Shown here: positions 1 through 64,000 of the stretch, piece after piece | Layout of the letters: every line of letters starts with the position of its first letter | Numbering within the stretch: position 1 is the stretch's first letter | NCBI RefSeq assembly: GCF_026151205.1 | Contig: NC_087077.1 | Coordinates: forward strand, 5,146,001-5,210,000 | Direction of reading: 5' to 3' | DNA: 64,000 nt | From: Bolinopsis microptera | Taxonomy: Eukaryota; Ctenophora; Tentaculata; Lobata; Bolinopsidae | Translations under genes and position numbers: made by a program | Notes under the pieces: generated by a model | The model's input: only the letters and a program-made list of their open reading frames with translations | Told to the model about the DNA's origin: nothing | Databases searched by the model: none

Positions 1-364
1 GAAAGAATATCCATTTCTCTCCCAAACGAACCTTTGAATTCTTCCAATCAAACTCAGTGCTGGAAAATTGACTTAAGAAATCTCTACCCAAGATAACCAT
101 TTCTTGGTTGGTACTAAGGTTGGTTTCATGCAGCCATACCCTGTAGTTCTGGCTTTTGTCAGAGGAGAATCTTATGTTGTATTGTGTCTTCGGACCAATC
201 GACTGTCTGCCCCCAATCCCCTGCACGGAAGTACTGCTCCCATTTTCAATCAGCACTTTATTAGTAGAAATGATAGAGATTTCTGCCCCACTATCTACAA
301 GAAACTGTCTAGGATGCCAGCTCTCACCTAACTCAATCTGTCCTTCAACTTTGCTGTCATATAG
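1..364 (-). CDS. Retrotransposon aspartic protease (partial, same frame as Gag)
   Basis: Reading the minus strand past the Gag stop, the same frame stays open to the window edge. It shows the protease active-site motif VDSGAEIS (codons near 255-278) and the second-strand motif ILGRDF nearer the edge. Both are typical of retropepsins, which cleave Gag-Pol. The remainder of pol lies outside the window. No ATG is needed if the protein is made by reading through the TGA at 365-367. Confidence 0.8.
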
Positions 365-367
365 TCA
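362..367 (-). promoter_or_regulatory. Candidate stop-codon readthrough site TGA-CTA between gag and pro
   Basis: Gag ends ...AGA-TGA-CTA-TAT and the protease continues in frame. UGA followed by CUA is the best known efficient readthrough context in viral and animal mRNAs. The arrangement suggests Gag-Pro is made by occasional suppression of the stop rather than by frameshift. A single point mutation in a decaying copy would look the same. Confidence 0.55.
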
Positions 368-1219
368 TCTTCTGTCATGGTTGTTCCGCTTTGGAGGGAA
401 CTTCTTATTCCTAGAGGTTCTCTTGGAGGGGCAACTCTCCTCATCGTGTCCTTTTCCACCACAACAGCTACAGACTCTTTGATAACATGTTGCTTTAAGG
501 TGACCTGTCTTCTTACAGATATCACATATTGGTCTGTCTTTTTTTTCAAACTTACGATCTGACTGGACAGCATACATTTCAGTATCCTCCTCATCTGTCA
601 CTTCTAACCGTGAACGAAGCTGATCCACCTCCTTCAGTAACTCCCGAGCCCATTGAGGTACCTGCTCTTCTTGCTCTACCGGGAACGCAAATGTTTCACT
701 AGTCGAAGCCTCTGAACTTGCTGAATTCTTTTGAAGCTTTTCCATACAGTCTTTGAAAAAGCTGGCTACACCGGCTGCATCTAGTTCGCTTTTGATTTTA
801 TCTTTCTTACACTCAAACAGCTTCTTCCCCCCGGGTACGTTTGTCAGAAACCGCATGATGAAGACATCAGATGGGATCTTAGCACGCCTGGCTAACTCGT
901 CCAGTTGGAAGAAATAAGACCGTATCCCATCCATCGAAGTATTAACCGGCAGCAAGTTGAAAAATGTCATGCTTTCGGTGAACTGACATGGTGGGCCATC
1001 AATGAGATCTTCAAGGAACTTAAAAGCTGTTTTCACATCTTCCTCTTCTGATGCGGTGAATGCGAGCTGCTTCTCTCCCTCAGTCCGGTGAATATAAACT
1101 GGTAAACATGCAAGCTGCTGTTCAGGTTTAAGGGTTGCTGTAGCCGCTAAGAAAACCTTCTGAAACTGTGCGATTTTCTGGCCTTTAGCCAGATGAGGAA
1201 TTTCAATTGCTGTAATCAT
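365..1219 (-). CDS. LTR retrotransposon Gag with two CCHC zinc knuckles
   Basis: This is a 284-codon Gag-like ORF on the minus strand. The N-terminal two thirds look like a capsid-type helical region of Ty3/gypsy or related elements. Near the C-terminus are two zinc knuckles of the form C-x2-C-x4-H-x4-C (CDICKKTGHLKATC and CSCCGGKGHDEESC), which bind element RNA during particle assembly. The ORF ends with a basic tail and a TGA at 365-367. The same frame continues beyond the stop into an aspartic protease at 1-364, so this is the 5' end of a gag-pro-pol unit that leaves the window on the left. I could not place an LTR or primer-binding site upstream (1220-1400). The clade, gypsy/Mag or another, is not settled. 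Confidence 0.85.
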   Translation of the reverse strand: MITAIEIPHLAKGQKIAQFQKVFLAATATLKPEQQLACLPVYIHRTEGEKQLAFTASEEEDVKTAFKFLEDLIDGPPCQFTESMTFFNLLPVNTSMDGIRSYFFQLDELARRAKIPSDVFIMRFLTNVPGGKKLFECKKDKIKSELDAAGVASFFKDCMEKLQKNSASSEASTSETFAFPVEQEEQVPQWARELLKEVDQLRSRLEVTDEEDTEMYAVQSDRKFEKKDRPICDICKKTGHLKATCYQRVCSCCGGKGHDEESCPSKRTSRNKKFPPKRNNHDRR

Positions 1220-1397
1220 TCTTTGAGGATATAATGTCGGCCTGTGTTCCGAGGCAATGATACTCCACTGGGTATAGTAAAAGAGTGTTCAAAGGATTAA
1301 CACAAGCACATGTAGTTAACAATATATCCTGAGAGATAACAAAGTTAAGGTAACAGTATATAAGCCAAAGGTCCTATAATATAAACTAAAGGTGTAA
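1220..1397. other. Gap between the gag element and the LINE
   Basis: Short AT-rich stretch. It should contain the gag element leader and part of its LTR, but I see no clear TG...CA ends or repeat partner inside the window. The boundary with the LINE at about 1398 is set only by an in-frame stop at 1395. Confidence 0.4.
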
Positions 1398-2809
1398 TAT
1401 ATAGGACTGGAAATATATAGCCTGACATCACAAGAGCTCAGAGAGGTATGCAAGCAGGAGCTGAAGCAATCAACAGCAAATCTGCAGCATTCCTCAGAGC
1501 ATCCACTGACCATCCCTGGATTACAAGAGCTCAACACCCAGGTTGTAACCCAGCTGCCCCCACACAGTCGCCCGCCTGTCTCTAAACACACTCTCGATTT
1601 TATTGATGAGGAGACAGAGAAGGATCTCATAGAACTGCTTGATTCTCGCACATCTGAGTTCAAGAATGAGAATGGACGATCTGTTCTGGCTTTTGGAGAA
1701 AGATATCACTACACTGGCACAAAATCATCACCCTCATCAGACCAACTGCCAGACCAACTCCAATCACTCATAACACAACTGAACAATGATCATCCAAACT
1801 CTCCACCTGTCAACAGCATTCTCATCAATCGGTATGATGGTCACTTAAGCTTCCTTCCACAACACTCAGACAACGAACCCCTCATTCACCCTGACTCATC
1901 AGTACACACACTTTCACTAGGTCACCATTGCACAGTCACTTTCACCAAGACTGGCACCACAGAACCCTATCACAACCAGTCTTGTCCACCACGATCACTA
2001 TACACTATGACCAGGGCAAGTCAGGATTTGTACGAACACAGAATTGAACCAGGATCTGTCGACTCCGGTGTCCGATACTCTGTGACCCTCAGATCTGTTA
2101 GTGCTCTAAACCGTGCTTCTACATGCATCATGGGAGATTCGAACACTGGTGGACTTAAATTTGGACTTGATCCTAAGAGATCCTTTGGAAAGTTCCTTCC
2201 TGGAAAACAAGTCTTCGCACCTACTGTAGACCACATTGACCCATACGAATCCTGCGGCTACAAAAACACTGTCATTCTCTGCGGACTCAATGATATTAGG
2301 CAGGATAATGTCAAAACTCCATCTGACATCAAACAAGTGTTCAATAAATTTACTAGTAAAATTGCTGAAATTCAAGCTGTCAATAAAAAAAAACTAATGT
2401 TTATATATGTCCGCTGCTGCCAACTAAATGTATTGATTTAAATAGAAGAGTTAATTTCTTTAACTATCTGATTCAAACCCAGCTTCTCCCTTTCAACTTT
2501 GGTGTGAGACTGGTAGAAGGGTTTCCAAGCTTTGCTGATGAGAACGGGCTATTAAGCCAACACTTGTCAAAAAGGTTGACGAAGTTCCAGAAACCTGATT
2601 ACTTACACCTCAATTGGAGGGGGGTTGCAAAGTTAGCAGCAATCATTAAAAATACTATTCTTCTTAGAGTTAATGGTGGTCGAGACAGACGCAGAGCTGG
2701 ACGAGGGGGGAATCAGGTGGACTCCACATCATTTCGTGACATAACTGCACGCTCTCTTCCTGCTGACAAACGAGTATCTGGTGCTCCTGACGGCTACCAA
2801 CCGTCATGA
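1398..2809 (+). pseudogene. LINE ORF1: AlkB-like 2OG-Fe(II) dioxygenase plus SGNH hydrolase, one frame break
   Basis: The frame is open from 1398 to 2441, then resumes one frame back (frame 2) through 2809. The AlkB signature is complete: a GERYHYTG substrate-loop motif, H-x-D at 1863-1871 (HSDNEP), the distal iron-binding His at 2037 (YEHRI), and R-x5-R at 2073-2093 (RYSVTLR) that grips 2-oxoglutarate. AlkB enzymes remove methyl groups from nucleic-acid bases oxidatively. Directly after it comes an SGNH-hydrolase core: block I GDSN at 2133-2144, block III GLND near 2283-2294 and block V D-x2-H at 2597-2608, the catalytic set of esterase domains known from CR1 ORF1 proteins. The break lies at or just after a run of nine A (2385-2393). 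The first in-frame ATG is 2007, inside the AlkB domain, so the true N-terminus is missing. Confidence 0.8.
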
Positions 2810-5523
2810 CTACTCTAACTAAAGAGGTATGTAAACACTGCTGCAAGGGTATCTATGTGGGCCAAGCCATAGTCGAGTGTTCCGAATGTAACCATGCAAC
2901 TCATCATAAATGCTACAATATTGTCAATACCGATTTATGCGGTAACTTTCTCTGCAATACATGTGTAAATCTTGCTGTTAAACGATACAACCCGTTCAAA
3001 TATGATATCTCTGACGAAGAAATCGATCTAGACGATACGATAACTAAGCTCTCGCAAATTTTAAACTGTTGTTCTCAGCTTAACAGAAGTCAAATTAATC
3101 AAACTCTAGAAACTTTAACCGAAGGTCAAATGTCAATGATGTTTCAAAACATAGACGGTAACAAAAGTAACTTTGATACTATGTGTATAGATCTTCGCCG
3201 ATATAACAAAAAGTTTTCCATAATTGCACTTGCTGAAACAAATGTAGGACCTGAATTAAGTAGTTTGTATCAATTAACCGAATACAATAGTTTTTACCAA
3301 GCAACCTTTCGAGAGAAAAAGAAGGGCACCGGAGTTGCAATTTATATCCACCAGTCACTAAATGCAACAATCGATAATACCCTCTCCTATGTAAGTGAAA
3401 ACCTAGAAATCCTATTTTTAAGATTCAACAATGGTAACTCAAGCACCTTTGTTGGAGTTTTATACCGCCCTCCGAGTGGCAATTTTGACTTAGCGCTAAG
3501 TGAACTAGCCGACACTCTGGACAAAGTCCCCAGACACTCGTATATAGCTGGTGACTTTAACATCAATCTTCACGGCGACAGCAACAAGGTTGCTAAATAT
3601 GAACACGTTCTTTACAGTCGAGGCTTCTATCCTCTCATATCTGTAATGACCCATGAAAAACCCGGCTGTATTCCTTCATGCATCGATAACATCATTACCA
3701 ATGATTTAGACAACATTATAACATCTGGCACATTCAAAGACAAAATCACACATCATCACCCCATATTCTTAGCACTCAACACACACCTTGACCAGAACGA
3801 TTGCAAGATTAAGTATGAACAGTTTTATGACTACTGTAACTCTAACGTAGATAAGTTCACCGACAAACTATCCAATAGTCTTGATAACACTGTAATAAAT
3901 TGTTTTGATACCTTTGCTGACACATTTAACGTTGCTTTTGACGAATGTTTCAAGTTAGAAACCCCGAAATGTACAAAACGCACTATGCAAAACAATCCAT
4001 GGATTACACCAGCAATTATAACATCAATAAATCACTGTCACGAACTATACGAAAACTGGGTCAAAGCTCGCAAAGTCAAGTGCAATCTAGGAGATACTGA
4101 CACAAAAGGTGGCTTCTGTCACTGCGCAGTATGTAACAAAAAGCGCAGTGAGTACTTAACTTATAAATATTATAGAAAAGAACTCAAAGTTATACGTGAA
4201 AAGGCTCAAACTTCGTACAATATGGGTAAATTTAATGAAGTTCAAGGTGACAGTAAGAAAACATGGCAACTAATCAATAAGATACGCGGCAAAGGGAAAC
4301 GAGAAATTAAACCCCCGTTTGTTATTAATAATGAGAAAATAATGAACCGTAGAATTATAGCTAACGAATTTAATAATTACTTTGTATCTCTTGCCCCTAA
4401 GTTGAATGAATCATACAGTACAACCGGTCAAATTAGACTAAGTCCAATTCAATGCTTTACGGACTACTTACCAAGGCCAAATACCTCAAGTATATTTCTC
4501 AGCGATTGTACACCAGAAGAAATAGAGAAAATCATTAGCGAACTCAAGAATGGAAAAGCTAGTGACATCCCTATTCACGTCATCAAACGAACGTCTAAGA
4601 TTATAAGCCCACTCCTGTCAGTATTATTTAATGAACAAATGAGAAATGGAACTTTTCCAGACCGACTGAAAATTGGTAAAATTAGCCCTATATACAAAAA
4701 AGACGGTACAGAATATCTCGAAAACTATAGGCCAGTATCTACCCTAGCTGTGTTCGGAAAGTTATTTGAGAAAGTAATCTACTCCCGTTTGTACAGTTTT
4801 CTTGTGTCGCAGAACGTTTTGTTTGAGAACCAGTTTGGTTTTAGGAAGAGTCACTCAACTAACCACGCCCTTAATTACTCAGTTGACTATGTAAACTCCC
4901 ATATAAAGGAAAAGCAACATGTATTAGGTATCTTTATCGACTTATCAAAGGCATTTGACACTATCAGTCACGATAAACTTCTCATAAAACTTGACAAATA
5001 TGGTATAAGAGGTAACGCAAACGAGCTTATTGGAAGTTACCTATCTAACAGACAGCAGTACGTTTCAGTTTTAGGTGAGGAATCTGATAAACTCCCTGTT
5101 ATTTGTGGAGTACCACAAGGTAGTGTTTTAGGACCGCTACTGTTTATAATTTACATAAATGATATCTATAACTCATCAGACCTAGGAAAATTTATACTTT
5201 TCGCTGATGACACCAATATATTTGTAGTCGACAAATCTGTCCAGAATCTCTACCAAAAAGCTAATACTATAATGAATTCTGTTTACAATTATATGAAATG
5301 CAATCTTCTCCACATTAACATCAAGAAATGCTGTTACATTCACTTTACACCAGGAAAGAAGGATGTAACTAGTAGTAGTAGTGATAGTAATGATCTTATT
5401 TTAACGTTGAATAACACAGTCATTAAACGTGTTGATGAAACTAAATTCCTCGGCGTTATTATAGATAAAAACCTTAACTGGAAACCTCATACAGTCATAC
5501 TGCATATCTTAGTTCTAAATTAA
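2806..5523 (+). CDS. LINE ORF2: PHD-like finger, endonuclease, reverse transcriptase
   Basis: 905 codons opening with ATG at 2806, which overlaps the ORF1 stop as ATGA. Residues about 5-55 form a Cys/His cluster of PHD type (pairs CKHC, CSEC, HHKC, CNTC). Residues about 110-330 are an endonuclease/exonuclease/phosphatase fold with NIDG, LAETN, YRPPSG, AGDFNIN and DNIITND motifs and a terminal HHHP. The reverse transcriptase follows ([50 protein letters not shown] with the catalytic ADD). The order and motifs fit CR1-like elements, which nick target DNA and prime reverse transcription there. The frame ends early at 5523 because of an 8-base insertion at about 5488-5500; the C-terminus continues in another frame. 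Confidence 0.9.
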   Translation: MTTLTKEVCKHCCKGIYVGQAIVECSECNHATHHKCYNIVNTDLCGNFLCNTCVNLAVKRYNPFKYDISDEEIDLDDTITKLSQILNCCSQLNRSQINQTLETLTEGQMSMMFQNIDGNKSNFDTMCIDLRRYNKKFSIIALAETNVGPELSSLYQLTEYNSFYQATFREKKKGTGVAIYIHQSLNATIDNTLSYVSENLEILFLRFNNGNSSTFVGVLYRPPSGNFDLALSELADTLDKVPRHSYIAGDFNINLHGDSNKVAKYEHVLYSRGFYPLISVMTHEKPGCIPSCIDNIITNDLDNIITSGTFKDKITHHHPIFLALNTHLDQNDCKIKYEQFYDYCNSNVDKFTDKLSNSLDNTVINCFDTFADTFNVAFDECFKLETPKCTKRTMQNNPWITPAIITSINHCHELYENWVKARKVKCNLGDTDTKGGFCHCAVCNKKRSEYLTYKYYRKELKVIREKAQTSYNMGKFNEVQGDSKKTWQLINKIRGKGKREIKPPFVINNEKIMNRRIIANEFNNYFVSLAPKLNESYSTTGQIRLSPIQCFTDYLPRPNTSSIFLSDCTPEEIEKIISELKNGKASDIPIHVIKRTSKIISPLLSVLFNEQMRNGTFPDRLKIGKISPIYKKDGTEYLENYRPVSTLAVFGKLFEKVIYSRLYSFLVSQNVLFENQFGFRKSHSTNHALNYSVDYVNSHIKEKQHVLGIFIDLSKAFDTISHDKLLIKLDKYGIRGNANELIGSYLSNRQQYVSVLGEESDKLPVICGVPQGSVLGPLLFIIYINDIYNSSDLGKFILFADDTNIFVVDKSVQNLYQKANTIMNSVYNYMKCNLLHINIKKCCYIHFTPGKKDVTSSSSDSNDLILTLNNTVIKRVDETKFLGVIIDKNLNWKPHTVILHILVLN

Positions 5524-6164
5524 AGTGTGAAGTCGGTAAACTCTGCCGTATGAGAAGATTTATACCTAAAGAGCTGTATAATGACCTCTACCACACCCTC
5601 TTCGAATCTCATCTAGGATATGGGATCTCAGTGTGGGGAGGCATATCGAACAATAGGCTTGAACCAATATTTAAAATTCAAAAAAAGTGCACTCGTATTC
5701 TATTTGGTGATCAAGAGGCATACAGTAATAAGTTCAAAACATGTGCTAGAACCCGCCCAATTGGATCCCAAAAACTCGGAGCCGACTTCTATAAACGAGA
5801 ATCAAGTAAACCCCTTCTCAGCAGAAACAAAATACTCTGCGTGCATAATTTGTATAAGTACCACTGTCTACTTGAAATGTTTAAAATAATCAAACTTCAC
5901 ACTCCAATACCGATGTACAATTTATTTCAAAAGTCACCCCGACGTGATAACTACTTTATTAACCCCGCTGCAACCAATTTGTTTGTATATAAAACCTCGA
6001 ATATGTGGAATAAATTCCTTAAACCTTCTAGTAAGATTGACTTCTCGTCCCCAATTGCACTTGTTAAAGGTCGCATTAAAACTATGCTACTCAATGCTCA
6101 AAAAGCTGGAAACACTGATGAATGGTCAGAACTCAACTTTGATGGAAATGACATGTGCCTATAA
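5496..6164 (+). pseudogene. LINE ORF2 C-terminal domain, shifted out of frame
   Basis: This frame continues ORF2 after the break. It reads HTAYLSSKLKCEVGKLCRMR and runs into the region at 5550-6164, ending MCL-stop. The segment is the usual CR1-type post-RT region (HLGYGISVWGG, KIQKKCTRILFG, SNMWNKFLK). At the junction CATACAGTCATAC contains a repeated CATAC. Removing eight bases would rejoin the frames, so this looks like a simple small duplication. Confidence 0.75.
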
Positions 6165-9100
6165 TTAAGAACACACAAACTAGTCCATATAGATTTCATA
6201 CTACACACACAAAATAACACACACAATACACACCACAGTCAAACATAGAAACTATATATTCACGCATATAACACAAAACACTGATCAGCTCATCCGCTTT
6301 ACACTAGTGTCTGGACTTGTCTGGAGTGGTCGTCTGGAACGTGGGACGGACTCACAAATATATTGTGTAAACGTAGCGCGCGAAACTTAAATATTGTATA
6401 ACTCTATCATTTCATTACCCAGCGTGATTTATTGCGCCAGAATAATGAAATGAAGCCGCGCTATATCCGTGAACCTACAGTGACTTATATTTTATATTTT
6501 GTATCTCTTACTACGTAACGCGAAATTAAGTTGTATCACACTCCCGGTTTTGGACCCCAATGTTAACCTTGCAGCAACTGTGTCAGCCCAATATACTCTA
6601 GAAGTATGATCACACTTATTTTAATGAACAAAAGACCCATAATTAATATAATCAGATACTCGTCAACAGCAGCAATTTCCTTACGTGTGATGTGTTGTCC
6701 TTCTTCTTTCTGTGTCCCCGTCGTTTTGTTTTGTGAAATGTATCGTAGTAATGTTTTAATATTTAAATCGAACGCAACTCAATAGTTAATAATAACAAAC
6801 ACAAATACTATTTTAAATAATTGATTAATATCGATTTATATACGAACCAAACATTAATTAATCTTTAATAACCTTTTATATATGTGTTAAACGATCCAGG
6901 GCATATCTAAAATTCGATAATGAACTTCATATATTATTAGTGCCGCGTGCTGACAAATATTCTGGGAATCAATCCACCCAATCGTGGCGATAACATATTT
7001 TTGTGCTTGGCCGGTTTTAGGTTTGAGTTTGTGCTCCAAAAGTGGTAAATCGGGTGCTAGTAAAGCTCTTGCAGGCAACTGGCTCCTTTTGCCAATTGCT
7101 TTTGGTTTAAGCGCTGACTCACATTTGGAACTGGCACTGGTATAATTGTAATATCCTACGAAGTCAGCATGCTATATTATTTTGCAAAACTCGTTTAATA
7201 TCTTGACAATATTTACAGTTTTAAAAAGTAGTAGTGCAGTAAAAATAGAAGAATTAGATATAAATTTGGAGCCAGTTCTTTAAACTGGCTTACTTAAAGG
7301 GTGTTTATAAATTTTATGTAGTTTTCTATTGCATTTATATTGAATTTTTATATAGGGTAATTGTTATATTATGTGTATATTGTTTGAATTTCTTCTATAT
7401 TTACAGTTTATGGTTTTAGGTTAAGGCGCGGCGCACGCACCGCTTATAGGTTATAGCTCATTCAGCTTCTGTTTTCAGCGCTGTGTTGCTACACACTGTA
7501 TAGCATGTGGGTCAAGCGCGGTGCCGCGCCTAAACAGCAAAAGAGTTATTTATTTTAAAATTTATTTTTGTATCTCAAAAATGATGTAAAGTTTTTAATA
7601 TGACGAAGAATTAAAGCTATTTCCGTACAGCCTAAGTGCTAAGCATGCTCGTTAGAAAAACTATGAACAATGAACATAACATGCTAGCTTTCTTTATTTT
7701 GTAAGTCGCGTCGGCTGACATCTTGGGTTGTACTGGATGTAACATGTTTATTATCGGATGTCTACTTATATTTATTATGATATCATTATTCATTGTTATG
7801 GCAATAAAATTTAAATTTTGTTTTACTTAAATTTTGTTTTACTTACTTACTATGCTATTATTATTATTATCTATATTATCATTAGAAGTATAGTGAGATT
7901 CGAATTTTTAAGATCACGGTCATTGCTCTTTTTGATCTGAACGACTAATAGTGCTATGAAAATAACAAACTTTGACACAAACTTAAAGCCTGTGCCCTGT
8001 TTATTGATTTATTGAATTGTCATTTTTACTCAGATTGAATCAATATTATTTTGATACTTGTACCATATAATTGTGTTATTTTTTTCCCTGCTCTTGCCGA
8101 AGGCAAAAAGATCGTAGGGAATAAGTAATCGGGTTTGGATATATGAGGTGGCCCGACGGTCCTGCGATGTCGACAAAAGTCTGCTCCTTCGCAATATAGA
8201 CCACTCCCCTATAATTATGAGTATAGGAAGCGTCTGTTATACTGCGCGCGACGCTCGGCATGTGTTAGTTAATTGCAGTATCCAACGCGAATTTCAACTG
8301 TCAAACGATGCCGTTCAAATTAAATTAGCCCAAAACTTGTGCGCGGCGTACTAAATCCTGCACGCGCGTAATGAAAAATTACGATGAAAAATTACGATGA
8401 AAATATTGCAAGTTTTTAACAACAAAATAATCCAATATCTAATTTTTATTAATCGATAAAATTAACTTTTCGTTGCAAATATTAACGGTTTAAGCAGGGA
8501 AAATTAATCGTGGGTGGTGTAACCGCGGCGAAATTCTTGTTAGTTATATTTTTGAGTGTGTCTAACCTTACAGTCAATAACCATTACTGAATTTATTTGT
8601 TTGTATTTTTTGTATGAATTTTGCATGTCTTTGCTCTTGTAGATTTTTACATTGTTGCTTCCTTGTGTGTTTGTTGACCAGACGTAACCTAGCTCGAACA
8701 CAGACCAGGGCAAGCCCGACTTTCCATTCTAGAATTGTCTGGGTTGAAACGAAGTTAACCCTTTCCTGGATCATCAGCCAACAAGATCCACGGACATGGG
8801 ACCCTTTACTTTGCTAGGAAATAATCTTCAGGGAAACAAAAGCAGTAGGCAGGCTCTTTTTCATCTCACATAAAGTCCACAAAGTCGTATCGAGGCACAT
8901 CTAGTATAAGTCAGCTACGCTACAGCACAGTGTGGTTTCATAGAAGTTTGCCTGTTGGCGCCCCCGCCGAAAATGCTCCCCCCTGTTGGCGCCCCCTCCC
9001 ATTTTGTGGCCCCTCCCTGAAATTAAACAAAGCAGGTAAAATCTTTAAAAAAGTGTGTTTCTAGAGCAAAACACGCAGTTTCGATAGTACCTCAGTTAAG

Positions 9101-9628
9101 TTCTTCTAAATTGTCCCACATTCAAACGACGATTTTGTGCCCCCCTAAGATGGCACCCCCCCCCCCCCCCCCCGGCCCCCGCACAGCGGGTTCAGTGCAG
9201 CGGGGCCCTTCATTAGGCCACTGGCTTAGGATGCAACTCCATATATTGTGGAGTATCTAGATTCTAGGGACTAGGTATCTGTGTAATGTCTCCTCGGTCA
9301 ACTCAGCTGTTGAGGGCTCTGTCGAAATATCAACACTCCTTCAGTACAGTACATCTACATTGTAATGTACAGTAAACATAGTTCTGTACTATAATTTATT
9401 TTATGAGCAATCTGGTTGTTAACCAAGGATTCTAGCAAACAAAATATCTGTGGATCATGATAGTAATCTTCATTTAAAGGGGACTATAATAGTTAAATTA
9501 CCAGATACATTGAAATTTATCAATTTAAAATCTACGATCTATCTATCAAATGTGTTACGAATATTCAATTAATTCTTATAATTGTTATTTTACCAACCAA
9601 TGTAAATTATATATCCAAGAAGCACAAA
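6165..9628. other. LINE 3' end and intergenic sequence upstream of COPB1
   Basis: The first part (6165-6540) is the CA-rich LINE 3' UTR. Beyond it I see no supported gene. The region is AT-rich with a small GC-rich block at 7428-7533 whose ends (GGCGCGGCGC and GTGCCGCGCC) are roughly inverted, and a C-rich stretch at 8950-9230 containing an unbroken poly-C run near 9159-9173. Short ORFs here have no recognisable features. Confidence 0.5.
9155..9180. repeat. Poly-C tract
   Basis: A run of about 18 C interrupted only at its edges, inside a C-rich block with repeated GTTGGCGCCCCC words at 8948-8998. The exact length is uncertain because such runs are hard to sequence. Confidence 0.7.
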
Positions 9629-12600
9629 ATGACAGCTTTAGAACAACCCTGCTCTGTTCTCATCAACATCAACTTATCAGAAACACCCTCAGAACAGTCA
9701 CTTAAACAGGATTTTGAAAATGGTGAGTGTATCTGCTTGTTTATTTTAATTTTAACAAATATAGGTCAGGGAAGATCTGATAAATTCATTGAAATTGAAA
9801 TTCATTGCCCTAAAATTGCTGTTTTTGAAGACATAAAAAACAAAAGCAGTGCGAAAAGTTGTATTTTAATTACTTTACTAAGCTATTGAAATCTCAGGAT
9901 CCACTGCAGTGAAGATCCAAGCTCTAAAGAATGCGATCATAATGATGCAGGCAGGCGAGAAGATGCCTGGACTATTGATGCACATTATCCGGTATGTTCT
10001 GCCAGAACAGGATCACACCATCAAGAAGCTGATGTTCATCTTTTGGGAGATTGTGCCAAAACGGGATGCAGCTGGTAAACTCCTTACTGAAATGATTCTA
10101 GTGTGTGATGCTTACAGGAAGGTAAGTTGAACAGCTTTTATGGACAATCCAAAATCCTTCCTCTAGAACAGTTTCATGATCATTTTTAAATTATAGCGTT
10201 TGCTAAATTAAAGCTAATTTAGCTATATTGAAAACCAACAATCCCTCTAGGATCTTATCCACCCAAATGAGTTTATCAGAGGATCTACACTTCGTTTCCT
10301 CTGCAAAGTCCGGGAACCCGAACTGCTGGAACCTCTCATGCCCTCTATCCGAGCGTGTCTCGAAAACAAATACTCTTATGTTAGGAGAAACGCTGTTCTT
10401 GCTCTCTACACCATTTATAGGAACTTTGAGGTAGTTTTCTTATCTTTGGAGTTGTTTTCTGTAACCGCAATGAAGACTCTATTATTTGTTAGGACTGTGA
10501 TATTGATCTGTTCTAAAACTATAGAAAGGATTTTATGACAATTTCTTTCCAAATTCTAAAATCTTATAAATTTGTAAATGTCCAGTTACTTATCATCCTA
10601 CTATTCGTACGTATACCAATTCCAGGATGTTTTCTAATCTGCAAATATTTCAGTTCCTTGTCCCAGACGCCCCAGAGTTGATACAAGGTTACTTGGAGGG
10701 AGAACAGGATCCCTCTTGTAAACGTAACGCGTTCATCATGTTGATCCACACAGATCAGCAGCGTGCTCTTACTTACCTTCAATCCTGCATTGATGAGATT
10801 AGCACCTTCGGTTTGTAACTAATTAAATTGTAACTTATTAAATTGTAACTAATTAAATTGTAACTAATTAAATTGTAACTAATTAGATTGTAACTTATTA
10901 AATTGTAACTAATTAAATTGTAACTAATTAAATTGTAACTAATTAGATTGTAACTTATTTTAAATTGTAACTTATTAAATTGTAACTTATTAAATTGCAC
11001 TTAATAAGTAACAGATTTTGATATGTTTTTTACACACATATTAATGATAATAATGACAAATCAACAAATTCTAATAATAATGACAAATCACAAGCTCTGA
11101 ATAACAGTTCCAAACTATTTCCATTTTAAATCCCCCGTCTTCTGACAGGCGACATCCTGCAACTGGTTATAGTTGAGTTGATATACAAGGTTTGCCAAGC
11201 TAAACCAACTGAGAGAGCCAAGTTTATCAGGACAGTGTACAACTTGCTGGGTAGCAGCTCTGCCAGTGTCAGGTGACTTATAAATCTATAAATAGAAAAT
11301 ATAAACTTATGTGTGTTATTAAATCTTTTTCGTACGATGAGCCCATGCAATTTTTACCGGATTGATATGCTTGACTTTTTCCTTGAAACTTCTATGACGG
11401 AAGTTGTGACTGCCTCCACATTTAGAATGTACATGTTTCTATACATCATGTATAGTGTATACTGTAAACTGTAAACTGTAAGCTGTAAACTGTATACTGT
11501 AAAGTATACATGACATCTCCATTTATTCTGTTCCCTATCGCAGATACGAAGCAGCAGGAACTCTAGTGACCCTATCGTCTACCCCCACTGCAGTTAAAGC
11601 AGCAGCTAAGTGCTATGTAGAGCTGATAGTACATGAGAGTGATAACAATGTGAAGCTGGTTGTGCTGGATAAACTGGTGAAACTTCAGAAGGATCACTCA
11701 CACGATCTTACTTTACAGGTACAGTGTACAATGTACATCACTCATGTACTTTACAGGTACACAACCACCATGCCCATGTTAACTTACTTCTTTTTAAAGT
11801 ATTAATTAAATAACTTAATAAACTCACTGTTTTACCAACCTGAATGTGCTAAAATCTCACTGACCCGCAGCAAGAACTGTCAATGGACGTGTTACGCATC
11901 CTGGGCTCTACTGATATAGAGGTACGACGTAAAACACTGGATTTCCTCATGTCTCTTATCTCACTGAGGAATGTTAAGGATGTGGTCTCTCTTCTCAAGA
12001 AGGAGGTTATCAAAACTTATTCTAACACTGATAAAGATCGTGAGTTTTACTAATTAATACTTAGTTTAATTTTATATTCATTATAAAGGCAATCAGATTT
12101 AAATTTTTTTCCCTTGAATTTTGTGGGTTTTTTGTAGACGTACTATCTGTTAATATAAGAGGTTATAATCATGCTTCAATGTGTTTATCAGTAATCAGTA
12201 TTCAGTATTTCGGTGTGGTCCATGTTATACTGTATTGGACTGGAAATTAAGTGTAAAAAACAATAATCATAATATTTATATTATAATCTTATCTCAATCC
12301 TCCTCACAGAAAACACCAAGACATACCAGCAGTTACTGGTAAAGGCTCTGCACCAGTGTGGAGTCAAGTTCCCCATCACTGCTGAGATTGTTGTTCCTGT
12401 TCTTATGGACTTCCTGGCTGAGGGAAATGAGGTTTGGACATTTTTCACGTTATTTAATAATTTCACTTTTGACTTTTTATGTCTTGACCGAGAATGATGA
12501 TAAAATATAATAAAGAAAATATAATTTATAACCAACATTAAACTAAAGACTAAAAGGGCACTCTATTAACAGTTTTTGACTGATTTGAATGTCCTGCAGT

Positions 12601-15600
12601 CTGCACAGCAGATTGAAGTGTCTTTATATTATTTACTATTTATATTGTGTTACTGTGTAAATTTGATTATAAAACTGCTACTGTGTTGATGCTCTTGGAC
12701 TTGAGTGCAGCCTTTGATACTGTGGATCATAATTTGTTACTCCGTATCTTGAGGCAAGAAATTGGAATCAGAGGAACTGCTCTTAGCTGGTTCACCAGCT
12801 TCCTTAAAGGACGATGTCAGCGTATTAGACTCGGCAAATCCGTCTCAGAAACAATAACTATCCGATTTGGAGTACCTCAGGGCTCTGTTTTAGGCCCAGT
12901 ACTCTTTAACATCTATATCAGATCGTTATACAGATGTGTCAAAGAATCCAGTTTCTCCATTATTGGTTATGCAGATGATCATCAAATCATGAAATCTTTC
13001 AAACCCTCTGATCAGGTCAAAATCTTATCCAACCAACTGAGAAATTGCTTCTTGAGTATAAAGAATTGGATGTCTCAGTACTATCTGCAACTAAATGATT
13101 CTAAAACACAACTCATAGTTTTTGGACCTAAGAAAGTGCTCAATGAGATAGAACTTCATGGGGTTGAGATAGCTCCTAACACTTTGGTAATGTTTGTGCC
13201 TACTGTTAAGAACCTTGGATTAGTTATGGACAATCGGCTGGTATTTGATAAACAGATCGTAAATCTCAAGAAGAAATGTTTTCATACATTACGTAATATC
13301 AGAAAGATCAGATTTCTACTGAGTCCCAATCAGATTAAGATCATCGTGAACAGTCTAGTAGTGTCATGTCTAGATTACTGTAACGGTTTGTACTTTGGTA
13401 TTGGCGAGAAGCTTCTGCATCAGCTCCAGTTACTTCAGAATGCTGCTGCAAAAGCTGTCACTGGTAAATATAAACATGACCATCTTGATGATGACCTGAT
13501 AAAGCTTCACTGGTTAGATGTAAAGAAAAGAATTGTCTTCAAAATCTTACTACTGTCTCACAAGTCACTGTTAGGATTGACACCAAATTATCTACAAGAC
13601 ATGTTCAAGTATGCTCATCATGGTCACTCATTGAAGCTTATTGTTCCTTCTTGTAATTCAAAGTTTGGTGAGCGTAGCTTCTCTGTAGTGGCTCCAAAGA
13701 TCTACAATCGTCTGCCTGTTACCATCACCTCAGCTCAATCTTTGGAATGTTTTAAAGCTTTTCTTAAAACGTACCTTTTCAAACTGTCCCCAGATGAACT
13801 TGAAAAACTTTATCGATAACTATTCTGGTCATACTTTATATTCGGTCTTTGCATAATAAATTTAATTACCGTTTTCGGGCTTTAGTATTGACGTTATATT
13901 TTCAAGCATAAGTTATCTTTTAGCTCAGTATTCATGATATTTTCTGGGATGATTAGTTCAAACACTGCTGAGTGTAAGTTTTATCTTAAAAGCGGTGTTA
14001 TTAAATTTCAATTTATTATTATTATAACTCTAATTCTAATAATCCCCTAGAAAGCAGCTGAAAGTGTGTTAGAGTTTGTTAGAGAAGCTGTAGCCAGGTT
14101 TGAGAACCTGCAACCCAGTATCATAGAGAAACTTCTCAACTCTCTTCCCTCTATTAAATCTATATCTGTTCTTCACGTGAGTTAAGTTTGTATTATTTGT
14201 GTTTAGCTGTGTCATAACTGATCACGACCTTATAAAAATAAAACTATTTTCTAATTTTTACATTTGTAAACAAGTTAAGGTTTAAAGCAGGGACAAAAGG
14301 ATTTCGCGGCATGTACGAAACCGCGAAATTTCCCTTTCTCCGCGACAAATCGCGATTTTTTATGTTTTCCGCGACAGACCGCGAAATCTCCCATTCTCCG
14401 CGACAAATCGCGATTTTTTCAGTTTTTCGCGAAAAATCGCGCATTTTCCTTTAAATCTGAAGACCAAATTTGTGCATTATCTTTTAAATCTGGGGACCAA
14501 ATTTGCGCATTTTCCTTAAAATCTGAGGACCAAGTTTGCGTATTTTCCATAAAATCTGCGGGCCAAATGTCACGTTTTCTACAAGTATATGAAACCAATC
14601 ACATTTTCAGCCTTCCGTGAGTTCTGATTGTAGGTACATTCTCGATACATATAACATAAGAACATACCTCTGAAAGTGAAGGCGGAGCTCCCGCTTCCGA
14701 GCTCATATTGCGAAAGGCCAGGGAGGCCTGCCTTCCGAGATCGCATTACAAGGGGAGCCCTCGAGTCCAATATCGTGTATCGAAGGGTATGTGTGACCTT
14801 TGAAAAACGAAAAAATTTTTTCGGCTCATAATGATCAGGGTAGCATGAAACATGAACAAAAGTAGTTTCCAGAAAAACTTTGAAAAAATTTTGACTTAGA
14901 AAATTTTCGGTCCGAGTCATTCTCGATACATACTTCTGAAGGCGGATCTCCCGCTTCCGAGCTCATATTGCGAAGGGGAGGCCTACCTTCTGAGATCGCA
15001 TTACAAGGGGAGCCCTCGAGTCCAAAATCGTGTATCGAAGGGTATGTGTGACTTTTGAAAACCGAAAAAATATTTTTGGCTCATAATGATCAGGGTAGCA
15101 TGAAACATGAACAAAAGTAGTTTCCAGAAAAACTTTGAAAAAATTTTGACTTAGAAAATTTTCGGTCGGAGTCATTCTCGATACATACATCTGAAGGCGG
15201 ATCTCCCGCTTCCGAGCTCATATTGCGAAGGGGAGGCCTGCCTTCTGAGATCGCATTACAAGGGGAGCCCTCGAGTCCAATATCGTGTATCGAAGGGTAT
15301 GTGTGACTTTTGAAAACCGAAAAAATATTTTTGGCTCATAATGATCAGGGTAGCATGAAACATGAACAAAAGTAGTTTCCAGAAAAACTTTGAAAAAATT
15401 TTGACTTAGAAAATTTTCTGTCCGAGTCATTCTCGATACGTACATCTGAAGGCGGAGCTCCCGCTTCCGAGCTCGTATTGCGAAGGGGAGGTCTGACTTC
15501 CGAGATCGTATATGGAAGTTGACCAGTAGACATATAAAACTTGACCAGACGACATAAAGTTGACCAGTAGACATATAAAACTTGACCAGACGACATAAAG

Positions 15601-18600
15601 TTGACCAAACGACATATAAAACTTGACCAAACGACATAAAGTTGACCAGACGACATAAAGTTGACCAGTAGACATACAAAACTTGACCAAACGACATAAA
15701 GTTGACCAGAAGACATACAATGGATTAGGAAATCGAACAGTAGGTTAAATCAGTGTTGTTATTGAATCGTCACTTGTCAGATATTTCGTCATCGATAACG
15801 TCATCGTTATTTGCTTGGTATTGTAAGTGACGTGCAGCCGATGTCTTTTCTTATGTTTCTCTAGACTGTTAGGGCTTCTGTCCGGATGGTTGTGGGGCCC
15901 GTTGAAACTTAGAAGAAGACTTCTGTTCTTGTCTGTGGTAATGGTGGCAGGACAATTTCCATTCCTCGCGTGGTATTGGTTACATCTGTAACTGATGTTG
16001 TTTTTCAGCTCCGATCGTTGCTGAAACAGGTTGTCTTCGTGAACAACCATGGGCTTACCACGGGATGTGGTTAAAACTTCAAGAAGGTTCGTGCAAGGGA
16101 CTGGGGAAAGGATGTCGTCAAGGTTTATATAAGCTTCGAGGGGTAGAGGTTCGATGCTAGGTAGGGATAGAGGAATAGGATTGAGAAGGTCGTAGTATTC
16201 CATTGCTATCGTTGTGAATTGCAGATGGTCGAATGATGATGTCTCCTGTCGTCTGTTGAAAGTTATATAGTATTGATAACGAGATTCGTCATACAGTACG
16301 TATGACATTGCAACATTTGAGATCATGTCAAAGTTATGGTAGCTCTCGTAACTCGTTGTTATGGACCCCCATCAGCCTGTATCACATCATATGATGAGAT
16401 CACATCCTCATGGGACATGAGCCGATCAAATAGAATAGTCAAAGAATATGTGAACTCTAACTAAGCACTGTAAATACATTATTTTTTGCCGCGAATTCGC
16501 CGCGATTTTTCGATTTGTTGCCGCGAATATGCCGCGATTTTCGGAATTCCCGCCGCGAAATAGCCGCGAATTAGCCTAGTTTGGCTTGTCGCGGTGCCGC
16601 GATTTTTGGCCAAAATTACCGCGAAATCCTTTTGTCCCTGGTTTAAAGTAAAAGTATAAATTAAGCGCAGGTAACGTAATTAAGAGTCTCAAGTTAACCC
16701 CTCTCTGTCAGGCTGGATTATGGATCCTGGGAGAGTACTGTACTTCTGAGTCTCAGATCCGTAACATGGTGGATGCAGTGTTGGAGAGTATTGGGGACCT
16801 GCCTATTGTTGATACTGAAATCAGAGAGGTACAGGAATTTTTAAATCATTTTAGAACACAACTTAAGTTTTGTTCTGCTCCATCAATCATCCTTCTTTTT
16901 CTACTAAAATGCCTACTAAAATATGAAAGTTCGAATTGTTCTTGCTACTGGTCTATACTCTATAGCTATGTAAATACTGAATGTCAACTGTGATACAGTC
17001 TCTAAACATACTCTAACCACACTCTGACACTCACACTTTACCAGAGCACAAAAGACGACACTGATAGCGGTACTACCACTACCGTAGTATCAAGCTCACG
17101 CGTTACAGCTGACGGAACCTACGCCACCCAATCAGCGGTTACCGTGGTAACCAATCACAGCGATGATAAACCACAACTTCGGAGTAACCTGCTAGAGGGA
17201 GAGTTCTTCTTGGGGGCAGCCCTCGCTACAGCGCTCACTAAACTTTCTCTCAGATACCAGGAGGTAAGATTGTACCTAGCTGGTACAGTGTAGATTGTGG
17301 GACTATATTAAAATAGTTTGAAACTGTGAAACTTATCTTTTTCTTGAGGAGTTGCTGTGTAGTATCTCCAATCCGAGACTACTAAATGTTATAAACAAGA
17401 TATTATCTGACAGATAACCTAACTGTTACACCCCGCCCCCCCCCCTTCCCCCCCCCCCCCCATGCCCCTGTGATTGTTAAACATTCTCTGTACAGGTATG
17501 TGTGGACCTGAGAGCTCGCAACAAGCTCACAGCACAGTCCATGTTGATCCTGGCTTCTATCATGCACCTTGGAAAGAGTAGTCTCCCTAAGAAACCCATC
17601 AGTGATGATGACGTAGACTGGCTTAGCTTGTGTATAAGGGTTCTCAATGACAGGTTTATCTTGGTTATTTTTAATTTGTTATTTTGAAACTAATAATAAT
17701 AATAAATTGAAATTTATTTAGTGTTTAAACTAGTCATCCCAGAAAATAAAATGAATACTAAGTTTAGAATTTAAGTAACTTATGCTCGAAAACATATCGT
17801 CAATACTGAAGCCAGAAAAAATGGTACTTGAACATATTATGCAAAGATCAAACACCAGATAAGACAAACACAGTTATCGAAACTGTGTGTAACTGTCTTG
17901 TTATTCAACTTCAGGTTTCTGTAATATTAACTTAATGAACTAGCAATAAAATGTGCGTGCTATGACCTAATATGACCCTCACACCGTATTCCTTCAGGTC
18001 GCCTATTCTCGTATCAATCTTCACTCGTGCTTGTAGACAATCTCTACAAGACATGATCGGAACTATAGACCTCACTAAACTGGCTTTATCTGAAGCTGAG
18101 AAGGATATTGTTAAAACTGATGTTGATGCTCTTATCAACTTCTCCCATATTCTGAGGTAACTGCTGTTAAGTTTCCCCCTTAATATTTAGACCTTATTGA
18201 CGTATATCAGTTAGTATACCGGAATTACCTGCTACTATTTGGTGCAACCAAATAAATTATAAGCCTCTGAAGATCTACAATAAAATATGGAGATATATAT
18301 TGTGAGAATATGAAGGTTAAAATGGAAGATAACAATATTTCCCCCTAATTTCAGCAATGTTAATGACGGACAAGCAGTGGATGAACTGGAGTTGTCGCTC
18401 CTTCAAGCAACAGAGGGCTCCAAGAAGAAGGATACAGACGTTTCTACTACTGCTTTAAGCAAAGTAAATTACAATTTAGCAACTTTATTTATTCCCTTTG
18501 GTGCTTAATGTCTATATGCTTGTTTGCTTACGACATAGTGTCACTTATTCTTCTGATTGTTAATAGAGATACGAATAGTGAAATGGTGATACTCCTTTTC

Positions 18601-21600
18601 AGAGTTTCAGTTTATATTTAGAAACTAACCATACTATCTTTTAGATTTATGTCACTCATGATGGCTCCGGCTGAAAGTACTATGACTCATTTTATTTAGA
18701 AGATCGTAGTTTCATTGCTTCTGAAGTACCTATCAGTTCGCCGGTCAATGTTGGGTATAATACTCTGGTGATAACTCCATTCTTAACTATTCCCTTTTCA
18801 GGTATATCAGTTGACTGGGTTCTCTGATCCTATATACGCTGAAGCGTACATCAACGTGAACCAATACGACATAGTATTAGATGTACTGGTAGTTAACCAG
18901 ACCCCTGACACCTTACAAAACCTTACATTAGAACTCGCTACACTCGGTGATCTTAAACTTGTGGATAAACCATCTCCTATCACTCTTGCTGGCAACGACT
19001 TTTGTAACACTAAAGCGCAGGTTAGTTTGGATCTATGCTTAGAAATATGCTGCAGTTTCCTTTAACATAGAGAAACAATCGTCCAGAGATGTCTCAAAAA
19101 CTATCAAAATTGTCCTTCTGGTGGTCTCTAATAAATATCTCGCTTTTGTAACGCGCAGTGACAGAAACACTTACATTTCACTCTACTACGTGGAGCGCGC
19201 ACAACATTTCATTATTGTGGCTTTGTAGATTTAAATAAATCTATTCTCAGGTCAAAGTTGCATCAACTGAGACGGGTATAATATTCGGAAATATCGTATA
19301 TGATGTGTCAGGAGTCAGCGGAGACAAGAGCTGTGTTGTTCTGAACGATATTCACATCGACATCATGGATTACATCGTACCTGCTACTTGCACTGATACC
19401 GGTTAGTTTATAGAAGATAAATCTTCTATCATGGTGCCTTTAAATAGGTTCCGTTATCATACGAAATTAGACTATGGGAAGTGGGAGTTGAACTATGATT
19501 CCGCAAGATCCTTTCAGAATTTTTTTGTATGGAGTGAACTTATCTTCTAAAATAACTTTTTGGTCATTGCTCTGTGTAAGGTCATTGCTAATATTAGAAC
19601 ACCTATAAATTAAAGCGAAAAAATGTAGAATGTGTTTTGTGATTCTGGAAAGATCTCTCTCAAAGCAAAATACGAATATATCTGAAATTTCAATGTTCTT
19701 CAATGGATATAATGGAATATTTGAACAATTCAGTATAATAAAGCCGTTTAAAGAAATGTTCCAGTTTTTAAGCTTTCTTCTAATTGTTCCTAATTGGATC
19801 TACATACAACTCGTGATGTCCCTTCTCTGAAAGCTAACAGCTTGAAGTTATTCCAACGACAACTGAAGCAATCTCGAGGTCGATACCATTTCCAGATTTA
19901 TTTTCCTTGTGGATTGTCTGATGGGATATCATTCTCCCCACATCTGCAACTAATAATTCCCATTACAAACACTCTGAAACCCTCATTAAAATAACAGTAC
20001 GCCAGCGGTGACAGTGTCATATCAATAGTGATCATGTAGTTTATAACACGGTACCAAGTGTAGTGTTTCTGTTTTGACACCACAGCGTATATTGTTACTG
20101 GAAGCCAGGAGATTATCAGGAGGATGGACAGACAGATAATCATTATCAGTGTGGTCTTGTGGACTACTTTAGCGTTTTTTAGTACGATCAGTATAAGTCC
20201 TATGTTACAAATGATGGTGAGGAGGAGAGGAAGGGCTGCGTAGAGCAGGAAGTTTACTTTATCTATCTTCATCCAGAGTTTATTGCCCATTCTGTTCGGC
20301 ATATGGCATCTGAAAAAATATTACACTTAACTGTACTAAGTCGAATAAAATATACGATAAATTTGATGGGATGTTAAACGGTTGCTCTACCTGTTTATAC
20401 TGGTATCGAACTGGTAACCTCTGTCTAAAACATAGTTCTCCACAGTAGGGAAACAGGAAAGTAACCATACTCCAACCATGATAACAATCCCTGATCGCTT
20501 GCTGGGGAAATGTTCGTTAGGGAATTGGGGATATAAAATCTAATTTTTGATCTGTTCAGCCCTGCTTTGTAAAATTTTTCTATCAAAGTACCTGAGTGTA
20601 CAATAAAGTACCTGAGTGTACAATAAAGTACCTGAGTGTACAATAAAGTACCTGAGTGTACAATAAAGTACCTGAGTGTACAATAAAGTACCTGAGTGTA
20701 CAATAAAGTACCTGAGTGTACAATAAAGTACCTGAGTGTACAATAAAGTACCTGAGTGTACAATAAAGTACCTGAGTGTACAGTAAAGTACCTGAGTGTG
20801 CAATAAAGTACCTGAGTGTACAATAAAGTACCTGAGTGTACAATAAAGTACCTGATTGTACAGTAAAGTACCTGAGTGTACAATAAAGTACCTGAGTATA
20901 TAATTAAGTACCTGAGTATACAATAAAGTACCTGAGTGTACAATAAAGTACCTGAGTGTACAGTAAAGTACCTGAGTGTACAGTAAAGTACCTGAGTGTA
21001 CAATAAAGTACTACATGAGTATATAATTAAGTACCTGAGTGTGCAGTAAAGTACCTGAGTATATAATAAAGAGCCTTGAGCGGGAACATGCACCTCAGTA
21101 TTTTATTCAGTGAGAGGAGCGTCAGAGAGAACAGGTGTACTATAGCGTACCAACTAGCAGAGTTACTGGACAAACTGCACAGTATCCTACCAAACAGCCA
21201 CCTGCAGTATTTTTAGAAATCGATCAAATGTTCAACCGTCGTGAGTTCATTTTAGCACCCCTTATATGGGCACCACGTGACGGGAGTTCAATTTCGTGAT
21301 TTTAAGTATGTGTTTAAATCAGGATCCTGGCCAGTGTCCAACCTCTGAAAGTGTACGAGCTCTGAGATTTTGACATATAAAATCCCGATCTCTTACCTGT
21401 TAGTGAAGTTGCTTGATACTGAAGGAAGAACCACTGTTAGAATATAAAGCAGATCAGAGATTGACATGTTAACTATGAACCAGAGTGAAGTTTTGTCTAT
21501 CTTGAAGTGTTTCAAATGAACTGCAGTGATAAGTAGGATGTTTCCAACTCCCCCTACAAGCACTGTTACTAGGCTCCAGCTACCCAGGAGGTAACGCTCC

Positions 21601-24600
21601 AGGTCACTCAGCGTACCGACTTCCTTAGACATCCTGATAATTGTTATGTGGATCATATATAAGCGACTCTAAAATAATAAAGATGAATTCATAGTATAAT
21701 TGATTGGATTGAAGAAAACAATTCTGATAATAGCAGAAAGTTATTTATCAACTGTGTACTTAAAATAGCACAGATCAGCTGGACATCGCGCAAACAATCT
21801 GAAAAAAATTCCTGCTTTAAGTTACGCGCCATGGGCGCTAATCTTGCAAATGTTTTCTCTACTAAGTGATAACAGCTGTTGGTGGATTGTATCTCTCACC
21901 ATCATTGATGAATTTATCCACCTGTTATGTTTTGTTAATGAGGCCTTAGGTATCACCACGTATAGTACCATTTTAACACTGGCATCATTCTTTTTAAAAA
22001 TAATAACATACAAATACGTTTTGTGCTGTACTAGAAGACCCGTGGTCACATGGAGGAAGTTAATAATATTTTTTTATAGTCAGTTTAAAAAAAATCCGAA
22101 TTATACTATTATAGATAAGTACTGTATCAGTTTGTAGATTATATATTCGCATATATCCACACTATTTACACGTAGAACGTGATATTATTATCAATGCAGT
22201 GTGTACAACACCAACTAAACCGATCAATTGCCAAGCTGCGAAACATTTATTATTCAGAGTTAATTTTTTTCAGAGTTTATCATCATCTATAGACAGCATG
22301 AGAGTAGGCCCTGCTATCTCGATGTTATAATAAGTACTGCAGTAGAAGTATATTTAAAACCATCGGCGAAGCAAACGTTGTGGCTGTATTGTAGTATCAG
22401 GCCATTGAAATTACTGCTAAGGTATATTATGAAGAATTATGTATGATAAATAATACTTAATTACTGAAGACGAGCATGATTAATAAAGGCGTGGACTCGG
22501 TAGTTGCTAAAACGGGGCACCGACTACAAATTACAAGCGATTAGGCGCGTTAACATAAAGGGTAGAGCGTCATACTGCTCACTGCACTATACTATTATAC
22601 GAGGCGAGGCGAGTATGTGAGGCTTATCGGTTACTTATTGAACTTAGTTAATTGTTTTATACACAGCTGCCTGCAAATAACAAAAATGGTTTGTAGGTGA
22701 CCAGTGTCATTATTCCGCTGATCACCTGATTCGTCCACACGCCCATTCTAGTCCTCAGGTGCAACTAATCCGATTCTGAAGCTTGCTCAAACGACGCAGA
22801 AGTTATTTATTAACATATTATATATTAAACTGTTGGACAGACGCAAAATGTTCGCAGGGAACATATTATTTCATGTTATGGAACAACACATTGGCAAAAG
22901 ATGATATAATGAACATTAAGAGTCATTATATGGGACATTAGAGGGGCACTGTATAGTGATTTTTTTTAGAGGTTCGCCAGGTAATTATTGCGGTAATAGT
23001 ACTCCTATTATATATATCAGACAAGTAAAGGATTTGTTGTCTATTTTTTGCGATCATGAGCATTTCTATAGATTTCTTATTCTTCTCTTTTATTTCCGAG
23101 AAGTGTATCCAATAATTTAATTATCAGCTGTCCTTGAAAAATATCTACATGCTTACATGCTTAGCATCTTAGAGTTAGAGGGCAAAAACATGTTTGTAAC
23201 ACAAACTGTTCGGAAAGTGCAAATTATATGAGATAGTGGCACATCAATCTTCTCATTTCCCCGTCTACGCTTTTATGTTAGACGTAACAACTAAAACTAG
23301 TAACAGAGCATCGTGGAATTTGCTAATGTTATGTACTAAAGTAAGGGACCTAAACTCTCATTGGTCCGTTTTACTCACCTGTTTTGTAAGTGAGCCATTA
23401 TGTTGAGCCACGTGCTTTTCTAAAACTGGTTTTATTTTACTTTGTGGCATTAGTATTATAGGTGCTATCAATATTTTCAATTTAAATAGTTTACTAATTC
23501 ATCAACCTATAACAGTAAAATATTATAGTTATATCAGGATAATGAGCGGTAAGTTATTTAGGTATAGCTACATAGTAGATAATACGGGCGATGACAAAAA
23601 ATGGAACTTTTTTCAAATCCTTTTTTGTGATCACCCATTATGGCTTACATAATTGATAATATGGCCAACATAAGGTCACCGGGACCGAAAATTATAATAG
23701 TAATTTAGGAAAGGAAGGAAGCAGTAATAAACTTTAACATTACTAAATTTTGAAAGAAATGCCCCCTTGCATTATACCAAAAGTAAAGATTGAAAAAACG
23801 TATATGAAATGAAAATATTAACTTTAAGATAGTAAGCTTTATAGAACAAGTTAAGCAAACCCGTTACTAGTAGGTAAACATTGAAGAAGGAAAGATTTAG
23901 TCTGTGTTTTATTTCGTTATCTGGTCTCAGAGTGGACAAATTAAACAATTAATCCACCAAAAATGTTTACCAGTACAATTCTTCCAGTCGACAGTGCTCG
24001 AATATCAGTGGTAAAAATTCGACCACCGCCAATACTAAATTCAACACCTCAAACTATCTGGTTAGAGAGCCTATGTATTATGTAAAATGTATTAATGCAT
24101 TATGTACAATTCTTCGTTCCAAAGATTGTACGCCGAACCATTCCGATCCACACAACTCAATTTTGAAGACCCTAAATCAGACACTTTTTTCCAAAATCTG
24201 CTGGGATTTATAGTTTCATTTAAACATTTCAAGGCCGTTTGCGCAAGAAATTCTTGAAATGTTTATAATTACTTATTTAGATATATCTCTCTTATATCGC
24301 TCTTATATATAATAGCCTCTAATCCTACCAAGCAGCCAGCCTTATGCAAATCCACACCAACCCTCTCGCCAGATATCTTGGTTAAAAGTAATAGATGAAT
24401 GCATCTCTAAGAGTATTATAGGGGGTAGAGGGGTCCGGGGAATAGGGGGGGGGGGGGGGTTTGGAGTGAGCATGGGGGAGAATTTGTGTAATTTTAATAA
24501 TAATAAATCAAAATAAATAAACTACTTACAGAAACTTTTAAATTGCCGGATTTCCCACCGACAGTACGGAATCTCTACTTTACTTCCTTTACTCCAGATC

Positions 24601-27600
24601 CACATAGCTTGATGGGAGATATTCGCAACGTGTCTGCAATAAGATAGTTGTAGTAAGGGACCGTTCACATATTACATAATCAGTTTTTGCTCCTCCGTAA
24701 TCGATTATAATAACCTTGTTCAATTTAATTTGAGATTTAATAGTGAAACACAAGGATCACATCTTAAAATACATGGGAATCTTGGAAAATAAGTATTTCT
24801 TCATAGCCATTAGTACTGGCTATAAAAAAATACTGACACTGAAATAAATCACTTACTTTTTCCACTTTCCACCTCCGCTGATCGCTATTACTTTCGCATA
24901 ACCCCAATTGCCTTGTTTGTTTCTGCCTCCAAAGTCCAATTTCATCCAGCCCTGCTCCAACACTGCAGAACATCTCCAGGCTCCATTTGTAACTACCACA
25001 TCTTCTCCGTCTTCATTTGTCAGTGAGGCTAGTATACCAGCAGTGAACGATTTTGTCGGATGAGGAGCGTTGTAAGCTCTTATAGCTATGAGACGAGGCA
25101 TGACAGAAAGTGAGAATACGTCTTCTTCATCCCACTTGTCCTCTTGAACATAAAAAAGGTCATTTAAACAATATATACAATATATACAATATACACAATA
25201 TACATTCAGTTAAATCAAGTAATGCAATTGGTAGAGCACAATAAAATCAAGTGTTGCAATTCGCAGAGCACAGTACATTATTATAGGTAACAGAAATATT
25301 GCTACCAATATTTGTGAACTATAAATAATCACCTTGGACACTGTGTTTGGTATCGTCCACATATAAAGCGGTTATTTTGTCATCTGCAGTTACTCTTAGT
25401 TGCAGCTCACCTGAATGGATTAAGGCTACTTGGCTAGGTTAACAGTTAAATTTGTGATCCCACTCTTGCCATTTTAATATAGTTTAACATTAACAGGTTT
25501 TAACGGATTTTTGGGTTCAGAAAATAGATAATTTTAGATTTTGGTAAATTAGTGTTATCGCATACCTTGGACCATCGTTGTAATAAGTACGATTACAAGT
25601 ACGTCAACCAGGAATAGCGCTTTCATGTTCTATACAAAGGTGATCTACAAGTACAAGTTAGTTAGTTTAAAAACGTGTTAGTTAAAAGACGTGTTAGTTA
25701 AAAAACGTGTTAGTTAAAAGATGTGTTAGTTAAAAAACGTGTTAGTTAAAAGACGTGTTAGTTAAAACGACATTTAACAAGAAACTCGTGTTAAATTATC
25801 TGTTGTAAACCCATTTAGGGATAAGGGATTAAGCATGGCAATTTGAAAACTTTGGCTAGAATACTGAGTTTCGTCTGAATCCCATCTTATTGTAATGATG
25901 AATATTCAACCCTTGCCAAAGATATCTCTAAACATATATTAGAGAATCTGATCTTCATGAATTCTAGGCAAATCAAGAATTGGGGAGCAGAGAGAACTGC
26001 TATAGGGAGCAAAACTGCTAAAGAGAGAAATACGTGTAAGGGGGAAACGCTTATTTATAATTTCTATTGTCCATCTGTCCTTAACGAAACGAGGATGCGA
26101 GATAGCCATGTTTGCTGTGCAATTATATCGACTACGTTACGTCTTTTGTAGCATTATAAATGTGGCTTTATTCTTCGAGTTAGAGAGTCTAAAGAGAGCG
26201 TATAGATATGGTTTATTTTCCAAGAGAGATGTTCCCTTGACAGAAACATATTGTCAGGGATATGGGGAGGAGGCATTGAGTAACCGTAGCCGTTAGGTCT
26301 AAATAAATGTGTGATAGAATTAGACTTTTAAATACATGCGCGTTAATGGGAGTCCACGTGCAGAGTACTGGCTGTCAAGAAGATATTGTCTTGACATCTC
26401 AACTCCCGAGTAAACCCATTCCATAGAATACGAAATCTGTTGAATAATTAAAAAAAACTCTGGTTTGAGAGCCATTATTATGTAAAATTCTTCGTTGCCC
26501 AAAGTTGTAGACCCAGCCGGTGGATCACAATTCACAATGAATAGTTATTTTAGACATTTAGACAAGTAGATAATGTTAATCGGGCCCCTAAGAGGAATGG
26601 AATGAATGTGTGCGATTTGCATTATGGATCTCGGTGAGGGACTGGTTTTAGTGGCTATTATATGGTTTGAAAAATTCTTGAATCTTGGTACACAGATAAA
26701 TTAGATCAAGGAAGAAGAAAATAAAGTGGATCCATCAGAAAATCAATAGAGTAGAAAGTCTAGAAGTGTGATGCTGAATTGGAGATGAAGTTTTTAACAG
26801 AAATGTTTAAGATTTCAGTCAATTAACTCGTTAGCATGACGTTAACATGGTTAAATTATATTGGCCTGAATACTGATCGCGACCATAAAATACAACAACA
26901 TTTCAAACAAATCTTAAATTTTTTGACATTCATCAAACTTCGCCGACAGCTAATTGGAATTTGTATTGTGTGTGATTATTAGAGAACGTGCAATTAGGAC
27001 TTTTTGTGGCCCTGCAAGAGAGTCTCAGAAAGTCCATTACAAAAAATGATTTGATTTGATTTGATTGCTAACGGACTAATACTGAATAGCTTTATAGAAT
27101 GAAATAAACATTTTCTTGTGTTTGAACTTAGGAAAAGTTCTCTTTATTTTGACTGTACATCCTCATGTAACAGGTTGATCAAGTTGAGAAGGTTTTTACA
27201 TGAAGTTTATGTAGGTAGATGATAGGGAGTAACCCACTTTGTATTCCAATTAATACGCAAATTCGGCCATTTTATAGCCCATTCAAAGACCGCTGTAAGT
27301 TTTGAGAGCCCTAAAAGTATTCAGATATAAGTAGATTAAGCTTGTATATATAATAGGCTTTTAAAACATCGACTTGCGACACTTTATAAGCCTTTCCAAA
27401 AGTAATTGTTTTATTGAAATTTTTGTTTCATTGATAACTTCAATTCATTCAGATCTTGTATTTGTACGTGCTTGTAAAATTCATCCTTGTGTTTCATATT
27501 GAACAGATATACAATAAAGTTCTAAGTAGTAGTTTATCACATCAGTGAGCAGTATATAATCGATCATTTTTGCTAAATTCCCCCTAATTGGGAACGAATA

Positions 27601-30097
27601 TTATGCGGAGTGAAACCATGTGATCCTAATTGGACTCATGAATTAAATACCCCAATTTACCGTTCACGGTACACTGTACACTGTACAGCCCAATTTACCG
27701 TACTATTTTCCTTTCCCCCCTGTGCATGGCAAATCGGGGGTTTACAATTTACTGTATTTCAAGGTTCGACCCAAATTATGTCTGAAACTGATCTAGGCTT
27801 TTATATCCATTGACTTGCAACGAGTTAAAAGCCTTTCCAAAAGTAAAATTTTGTTTTCTTAAAATTTTGTTTTCCTGACTATTATGTGCACAGATCCTCG
27901 ATTTATAAGTCCTTGTAGAAAATATCCTTGTGTTTCGTATTCAACAAACATACACTCGATTTCTGATTAGCAGATTATCGAAGAATGCTGCAGTCATGTC
28001 TTTATTCAGATACATAATATCATTATTAATGATTTTTTAATTAATGAATTATGTACTGAGTTTTTTCTACAGCAACTTTTGCCACAACACAATATTTCGA
28101 TTAACAATATATATTTTGTCAAGCAGCTGCATCCTTGATCCATAAATTGACTTCGACAGGTCATTTATGAAAAGTTTGAATAAGCGCTTGAGAAATGAGA
28201 ATCGCATGGTGTGTGTGAACTGCTCTCTAGAAGATTTCTTTCATACAGTTTCGGAAGTGCCTAATTTTCTGTCTAACAGTTCTGATTCTCTGGATCTCCA
28301 AGGTTTAAATCAGCATATAATAACCATAAAAAGATGTAAAACTGGTCCCTGGCCCAGCGGCTCTATCCTCAGTAACCAACCAGTGACCAGTCCTGATACA
28401 ATAGTTTTCAAGATAAGTGCGATCGATTAAATCCACTAGGCTGCAAGATACTAGATAGGTTTACTAAGCGTTAAATATTCAGCGAGGTTGAAAGAATCGT
28501 TTACGAGGCACCAAACTGTCCAAAATTGTCTTGGGTTCTTGACAAATTCAAGAAATCGTTACGTCAGGGCATGTGGGAAAGTTTTTTTTGCTGCTATGTC
28601 ATGTTCGTATAAAAGCCTGGCTATGGCTTCACTTGGTTTGATCACTTCACAGTGAGCACATTTCAATGCAGATCTAAAACGGATACACATCGTTTGGTCT
28701 TGATTACAGAAGGGGGAGGGGTAAGAATTGCCAAAAAATTGACTATCCTTATTTTGTGAAGGACCCCTAAACTAAAAACTGTCTCCTCAGAGTTCCGGAA
28801 GATGTGGGCAGAGTTTGAGTGGGAGAACAAGGTGTCGGTACAGAGCAACATTAACGATATGAACCAGTACCTGGATCACATTCTCAAATGTACTAACATG
28901 AAATGTCTCACTCCCAAACAGGTAATTTACTCAGCCCAGCTAAGTTAAACCCCTAGATTTTGATATTTTAGTGTGATTTTATCGCGATTTCGTGCCTTTT
29001 ACCGCCGTGCTAATATTGTGTTACAAGATGGTATATCACCTAGAAAATTGCTATGCTCGTATGATAGTTACCTAATGTGCGCTAATATTATGGCGGTAAA
29101 AACCACTATATTGGTCATAATTTAACCCGCCAAAATATGATGGTAGTATGGTATTGAGTTAATTAATATGGGAAATAATAACACAAAGCTACTCCTGCTC
29201 ACAATCCTTCCCACCAGGCACTGGAAGGGGACTGCGGGTTCTTAGCCGCTAATCTCTACGCTAAAAGTGTTTTCGGAGAAGACGCTCTTGCCAACATCAG
29301 GTATGTTAATTAACTACAAACCTCGACTAGACTTACTCGACTCGACTTTGCGCGGCTTCAACGTCCGAACAGAGATAGTTTTTTTCCAAATCTGTCTATC
29401 CAGCATGAGTTTGTTAATCTCCTTGCTGTCGGCAAGCCGCGTGTCCTTCCGAAGGATGTCAATATATGTGAGGTGTGGTCTTCCCCTTCGACGATGTCCT
29501 TGAAGGGGTTCCCAGAAGAGAAGTTGATGACTCATAAGTTCTTCATGTCTGGCTAAATGACCTGAGTCTCATCCTCCGTGCAGCTATCTTATCAGATGCT
29601 CTGATGAGGTGTCCATACACCTTGGCGTTAGTCTGCCGCTCTTTCCAGTCAATGTTAAGTGCCATCCTCAGCATTCTCGTATAACATCCATCAATACGTT
29701 TTGCGAGGGTCTGGCTGACAGTCCAATTTTCAGAGCCATATAGAAGGATGGACTCGACTGTAGCCAGGAACAAACCTCTTTAAAATTAATGTATTAGTTT
29801 GAAAGAGAATTTCACCCCGTTGTAACAACACTGTAACAACACTGTAACAACACCTGTAACAACACCTGTAATAACACTGTAGCAACACCTGTAACAACAC
29901 TGTAACAACACCTGTAACACCACTGTAACAACACTGTCCTACTCTGTATTAACCATGTTTTATTCCCCAGTATTGAGAAGATGTCTGATTCTGGCGCCCT
30001 GTCCGGTCATATCCGAATCAGAGCTAAGAGCCAGGGAATGGCACTTTCTCTAGGCGACAAGATTACTCACAGTCAGAAGAAGGAAGCCGGGGCTTAA
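9629..30097 (+). CDS. COPB1: COPB1, coatomer subunit beta (beta-COP), 19 exons
   Basis: Complete gene. Exons: 9629-9722, 9898-10121, 10251-10430, 10654-10810, 11149-11272, 11544-11718, 11871-12039, 12310-12431, 14051-14176, 16712-16828, 17045-17263, 17496-17653, 17998-18156, 18355-18463, 18802-19020, 19251-19401, 28791-28921, 29218-29300, 29971-30097. All introns are GT-AG, phases agree, and the spliced CDS is 2844 nt (947 aa; human about 953). It starts [13 protein letters not shown], continues with the HEAT-like adaptin N-terminal region ([28 protein letters not shown]), a variable Ser/Thr-rich linker in exon 11, then the coatamer beta C-terminal domain ([31 protein letters not shown]) and appendage ([20 protein letters not shown]). 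It is a subunit of the COPI coat for Golgi-to-ER retrograde transport, and is cytosolic or Golgi-membrane bound. Introns 8, 9, 12, 16 and 18 carry transposons; intron 16 (9.4 kb) also carries two nested antisense genes. Confidence 0.97.
10816..11000. repeat. 15-bp tandem repeat in COPB1 intron 4
   Basis: About a dozen units of TAACTAATTAAATTG with few changes, starting just after the exon 4 donor at 10811. The unit length is a multiple of three, so antisense ORFs run through it (Ser-Tyr-Asn-Leu-Ile repeats), but they are by-products. Confidence 0.9.
11455..11510. repeat. Short ACTGTAA tandem repeat
   Basis: Degenerate tandem copies of CTGTAAA/CTGTATA within COPB1 intron 5, about six copies. 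Confidence 0.7.
12647..13819 (+). CDS. LINE reverse transcriptase fragment (C-terminal part)
   Basis: 390 codons. Residues about 10-120 carry RT motifs [27 protein letters not shown] and the catalytic YADD. The rest is the CR1/L2-type C-terminal region, including [28 protein letters not shown] and NYLQDMF. The fingers domain and the endonuclease are missing because the copy is truncated. The listed ATG is fortuitous. It reads in the same direction as COPB1 but is intronic. Confidence 0.9.
   Translation: MLLCKFDYKTATVLMLLDLSAAFDTVDHNLLLRILRQEIGIRGTALSWFTSFLKGRCQRIRLGKSVSETITIRFGVPQGSVLGPVLFNIYIRSLYRCVKESSFSIIGYADDHQIMKSFKPSDQVKILSNQLRNCFLSIKNWMSQYYLQLNDSKTQLIVFGPKKVLNEIELHGVEIAPNTLVMFVPTVKNLGLVMDNRLVFDKQIVNLKKKCFHTLRNIRKIRFLLSPNQIKIIVNSLVVSCLDYCNGLYFGIGEKLLHQLQLLQNAAAKAVTGKYKHDHLDDDLIKLHWLDVKKRIVFKILLLSHKSLLGLTPNYLQDMFKYAHHGHSLKLIVPSCNSKFGERSFSVVAPKIYNRLPVTITSAQSLECFKAFLKTYLFKLSPDELEKLYR
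12650..14035 (+). mobile_element. 5'-truncated CR1/L2-like LINE in COPB1 intron 8
   Basis: Contains one reverse-transcriptase ORF (12647-13819) that begins inside the catalytic domain, then a 3' UTR of about 210 bp ending in TTATTATTATTATAAC. The 3' tail of simple ATT repeats and the 5' truncation are typical of target-primed integration. The tail ends about 20 bp before the COPB1 exon 9 acceptor (14049-14050). A second copy of the same 3' UTR lies in inverted orientation at 17690-17887. Confidence 0.85.
14448..14572. repeat. About 35-bp tandem repeat, four copies, in the hAT-like element
   Basis: Four degenerate copies of a unit like AAATCTGAGGACCAAATTTG followed by CGCATTTTCC, just inside the left subterminal region. 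Confidence 0.75.
14634..15512. repeat. 255-bp tandem repeat, about 3.3 copies, in the hAT-like element
   Basis: The word GAGTCATTCTCGATAC recurs at 14914, 15169 and 15424, exactly 255 bp apart. A longer first copy starts near 14634 and a partial last copy ends near 15512. Copies are nearly identical. Minus-strand ORFs inside them are repetitive by-products. Confidence 0.9.
15516..15719. repeat. About 20-bp tandem repeat (AAAGTTGACCAGNNGACAT)
   Basis: Ten copies of a 19-21 bp unit alternating between AAAGTTGACC and AAAACTTGACC forms, each ending in GACAT. All minus-strand frames remain open through it, giving spurious ORFs. Confidence 0.9.
15745..16326 (-). CDS. FLYWCH-type zinc-finger protein carried by the hAT-like element
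   Basis: 193 codons from ATG at 16326. Residues about 85-150 fit a FLYWCH finger: [15 protein letters not shown], a strand ending YRC, a second Cys in NGNCPA, and the closing HNH in [15 protein letters not shown] domains bind DNA and are common in animal transposon proteins, mostly of the MULE type. No transposase catalytic domain follows, so the protein may be a DNA-binding accessory or a remnant. There are no visible introns or homopolymer breaks. It is read antisense to COPB1. Confidence 0.6.
   Translation of the reverse strand: MISNVAMSYVLYDESRYQYYITFNRRQETSSFDHLQFTTIAMEYYDLLNPIPLSLPSIEPLPLEAYINLDDILSPVPCTNLLEVLTTSRGKPMVVHEDNLFQQRSELKNNISYRCNQYHARNGNCPATITTDKNRSLLLSFNGPHNHPDRSPNSLEKHKKRHRLHVTYNTKQITMTLSMTKYLTSDDSITTLI
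17430..17461. repeat. Poly-C tract before COPB1 exon 12
   Basis: A run of C broken by TT, about 30 nt upstream of the exon 12 acceptor; it may serve as the polypyrimidine tract. Confidence 0.6.
17690..17887 (-). mobile_element. 3' UTR fragment of the same LINE family as at 12650-14035
   Basis: The reverse complement reads CGATAACTGTG..., then matches the other copy along its length: CTTTGCATAATA, AGTATTGACG, TTTCTGGGATGA and AATTTCAATTTATTATTA. It ends in the same ATT-repeat tail. It sits in COPB1 intron 12, opposite in orientation to the gene and to the larger copy. Confidence 0.85.
19898..21656 (-). CDS. Rhodopsin-family (class A) GPCR nested in COPB1 intron 16, four exons
   Basis: Minus-strand exons: 21397-21656, 21201-21055, 20501-20391, 20309-19898. 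Phases match and the spliced length is 930 nt (309 aa). Exon 1 holds TM1 ([18 protein letters not shown], with the conserved Asn) and TM2 ([17 protein letters not shown]). Exon 2 holds TM3 with the disulfide Cys (WLFGRILC) and [12 protein letters not shown] where DRY is usual. Exon 3 holds TM4 ([13 protein letters not shown]). Exon 4 holds the loop-2 Cys, TM5 ([18 protein letters not shown]), TM6 with SWLP in place of CWxP, and TM7 with SPLAY in place of NPxxY. It is a plasma-membrane receptor; the ligand is unknown. Altered DRY and NPxxY motifs are common in lineage-specific invertebrate receptors. The start could instead be the Met at about 21632. Confidence 0.88.
20585..21074. repeat. 20-bp minisatellite seeded on a GPCR splice donor
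   Basis: About 24 tandem copies of AAAGTACCTGAGTGTACAAT. On the minus strand each copy reads ...CACTCAG-GTACTTTATT, a good 5' splice site. The end of GPCR exon 2 (TTTATTATATACTCAG-GTACTT, 21051-21070) is itself the first repeat unit, so the array begins at the splice junction and repeats it through the intron. All three minus-strand frames remain open over most of the array. Confidence 0.95.
21657..24521. other. COPB1 intron 16 between the nested genes
   Basis: AT-rich intron sequence that probably includes the GPCR promoter just above 21656. I find no supported exons. A poly-G run of about 14 lies near 24447-24460. The ORFs here are short and featureless. Confidence 0.5.
24522..25626 (-). 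CDS. Small secreted beta-sandwich protein nested in COPB1 intron 16, four exons
   Basis: Minus-strand exons: 25626-25566, 25410-25333, 25142-24857, 24633-24522. All junctions are GT-AG, phases agree, and the total is 537 nt (178 aa). Exon 1 is a signal peptide ([20 protein letters not shown]). Exons 2-4 give one domain: [20 protein letters not shown], then [35 protein letters not shown] and a closing [10 protein letters not shown] with PYCRW. This pattern of a DD-x-Y-V-D/N loop, an IA-V/I-x-A-x-N strand and a late W-I-W/CR motif is a galactose-binding-like beta-sandwich seen in many secreted proteins of cnidarians and other early animals, where roles are mostly unknown. Expect secretion and carbohydrate or protein binding; that function is inferred. 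Confidence 0.75.
25160..25206. repeat. Short AATATATACA microsatellite
   Basis: Three to four imperfect copies of CAATATATA/CAATATACA in an intron of the nested secreted gene. Confidence 0.6.
25658..25772. repeat. 17-bp tandem repeat upstream of the secreted gene
   Basis: Six to seven copies of GTTAGTTAAAARACGT, lying about 30-145 bp upstream of the start codon of the nested secreted gene, and therefore in its presumed promoter. Confidence 0.85.
25773..28790. other. Rest of COPB1 intron 16
   Basis: No supported gene. Two diverged copies of one sequence lie at about 27350-27540 and 27790-27985. A TTGATTTGATTTGATT tail at 27048-27068 may be the 3' end of an old retroelement. An 87-codon ORF at 28167-28430 shows no recognisable features. 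Confidence 0.5.
27350..27985. repeat. Two diverged direct copies of a dispersed sequence
   Basis: Copy A, about 27350-27540, and copy B, about 27790-27985, share GGCTTTTA, GACTTGC, AAGCCTTTCCAAAAGTAA, ATCCTTGTGTTTC and AACA-ATACA in the same order, with many substitutions. Confidence 0.65.
29305..29790 (-). mobile_element. LINE 3'-coding fragment (RTE-like C-terminus) in COPB1 intron 18
   Basis: Two adjacent minus-strand ORFs (29773-29543 and 29535-29314) are one broken C-terminal domain. The first has [28 protein letters not shown] and [19 protein letters not shown]. The second has [20 protein letters not shown]. This GRP-x2-TYID ending is characteristic of endonuclease-RT LINEs of RTE type. 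A frameshift near 29540 separates the pieces. The fragment begins within about 10 bp of the exon 18 splice donor. Confidence 0.8.
29820..29940. repeat. 11-12 bp tandem repeat (TGTAACAACAC)
   Basis: About ten units of TGTAACAACAC with an optional extra C, in COPB1 intron 18 just before exon 19. Confidence 0.85.
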
Positions 30098-30151
30098 CTT
30101 GACGTCATTATATTGGTTTTGAGTGCATGAAGGAAATATGGATTCTAAGAA

Positions 30152-30157
30152 AATAAA
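30152..30157 (+). terminator. COPB1 polyadenylation signal AATAAA
   Basis: AATAAA lies 55 nt after the COPB1 stop codon (30095-30097); it is the first such hexamer downstream. Confidence 0.75.
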
Positions 30158-30159
30158 CC

Positions 30160-31948
30160 GTTGATTTCATGAGATTAGTTTATTGAGTTTGACTTAGAAA
30201 AACAATCGGGGCAGGTCTTCTTTTATCAAGAAATTTGGACTAGGCGCACCTTTCTGACCCCTCCATGCGTATTCACTGTATTAAGTACGAAAGTTCGTTA
30301 TTTTTCGTGACCACCGCAGCTTTTAAATGTTGAATGAAGGGGTTCCTTGATAAAATATTTGCTCGTAAACTTGTATCATTTTTAATATGAATATGATAGA
30401 ATAAATGATTAATGAAATTATGTTTTGATCTGAACCTGCTGTATTCTAAATCTTCTTGTTACTGTCTTTCAAAATTTCAGATATTATGAAAATTGTCTTA
30501 GTACTTGAAATCGATTTTAACAGGCGCCAGAAGCATACACAATACACGTTCATGACTCGTGTTAGCCAATCGGATATAACTCAATCCGTGCCATAGATTT
30601 GGAAATTTGTTCGAGTGAAAAAGCGAACACTAAACTTATCAGTAAACAGTAAAATTCATCATATTATGTATTAAACGTCGCGGGAATTGCTTGATGGATC
30701 ATATTCATAATCATTTTCAAAACGAACCTTCACCCCATTTCTATTTTCTTTGTCATGTTTTTGATCAATTTTTTACCCACTTCCGTAGTCAATTTAATTC
30801 ATAGCTATTGTGCTAAAGTTAAACTAGCGTAATCACTAAGAAACCCCGCCCCCTTTCATGTCTCACTCTCAGTGGTTACCCAGAAAATATTACCGTCTGG
30901 TGGGCCTGCTTGTCTTTGTCATACGTTGTATGACCCGCCGTGCACGAGTGCGCGGCTCCCCCTGTATCGTAATCACTTATATTAGTGAAACTACCGTGGG
31001 GGTCACGACGTGACACAAGCTTGTCTCACGTCGTGACCCGCATCGTCATTTCATTTAGTCGTCATTTCAATTAAGCCAATCCCAAATCAGAGGACAGGAA
31101 TCTGTTAAAGGGTGATACTCGTAAAATATTTGTTCCACAAATTATACTATTAGTATTATACTTATAGACCATCGACGAGTCCAACTCGGCGCGTCTTGGT
31201 ATAGCATATAGACATAGTTCATATAATTATATTTATAACCCTACCAGCAACCAGGAATCTGCAGAGTTAAATGTTAAAGTTTCGAACTTTTATTCGGCCC
31301 AAAGTAAAACTTTTTGAGATAACTCAAAATCTTGATTCACGATGTCAATCCTTCGCAGCTCGGTGAGGCACAGTGGTGCATCTCGCCGATCTACCGAGAA
31401 GCATTATTTGATGCGCGCGCGACCCAGTAGTGCATCGCGCTACAACTCAAAATCTAGTATATTGTCCCAAATTTTACCGAAAATGTGAACGACCCTGGAT
31501 GATGATTAATCACTCTACACTCGACTGTCACGTGACTTTTTCTACTCGTTCTCTAGCTGGTCCTGAACGACTATTCGAAACCCTAACCCTCTAATCTGAT
31601 CCCAACCCTAACCCTAACCCAATCCTTAATAAAAGCATATGCTGAAACCCTAACCCTAATGAGAAATTGGACTAACTTCCTTATATGGTCATATCACGTG
31701 ATCGAGACCAGTTTTTCGCCAATATCTCGTCAGGGGAGCATTTTAACCCTATGTCATAGGGGGTGATTCGGAATCAGTGTCCGAAAATACATCGATTGAA
31801 GTTGGTTTCAACTGTCGGGGGCCCTTTTAGAACAATCTCGAAGATCGACTGTAGAGTGATTTAGCACGCTCGCTTATTACTTGCTTATTTGCTCTATCCA
31901 GAGCCCTTGCGCTTGCAGTAGCGCGCGCCCGCCTCACGGCGCGCCCGA
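30160..31948. other. Intergenic region with dispersed repeat copies
   Basis: No supported genes. Segments at 30918-31020, 31118-31200 and 31340-31450 match segments at 43205-43300, 43645-43760 and 44055-44150 (see the repeat family entry). A telomere-like tract lies at 31578-31662. A GC-rich patch (GCGCGCGCCC, 31921-31948) precedes the 98-bp tandem repeat. Confidence 0.55.
31578..31662. repeat. Interstitial telomere-like CCCTAA repeats
   Basis: Eight or so copies of CCCTAA or close variants (AACCCTAACCCT, CCCAACCCTAACCCTAACCC, AAACCCTAACCCTAATG) in two clusters. This is the metazoan TTAGGG repeat in its C-rich orientation. It is degenerate, so it is not an active chromosome end. Confidence 0.7.
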
Positions 31949-32343
31949 GGTTCCAATTAGAATTAGACCTCTCCATGGAAACACAGTATTCCAGTATATT
32001 TATTTCTAGTTCCTGGCATCCAATAATTTAATTTCATTCCCCTTGATGGTTCCAATTAGAATGAGACCTCTCCATGGAAACACAGTATTCCAGTATATTT
32101 ATTTCTAGTTCCTGGCATCCAATAATTTAATTTCATTCCCCTTGATGGTTCCAATTAGAATGAGACCTCTCCATGGAAACACAGTATTCCAGTATATTTA
32201 TTTCTAGTTCCTGGCATCCAATATTTAATTTCATTCCCCTTGATGGTTCCAATTAGAATTAGACCTCTCCATGGAAACACAGTATTCCAGTATATTTATT
32301 TCTAGTTCCTGGCATCCAATATTTAATTTCATTCCCCTTGATG
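31949..32343. repeat. About 98-bp tandem repeat, four copies
   Basis: The word GGTTCCAATTAGAAT begins copies at 31949, 32048, 32147 and 32244, with a truncated fifth start at 32343. Copies are almost identical (TGAGACC versus TTAGACC and a two-base deletion are the main changes). Confidence 0.92.
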
Positions 32344-32359
32344 GTTCCAATTGATTGGC

Positions 32360-32762
32360 CGACATCTGTCCGACAGCGACATCTGTCCGAATCAGAAAAT
32401 AGGTTATTTGGACAATAGTTTATGTTGGATCCTACCGTACGATTTTCTTGAAACTTTTCATAAAGTATAGTGGTTATATGACGAATAATCTGTGTAAGTT
32501 TGAGCGAGTTTCTATGTGCCAAATTTAAGATATTACCTTAAACACTAAAAATATATCCAATTCGGTGGTTTTCAGTGGTTCCAAAGCATATATCTGGAGA
32601 TCCAACGATACGATTTTCTTGAAACTTTCTAGATAGTAAGATAGCTTTAAGACAAATAATTTTTGCAAGTTTGATTAAATTTCTATGTGCCAAATTTGAG
32701 ATATCACTTCAAACACACGAAAATAGTGTTGTCGGACAGATGTCGCTGTCGGACAGATGTCG
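32360..32762. mobile_element. MITE-like element with 31-bp perfect inverted ends
   Basis: The left end starts CGACATCTGTCCGACAGCGA at 32360. Positions 32732-32762 are its exact reverse complement over 31 bp. Each end is itself a doubled ACATCTGTCCGA word. The interior holds two diverged copies about 171 bp apart (CGATTTTCTTGAAACTTT near 32440 and 32611, each followed by TTTCTATGTGCCAAATTT). I see no ORF and no clear target duplication. Confidence 0.8.
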
Positions 32763-33401
32763 TGTTACCAAACTGATTTATTGTTGTTTAATTTTGAATC
32801 TATTGAAATTATTATATTAACTGAATTACATTGTATAGACTGCATAGCAAAAGTTTGGAGCTTTGTCTGCTGAAAGTCAGTTTTGAAACAATTGAATGAA
32901 AGGAGAGCTACTGACTGATATCATAAGCTACAGTAGGGAACTTAGTGGTAAGTCTTTGTCAAGTTATACAATTAAAATATTGTAACAAGTTTAGTTAGGA
33001 AGATTGTTTGTGATTGATATCATCGATTTTCACCTTTTAAGAGTCTAAATTGCAGGAACTTGAACTCGATAGAATGATGACGTGGTGACCATTATATCTG
33101 ATATTATAACAAACTTGAAAAGTTACATGCTTTTTACGTAAATGTATGAACCAAAAGTGTTGCTTTTATTGGTGTTTCTTAAAACTTTAACTATCACGAT
33201 CGAATTATAGACTTTAATTGAAGCTAATGGGACACATCTGACCGCAGATTAAACGTTTAGCCGGTGTAGTAGAGACGAAATCCATACCTCAGAGGGTGCC
33301 AGCTAAACCAGTTGTAAGTGGTTCACAATCATTAAAATTGTTATTGTTAAAAGTGCAACGACCTGAGCCTTTGCGCCGTGACATGGACGGTAACACAACT
33401 C

Positions 33402-34500
33402 GTGTCCGACAGCGAGATCTGTCCGAATCAGGGTACCAGAAAAAAACGGCATCTGTCCGAAATCATCATCTGATTTCAACACATTTCCAATTAGAGACAT
33501 GATCTGAACTCATGAACTGTTACTCGCTAATTTGTATACGTAACATTTCCAATTTGAGATATGATCTACCCAATGCTCCGCGTCCGCCATATAATATATG
33601 ATCTGCGTTCTTAGCAGTACCCCAAAGGAAAGATCGTCGAGTATTTTCGTCCCATCCAGAGTCCCAGAGCAGCATTGTTTCGTTGTCGGTAGAGAGCATA
33701 TAGTTTGCAGGAATGGGGAGCGTTTCCAGATTAGAAAGGTTTCCAGATTAGAAGGGTTTCTCGGGTTAGAAAGGTGTCTGTTTGCTGCTTTTCTGCTTCT
33801 CTGTACCATTCTGTTGAGGGGTGATAGCTGGCAGCTCTAGATTCGTAACCCGATCCACCAACTGATTCAGATAAGAGTTATTTCGTCGGTCGATCTCCAC
33901 CAGAAGCTTTTCTTTTCAAGTTCTGTTTGCTGACGTGGACGGTCGTTTCAGCATGGTGGGCAGGGTGAGTGCGGTCAGGAGTAGGAGTGATCAGTTGTTT
34001 CTCCACGGTAGAATCGTGCTCTGCAACCCTTTCGGAAATCCGAATATTTCCAGTGGGTGGTATCGTCTCTTTATTTGTCGAAGACGTATCGGAAGCCATT
34101 CAGGACAGGGTTCTCCGGGCCGAGCCTTGTTTGCGTCCAGGGATAAACTGAAGATTGGTTGCAATTGTGGATTGCGATAACTGATCTACATACCGCTGTC
34201 TTATATGTACTCATGTCCTGTGATGTGATCGACAGCTTGTAAGTTTACGGCTAGGACGATCTGACGTTCCTGTTCTCAACTAGTCAATCATATATCGAGG
34301 ATTATATTTCAATGGATCACATCAGCATTAGAACAATGGGAGCAACGTCACGAGATTACCCGTGAGCTTGTGAAATACGAATGTGAACTGAAATTACAAT
34401 ATGATCCGAAATTCGGACAGATGTCGCCAAAAACGACTCCTGTCCGACAGCCACATCTGTCCGAAATCCCTAATTCGGCTGTCGGACAGATGTCGCCCAA
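33402..34500. repeat. Further copies of the ACATCTGTCCGA end motif
   Basis: Copies in both orientations lie at 33402-33458 (GTCCGACAGCGAGATCTGTC and GGCATCTGTCCGAA) and 34410-34495 (TTCGGACAGATGTCGCC, CTGTCCGACAGCCACATCTG, CTGTCGGACAGATGTCGCC). They suggest further members of the 32360 family, possibly bounding a larger element between them. Confidence 0.55.
33730..34099 (-). other. Unrecognised minus-strand coding-like stretch between MITE-end motifs
   Basis: One frame gives a 73-codon ORF (34099-33878) starting MASDTSSTNKE and ending KRKASGG. A neighbouring frame then stays open from about 33905 to about 33775 with KLLVEIDRRNNSYLNQLVDR and ENGTEK-like text, as if a frameshift split one charged helical protein. 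I do not recognise a family. It may be cargo of a DNA transposon bounded by the end motifs. Confidence 0.25.
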
Positions 34501-34569
34501 TCGACATGGACACGGTTGGACACCACCTATACCATTATTTGGTAGATCAACTTAATAGATTTACATGGT

Positions 34570-34669
34570 TTTGACTTACATCTCAAAACTTATTTAATTT
34601 AACTGTTACTATACCTGCCGGCAGGTATTGTAACAGTTAAATTAAATAAGTTTTGAGATGTAAGTCAAA
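34570..34669. repeat. 100-bp near-perfect palindrome
   Basis: Arms 34570-34619 and 34620-34669 pair base for base around the centre TGCCGGCA, with one mismatch (34610/34629). The arm reads TTTTGACTTACATCTCAAAA and continues through AATTTAACTGTTAC to the centre. RNA or single-stranded DNA from it would form a 50-bp hairpin with no loop. Confidence 0.93.
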
Positions 34670-35363
34670 CAGTATTTCCCAGGAACAATATTTCATCACA
34701 AATGAACAAATTGCTCCAAGATACATACAGTTCGAGCTCATATGATTTTCTTCCTGTAAGTATATCTTGTCAAATGTCAAAGAATCGATGTAACATAGTA
34801 TGTTGTTACACGCTTCATAACTTATCGCAGCATGCAATGTGTACTATCCTACATTCGTTTTCATTTGGTATATACATTCATTGAAATAACTATTGTTTTT
34901 CAGCCAAAGAGTAGTCGAAGATTGAGAGCATACCTGCTATCAAGAAACCTGTTATCAAGAAGCCTGATATCAAAAAACCTGATATCAAGACATGCAGCAC
35001 TGTCAAATCGGTTAGTACAAGTGTAAAAACTGTTCGTGAACACGTGTCGCCCATCGGGATACTTGGATATTGCCGATTTTATGTGTGATCTCGAGTTACA
35101 TATGTCGTCACTCGTCATGCTCAAATCCATCTAAATAACTTGTTTCCAGGCTTGATAATCAGCTGTTACCCGGGTGAAAGTTCAGTTTATCTTCTATCAA
35201 CGTTTATTGATCTCACAAATGCTTGATGTTTGAATTGCAGTGTCGTTTAACACTAACAGTACTTAAATCACCAGTATGTAAAGTCAAATCACTAGTATGA
35301 AGGCATATCATAGTAGTACATTTTACTGATTTAAATCGAAACCGTCAGATCTTAACGTTCAAA

Positions 35364-35519
35364 ATGTACGATAAAAACTTGACCAAGCCGAGTTTTACCG
35401 AGGTTTTGCAAACATGCGATGGAAAACAAACGCATTCCACTGAGTGGAATCCACTCATGTGTAAGACGGAACCAGTCAAATCCCTGTCAAAACTTCGAGC
35501 AAATCTACACACACTGTAA
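35364..35519 (+). other. Small unrecognised ORF upstream of the transposase relic
   Basis: ATG to TAA, 51 codons, starting MYDKNLTKPSFTEVLQTCDG. It has balanced composition and lies about 260 bp upstream of transposase-like coding fragments in the same direction. It may be a broken exon of that element. No family is recognised. Confidence 0.25.
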
Positions 35520-35769
35520 CCAGCCAGGGGAGGTGGTTACAGAAGGAGGCAGTGACGACTGTTGACATACATTTTTATTTCTGTTTCACCTGTCAGACTT
35601 CATATCGATACACCGTTGTCTCGGAAGGGGTGTTCACGGTTCAATAACAACGACCTTACAATTGTAGACTGTCAGCTTCTGGAAACCATCTTCACCAGAC
35701 TGACATTGTTTGGACACCCCATATCCGAGACAGTCGATCTTTCCGAAAGGAGTCCGACAGTCCCCACCT

Positions 35770-36780
35770 TACCAACAACACCCTAGGGGATCCCTTCCTA
35801 CTCTATATGGGCATGAAGGAGACACCTCTAGACTTCCAGTCCTGTAGAGAGTGTGGGAGGCATTCCCCTGTCATCCTCTTTGATGTGAAAGCAATAGATA
35901 AAGGCTCTGACGGCAAACCTGATGTCTACCCCATACAATTTGATGACTTGTGGAACATCGATCGTCAAGCAGAAAACCGGATCTAACGTCATCAACGGTA
36001 TGCTTGACATGATTAAATTAATCAAGAAGGGGACACTGAGATAACGGGTGGAGAGGATAATAGAACACAACACAGATCACTATTCGTTCACTAAAAAGTT
36101 TGTACAGATTGCTGGGAAGAGTGGTGGACTTCTCACAGTCATGTGTCCACATGGAATATGTGTAGGGTTTAAGGTCCTCTGCCTGCATGAAGGGGCATCG
36201 GATTACGTTCAGTTCCTTAGATCATGGCAGCATATTCCGTCAATATCTGTTGTGGTCTTTAATTCCCAAGTGGCCAGACATGCCGAGAAGCAGTTCCCTG
36301 GTATGCTGCCACCATACGGAGGAAAGCTGGCAGACTCTTCAAAACCGGAGATCCCGCAATTCATCAAATTCGGCGGCGTTATAAACTTCGATGAGCTGTT
36401 GAACCACAAAGTTCAATCTGTGAAATCCAACCCTAGAGACCATCCTGTAACCAAGTGAAGCCACAAGTTACCATATTTATGTCCATAATCAAAGATAGAG
36501 ATTCGGCGGAAAGACAGTGCAGGCTGAGCGCCGCCCAGTAAGCCATAAGTACATCTTATTTGACAGATTTCATTCGAGGTGAATTTAAAAAATCCATAAG
36601 ATATATTTCATCGCTTGAATATTTGTGCACAGCTGCTACGGAATAGAATAAACACATCAATTTGTGAGCAAAATCACAAGGAGCTTAATAGGTACAGATA
36701 TTCATTATATAACATGTCGGGGATGAACTTACTGCTGTCGGTTACATTCATACATCTTATGAGAAACGGCTGCACGAATT
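35770..36780 (+). pseudogene. Decayed transposase (KDZ/HMGXB3-like)
   Basis: Several frames carry pieces of one protein in order. First comes CRECGRHSPVILFDVKAID near 35845-35905. Then comes the 136-codon ORF 36048-36458 with SGGLLTVMCPHGICVGFK, EGASDYVQFLRSW and the RHAEKQFPG region. Then comes NTSICEQNHKELNRYRYSLY to IHLMRN near 36650-36770. The C-HG core, the E-x3-D stretch, a strand ending with a (here changed) Asp, and a late EQ-N helix resemble KDZ-type transposases and the transposon-derived half of HMGXB3. There are at least two frame breaks and intervening stops, so it is dead. An RTE-like LINE begins right after it. The family call is from memory of motif patterns and is tentative. 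Confidence 0.4.
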
Positions 36781-38283
36781 CCAGGCCCCCCTATTATTAG
36801 GGGTCAGATCATACTTACTTACTTGATACTTGATAAGGTCTCCTCGATCATTCGAGTGGCCTGCACCAAGGAATTGCCGCTTATGTCGTATCATCTCTCT
36901 CCAGTGCTTGCGATTTCCTGCCAACTCTCGGACCTTATCAAATACAATGTCTGGATCTCCTGTAAATGTCACTGCGTCTTCCAGGACACAGGTTCGCCAA
37001 TTCTTTCTTGGCCGCCCACGTGATCTTCGGCCGTGAGCAGGTGTCCAGTCAAGTAGATACTTTGGTAGCCTGGTGTCCGGCATTCTAGAAACATGTCCAA
37101 ACCAGCGAAGACGGTTGGCACTGATGTTGGTTATAACCGGGTTTATTCTTGCCCGCTCCAACACTTGAACATTGCTCATCCGGTGGAACCATTTAATTCG
37201 AAGGATTCTCCACAAACAGTTTTGATGGAAAACTTCGAAGCGATGTAGTTGCTTTGAAGTAGTGTTCCAGACTTCGCTTCCATAAAGTAATATTGTTAGA
37301 ACCGCTGCAACATATATCCGTATTTTGGTGTTAGTTTGGATATTGCGATTCTTCCAAATATTACCGAGCTGATTGAATGCTCCTGAGGCTTTCTGGATCC
37401 GTGCAGACAAGTCCCGGTCAATAGTCCCATCACTTGATATAATCGACCCAAGGTAAGTGAAGTTGCCGACTTGCTGGATAGCCGTGTCTCCCACTGTAAT
37501 GTCCACCGTTGATGCTTCAGTATACGGCCTCTGTGATGTATTCTTGCCGATGGCCATAACCTCTGTTTTCTTCGCATTGATTCTGAGGCCAGCCTGAGCC
37601 GCATACTTGCATAAAAGATCAGTCGTCTCCTGGAGACCGTCCTTGGTGTTGTCCATGATAGCCAAATCATCTGCATAGTCAGTATCCAAGACGACTGTAT
37701 CCTGACCAAAGCTGGTGGTAGCTCTCTGCAGCACTGCCCCGTGTGACAACACTTTGTTATTCTCAGCCCGCTGCGCAGGCAGGTTGATGCAAACATTAAA
37801 GATAGGTGGACCCTGAATATCCCCCTGCCCAGAACCAGATGTAACGTCAAACCAATCTGAGAGCTCACCATTATGTCTGACAGAGCTGACGGTGCCGCAA
37901 AAGAATGCTTGCATTATGCGAATGTATTTACAAGGCAAGCCATAATGACTGAAAGCTTTCCAGATAAACTCCCGATTAAGTGAATCGAATGCAGCTTTAA
38001 AGTCAACAAAATTTAAGTACAGGGGGAGGTTAAACTCAATGCTGTTGTGAATAATAGTACGGAGCGAATAAATCTGATCAATGCAAGACCTTTTTTTCCT
38101 GAACCCGCACTGATTCTCTCGGAGCAGTTCTTCAAGCCCCGCATTCATCCGTCGCAACACTATTATCTGATAGAGTTTTGATGCCGTGGAGCGTAGGGTT
38201 ATGCCCCTGTTGTTCGAGCAGAATGATGTATCACCCTTTTTCGGGACAATAACAATGATACCATTAACCCAATCCTCTGGCAC
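36757..38283 (-). CDS. RTE-like LINE reverse transcriptase and C-terminal domain
   Basis: 508 codons. The RT has GIIVIVPKKGD, NNRGITLRSTASKL, LRENQCGFRKKRSC, NFVDFKAAFDSLNRE, SGSGQGDIQGPPIFN and the catalytic DTDYADDLAIM. The C-terminal region has TILLYGSEVWN, RLRWFGHVSRMPD and GRRSRGRPRKNWRTCV. The last residues, after about 36830, read through the AAGT tail into flanking DNA, so the natural stop has been lost or lay at the tail. It copies element RNA into DNA at the target site. Confidence 0.88.
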   Translation of the reverse strand: MPEDWVNGIIVIVPKKGDTSFCSNNRGITLRSTASKLYQIIVLRRMNAGLEELLRENQCGFRKKRSCIDQIYSLRTIIHNSIEFNLPLYLNFVDFKAAFDSLNREFIWKAFSHYGLPCKYIRIMQAFFCGTVSSVRHNGELSDWFDVTSGSGQGDIQGPPIFNVCINLPAQRAENNKVLSHGAVLQRATTSFGQDTVVLDTDYADDLAIMDNTKDGLQETTDLLCKYAAQAGLRINAKKTEVMAIGKNTSQRPYTEASTVDITVGDTAIQQVGNFTYLGSIISSDGTIDRDLSARIQKASGAFNQLGNIWKNRNIQTNTKIRIYVAAVLTILLYGSEVWNTTSKQLHRFEVFHQNCLWRILRIKWFHRMSNVQVLERARINPVITNISANRLRWFGHVSRMPDTRLPKYLLDWTPAHGRRSRGRPRKNWRTCVLEDAVTFTGDPDIVFDKVRELAGNRKHWREMIRHKRQFLGAGHSNDRGDLIKYQVSKYDLTPNNRGAWNSCSRFS

Positions 38284-38885
38284 ATTCTCCGTCTCCCAAA
38301 CACGTGCAAACAGTTTCTCAAGCCTGTCTAAACACTAAAAGACCAGGAGCCCCATACTTCAGCTGTTCGTTGGAAATTTCATCAATTCCAGAGCTGTTGT
38401 GATTCTTCAGACTCTTTAAAGCCTCAGAGATCTCTGTTCTGCTAGGGGGTAAATCACTATCACTCAGATACGGAAAACATGGTGCGACCTCTAGACTGTC
38501 TAGGTCTGAAAGGTCCACGTCTCCTATCTGCGGGTTTAGTAGTTCAGCGAAGTGCTCACCCCATCGTTTTCGTTGAGCAGCGGGGTCAGAAATCAACTTC
38601 TCGGTTTTATCTCTGACAGCAGTTGACTTCCGACTCTTCTTGCCTGACAAGGACTTGATCATCTGCCAGACCTCCCTCTGCTGACCGTGTGAAGAAGCTG
38701 TTTCCAGATCGGCTGCAACCCGTAAAGCCCAGTTCTCATCGTCCTTCTTGCAGCTCTTCTTAACACGCTTATTAGCAAGAGAATACTCAGATCTATAATT
38801 GAATCCATCACATGGGCATTTCTGCTTGACCTTACTCCGCTCCGAGATGAGATCCTTTGTCTCTTGTGACAAGTGCTGCTTGTCA
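36795..38885 (-). mobile_element. 5'-truncated RTE-like LINE
   Basis: On the minus strand, coding sequence runs from about 38885 to about 36820 and ends in a short AAGTAAGTAAGT tail. The 5' end lacks the endonuclease. It contains a linker/N-terminal RT region (38872-38318) and the main RT with C-terminal domain (38283-36820), separated by a one-base frameshift near 38325. The AAGT tail and the GRPRKNW-type C-terminus suit RTE-like elements. The copy is inserted within the older transposon relics. Confidence 0.85.
38318..38885 (-). pseudogene. RTE-like LINE linker region, frameshifted from the RT
   Basis: A 184-codon ORF preceded by a few more in-frame codons (SDKQHLSQETKDL). It has KSLSGKKSRK, RKRWGEHFAELLN and EALKSLKNHNSSGIDEISNE, the usual region before RT motif 1. 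The frame breaks at about 38325; the next frame continues LEKLFARVWETENVPEDW into the RT ORF. Confidence 0.8.
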
Positions 38886-38899
38886 GATCAATATATGAC

Positions 38900-39632
38900 G
38901 TATAATTAGTGATGTGCCGTATAATTAGTGATGTGATCCACCAGCTACGATTTACAGAACATGTGAACTCTACCCTATATCTAGCCCAGTTTTACCCCTT
39001 AGTTTTGATTTAAATTAACAAGTACACACACAATACTAAAAGAACAGATATCGTGGAGTTGGGTATGGTAATTCCTTCGCCTCTTAGCGGGTGTCTTGCC
39101 AACACTCAACCTGTCGATGTGAAAGTCGGTAATGACTTGCTGATCTTTGATAGCTCGCACATACTCTTGAACAGAGGGCTTTGGGCGATGCACTCGGGAT
39201 TTAAATCCTCTGTGAAAGCCAGGCAGACTTGAGGGCTGAATCCTTTACTTGTCCTTCTTCCGGGAGTAGATGTATCCATCAGAGTCGAGTAGCTGTTGAC
39301 ATCCTGTCCGACCAGAGATGAATTTGGAGAAGGTAGACATGTTGATAGAATGCGATACTATTGTCTATCATCTTCCAGTATATAATATACCTAAGAACAC
39401 TTGATCGGCTCACTCCCGTTGCATGCCTTTGGCACGTACGTCTCACATACCTAGATACAAGAACCCCTCTTTAGCAAGAGCTCCTGTCCCTTATGTGATA
39501 TAGTTATACGAGTCGAGCGGTCAAATCTTAAAGATCATGTTTACTTCTTAATGCACAGCTATGATGTACATGTGAACTCTACCATTTCTAGGTTAGTTAA
39601 ATTCTACTGATGGATCACATTACTAATTATAC
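38900..39632. repeat. Inverted repeat pair of 22 bp flanking a 670-bp segment
   Basis: GTATAATTAGTGATGTG occurs twice in tandem at 38900-38916 and 38919-38935. The second copy, extended to 22 bp (38919-38940), is matched in reverse complement at 39611-39632 with one mismatch. The inside contains the ORF at 38999-39193. This looks like the ends of a small or decayed DNA transposon. Confidence 0.65.
38999..39193 (-). pseudogene. Possible MULE-type transposase C-terminal scrap
   Basis: 64-codon ORF with KPSVQEYVRAIKDQQVITDF and RLSVGKTPAKRRRNYHTQLH. The pattern of a helix after HP/KP, Q-x-x-T-x-x-x-I, then a K/R-R-R-x-Y motif resembles the C-terminal part of FLYWCH/MULE transposases. It is too short to be sure. 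Confidence 0.3.
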
Positions 39633-39753
39633 GTCTCTAATTAGTGACATGATCTGATCTCCCTGGGCCCCCTAGTAATGAGGGGGCTGGAAGTCGGCCT
39701 CTCGACCAGTCAGTGAGTGGAATAGGGAGTGAAGCCTGTTACCATTCCTCCAC

Positions 39754-40026
39754 TCTTTAGAGTTTAGGAAAATAGAGCCAGCAACGAAGATTGATAATCG
39801 CCTGCTAGTTCCTGTAGCAACTAAATCGCCTGAGGATGGTGACCGGATTTTCGTCTGTTCAAGAGAAGAACATCCAACAGCAAGGAATGTGAAATATATC
39901 AATGCCATGCCGTGCCAACAGCAGACGGATAACTTCTCGTGTGGACCTCTATGCTTTGGGTTTCTCTGGGCATTTAGTGGTGGAAACGACCCCCAACAGA
40001 TTCTGGTTCAACTCTACGGATATTAG
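39754..40026 (+). pseudogene. Ulp1-like (C48) peptidase relic
   Basis: One plus-strand frame reads without stops from about 39754 to 40026. It shows VKYINAMPCQQQTDNFSCGP followed by LCFGFLWAFSGGNDP. The Gln of CQQQTD and the Cys of SCGP correspond to the oxyanion Gln and catalytic Cys of Ulp1-type cysteine peptidases. The His and Asp part upstream is not recognisable and the frame ends before the usual C-terminal helix. Such domains are often carried by large DNA transposons, which fits the transposase relics around it. Confidence 0.5.
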
Positions 40027-41599
40027 GAAGACCATACTTAAAATCGCCGAGGACGTCAATAATCGCGATACACATCTTGGGAGAGAAGTGCAAAAAATAA
40101 ATCCAACGGCAGCGTCAAAATCTCTGGTTACTGTTTCCTGTCAGGCTGTCTGAATCCTTAACAACAAATTACTCTCCAAACCCTGGGCAACTTCTCTCCT
40201 AGCTCCAACTACAACCGAAATACTGTAATATAAGCCCATCACCCTTTTCATCAGTCTCTGGAAAGCCCCTTGAAGTACCTACAGGTGTATCTATACTAGT
40301 ATACTCATTCCACTAGCATGTAACATGTTCACGTAATCATTATAATGAGCTTTCCTCACTTCTTCACTTATCACTCAACCCAGCCTCTCTTCCAGTGCTC
40401 TGGATTTGGAGGACTTAATTAATGATACACTCAATTAATATACTTGTTAATTGATCTTTGATGTAATTTCTATTCGGTCTATTATTTTAATTTTGTTAGT
40501 GCATGGAGTGAGTCATGTGTATTAAATTTCGTAATGAAGACTGCTTTCAATTCCCAATTGAATTTGTTTTAGTTCTTAGTACAATATTTTAAGAGATTAA
40601 GAGAAAAGGAAGTTTTGATACTATGGTTTCGTACACGCTGCTTTGCTTTTAATAACTTCCTGGGTTGATGTAATGATGTTATACAGGTGGGCTGTGTAGA
40701 ATAATTTTAAATTTGGGATAGACGTTGCGAAACTATGATCGACCGCCAAGCTTTTGTTATATTTGAAATAATAACAATAATAAATTAAATTATAAACACT
40801 GCTTTTAAGTTGTAAAACTTTTACTCAGCAGTTTGAGAACAACTACAAAAGAACAAACTGATATAAGTGCCACAATAACTCTATCCTAAATTAACAGCCT
40901 TCCCAGCAATACACGATATATTAATATAACTCAGTAAATAGTACACACTACACAGTATTATGTACTATGCAGTAGTACACAGGCACTTTCAATCATTTAG
41001 TAACCTGAAATGTTTAGCCAGTAAATTATTTTAATGTTATTTTTTACACACTGTTCCTCATGAGTATATTAAAGCTTTATTACCGGGACTACTGTATTTC
41101 TTTTACTTGTTAATCCGACCGACTGCTTTAAACTTTTTTTAAAGTGTGTTATCTTCAAATTAATTCTGAGACCCACTCAATCAATACGATGCTGCATTCC
41201 ATGTTTACATTGTTCCTAATTACATTGTTATCTTCATCCATGATCGCTAATAAGCTTAATGACATTGTTTGTAATTTAGTACTTCTTTTTCACTTGTTTA
41301 CAAAAGAAATATGACTCAAAATTTTTCAGCTCCAGTACCTTGGTCGAGTGAAATCGTTTCTGCTCAGATGTCCGCTGGAGTACTTCCTCCGCTGGAGTAC
41401 TTCGTCCGCTGGAGTACTTCGTAATGTTGTTCTAAGGATGAACAAAGGTAGTACAAAATTTAAGATTGTAAATCTTTAGAATCATACTGTCTAGCGCCTA
41501 ATCGTTCAAAATCTGGCGAGTAACTGAGATAATTAAAACCTGATTGAGATTTGAAAAGTTACTTACCATTGTACAGTCAAAAATTATATTTTTAATTTC
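40027..41599. other. AT-rich intergenic stretch
   Basis: No gene recognised. The only clear structure is an 18-bp tandem repeat at 41368-41422 (GTCCGCTGGAGTACTTC, three copies). Confidence 0.5.
41368..41422. repeat. 18-bp tandem repeat CGCTGGAGTACTTC
   Basis: Three copies of TCCGCTGGAGTACTTCNT in a row just upstream of the LINE fragment at 41600. Confidence 0.8.
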
Positions 41600-41604
41600 A
41601 GCAT

Positions 41605-42294
41605 AGTGATGTACACGTCTACATAGCTGGGAAAGATGAGGTCATAGATGATGGTAAACCCCTTAGAATGAATGAAGAATGGTGCAGTAGCAAGTTGTTG
41701 GGTTCTCTGCTAGAAAGTAGGAAAGATGTCACCAGAAGAATCATGTTAGCCAATGTAGCATTCCAGAACTTCAAGAAGGTCTGGTGCCAGAGTAAGATCC
41801 CCCTACAGAAGAAGCTGAAGGTCTATGAGGCCCAAGTAGTATCTATCCTCATGTATAACTCTAGTTGCTGGGGAATGCCTAAATCGTACTGGGACAAACT
41901 AGATGCATGTCACCGTAACCACCTCAGAAAGATCATGAATGTCAGCTGGCCACGCAGTATGATGTCCAAAGATACCCTCTACAAACAGAGTAACTCTACC
42001 CCTATGTCTGAGCGTGCTGAGTTATCTAGGTGGAAGATGCTAGGACACATACTGAGGAGCGATGAAAGATCACCAGCTCAAGCTGCGCTGTGTTTTGCTG
42101 TCGAGATGTGTAGTGAAGTTGGTAGACTCGGGGCTCACAGACGTAACCTCCTGCACCACCTGAAGGTTGACCTCTGGAAGCGCTTCATCTTGCTGGAGTC
42201 GTATGATGATATTCTCCATTTGAGAGAACTTGCTAGTAACCGTGGTTATTGGAGTAAATTGTTTAACTTTATACTTGAGTACAAGTCAATTTGA
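41605..42294 (+). mobile_element. LINE C-terminal fragment
   Basis: The ORF runs open from about 41605 (VHVYIAGKDEVIDDGKPLR) through the ATG at 41668 to a stop at 42292-42294. It has WCSSKLLGSLLESRKDVTRR, LKVYEAQVVSILMYNSSCWG, LDACHRNHLRKIMNVSWP and RWKMLGHILRSDERSPAQAA. This is the post-RT domain of a site-specific-type or Dong/R4-like LINE; the clade is uncertain. The catalytic RT is absent, so it is a 5'-truncated insertion. Confidence 0.75.
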
Positions 42295-44340
42295 TTATTG
42301 GGACATATAATTTTACAAAGGATCACGTTTCGGTTCTAAATTATTTTAGGATTGTTGACATTTGTAAGATTGACATGTTTGATAATAAGCATAGTGATGA
42401 GGAAAGAGTTCTGCTAAAAAAGATAAAAAAGATATGCACTCGAGAGATGTTTCCTCTGAGATTATGCTGATGCCGGATGCATCACAAGCACATATTATTC
42501 GAACTGCAAATCGGAGAATTTTTTTATAATCCTGAACTTAATTTAAAATCCTTACTTAAAATCAGTTCTCATCCAATACTTTACAGATATTGCATCTAAG
42601 AGAGTAACAGGACGCTCGCAATATCTTGTATATATATATTTTCTTGTGTTTGAAGTCATTATATCTCAAGTTTGGCACATATAAATTCTCCCAAACTCTC
42701 ACACATTATCCGTCATATAGCCTTGTAACTATCTGGAAAGTTTAAAGAAAATCTATCAGTCAGACCTTGAGAAAATCAAAAATATATTCTAAGTTATTCA
42801 CTAAAACACTCTATTTTCGAACTTTTTAACTTTTTATTTTAAACAGATTTATCGTTCTGGTACCGAAATGCTTTACTATAATAAACGTACGGCGCGAGAA
42901 CATTTCCTCGTCCAAAGTCTGACAATTAACAACATGCGTAGGATTCCCTCAAGAGGTGAAAACGTAATCGCCACCCGCGCCCGAAGTGGCGCGAAAGCAC
43001 ATGGTTAGGTGAACTTACTTATTATATGCAATGCACGGATCTAACTTTAACTAGATATGACTAATAACATAATTGATAATACGTAGATATGACTAATAAC
43101 ATAACACGTTGCGCGCGGCATCAGAAATGTGGAAGGAAATCTGACGCCACGATTTCTGGAGCCAGTTTGTGGCCGTGGATTTGGGATTGTGGATATACAA
43201 TATAGCCTTGTCATACTTTGTATGACCCGCCCCCCCTGTATCGTCGAAAACGATATAGTGAAGCGACAGTGGGGGTCACCACATGATACAAATATAGCCT
43301 AAGCCTTTTGTGCCGCGTTCGGTGGTCGCGCGCTACTGCATACTGCAAAGTGCAAGCGAAAGGGCTCTGGTTAGAGCAATTAGATCGGCGAGATCAGAGA
43401 TGCGCTACTGGACCTCGCCGAGCTGCGAAGAATTGACATTGTCAATTAATTCTGGAACCAGTATATCCGGAGAAAAATCTGATGCAATCAAAATTTTGAA
43501 AATGTCCACCAATAGCAAGTAGGCCTTTTTTAAATTTTAGCTTTCCGTGACTCAAATTAAACTGTTTTGACTGAATTTTTCCTTCTATTCTTAATGACCA
43601 TCTAGCAAGTTAAGAAATCACCGAGGATGACACAAAACATGATTGAGTTGTAGTATAGCGCGATGCACTACTTGTAGGTTTATAACCTGTAACCTACCAG
43701 GACGCGCGCCGAGTTGGACTCGTTGACGGAACAAATATTTTACGAGTATCACCCGTTAATGCACTACTGGGCCGCGCCGCGCATTCAATAATCCATGTGA
43801 TCTCGCAACCATTGACGGATGTTACTCGTCTAAATTTCTCCGAAGTAGCGCGCGCCGCTTTCTTCTCGGGCTTGATCATTAACCATGGTCAACGCAACCA
43901 CAGATCAGCGAGATGCGAAGGATTGACATGGTGAATCAACAATCAAATGATTGAGGTACTCAAAGTTTTATTCCCACAGAAACCTTTGAAAAACGGAAAA
44001 TCATAAAAATATTTTAAAAAGGGTTTAAAAGATTTTTGAATGAAAGTTTTTCTGTTAACGTGTGATATTCGTAAAATATTTGTTCCAAATATACAAGCTG
44101 CGTCGACGAGTCCAACTCGGCGCGTGTCCTAGTAGGTTATAAACCTACAACTTTTTTGCCGTCTGCTTGACTAAATTTTTGACCAGTGCCCAATCAGTGA
44201 GGTCGGTGAAAGTGACACAAGTCGCCATCAAAGTACTAAAAGCTGTATATCTGGAGAAAACTTTGATGGAATGACATGATTTCAAAAATGTCCTACTATA
44301 GGTTGGACATTTTCACGATTGGGGTGTACTGAAAGTTTTA
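42295..44340. repeat. Cluster of a dispersed repeat family (also at 30918-31450)
   Basis: Shared segments: TTGTATGACCCGCC...GTGGGGGTCAC (43205-43300 and 30922-31018), AAATATTTGTTCC...CGACGAGTCCAACTCGGCGCG (44065-44125 and 31127-31198, inverted at 43690-43755), and the GATGCGC-CTCGCCGA-GCTGCGAAG words (43395-43440, inverted at 31345-31400). Another shared word, CCAATCAGTGAGGTCGG, occurs at 44189 and 45435. The order is scrambled, as expected of nested, broken copies. There is no coding capacity. Confidence 0.6.
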
Positions 44341-45340
44341 TTCCCAAAGAAAGCTAGCTTGCCCGTTGTTTTGGGACAATCCATTTTGGGTGGAATGTCG
44401 CATCAATAGGTTTGCCTGGTTTTAGAATTGACCGTTTATTTTCCCGGAACATTGGGTTTGATGAAAAAAAGGGAGTAAATAAAGTCCAAATTGTTTTACC
44501 AAAAATTTTTTGCCGAAAAAAGACTCTTGCTAAAATCTGCCAAAACTGAAAATGTTTTTGCCTTTTTAAGTAACCCACCCTCATCCCCCCAAATTGGTTT
44601 TAAAAACAAAGGGATTTCCGTCTACCCCACCTTCCAATCCGTTTTAAATTGACAGGTTTTTTAAAAAATCCCCCTTTTTCTGGGCTTTTTAAATAAAAAC
44701 TTTCCCAAAAACAAAAACACGACGGGAAAGCAAATTGCTTATTTTTTTTTTAATTTTTGGGCCGTTTTTTTCCCCCAGAACTTTTAAAGAATAAAAAAAT
44801 TTTAAAGTTTAGTTTTTTTGAAAAGTTCTGATTGACAAATGGCAATTTTTTACGGCGAAGAACGTTTCTAAGTTTATACCTCCCCCAATCGTCGCTGAAA
44901 ATTTAGATTTTTTGTCCTTTATAAGTTTAGTGGCGAAAACTTTAATTAAAAAGCATAGGGGAAAACTTTTTGTAAAAACATTTTCAAAAAGGCTTAATAC
45001 ATAAATTTTTTTTCCCGGAAAAGCCCCTTTAAATGGTCATACATTTTTTGAGTAGAAAAAAAACCAAAACCATTTTCATTCCCAAAATGGCACCATTTTG
45101 AATAAAGGGGAAAAAACCCTTTTCCCAAAAAATTTACCTTACCGTAAGCCTTTTTCCCCAAAAAATTCCTTTTTGCATTTTAGGGGGTTCCCAAAAAGGG
45201 GTTTTTTGGGGTCGGAAAAATTTTCCTTGTCCTAGGAGCTTGACCAAAAAACAAAAGTTCCAAAAAAACCCCAAATTTCCAAAATTCTTAACACGCCCAA
45301 AAAACCCCAAAAGGGCAATATTTTTGATTGTTTTACATCT
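44340..45340. other. Homopolymer-rich stretch, likely poor-quality sequence
   Basis: About 1 kb dominated by runs of 3-7 identical bases of all four kinds (for example CCCCAAAAAATTCC, GGGGTTTTTTGGGG). It starts and stops abruptly within otherwise normal AT-rich sequence. This texture is unlike simple repeats and unlike coding DNA and resembles uncorrected base-calling. A second such block is at 53810-55800. Confidence 0.6.
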
Positions 45341-45623
45341 TTTTATTCTGTAAAATGTGCTAAAATGAAATTTCTTGTTTCATTGAGAAAATCTTTTTTG
45401 CCATCTCTTTGACCGAAATTTCGCGACCAGTGACCAATCAGTGAGGTCGGTTAGAGTGACACAAGTATGCAGCTCAATAAGTTTGCAAAACCCAGAGATT
45501 AAAAATACTGATGCATTTTTCACTGAGTTGTGACCCAATACATTGATCTAATATGTTTGATATTTGTTAAACATGTTTTTTAACAGAATTTGTTTGCTTA
45601 AATAGAAGTGCATTACGATATTA

Positions 45624-47003
45624 CAGGGTGGCCCAGAAGTAATTACCCACACGCAACCCTTTAATAACTCAAGTAATTCGTATCAGAATTGCTTAAATAT
45701 TTCAGAGAATATAGATTTCCTGAAAATGTCGTAAAATGTCAAAGGTTACAGAGGGTGTGGCATGCCACTCCCTCCTTTTCTCTATTGTCATCATAAAGTG
45801 AGAACGTTTGGAGCTAGGAACTAGACACATTTGGTTTGATAATTGAAGTGCTTTCCCAAACTTTCAAGTTGGTTGTTTACCACTAAGCCGAGTTATGCCC
45901 ATTTTAATATCTGGCGGATGCATGATCCCAGCACTTAATCAGTGATCTCATCAGGAGATATTTGCTAACAGACAACAATGATCCTCATTAGGCGGTACCG
46001 AGCATGTTGGGGGATGATGATCTGATCACCTTAAGTGAATACTGATTGTGAATACTGATTGTGACTTAAGTGAATACTGATTGTGACTCCTTAAAATCAA
46101 AAAATTCTTTTTATAGCGTTTCGGTTGCTGTCCTATGAGCAGGTTCCAACCAATCAGGCACTATAATTATCAAACCAAATGTGTCTGGAAACTTTGAAGT
46201 TTCTAGCTCAAAAAGTTCTCACTTTATGGTGAAAATAGAGAAAAAGAGGGAGTTGCATGCCATGCCACACTCTCTGTAACCTTTGAAATTTTACGACATT
46301 TTCAGTTTGACCCATATCTATAGGTGATAGGTGATAGGCAATATGAAATTACACATCTTACTTTATCCCGTCACCCATGGACTTAATTAAGGGCTGGTGG
46401 TGGTGTCATCGTTTGTCGTACTCAAAACCTTTCGCGGTTGCGAATGCCGGCCCATCGAGGAAAATCTTTTTGCTTTGTTTTTTAACCATTATAAAGTATG
46501 ATTAGTCAGATATAATCAATAATACTGAGTTCAAACAGTTCCCGAAACGAAAAAGCAAACATTTGATTTTTGTTTCGGTGACTGAATCGTCGATGGGCCG
46601 GCAAATATTTGTTGTCGAGTAGTGTTGAATACTCATATTAACATGATTATTGATTTAATTTAGGAATTGTATATAAATATCTTTGACCAAGTTTAATTGT
46701 CAATGAGAATGCACCCCAGCACTCGGCTACAAGTTAGGCAGCTGCAGAAAAAATGCCGCGCGCGTCCAGCGTACGGCTTTTCGTTTTTGATTTTACAAAT
46801 GACAAAGCAACTTTTAATGATTATTAATGGAATTATCGGATATTTATAATTCAATATGTATTGATTCTTCTGTGGAAAATAAAAATTGTATTTTGCTTAA
46901 AATTGTATTTTACTTATATTCTCTGAAATGTTTAAGCAATTCTGATACGAATAACTTGAATTATTAAAGGGTTGCGTGTGGGTAGTTACTTCTGGGCACC
47001 CTG
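45624..47003. mobile_element. Non-autonomous Tc1/mariner-like element with about 90-bp TIRs
   Basis: The ends begin CAGGGTGGCCCAGAAGTAAT and CAGGGTGCCCAGAAGTAACT (right end inverted) and match for about 90 bp (45624-45715 and 46915-47003). TA flanks both sides (45622-45623, 47004-47005). TA duplication plus CAGGGTG termini fit Tc1/mariner. The inverted match continues inward (45718-45850 with 46162-46305), but on the right side about 600 bp of unrelated sequence (about 46322-46914) splits the arm. No transposase ORF. Confidence 0.88.
46322..46914. other. Insertion inside the right arm of the Tc1/mariner-like element
   Basis: The sequence between the inner right arm (ending ...ACGACATTTTCAG) and the outer right TIR (starting TATATTCTCTG) has no partner in the left arm. 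It starts near GGTGATAGGTGATAGG and may be flanked by TATA on both sides. It includes GCCGGCCCATCGA and CGATGGGCCGGC, inverted words about 120 bp apart. It is probably a second small transposon. Confidence 0.5.
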
Positions 47004-47349
47004 TAGTATTTGTAAGTAATGTTATTGATGTTATTTGCTGTTTATTCATTTTCTGTTAATTCTATTTATGATCATTATTGTGAGGATGAGGCTTTTTGTA
47101 TGAATAAGCTGTACTGAATTGATTGCTGTCATGATATTACAATGTGTTACTATAATATAATTGATAATTTATGACCATAGAAAGGTTGTCCCACAGGATG
47201 CATCAGATTCTTTAAACCATATTTTTAAATCATTTATATTCAATCCAAATTCCCAAAAGGCAATACAGGATACATTTACAAATTTTGAGAAATTGTCATA
47301 ATTAGGAGTATGTTGTCAATTATATTTAACAGTTTCAATCATTCAGGCT

Positions 47350-50300
47350 ATGAATTGCTTCAACAAGCTGGACCTGGCTTGGTCTCAAGGGTATGACGGA
47401 CAAAGGTTGAAGTTCATTGACAAGAAAACTGTCATATCAGTGTGTGGCTGTATGATGAAGTTTATTGATACTACCACTGGTAAGGAGAAAAGCCACCGCA
47501 GTGGAATCAATCCATATGGTGCATTCACTGTAAATCCAGCTTCTGATCTTATTGCATACGCTGAGAAGAAGCTCAACCCTTCTATCCAAATTATAACTTT
47601 TCCTGAATTTGAACCCTCTGGTGTGCTGAAGGATGGCTGTATGATGGAATATGTTGATATTGCTTTCGCTCCCACTGGAACGTACATTCTTACTTGTTCT
47701 AGTCTACCGGATTTTAAACTGAGCTTGTGGGATTACAGCTCAGGCACTATGTTAACCACTGTCAATGTCAAATCTCATCCTGGTAATTCCATATCCTTCA
47801 ATCCTCTTAACTGGAAACAAATAAGTGTTACTGGCGACCAAAGCTTTCACATAGGGAGTATTGAAACTTCAAACGAAAAGTATGGCATCAAGTTGTCGAC
47901 AATTGATTTGCCAGACCCTACAGCAGTTCTTGGACCTGTGGCAGAGCAGAAAGACATATACCTAAAAAAGTTTGTCCCATCACCAATACTGACCGCAGAG
48001 AGTGTAAAGATTGCATCAACTCTTAGTCCTCTGCACAATAAATACAAAGACAAGCTGAAGAAAGTAGCACCCGTTTCCCATTGCTGGGCGGTAGGTAATT
48101 GTGTTTATGTGGGCTGTACTGACGGTCAATTACTGCATTATGATACAACATCCTCAACAATGTCCGTTCTTACCAATCCACTGGCCAACAGCAAGGGCTC
48201 ATCAAACACTGATTTGAAAATAAAGGAAGAGGACGAAGACGATAAGCTTGACTCTGCTCAAAAGATCCTAGGTAAAGGTGATCTAGAAACTATTGAGTAC
48301 TACCAAGACGGTTTATTTGTTTGTGGTGCCAATGGAAAGTTGAGGCTGCTTAGTCTAGATATTGTATCACCCGATGTTCTTGATTGTTGGGATACAAAAT
48401 CTGTCATTTCTTCCCTGGCATGGTCTACTGCTTATGACAAAATTCTATTGGGAAGTCCTAATGGGATTGTATTCTCTCTGTTTCCCTCAAACAAAAATGC
48501 TGACTTGAACACGCTGTTTAATGTCAAGTGTGGTCCAATGGTTGGGGTTGACTTCGTATCCCCAACCAACAGTCAAATAATCTCTTGTCGGAAGAATGGA
48601 ATTGTTCAAGTTTGGTCTGCTGAAACTGCAGCTCAATTAAGCAGTCTGCAGCTGGGATCAGAGGTTGCAAGCCTGGCATGCTGCCAATCATCCCGATCTG
48701 CATTCATTGGATTAAGCAGTGGGCAACTTGTTGTCCTGGATCTAAACACTCCCGAGTCTCCCAGGATCATATTTGAGGACAAGATTCACCGTGGTTCAAT
48801 TCAACATATTACTTTTGACATGAGTGGAAAACTTCTGTTTACTGGCTCCAACGATGGACATGTTATCATTCTAGATACAAGAGCCTCAAACAAGTTCAAA
48901 TGCTTGGGACACATTGATATCAAAGGAGAAGTTACTGGAATTGCATCACTGCATCAATTGAAGGTTGAGAAAGAATGGTGTTACCTTGCTATTTCTTCGG
49001 TCAATGACAAAGGTTCATTTATAACACATGCTAAGATACCAGTAGATTTGCACCTCCAGCCAAAGGAAGCATTTGATGATGATACATTCCACATGGATCC
49101 TAACTTCATCGTTCGTACTGATGCCCAACTTGATTTCGTAGCTTCTAGTGTTGCAATGGTTAGCCCTCGTAACATGGTCACTGTAGATGCAGCCAAGAAA
49201 AAGGTCGTTGTTTTTAACTTGACTAATGATGGAAAGATAGCCGTGACTGAAAAGGTCAATGGTCATCTCCTTAAAGGTGGTTCAGTCGTCATTTCACCGC
49301 ATGGAAAATGGATCGGATCATTTTCAGCTGATGGGCAAATCATCTTCAGGAGTGTCGAGGACGCACAAAATAGTGTCTCTATTCCTTGCCATTCTCACTT
49401 TCTTGGCGGGACATCATTCCTAAAGTTTGCCAACGATGGTCAACAAGTTTTGAGTTGTGGAAAAGATGGTGTCATCGCCCTTTGGAAATGGAATTATGAT
49501 AGCCTTGTAACCGAAGAAAAAGCTATTGTTTTAGGAGCAGTTGATGCCTCTCGAGGACGATATGCATCTCTATTAGGTTTGAGAAAGGAGCAAGATGCTG
49601 TCCTTCAAAATATGACTGCATTGTCTGCCCTCAAGAGTCAGGACAAGACTTGGCTTGAGAAAGTTCAGGCTGGAGTCCAGGAACTCAAGGATAAAACGTT
49701 TGAGCCACAGATTGACGAGCTAAAGAAGAGTATAAGTGATTTAAGAGCTACTGTTCTTGGAATGATTGAAACCAACGGAAATGTGGATGATATTGAGCAG
49801 TTGAAGAGGCACGAATTTACTTTAGATGTCGATGAGAGACAGCGACTCTTGAATGAGGGAGATGATGAAATAGAAAGCATCAAAGAAAGTGTCGAGCTTG
49901 AAAACCTAGCGATGCTCTTTTTGAAAGAACTCATCAAGAAAGAATGCTGGGATGGGATGGAGGTAGTTGGCCGCTCACTGGTCCTTTTCTCTGGTGATCT
50001 CGAGGTAAGCAACTTTTCTATAAAAAAACGAACGGAAGCTGAACGAGCGGAAGTAGAGCGAGTCCTGGGAGTATATGCTCATGAGAAGCTGGAAGAAGAG
50101 GAAGTTGAATTTGCTCCAAAACCAAAAGATGACGAGGGTGAGCACGAAGAAGAGCAGGAAGTGTCTGCTTCTTTGTATGGCAGTCACGCTAAAAATTTTT
50201 ATGCTAAATCAATCCAGCATTCTCAATTCAACCTCCATTCTAACCAGAGGAAGAGAGATCAAATAGAGCTAATCAAACACACGATTGTACATCTAAAAAA

Positions 50301-52230
50301 CACGTTCAACAAAGAATTTGATGATGTTTACATGAGTAAGAAACAGGAAATTACTAGAGTGGCTGAACGGGTTGATCGAATCAAACAGATTCTGATAGAC
50401 CTGAAATCCGAAGACGATGTTGTGATCCCAGCATTCAAGAAAATAGAAATACCCGAATCTTTCCTTGTTGTTGAAGATAGTGAGATTAAGTTTGAGAAGT
50501 ATCTGACGCCTGAACAGCAGGCAGCTCAGGTAGAAAAGGAGCGACTTGAAGCAGAGAAGAAACGCCTCGAAGAAGCAGATAATGCACGAGAACGTGCTCT
50601 TAATACCATGATGCACGGCAAGCTTGAAATCCGTCCAGAAGATGAGTTACAAAAAGATCTGGAGAAACCCGACTTTATGCTGGCAAAGACAGAAGCTCAG
50701 TGGTCAGAAGAGGAGCATAAGGTTGCCAAAGAATTTGAGAAAAAGGAAAAGCATCTCATGGAAGAAAGAGAAAAATACCGAAAGGCTCTAGAGGCTGAAC
50801 TTAAAAAGCTTCAGACAGCCAATGCGGAAGGAATGAATTCCTTCGACGAGAAACTGAACAGACTCTTCAAGCTGAAGATAGAGTATCAGAAAACCCTCAA
50901 CCAAGAAGAACTGAAGATTGTGAGACTTTCCCGCTCTATCTATCAGCAAGATTACTTAGAAGACTGTGACAGTGAACTGAGCAAACCACTTGAAGAGTTC
51001 AAACAACTCAAACTGAGGACTCAGGAGGAAGTGGCTGAGATTAAACGGAGCATTGATAAACTCCGAGATGAGCATGAAATCGTCCTTCAGGAAGACAGAG
51101 CAATTGAAAAGCAATTCAAGAAGGACTTTGTTGACTTGGATGCTTTCACTCTGGAAATGCTAGTCAAGTTATACAAGAGAAGACCTAAAGTGGTTAAACA
51201 GAAGCCTCAGAATAACGAGACTACATCAAGATCATCAAATCCATTCTATGTTAAAGTGGAAGACCCTGATAAACTGTTCCTTGAAGCAATGTCAGAGTTG
51301 GACTCTGATATCCACAAACCTGAGATATTGGAAATCGACATATGGGAGAGGTTTATTGATGCCCGTCACATTAAAGTTGAAAGTGAATTGAAGGTCAAAC
51401 ATCACAATCAGAAGATTCAAGATCTGAATGGCTTCCTTCAACGTAAGTTAGAAGAAGACGAAGTTGTGAAAACCAAGATTGAGAAAACCTTCCAGCACCT
51501 CAACGAGCTGAGGGACAGGAAACTCAAGTTTTTGATGAACCTCGAAATCCAACTTTTACTTAAACAAGGTCAGGTGGAGGTTGATCCTGGAGTATTTTCG
51601 ACCAAGTTTGATAATGCACTTCTCATTCACCGATCTGTTATCGAGGATCTCAACTCCCAAATCGTTACACTTGGGGAAGGAAAAGTTTCCGCCATGATAG
51701 ACTGCAAGGATTATTACAAGAACATTCATCTTTTAGAGTGGGAACATGAGAAAATGCAAATGGAAGCGGAAGATCTAAACTCCAAAACAAGGGACGTCCA
51801 AACCTTGAGGGTCACTAAGGAGCTTCAAGTATTCTTGTTTGAAGAAAACAATGCACAAAGGATGCAAAAGGAGATACAAACATTAGAGAAAACTATCAAG
51901 CTCAATGAGAACATGCACCAACGAAAATCACTCGACAAAAAGAGGATTTTAGATCGTTTGAACAGGCTCATTAAAGAAAAAGAACTTGAGTGTGCTATTC
52001 TGGACGCCGAATTGAAGGAGCTTGCAGTCTCTCTGGTCGAAAGACAGCAGATATCAGAGGCCTGTGTCGACGACTTGGTTCCAGCCGCAGATCAAAGAAT
52101 GAAAGACATCGTGGCTCGAAGGAAACTTGTGGATCTGGCAAAGAGCCAGAGCCAGGAAGTGGCTGTGCTTAGAGCAGAGGTGGAGAGACTCAGGATGAAA
52201 ACTTTCCCTGCATTAGTTCAGCACAACTGA
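47350..52230 (+). CDS. CFAP43: CFAP43, cilia- and flagella-associated protein 43 (intronless CDS)
   Basis: A single open frame of 1626 aa, close to vertebrate CFAP43 (about 1665). Residues 1-720 form WD40-type beta-propellers (SFNPLNWKQIS, PVSHCWAVGNCVYVGCTDGQ, ACCQSSRSAFIGLSSGQLVV, GSNDGHVIILDTRAS, SCGKDGVIALWKW). Residues about 740-1620 are long coiled coils rich in Glu and Lys. CFAP43 pairs with CFAP44 to tether inner dynein arm f to axonemal doublets in motile cilia. The start follows a good splice acceptor (TTTCAATCATTCAG-GCTATG), so a 5' UTR exon probably lies upstream. An ATTAAA is at 52272-52277. It differs from its neighbours COPB1 and IFT80 in lacking coding introns. CFAP44 is the alternative, but the N-terminal order and length favour CFAP43. 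Confidence 0.88.
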   Translation: MNCFNKLDLAWSQGYDGQRLKFIDKKTVISVCGCMMKFIDTTTGKEKSHRSGINPYGAFTVNPASDLIAYAEKKLNPSIQIITFPEFEPSGVLKDGCMMEYVDIAFAPTGTYILTCSSLPDFKLSLWDYSSGTMLTTVNVKSHPGNSISFNPLNWKQISVTGDQSFHIGSIETSNEKYGIKLSTIDLPDPTAVLGPVAEQKDIYLKKFVPSPILTAESVKIASTLSPLHNKYKDKLKKVAPVSHCWAVGNCVYVGCTDGQLLHYDTTSSTMSVLTNPLANSKGSSNTDLKIKEEDEDDKLDSAQKILGKGDLETIEYYQDGLFVCGANGKLRLLSLDIVSPDVLDCWDTKSVISSLAWSTAYDKILLGSPNGIVFSLFPSNKNADLNTLFNVKCGPMVGVDFVSPTNSQIISCRKNGIVQVWSAETAAQLSSLQLGSEVASLACCQSSRSAFIGLSSGQLVVLDLNTPESPRIIFEDKIHRGSIQHITFDMSGKLLFTGSNDGHVIILDTRASNKFKCLGHIDIKGEVTGIASLHQLKVEKEWCYLAISSVNDKGSFITHAKIPVDLHLQPKEAFDDDTFHMDPNFIVRTDAQLDFVASSVAMVSPRNMVTVDAAKKKVVVFNLTNDGKIAVTEKVNGHLLKGGSVVISPHGKWIGSFSADGQIIFRSVEDAQNSVSIPCHSHFLGGTSFLKFANDGQQVLSCGKDGVIALWKWNYDSLVTEEKAIVLGAVDASRGRYASLLGLRKEQDAVLQNMTALSALKSQDKTWLEKVQAGVQELKDKTFEPQIDELKKSISDLRATVLGMIETNGNVDDIEQLKRHEFTLDVDERQRLLNEGDDEIESIKESVELENLAMLFLKELIKKECWDGMEVVGRSLVLFSGDLEVSNFSIKKRTEAERAEVERVLGVYAHEKLEEEEVEFAPKPKDDEGEHEEEQEVSASLYGSHAKNFYAKSIQHSQFNLHSNQRKRDQIELIKHTIVHLKNTFNKEFDDVYMSKKQEITRVAERVDRIKQILIDLKSEDDVVIPAFKKIEIPESFLVVEDSEIKFEKYLTPEQQAAQVEKERLEAEKKRLEEADNARERALNTMMHGKLEIRPEDELQKDLEKPDFMLAKTEAQWSEEEHKVAKEFEKKEKHLMEEREKYRKALEAELKKLQTANAEGMNSFDEKLNRLFKLKIEYQKTLNQEELKIVRLSRSIYQQDYLEDCDSELSKPLEEFKQLKLRTQEEVAEIKRSIDKLRDEHEIVLQEDRAIEKQFKKDFVDLDAFTLEMLVKLYKRRPKVVKQKPQNNETTSRSSNPFYVKVEDPDKLFLEAMSELDSDIHKPEILEIDIWERFIDARHIKVESELKVKHHNQKIQDLNGFLQRKLEEDEVVKTKIEKTFQHLNELRDRKLKFLMNLEIQLLLKQGQVEVDPGVFSTKFDNALLIHRSVIEDLNSQIVTLGEGKVSAMIDCKDYYKNIHLLEWEHEKMQMEAEDLNSKTRDVQTLRVTKELQVFLFEENNAQRMQKEIQTLEKTIKLNENMHQRKSLDKKRILDRLNRLIKEKELECAILDAELKELAVSLVERQQISEACVDDLVPAADQRMKDIVARRKLVDLAKSQSQEVAVLRAEVERLRMKTFPALVQHN

Positions 52231-52271
52231 GATTTTAATGGACTGTCATTGGACGGAATGATCAAAGATGT

Positions 52272-52277
52272 ATTAAA
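52272..52277 (+). terminator. Probable CFAP43 polyadenylation signal ATTAAA
   Basis: Common variant hexamer 42 nt after the stop codon; no AATAAA lies closer. Confidence 0.5.
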
Positions 52278-52694
52278 TTTAAAGTGCAAATACTGTTAAA
52301 TTCGTAGTTCAAGTTTTGGTTTTTAGATGCCATCACGATTTCTTACTAAGATTTTTCTGGTACAAAAGTAATAAGTGTATCCTATTTTGCCATCATGGTT
52401 ATATTCTAGTTATTACTTTTGTACAGTGCATAGATTCTATGATAAGTAATATTATATACATAATATTTATACTTGTGTACATACATATTTAACAGAATTT
52501 TGTCTTCAATTCTTGCTTTTCATTGTATCTTACAATTTACATTTCATTTAAAAACAATTTTGCAAATTCGTAAGTAATGTTTTGAGACGGCCTACTAAAG
52601 GTTCAGTTCACATAAGAATATAACAATTAAAACTAGATCGTTTTAAAAGATCACAGCATCATTTGCATTAATGCCCTAACAAACATTGTAGATA

Positions 52695-55600
52695 ATGAAG
52701 TTCAAAGTGTCGATAGGAAAGAAGCCTCAACATGATGGTATGGTTAGCTGTGTGGGTTGGACGGTTGGAGATGATCTCTTTTCCTGTGGGTGAGTAGCTC
52801 TTGGTGGAAATAATTTACTGGAAATGTTTCATGCTTATTATATATGAAACATTCCCGAGTTTGAGAAACATTCCATCTCAACGTTATGCGTATAATGAAT
52901 GAATATAATTAAAAAGTGAATTGGTATATTATGTGAAACTTTGGTCTTTGTCCTACAATAAAAGAATATTACAATATCTTTAAACTAGCTCAATACATAG
53001 GCAGTTCTGTAACACTTTAAAGCTGTGTTCTTTATATGGTATCCTCTGCATCTGTGCTTTCTTTGTCCATATTCCATAATAATTGCAGTGGCTCATATTA
53101 GCGCGCAAAACATTATTTTCCGTTTCTATGGAAACATGACCGCCGAACCAAAGATTTGTAGACTAATTGCTTTATCAGCAGTGAGTGTAAACGCGCGCGT
53201 CAAGTATGACGCGCATATTCATAAACAACAAATTGGTACAAATCTGGATTCTGGAGAGTTACACAAAATAAACGATGCTTTGAACAGATAATACCACACC
53301 ACATAGTAAAAAAGAAAACTTTATCAGGGATGATGGAGCTATCTTGAAATGGAACAACAAGACTGGAGAAACAGCTACGATAACCAAGTTACCGGAAGGA
53401 GTCTACCCAGCCGATATGGCTTGGTTCCCCAGCAATGTCGGCGGCCGACAGTCTGCATCTGAGTTGTTCGTTTTGGGAACCACAGATGGTTAGTTTTAAT
53501 CTATTTACACACTTTTTAAAACAAAATATCCCTGTTTGTTTAATTTACTGATGGAGTGCTGATTTATTGTTGTCTGGTCCCACGACCACAGTCCGTTTGT
53601 TAAGCATGTTATACTATTAATCTTTAATGCTTTTCAAACAAAGTTACAACGAATTCTTCATGTATTGCATCCTGGGTCTGGACAGGATATGCCCGTTTAA
53701 AATATTTCCATCACGTTACATTACATAATTCTCAATAAATGTAATAGATTTGTAGTGTTTTAATTAGTTTAAAATTACTATAAACAGTAATTGCATTTTA
53801 TTTTTACGCGCCCTTTTACTGTAAAAAATACCCGGGAAATTTTCCCCCGGTCCCTGCGGAGGGCACCAAGATTTAAGTTAAGGAGGAAAACCCAAACCCT
53901 TCTCAGGGTAGGTTTTAAAAATTTGTTTGAATTTAAACTTGGCCTATATCCTTTTGGTATGAATTTTTGAAAGCCCCCTACAACTTAAAACCCTAAATTT
54001 CCGAAAAAAAGTATGGGTCAAATTGGATGTTCCGGCCCAGGCCAAGGGAGGTTAAAAATTTGAAAAAACGTTTTTGTCAATCCTCAAAAAAGCCACTTTG
54101 TCTCCAAAAACAAGAAGCAATTTAAGATTTGGGGTCTTTTTTAAAGAAAAAAAATTAGTAAGGGGTCTGTTTTTGCTGTGTAAAAAAATTCTTATTGTTT
54201 GTAATAATCGGCTTTTTTGAAAACAAAATTTTTTTTTGATTTTGACCTAATTTTTTTTGTTTTAATTAGCCCCATACTCGTCCTTTCAGAAGAACAGATT
54301 TACTGCAAAAAACCTTCTCTGCCCTTGACCTATCGTATAGACTAAAGTAAAAGGGGGGAAAATTATTAAATTTTTCATGTTTGCAAGAACTGAAAACTCC
54401 CAACTATATCCTTTTTCCTTCCACCTGAATTTTTAACGAATTGGACTCGAGCCGACAAAAAAGAAAGGAAAATAATTTGATTACAATTTTCTGAAACCCA
54501 TAATTTCTTGGGTTTTAAAACCCAATAAAATTTTAAAAGGGGTTTTTTGGGACACCCGGGGAAAAATACTTCAAATCTGGAAGCGTTTTTGGTTGATATT
54601 TTTAACACTCATCAAGGATCATGTAAATCTTCCCAAGTAAAAATTTAATATATTGTCTGCCAAGTTTGAAATACTACTTGAACCATTTTCCCAATTTCCA
54701 GCTCCCAACTTTTTTTAATTTCCTTTCTATAAGGGGGCAACCTTCCCCTTATTTATTAAAAAACCCCCTTATCCCCGAATTTTTCAAAACGGAACAATGT
54801 CAAATTTTAGCAGTATCGGACATCCGAAATAAAAATTCGTCAAAATTTTCCCCAAAAGGGTGTGATATAGCCTTAAAAAAGTGGGGAAAAGTCCCTTCTC
54901 CCCTGAAAAGGGTTAAAAAAAGTAACTTCACGGGGGAACCTAAATTGGGTGAAAAGTTTGGAAGATGTAAAGTTTCCCAAAAAAACAAAAAAGATAGAAT
55001 TTGGGAAAAAGGAAAATTTTCCTTAAAAAGTTTAAATTTAATTGAAGAATAATTCGGAAAAAATTTAACGGTTCGAAAAATACATAGCCCCTTTTTGCAA
55101 AATTTGTTTAGCTATTCCTGACTTTTGAATTTTTAAAAAAACCAAAGGACAATTCCCCAAAAAACCCTACAAAATTTTCCCCGAACACCCTATTCCCAAA
55201 TGCCATGCAGTTGAAAGGGTTTGATAAAATTAAAAGGGGCGTTGCCAACACATTCCAACAGTGTTCGGGTAACCCCCCTTTTTTCCAAAACCTTCAAAAT
55301 TAACCCCCTTTTGGTCTCTGGTTATTTTTAGCAACCACATTTTAAAAAATTTAAAGGGGCTGGAACCCTTTGGGCAATTAAAGGAATAGTTTGGTCGTTG
55401 GGTAAAATTTTGTTTATTGGGTTTATTAAAAAGCCTACTTGACCCCAAAAAAAAATTTGGGTTTGAAGGGTGTTAAAAAATGACCCCTTTTTCCCTTTAA
55501 AAGCAGACAAATATACCAAGGTTAGAAACTCGCCCCCTTTCAGGTGGATCAAAAAAAGGCCTTTGCGTTGTAGGGCCTCCTTTTCACAAAAACCAGGGGC

Positions 55601-58600
55601 CTTGGATAATGGAAATTCTTCAATTTCCCAAAGTGATAATTTTTAAAAACCCAATAGTCATATAAAAATCTCCCAAAACTCTTGTCCCCTTAATATTGAC
55701 ATTGGAAAAAAGGGGGGAAAAAAAAAAAAAAAAAGCAGGGAATATCGGACCTTTCAAATTTTCAAGACTTGGATTTCCTGAAAATTTTGGGGGATTTTTC
55801 CTATTTAGTGACTAATAACCCTCAGACTTTGCGATAAATCTGGCGTGAGTTTAATTTACTGATTGCAACAATCACAGTTTTTAACCAGGCTATTTGAGGA
55901 AGAAAAGGTAGTCTAAAAGTAGCGCCTGACTTTGTACAATGATTTGATTAATGAGATTTGGTCGTCGAATTTCAGAGGTAGAAAGAATTTTTTGTTTAAA
56001 ATTAGGAAAATATTTAAGATAAATGTACCATTTTTGACAAAAATAAAAAATTTACGAGGGTTAGAAAAGAATGGAAATTAAAATGAATTCGTAACCACCT
56101 TTGAAATTCCCGCTACCCTTAAATATTTAGCAAGAGACTAAAATAGATACTGACTGAGTCGTGGTAGTAAAGATTCCTGCGGCTGCAGAGCACTAGCCAT
56201 CCCAAAATAAACTTTGGATTCCTATCATGTCGGTTTTACAATTAATCTAAAACCTTCATTACATCAATGTAATGTCAGAGCATGTCGGTCGACCTGAATT
56301 TCTTATCACCATAATGTTGAAATTTGACTGAAGACCATTGCTACATTTCGTGAGAGTAATTAAATACACATTTCTTTTCTGACGTTGAACTTTAATTGTA
56401 AATCAAATAGCAATATGGCCACTGCATATGATTCTTCACTCTGCAGACTTGCAAATTTTCTGTAAAAACAGGATATTCGTTACAGATTGTCGCGTAGGTT
56501 AAATTATAAATAACTTAGAATAAGAATATCATAATAAAGATGTCGACGTGGAGGAAATTTTATGCTGCATTTCATTTCGAAATTTTCTCGGAAGAGCTGT
56601 GAGAAATTCCGTGTGAGAAATGAAATATTGTCGGAGCGATTATTTTGTGATACCTCCAAAGTCCAAACTAAGCATTTGATTACGTGAGTTTTGCGAGCTC
56701 CATGCTGAATCCGTGGACAAGTAACGACGAATTACTTGTAAGTAAGTTGAAGGATAAATTCACGAATGTACAGGCAATCGAACTGAACATTCTTGGGTTT
56801 GAGAAGAGTATCCAGGAGCCCAGGGAGACAATCAGCGACTACATGACCCGACTGCAAATGACGGTGAAAGAGGCATACGACGGAGATAGCCAATTAGACC
56901 TCGACAGAAGGGTAGCATGGAAGTTTGTTAGTGGATTGGGGGACGAGAGGATCAAGCGGAAGCTGCTAGAGGGTGGCTGGATGAAATCACGGCAAGAGGC
57001 GAAACCCCTGGAGGACCTCCTGAAGGTAGCGGATATAGCAAAGAAGACGGACGACGCAGTAAAAGCCATGGGTAAGGAGACCGGCAGCATCAACGCAGCA
57101 CAAGAATATTCGGTTAGCGCGTGGGAGCAAAAGTCATCGTCACATGCTGGAGACAGGAGGAAGCAATCGTCCGGCGAGTCAGGCCGGTCAAACAGGAGCA
57201 GCAGTTCGAGAGGAAGTGGTGAATCATCAGACGGGCTACCACTAGAATTCCTTGAATGCTTCTACTGTAAAAAGAAACACCGAGGGGATGGTTTCACTGC
57301 GCAGTGCGAAAGAAGGAGGACCCTACGTGGAGACCGGCAAGAAGAGGTGACAAGGCTGGAAGAGGAAGGGGTACGGATTTTCGGTAGAGCCCCCTATAGA
57401 CGGGCAGAGTGATGGGGGCGGGGAGAATACTGGAGAGCAACCTAGCAGCAGAGAAGGGGAGGAGCATGACGTGAAACCTTGGGCATGTGCCAGAGCCCAG
57501 TTTCGGGTCATTACTCCTGAGAAGGGTGGTAAAGGACGGCGGAAGCAGTTACAACAGATGAAGGGGATCGCTTCAGAGGGTCTGAACTCGACACCATATA
57601 TTAGGATTAAGTGGGAGAATGGAGTTGAGGAAACTGCACTGTTCGATACAGGGGCCCAGTGGTCATTAATATGTGAGGACTTACTTACAGAACAGGAGAA
57701 GGCCACAATGGAGAAATCGGCGTTATGTGGGAGAGGAGTATCCGGCGAAAGAATACCTGTCACGGGAGAGATACGAAGAACTGTCTCTGTGGGTGGACTG
57801 ACTTTTGCCCACCAGCGATTCATTGTGGTTGAGAAGATGATCTGCTCGATGATATTGGGGATAGATTTCTGGTCTAGGATAGCCAACATATCATTTGACT
57901 TCAACAAGAGTGTGATGACTATCAATGGTAACAGTGAAGAGATAGAGTTGCTATGCCACCCAGCCGCAGGCAGGAGCAGCGTCGCAGGGACCATTGAGGA
58001 GGAGAACTCAGTGGAAGTGGTAGTGGATACCGAACGTAAGATCCCGACCAGGAGTGAAGCGTTAGTGACATGTTACATCCCCAACATGGAGATGGGTAAG
58101 GAGTATATGGTTCAACCAATAACGTTTGACGATAAGCTAGTAAGCACACCTTACGGGATTGTTCAGGGAACAAAGAGCGGTAAGGTACAGATCAGGGTAG
58201 CAAATCTAGGAGAGGAAGAAGTGACCCTGGCAGAAGGGGATCCCATTGCTACAGTTGAACTCGGGACCGTATGGGTATCAAACCACAATGCGGGTAAAGC
58301 GTTCACCAGGGATACAAAGAAAGGCAAAGCAACGGAATTGAGCGAGTTGGTGTGCAGTGAGCTGGAGCCGAGCAAGAGGGGTCAATTAATAGGACTTCTA
58401 AACAGATATGAAGGTGTGTTCTATAAGGGAGGAGAGCTGCCTATTGTTAGAGTGGGTGTGGAGCACACCATAAGGCTGAAAGAGGACAGCTCACCAGTAG
58501 TGAGCAAACCGAGGAGGTTGTCAAAAGAGTTAGCTGATGAAGTCCGGGAACACGTCGATGAGCTACTCAAACAAGGAGTAGTCAGGGAATCCAACAGCCA

Positions 58601-61600
58601 ATGGGCATCACCCATAGTGTGTGCACGCAAGAAAGACAGGAGCCTGAGGATGGCGATTGATTATCGGATAACCAATGAGAAGTCAAATACAGTGACTTTA
58701 CATCCAATACCGCTCATTGACGATCTTTTGGACAGGCTGGGGAAGGCTAAGTACTTTGCAGTCCTTGATGCAAAGTCGGGATACCACCAGTTACCACTAC
58801 GAAAGGAAGATTCGGAGACAACGGCATTTGTAGTACCATGGGGGCATTATGAGTTTGCAGGAAGAACCCCGTTTGGTTTGAAAGGTGCAGGATATTCGTT
58901 CCAAAGGATGATGTCAGTGATCTTGGGGAGTTCAAACTTCGTCGATGCACTGTGCTATTTGGACGACATCCTAGTCTGGGGGGAAACTTGGGAGGTATTC
59001 ATGAAACGGCTCAAGAAGGTGCTGGAAAAGGTGAAGGATGCAGGCCTGGCCTTGGCATCGAAGAAGTGCCAGTTTGGAGTCAGAGAAGTCAGTTACTTGG
59101 GATGCACCATCAAAGAAGGCATGGTGAAGATAAACGAACAGAGAGTGCAGCAACTGAGGAGCATAGAGCGCCCTCATAATGTACGAGAGCTTAGAAGGGC
59201 TTTAGGTGCGTTTGGCTACGTGCAAAGGTGGCTACCAGGATGGTCACAGATTGCCAGGCCATTGTATAATGCGATCACGGACCAGCCGTATGCCCGGCTG
59301 AAGTGGACGGAGGAAATGAATGAATCATTTTCAACAATAAAGAAATTGATTGCGGACGCAGTGTCGTTGAGTTTGCCCGACATGGATAAGCCATTCACCT
59401 TAGTAACAGACTGTAGTCAAATGGCAGCGGGAGCCATGCTGGCACAGAGGTGCATGGAAGCACCGGATACCCTGAAGCCTGTGGCATTCTACCACCACGC
59501 GTTATCCAAAGCAGAACAGGGATACTCAGCTACCGAGAAGGAGTTGTTGGCGATGGTTAAGGCGGTAGTGAAGTTCAGAGTGTATCTAGGCAAGCAGTTC
59601 AACCTTATTACGGACCACCAAGCACTGAGTTGGCTTCGTTCACTTGAACCGGAGAATGAGACGGGGAGAAGGGGACGTTGGTTAGACCTGATTCAGCAGT
59701 TTGACATGAAAGTCACTCATAAGAAAGGGAAAAGCCCAGAGATGAGAATAGCTGATTACCTTTCACGGGTCAAATGTGACGGAAATGTAGCTGTGAAAGA
59801 CCGTAGCGAAGTGTTTGTCGTGATGACCGCTGGAGGCGAGGAGGCGATAACTGTCAGTCGAGAACAGATCCTGAGCGAGCAGAGCAATGACGCAGCAGTA
59901 CAAACGATGCGTAAGGCGGTTTTGAAAGGAACAGATCTGAACCCCGGGAATAGCGAATCAGAATCGTGGAGGAAGCCCAGCGGGAGCAACGATGAAGAAG
60001 TCAAAGCGATGTGGAAGCATAGGGACAGGATTTTCATCGACTCAGAGGGGATATTAAGATTACGGTTCAACGGGGGAAAGAAGCGGGAAAGCAACCCCTT
60101 CGGAACAGTGGAAAAGAACAGGATAATAGTTCCTAAGACGTACAGGGACAAAATTATGAATCTTGTTCATAGGAGTGCTACAGCGGCTCATATGGGGAAC
60201 ACACGCACCTGGAAGAGGGCACGAGATAACTTTTGGTGGCCGAACATGAGGCAAGACATAGAACAATACGTTCAGGCATGTGAAGAGTGTGGTCTGAACA
60301 AACACGTCAACAACCCGAACAAGGCGCCAGTGTCCAAGACGAGTATACCCGGAAAACCTCTGGAGGAGATGATGCTTGATTTTCTTGGTCCATTCCAGAC
60401 AGCGAGGGAGCATCCATACAGGTACGTCCTCCAAATGCAAGATGTGTTTAGTCGATTCATAATCTTTGTACCGACCATTGATGCAAGAGCAAAAACGGCA
60501 GCAGATGCAGTGGTCGAAAGATGGATAAGTCTTTTCGGGATCCCGGAAAAGATGAGATCGGATAGAGGTCCACATTTTATTGCAGAGGTGTTCGAGGAAC
60601 TGTGTAAAAGAGTGGGTATCAGACACAAGTTGGGTTCACCGGGACACCCCCAGAGCCAGGGGCAAGTAGAGAGGCAGAACCAGTTAATGAACCAGATCAG
60701 ATGCCTTTGCGAGAACGATGGGGAGAAGTGGCCGGAGGCCTTATACCTGGTACAAGGGAGCCACAACAACTCGATCAACGCTACAACAGGTTTTACTCCA
60801 GCTAGGCTTTTGTTTGGCAGGGATTTTAACCGACCAGACGACATGATTGCTCAGGAGAGGGATAAGGTGAAGAAGCCTGGAACAACTGTATTGGAGGAGA
60901 GGGACGAAGAATGCAGACTGTTGACTGAGCAAGCACGAACAAACCTGGTCGAATATCAAGAGGAGAGAGTGGAATCAGCAGAGAAAGAAGGACCCTGCAA
61001 AACCCCGTACGAAGTAGGCGACTTGGTGCGTTATAGGCTCACGGACGAAGCAAGGAGCAATAAAGGCGGGAAGACATCCCCCCGCTACTCGGAGCCGTAC
61101 AGGGTAACAGTGATCAAGGGTGACGGATATACTTACACGATGGAGCCAGTGGATAAGGACAGTAGAGGCACGCGTAAAGATAGACGGTTCAACTACTTGA
61201 AAACGCACAAGAGAGTAGTGAGCAGTGAAATGGCTCCGGAGCCAGACAGCCCTACGATGACACAACCCCAGCGAGATGAACTACACCCTCAAGTGAACGA
61301 CGGTGTTCCGGAGGTCATGGAACAGTCCCCGGTAGCTCCACCTGATGCGGCGCTAACCGTTCGGAGATCTGGGAGGACTAGGAATCCAGTGAGGTTACTG
61401 CAGGCGGACGGGAAGAAGAAGCGGTACGAAGATGCAGAGGTCAGCGGACAACCAGACGCAGATGAGGATTGATGGAATTTGGGGTATTTCAGAGGGTAAT
61501 AGGACAATTGGGACATGATAGAAGTGATACAAATATGTTATACTATTTATCATGACTATTGGATTAATATGATACATAACGATATTATATTATACATGAC

Positions 61601-63852
61601 AGTCAATTCATGACCGTCATTTTGTTATAACACGAGGAACGGACATTATTATTATCATGAGGGACATTATTTACATGATTAATAATATATTATTGACAAT
61701 GAGAATCTTGTTATAACGTGATGAACAGACATTATTATAATCATGAGGGACGTTATTTACATGATTAATAATATTTTATTGACGATAAGAATCTTGTTAT
61801 TACGTGATGAACGGACACTATTATTATCATGAGGGACATTATTTACATGAATAATAATATTTTATCACGTTGGACTTTTACCCCAATGTCAATATCCAGC
61901 TTATTGATTGGGAAGGATGTAAAGGATACGCAGATAGATAACGATTCAAATAAGTATCATTTGGAAAGACGTCTAGTAACATACATTGGAAGATAACGTG
62001 GAATCTGAGATATGAGGAGTGTTATGATTGTTACTAACAATGTTACTTATCTTAGCATGGAGCTTTAGCTCACTCTTATTACAAAGGTAAGAGCAAGTCA
62101 TTTCAGTTTGACTGAATGAAAACAGGTTTTTCAGTAAAAACAGGATTTCAAAGGCCAAATGTCGCGTGGACTAAATCAATATTTATTTTAGAATAAGAAG
62201 ATGTCAACACGGAGACATAGGATACTTTACAAAATTTACAAAATTTCTTTAGTGAAAAAAACGTGTGCTCAAATAATTATTAATTTGTATCTTTAAATGA
62301 ACTAGCTGCAAAAATGAATACGAGTTAAAAACTCTTGATCAGATCAATTCTCTTACTTGAAGAAGGTCACGTTTTCCTGAATAACAGCATAGTTCATAGT
62401 TTTCTACTTTACTAAATCTGCTCATCATAAAAACACTTCGGATTTAGGAATCAGCACGATTCCTAACAGGCAGTAGAAGAGCCGTTGCAACCCGAAAGTT
62501 TAATCTGTAATACTTTAATGTTTCGAGTATCTCAAACGGCAGATTCGCTCAGCATCCTGTATTTTTGCATCTAGCCGTATGTGACAAGTTTCGCGAATGC
62601 CGGTTTTTCTGGAAATTTGGCGCGTAAAATTGATAAATTCAAAAATGTACGTGGCGTAATAAGAGACATAAAATAATATAATTTACATAAATAAGATTTC
62701 ATTAATATTGCAAATGATGTTGGTTAGAAATTGGATGATTAGATAACAAAAATCTGCACAATCTGCACAAATCTCCATTATGTAAATCAATTTGTGGAGA
62801 ATATGGAGACGGCATATCGTACTGAATGAATTATTAGCTTCTACATTGTACCGCAAGAATTGATAGTGTGTTTATTGATTAACTATTAAATTAAGAGATA
62901 ATTAATCTAACTACCTCTGCTAGTGGTGCTACAGTCTGGACAAGCCAAACACGGGATCTATCTACTCCCTGGATTGGTCACGTGACAGCACGTTAGTGGC
63001 AGGGGGCTGTGGTAACGGTCACGTGATCTTTGCGGGAGTTGTCAACCAGACTATCGAGTGGAAACATCTGGTAGTTACTCTTCAAGAAGAGGTAAGAATT
63101 TATGGAATTCAGACTTTTAATGATCTTTTCATGAAGTCAAAAACTAGTAAACGTGGCCAAAAAGTTTATAATTATCTGAAGGAAGCTGGAGACACCACCG
63201 GCGGTGTCTCTAGCTTCCTTCAGAAAATTATAAACTTTTTTTATTTTGTAAGTATATGTACCAGCCCTCAGTATTCATCCTGAAAAGGTGTAACCTGAAA
63301 AGTGTAACCTGTTCTCACTATTAATCAACCCTCAGAAAGTGTTACTTGTGGAAGATGTGGTGAACAACACTAAAGATCAGCTAGAGTTTAGAGACAGAGT
63401 CGTTAAAATGAGTTTGGGTGAGTTTATAGTTCGTAATAGTATTACCTCAAGGGTGTATAATTGCAGTGTTTTATATATAGCATTAAAACCGTCACTGATC
63501 GATGCTGCGTGAATCGAACAGTTTCTGGAAATTATTGTATAGAATTTAGTTGATCCGGTTATCATTAAATGCGGAATCCGATTTCCATTTTTAAAATGTC
63601 CTGGACGACAACGAACCACTTAATGATTAAAACTATGATAATGAACTATAATGTACATTGTACAACGCGAATGAATTACATAACTGTACCTATCTCCAGG
63701 GTGGGATCACCTGGTGGTGACCACTTCCTCGCAGTGTCTTATCTACAGCACTACTAACTGGAACACTCCCCTTATATTCGACCTCAAGGGGCTCACCACT
63801 AGTGCTATCCTACTGGCTAAGAAACTGTTTCTTATTGTCGACTCAGTGCAAG
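52695..63852 (+). CDS. IFT80: IFT80, intraflagellar transport protein 80 (partial; middle exons not found)
   Basis: Exons seen: 52695-52789 ([20 protein letters not shown]...), 53328-53488 ([20 protein letters not shown]... to FVLGTTDG), 62935-63091 ([27 protein letters not shown]), 63336-63417 ([14 protein letters not shown]) and 63700-63852 ([20 protein letters not shown]). Each junction is GT-AG and phases agree within the two groups. The gene continues beyond the window. IFT80 is a WD40 beta-propeller/TPR subunit of the IFT-B complex that moves cargo into cilia. By comparison with the family, about 200 residues (propeller blades between TTDG and LDKPNTG) should lie between 53489 and 62934 but are absent. 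That interval holds a poor-quality-looking block (53810-55800) and a Ty3/gypsy element. CFAP43 ends 464 bp upstream on the same strand. Confidence 0.85.
53810..55800. other. Homopolymer-rich stretch inside IFT80, likely poor-quality sequence
   Basis: About 2 kb in which all four bases occur mainly as runs of 2-7 (AAAACCCAAACCC, CCCCTTTTTTCC, GGGGGGAAAAAA). It has an abrupt start after normal intron DNA and an abrupt end. ORFs within it, such as 54666-55052, have Lys/Phe/Pro-rich composition caused by the runs. Some missing IFT80 exons may lie here, unreadable. Confidence 0.6.
55801..56680. other. Sequence upstream of the gypsy gag, with LTR-like similarity to 62137-62235
   Basis: No gene. 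Positions 56461-56560 (TGTAAAAACAGGAT, TGTCGCGT, CTTAGAATAAGAA, GATGTCGACGTGGA) match 62137-62235 (AGTAAAAACAGGAT, TGTCGCGT, TTTAGAATAAGAA, GATGTCAACACGGA) in the same order and orientation, flanking the gypsy element. This suggests remnants of its two LTRs, although they are quite diverged. Confidence 0.45.
56684..57412 (+). CDS. Ty3/gypsy Gag (N-terminally short)
   Basis: About 240 codons. The frame opens at 56672 after a stop at 56669; the first ATG is 56702 ([12 protein letters not shown]). It matches the C-terminal capsid part of gypsy Gag: [30 protein letters not shown] and [15 protein letters not shown]. It ends with a Ser/Arg-rich linker and one atypical zinc knuckle ([17 protein letters not shown]). 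Usual gypsy Gag proteins have about 100 further residues at the N-terminus, so this copy or its 5' end is trimmed. It ends TGA at 57410-57412, overlapping the pol frame. Confidence 0.75.
   Translation: MSFASSMLNPWTSNDELLVSKLKDKFTNVQAIELNILGFEKSIQEPRETISDYMTRLQMTVKEAYDGDSQLDLDRRVAWKFVSGLGDERIKRKLLEGGWMKSRQEAKPLEDLLKVADIAKKTDDAVKAMGKETGSINAAQEYSVSAWEQKSSSHAGDRRKQSSGESGRSNRSSSSRGSGESSDGLPLEFLECFYCKKKHRGDGFTAQCERRRTLRGDRQEEVTRLEEEGVRIFGRAPYRRAE
57351..61472 (+). CDS. Ty3/gypsy Pol polyprotein (protease, RT, RNase H, integrase), intact
   Basis: The frame is open from 57351, in the +1 frame relative to Gag, overlapping it by 62 nt. It is intact to 61472. Domains in order: protease ([20 protein letters not shown]); RT ([44 protein letters not shown] with catalytic YLDD); RNase H ([37 protein letters not shown]); integrase with an HHCC finger ([18 protein letters not shown]) and a DDE core ([27 protein letters not shown]); and a C-terminal region with a YSEPYRV strand. 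It copies the element RNA and integrates the cDNA. An uninterrupted frame of about 1370 codons implies recent activity or recent insertion. The first in-frame codon is not ATG; expression probably needs a +1 shift or reinitiation. Confidence 0.93.
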   Translation, partial: QGWKRKGYGFSVEPPIDGQSDGGGENTGEQPSSREGEEHDVKPWACARAQFRVITPEKGGKGRRKQLQQMKGIASEGLNSTPYIRIKWENGVEETALFDTGAQWSLICEDLLTEQEKATMEKSALCGRGVSGERIPVTGEIRRTVSVGGLTFAHQRFIVVEKMICSMILGIDFWSRIANISFDFNKSVMTINGNSEEIELLCHPAAGRSSVAGTIEEENSVEVVVDTERKIPTRSEALVTCYIPNMEMGKEYMVQPITFDDKLVSTPYGIVQGTKSGKVQIRVANLGEEEVTLAEGDPIATVELGTVWVSNHNAGKAFTRDTKKGKATELSELVCSELEPSKRGQLIGLLNRYEGVFYKGGELPIVRVGVEHTIRLKEDSSPVVSKPRRLSKELADEVREHVDELLKQGVVRESNSQWASPIVCARKKDRSLRMAIDYRITNEKSNTVTLHPIPLIDDLLDRLGKAKYFAVLDAKSGYHQLPLRKEDSETTAFVVPWGHYEFAGRTPFGLKGAGYSFQRMMSVILGSSNFVDALCYLDDILVWGETWEVFMKRLKKVLEKVKDAGLALASKKCQFGVREVSYLGCTIKEGMVKINEQRVQQLRSIERPHNVRELRRALGAFGYVQRWLPGWSQIARPLYNAITDQPYARLKWTEEMNESFSTIKKLIADAVSLSLPDMDKPFTLVTDCSQMAAGAMLAQRCMEAPDTLKPVAFYHHALSKAEQGYSATEKELLAMVKAVVKFRVYLGKQFNLITDHQALSWLRSLEPENETGRRGRWLDLIQQFDMKVTHKKGKSPEMRIADYLSRVKCDGNVAVKDRSEVFVVMTAGGEEAITVSREQILSEQSNDAAVQTMRKAVLKGTDLNPGNSESESWRKPSGSNDEEVKAMWKHRDRIFIDSEGILRLRFNGGKKRESNPFGTVEKNRIIVPKTYRDKIMNLVHRSATAAHMGNTRTWKRARDNFWWPNMRQDIEQYVQACEECGLNKHVNNPNKAPVSKTSIPGKPLEEMMLDFLGPFQTAREHPYRYVLQMQDVFSRFIIFVPTIDARAKTAADAVVERWISLFGIPEKMRSDRGPHFIAEVFEELCKRVGIRHKLGSPGHPQSQGQVERQNQLMNQIRCLCENDGEKWPEALYLVQGSHNNSINATTGFTPARLLFGRDFNRPDDMIAQERDKVKKPGTTVLEERDEECRLLTEQARTNLVEYQEERVESAEKEGPCKTPYEVGDLVRYRLTDEARSNKGGKTSPRYSEPYRVTVIKGDGYTYTMEPVDKDSRGTRKDRRFNYLKTHKRVVSSEMAPEPDSPTMTQPQRDELHPQVNDGVPEVMEQSPVAPPDAALTVRRSGRTRNPVRLLQADGKKKRYEDAEVSGQPDADED
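61626..61865. repeat. About 87-bp tandem repeat, nearly three copies, in the gypsy 3' region
   Basis: The unit starts GTTATAACGTGATGAACRGAC, contains ATCATGAGGGACATTATTTA and ends TTGACAATGAGAATCTT. Copies begin near 61624, 61711 and 61798; the last is partial. Confidence 0.85.
61866..62934. other. Gypsy 3' end and IFT80 intron
   Basis: Includes the right LTR-like segment (62137-62235). The rest is AT-rich intron with no exon recognised before 62935. Confidence 0.5.
63159..63240. repeat. 82-bp hairpin-forming inverted repeat in IFT80 intron
   Basis: The left arm AAAAAGTTTATAATTATCTG continues to GGAGACACC. The right arm from GGTGTCTCTAG to AATTATAAACTTTTT is its reverse complement with two mismatches. 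The loop is ACCGGC. It lies about 67 nt after the donor of exon 62935-63091. Confidence 0.88.
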
Positions 63853-64000
63853 GTAAAGTTAAGGGTACAGCTGGCTGCTGGGTTGTCAATAATGAATAAG
63901 TACTATTACTTACAAGGCTGATCCCGTTACTCTATTCTTTTCCTAATAACTATAATAGTTAAAATTTACGAGTTTCTGTTTAGCTGTTTGAGCTTTACTA

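What the first reader, a model, noticed from the sequence alone, without database searches (positions are those of the whole stretch)
1398..2809. LINE ORF1 that fuses an AlkB dioxygenase to an SGNH hydrolase
All AlkB iron and 2-oxoglutarate residues are visible (HSD, the distal His in YEHRI, and RYSVTLR as R-x5-R), together with a GERYHYTG motif. The frame then runs straight into an SGNH core (GDSN, GLND, D-x2-H). CR1 ORF1 proteins with an esterase are established. An AlkB demethylase in front of it, in an element whose ORF2 adds a PHD-like finger, is not something I know as described. AlkB domains in some plant RNA viruses repair methylated genomes. By analogy, this retroelement might strip methyl marks (m6A, m1A, m3C) from its own RNA or cDNA, or act on host chromatin marks. 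That role is inference.
Basis: partly seen in the sequence, partly recalled or inferred. Interest (0 to 1): 0.92.

Follow-up and report, generated by a model that had tools for sequence, protein, structure and literature searches.

The report
Jumping genes carrying AlkB repair enzyme
A family of copy-and-paste jumping genes in what looks like a comb-jelly genome encodes, in its first protein, a domain related to the enzymes cells use to undo methylation damage on DNA and RNA, joined to an esterase; its active site has been conserved, which suggests, though it is untested, that these elements repair or unmask their own genetic copies.

Summary
Window 1428-2809 is a 5'-truncated, frame-broken LINE copy whose ORF1 has an AlkB dioxygenase (Pfam E 4.6e-14) followed by an SGNH esterase. 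It is not a chance fusion: the genome holds at least 117 matching places. Opened intact copies have PHD-like finger - predicted coiled coil - AlkB - SGNH in ORF1 and PHD-like - endonuclease - RT in ORF2. Iron and 2OG residues are near-invariant in 76 homologues; AlkB dN/dS is 0.14-0.16 in three family pairs. Profile and fold lie nearest ALKBH2/ALKBH3 rather than ALKBH5. Of the 52 best ORF2 places, 38 have AlkB listed upstream; 12 of the other 14 were opened and look 5'-truncated. AlkB+SGNH also occur in other LINEs and a Helitron of this genome. Best reading: a self-encoded demethylase that keeps the element's single-stranded template readable for reverse transcription. Activity and substrate are inferred. 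Six answered paper searches listed no LINE-encoded AlkB by title or abstract start; five failed.

The parts
1428..2400 (+). ORF1, part left in this copy up to the frame break: end of predicted coiled coil, AlkB domain, first half of SGNH
   Evidence: 5' truncation at 1428; frame change near 2400
1563..2105 (+). AlkB (2OG-Fe(II) dioxygenase) domain, nearest ALKBH3/ALKBH2
1695..1718 (+). GERYHYTG, nucleotide-recognition lid motif (lid reading recalled from ALKBH2)
   Evidence: first Tyr 59 of 64, second Tyr 58 of 64 rows spanning it
1863..1877 (+). HSDNE: Fe ligands His and Asp
2037..2039 (+). distal Fe ligand His (in YEHRI)
2073..2093 (+). RYSVTLR: 2OG-binding Arg and second Arg
2133..2144 (+). 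SGNH block I, GDSN
2283..2294 (+). SGNH block III, GLND
2414..2809 (+). rest of SGNH and basic C-terminal tail, in another frame in this copy
   Evidence: continuous with the first part in L003
2597..2608 (+). SGNH block V, D-x2-H (DYLH)
2806..5523 (+). ORF2: PHD-like finger, EEP endonuclease, reverse transcriptase
   Evidence: RVT_1 1.1e-36, Exo_endo_phos 6.6e-7; finger only as C1_1 0.0078, below cut-off
5550..6164 (+). ORF2 C-terminal part in another frame (this copy is broken near 5500)
6165..7862 (+). 3' region shared with sister copy L031, not aligned at about 7222-7383

Best explanation
The window holds a dead, 5'-truncated copy of a recently active two-ORF LINE. Shown: in intact copies ORF1 encodes PHD-like finger - long predicted helix (coiled coil) - AlkB dioxygenase - SGNH esterase - basic tail, and ORF2 encodes PHD-like finger - endonuclease - RT; the AlkB active site is conserved and the domain is under purifying selection. 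Inferred: ORF1p multimers coat the element RNA; the AlkB domain takes the place that an RNA-binding domain holds in other ORF1 proteins, samples the bound RNA and the single-stranded cDNA, and oxidatively removes methyl groups on the Watson-Crick face (m1A, m3C and like adducts). Such groups stop reverse transcriptase, so the element keeps its own template readable until and during target-primed reverse transcription. The esterase gives lipid or membrane contact as proposed for ZfL2-1, and the PHD-like fingers steer the particle to chromatin.
Confidence: 0.6

Rival explanations
1. The AlkB is an m6A eraser: it strips m6A from the element's mRNA to escape m6A-based recognition or decay by the host, as proposed for the orchid Ty3/gypsy AlkB.
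For: An orchid LTR retrotransposon encodes an AlkB with m6A demethylase activity in vitro (PMC9289625, abstract and passages). ALKBH5 affects human L1 mobility (PMC7873242, abstract and passages).
Against: Profile and structure rank ALKBH2/3 above ALKBH5. In human L1, more ALKBH5 lowers mobility, so an eraser need not help.
Confidence: 0.2
2. The domain is used mainly as a nucleic-acid-binding scaffold for RNP assembly; catalysis is secondary or lost.
For: It sits between predicted coiled coil and esterase, where L1-type ORF1ps have an RRM; known esterase ORF1ps lack an RNA-binding domain (PMC3905857 section 13).
Against: Fe and 2OG ligands are among the best conserved residues of the protein, which binding alone would not require.
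Confidence: 0.1
3. The AlkB acts on host chromatin or DNA at the insertion site (for example 6mA or alkyl lesions), guided by the PHD-like fingers.
For: PHD-like fingers in ORF1 and ORF2; ALKBH2, bound to dsDNA in many entries, is the top profile hit.
Against: No element feature ties the activity to the target site; the PHD matches seen are below Pfam's curated cut-off.
Confidence: 0.08
4. Chance fusion or assembly artefact of this one copy.
For: This copy is 5'-truncated and frame-broken, so a chance junction was possible beforehand.
Against: 117 matching places in the genome, 108 without a stop inside the match; homologues in other assemblies including Mnemiopsis leidyi; ORF2 directly behind ORF1 in 29 of 30 loci.
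Confidence: 0.005

Closest known systems
Esterase-type LINE ORF1 proteins, for example ZfL2-1 and CR1 (PMC3905857, PMC4120745)
   Same: Coiled coil followed by an SGNH esterase in ORF1; profile hit to the LINE esterase 4c1b, E 7.2e-7 (a bacterial PAF-AH-like entry, 2hsj, is better, 2e-8); PHD fingers are known in CR1/L2 ORF1s
   Different: None of the ORF1 domains tabulated for 448 Jockey-superfamily elements is an AlkB (Table 1; the word AlkB does not occur), though some groups there have no domain hit; here AlkB lies between coiled coil and esterase
Orchid Phalaenopsis Ty3/gypsy elements with AlkB (PMC9289625)
   Same: A retrotransposon that encodes an AlkB-fold demethylase
   Different: LTR element with a separate ORF, ALKBH5-like and m6A-active in vitro; ours is a LINE ORF1 domain nearest ALKBH2/3, followed by SGNH
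Human ALKBH3 and ALKBH2
   Different: 17-22% identity; here part of a transposon protein. The genome also has single frames nearest ALKBH2 (L069, 3.9e-60) and ALKBH3 (L071, 1.2e-39)
AlkB domains of plant RNA viruses (m1A/m3C repair in RNA is recalled)
   Same: RNA-based replicon with an AlkB domain; viral AlkB models are matched by fold
   Different: Our element is a retrotransposon; sequence relation to viral AlkBs was not tested

Membership tests
AlkB (2OG-FeII_Oxy_2) dioxygenases | Profile match over curated cut-off | tested here: met
   53.5 bits against cut-off 31.2
AlkB (2OG-FeII_Oxy_2) dioxygenases | HxD...H iron site and R-x5-R for 2OG | tested here: met
AlkB (2OG-FeII_Oxy_2) dioxygenases | AlkB fold | tested here: met
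AlkB (2OG-FeII_Oxy_2) dioxygenases | Oxidative demethylation | not testable with these tools
   needs a bench assay
ALKBH2/ALKBH3-type enzymes | Nearest by family profile and by structure | tested here: met
   against: single-sequence search
ALKBH2/ALKBH3-type enzymes | Common descent shown by a tree | tested here: inconclusive
   22 AlkB domains of one genome, 179 columns, midpoint root, no other AlkB families
ALKBH5/FTO m6A erasers | Nearest by profile and structure | tested here: not met
   listed below ALKBH2, 3 and 6 by structure; not among 46 profile matches
SGNH hydrolases | Catalytic blocks: Ser, Gly, Asn, Asp-x2-His | tested here: met
   Ser 75 of 76, Gly of GxN 71 of 76, Asn 72 of 76, His 67 of 69, Asp 64 of 70
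SGNH hydrolases | Pfam profile over curated cut-off | tested here: inconclusive
   No hit in the window frames; 21 of 47 relatives at E 0.01; scores seen are below 32.9 bits; the database's own annotation lists PF13472 for 3 of 76
SGNH hydrolases | SGNH fold | tested here: met
Non-LTR (LINE) retrotransposons with APE-type endonuclease | ORF2 with EEP endonuclease and RVT_1 | tested here: met
Non-LTR (LINE) retrotransposons with APE-type endonuclease | 5'-truncated copies | tested here: met
   window copy starts at 1428; 12 of 12 opened ORF2 places without a listed ORF1 match end at differing points
CR1/L2 (Jockey superfamily) lineage | Placement by RT phylogeny | not tested
   no labelled RT reference set at hand

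The most novel reading that the evidence does not exclude
An ALKBH2/3-type demethylase plus SGNH esterase is a shared accessory kit of unrelated transposons in this ctenophore-like genome: LINEs with at least three dissimilar ORF2s and a Helitron (single 3388-aa frame SGNH-AlkB-DUF6570-Rep-PIF1) carry it, with more than one capture or exchange. What these elements share is a single-stranded replication intermediate, so the host would either impose methyl or alkyl marks that block copying as a defence, or suffer enough alkylation that mobile elements must bring their own repair.
Probability: 0.5. Interest if true: 0.93.

Novelty: new variant of a known kind. Interest (0 to 1): 0.87.

Why it matters
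Template repair or unmasking by a retrotransposon's own protein would be a new step in LINE replication. It would suggest how an esterase-type ORF1 can engage nucleic acid, and would make the question of whether methyl marks on RNA or cDNA restrain LINEs directly testable with one enzyme. The same domain in a Helitron points to a pressure shared by RNA- and ssDNA-based transposons, possibly an undescribed host defence. The genome holds many natural replicate families, useful for enzymology.

Tried and rejected
Chance fusion: rejected. Elements of the same ORF2 family without AlkB: looked for among the 52 places listed (only 50 of 6393 candidates were scored there, so this covers the best-matching part only). 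38 of 52 have a listed AlkB-ORF1 match upstream on the same strand within 4 kb (one is a second fragment of another, one has a 1.5-kb gap). Of the other 14, 12 were fetched: 6 keep part of AlkB with SGNH, 4 keep SGNH or part of it without AlkB (L032, L039, L041, L043; in L043 nearly the whole SGNH), 2 begin inside ORF2. None of the 12 has a full-length ORF1 without AlkB. I read all 12 as 5' truncations; break points were not mapped. 2 of 52 (C13 fragments) were not looked at. Relatives in phages, viral contigs and prokaryote contigs: none. RT clade not assigned. A wider protein search for distant relatives could not be made.

Papers. Answered searches: 6 (0 papers), 7 (2), 14 (3), 18 (18), 19 (11), 25 (0). 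No title or abstract start there tells of a LINE-encoded AlkB; apart from the four papers cited, only these were seen. Some searches failed, 98 met the cap, 15 was malformed. Paper reading failed for PMC7528939 and for a DOI on viral AlkB. Subscription journals and Repbase are not in the library, so prior description is not excluded. Conflict between sources: PMC4120745 finds esterase ORF1 in vertebrate groups only (abstract), PMC3905857 in many animal phyla (section 12).

Count notes. identities use 7 of 9 family-A loci (L009, L010, more diverged, dropped; also not the window copy), 11 of 15 family-B (L011, L013, L024, L025 dropped) and 4 of 5 family-C (L026 dropped). dN/dS: three pairs gave AlkB values; the fourth, A-B, was saturated; E-F SGNH was saturated. 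One search compared the 150 rows I took (which reports 151 matches and says more are unlisted) with the 117: no overlap within 1.2 kb. Of the places, 8 AlkB loci (L052-L059), Rep windows near 5 more (L063-L067) and three host-like genes (L069-L071) were opened; L068 came. The rest are unclassified.

Full report

It is a family. A protein search gave 76 relatives at E 0.001 among 1067 candidates; 72 of 76 carry PF13532 in the database's own annotation. Among rows spanning each site the Fe ligands are kept in 71 of 73, 72 of 73 and 75 of 76, both arginines in 75 of 76, SGNH Ser in 75 of 76 and SGNH His in 67 of 69; the exceptions are gaps, save Thr for the first His in P0041. All 47 relatives put into A2 match 2OG-FeII_Oxy_2, 21 of them Lipase_GDSL_2 at E 0.01. 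One relative is from Mnemiopsis leidyi (P0007); the ORF2 list has three more (P0102, P0104, P0105, best 120 of 4148 shown). Two contig lengths (408155 and 68238) occur in both lists, which suggests that ORF1 and ORF2 lie on the same contigs there too (inference).

In the window's own genome (264.65 Mb, 232 contigs) ORF1 gave 117 matches, a lower bound; 108 have no stop inside the match and 53 lie in open frames of 700 aa or more. Of L001-L030, 29 have ORF2 directly behind ORF1 (L010 does not); 22 of 30 show an ATGA stop/start overlap (L002-L009, L012-L025), and in L026-L030 the ORF2 ATG lies 13 nt before the end of ORF1, which suggests coupled translation (inference). Complete ORF1s of families A, B, C are 742, 712 and 720 aa from the Met I chose. 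Pfam finds AlkB in all three; SGNH (E 5.7e-6, 3.2e-6) and PHD (about 9e-4, below cut-off) in B and C but not in A, where they rest on alignment. The coiled coil is a long predicted helix. Eight more representatives (L044-L051) have AlkB, SGNH and ORF2, and seven of them the N-terminal part as well; in L044 that part is a PHD-like finger, endonuclease-like and partial RT-like sequence of another LINE, read by eye. L003 with L031 shows both ORFs open in one natural copy.

Selection and age. AlkB dN/dS is 0.138 (bootstrap 0.067-0.225) for B-C, 0.148 (0.077-0.264) for E-F and 0.157 (0.086-0.264) for G-H; A-B is saturated. The N-terminal part is looser in B-C (0.232) and G-H (0.276), and undecided in E-F (1.03, few changes). 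Within families A, B and C mean nucleotide identity over about 0.9 kb is 99.38, 99.81 and 99.77% (rows dropped are named under Tried and rejected), so they moved recently. Families are mosaics: B and C share 88% in the N-terminal part, 73% in AlkB, 89% in SGNH, 97% in the N-terminal part of ORF2; E and F 97, 90, 71, 71%; G and H 44, 90, 88, 93%. Still, AlkB distances follow ORF2 distances (r 0.78, 1 of 5000 permutations as high), SGNH-ORF2 r is 0.92 (0 of 5000), and N-terminal-ORF2 0.71 (11 of 5000).

Refutation test. Of the 52 ORF2 places listed (50 of 6393 candidates scored), 38 have a listed AlkB-ORF1 match upstream. Twelve of the other 14 were opened: 6 hold part of AlkB with SGNH, 4 hold SGNH or part of it only, 2 begin within ORF2. 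I read these as 5' truncations, the ends differing from copy to copy. No full-length ORF1 without AlkB was seen among them.

Beyond this LINE. PF13532 in the genome gave 151 listed matches; the 150 compared share no place with the 117 above. Three are host-like single genes (L069-L071); two were matched to named enzymes, ALKBH2 (L069, 3.9e-60) and ALKBH3 (L071, 1.2e-39). L057 and L059 resemble the window's LINE, with ORF2 37-39% identical. L054, L055, L056 and L058 have AlkB in ORF1 with weaker SGNH matches (E 0.001, 1.8e-5, 8.3e-6, 0.0077), and an endonuclease ORF2 about 22% identical to ours (L054, L055) or without a match at E 0.001 (L056, L058); RT was confirmed behind L055 (L061) and L058 (L062), not looked for behind L054 and L056. 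L068 (540-aa frame with AlkB and SGNH) is followed by endonuclease and RT frames. L053 (551 aa) has AlkB and SGNH; its ORF2 was not fetched. L052 continued by L060 is a Helitron: one frame with SGNH (3.3e-6), AlkB (9e-22), DUF6570, Helitron_like_N (1.2e-22) and PIF1 (2.9e-22). The five other giant AlkB frames looked at carry the same Rep domain at 56-100% identity. The Helitron AlkB is nearest ALKBH3 (2.9e-11). In a 22-row tree the Helitron and L068 AlkBs join (support 0.99) and the L058 AlkB falls with the host-like genes (0.97), hinting at more than one capture (179 columns, midpoint root, tentative). HxDxE and R-x-S-x-T-x-R are present in 11 of 11 representatives.

Mechanism. Shown: a conserved, constrained dioxygenase domain nearest ALKBH2/3 inside ORF1p, between predicted coiled coil and esterase. 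Inferred: it demethylates the element's RNA or cDNA at positions that block base pairing and hence reverse transcription. The orchid gypsy AlkB is ALKBH5-like and m6A-active (PMC9289625, abstract and passages); ours resembles the repair enzymes instead. Schneider et al. (PMC3905857; passages and sections 12 and 13) note that esterase ORF1ps lack structural RNA-binding domains; an AlkB there could supply one. The same accessory in a Helitron fits a need shared by single-stranded intermediates. That ALKBH2/3 act on m1A/m3C, that these marks stop reverse transcriptase, and that Helitrons move through ssDNA are recalled.

Known or new. Metcalfe and Casane (PMC4120745; abstract, sections 6 and 12, word search) list no AlkB among ORF1 domains of 448 Jockey-superfamily elements. 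Six answered paper searches showed no LINE-encoded AlkB in titles or abstract starts; five more failed, so an earlier mention is possible. I class it as a new variant of a known kind (a LINE with a new ORF1 type), with a bolder reading for the sharing with a Helitron.

Noticed in passing
L052:3382-9999 continued by L060:1-3846 (G000:C10): Helitron with a single 3388-aa frame SGNH-AlkB-DUF6570-Helitron_like_N-PIF1; five of five other giant AlkB frames looked at carry the same Rep domain.
   Followed up: partly
G000, list: Over a hundred further AlkB-bearing places in several frame-size classes (for example 551, 593, 611, 646, 676, 692-707, 777, 843 aa) that I did not classify.
   Followed up: partly
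L058, L062: A LINE whose 843-aa ORF1 AlkB groups with the host-like ALKBH2/3 genes, perhaps a separate capture.
   Followed up: partly
L044:159-3167: Chimeric frame: PHD-like, endonuclease-like and partial RT-like sequence of another LINE in frame with AlkB-SGNH (read by eye).
   Followed up: partly
L044, L045: Family D has SDSN in place of GDSN in SGNH block I; the Ser is kept.
   Followed up: no
L012/L029, L046/L047, L048/L049: Mosaicism between families: N-terminal, AlkB, SGNH and ORF2 segments have different divergences.
   Followed up: partly
window 365-1219 and 2-256, - strand: Gag-like frame with zinc-knuckle-like motifs and a protease-like frame next to the LINE's 5' end, read by eye; no Pfam hit for the gag-like frame at E 0.001.
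   Followed up: no
window 47350-52230, + strand: CFAP43-like gene as one 1626-aa frame without introns (CC_Cfap43 E 3e-238); unusual for an animal gene (recalled).
   Followed up: no
window 57471-61472, + strand: LTR-type pol as one 1333-aa frame: protease, RT, RNase H, integrase.
   Followed up: no
window 12647-13819 (+) and 36757-38283 (-): Two further RT frames of other retroelements.
   Followed up: no
window 20585-21071: 20-bp tandem repeat, about 24 copies, overlapping a 222-aa frame that is probably spurious.
   Followed up: no
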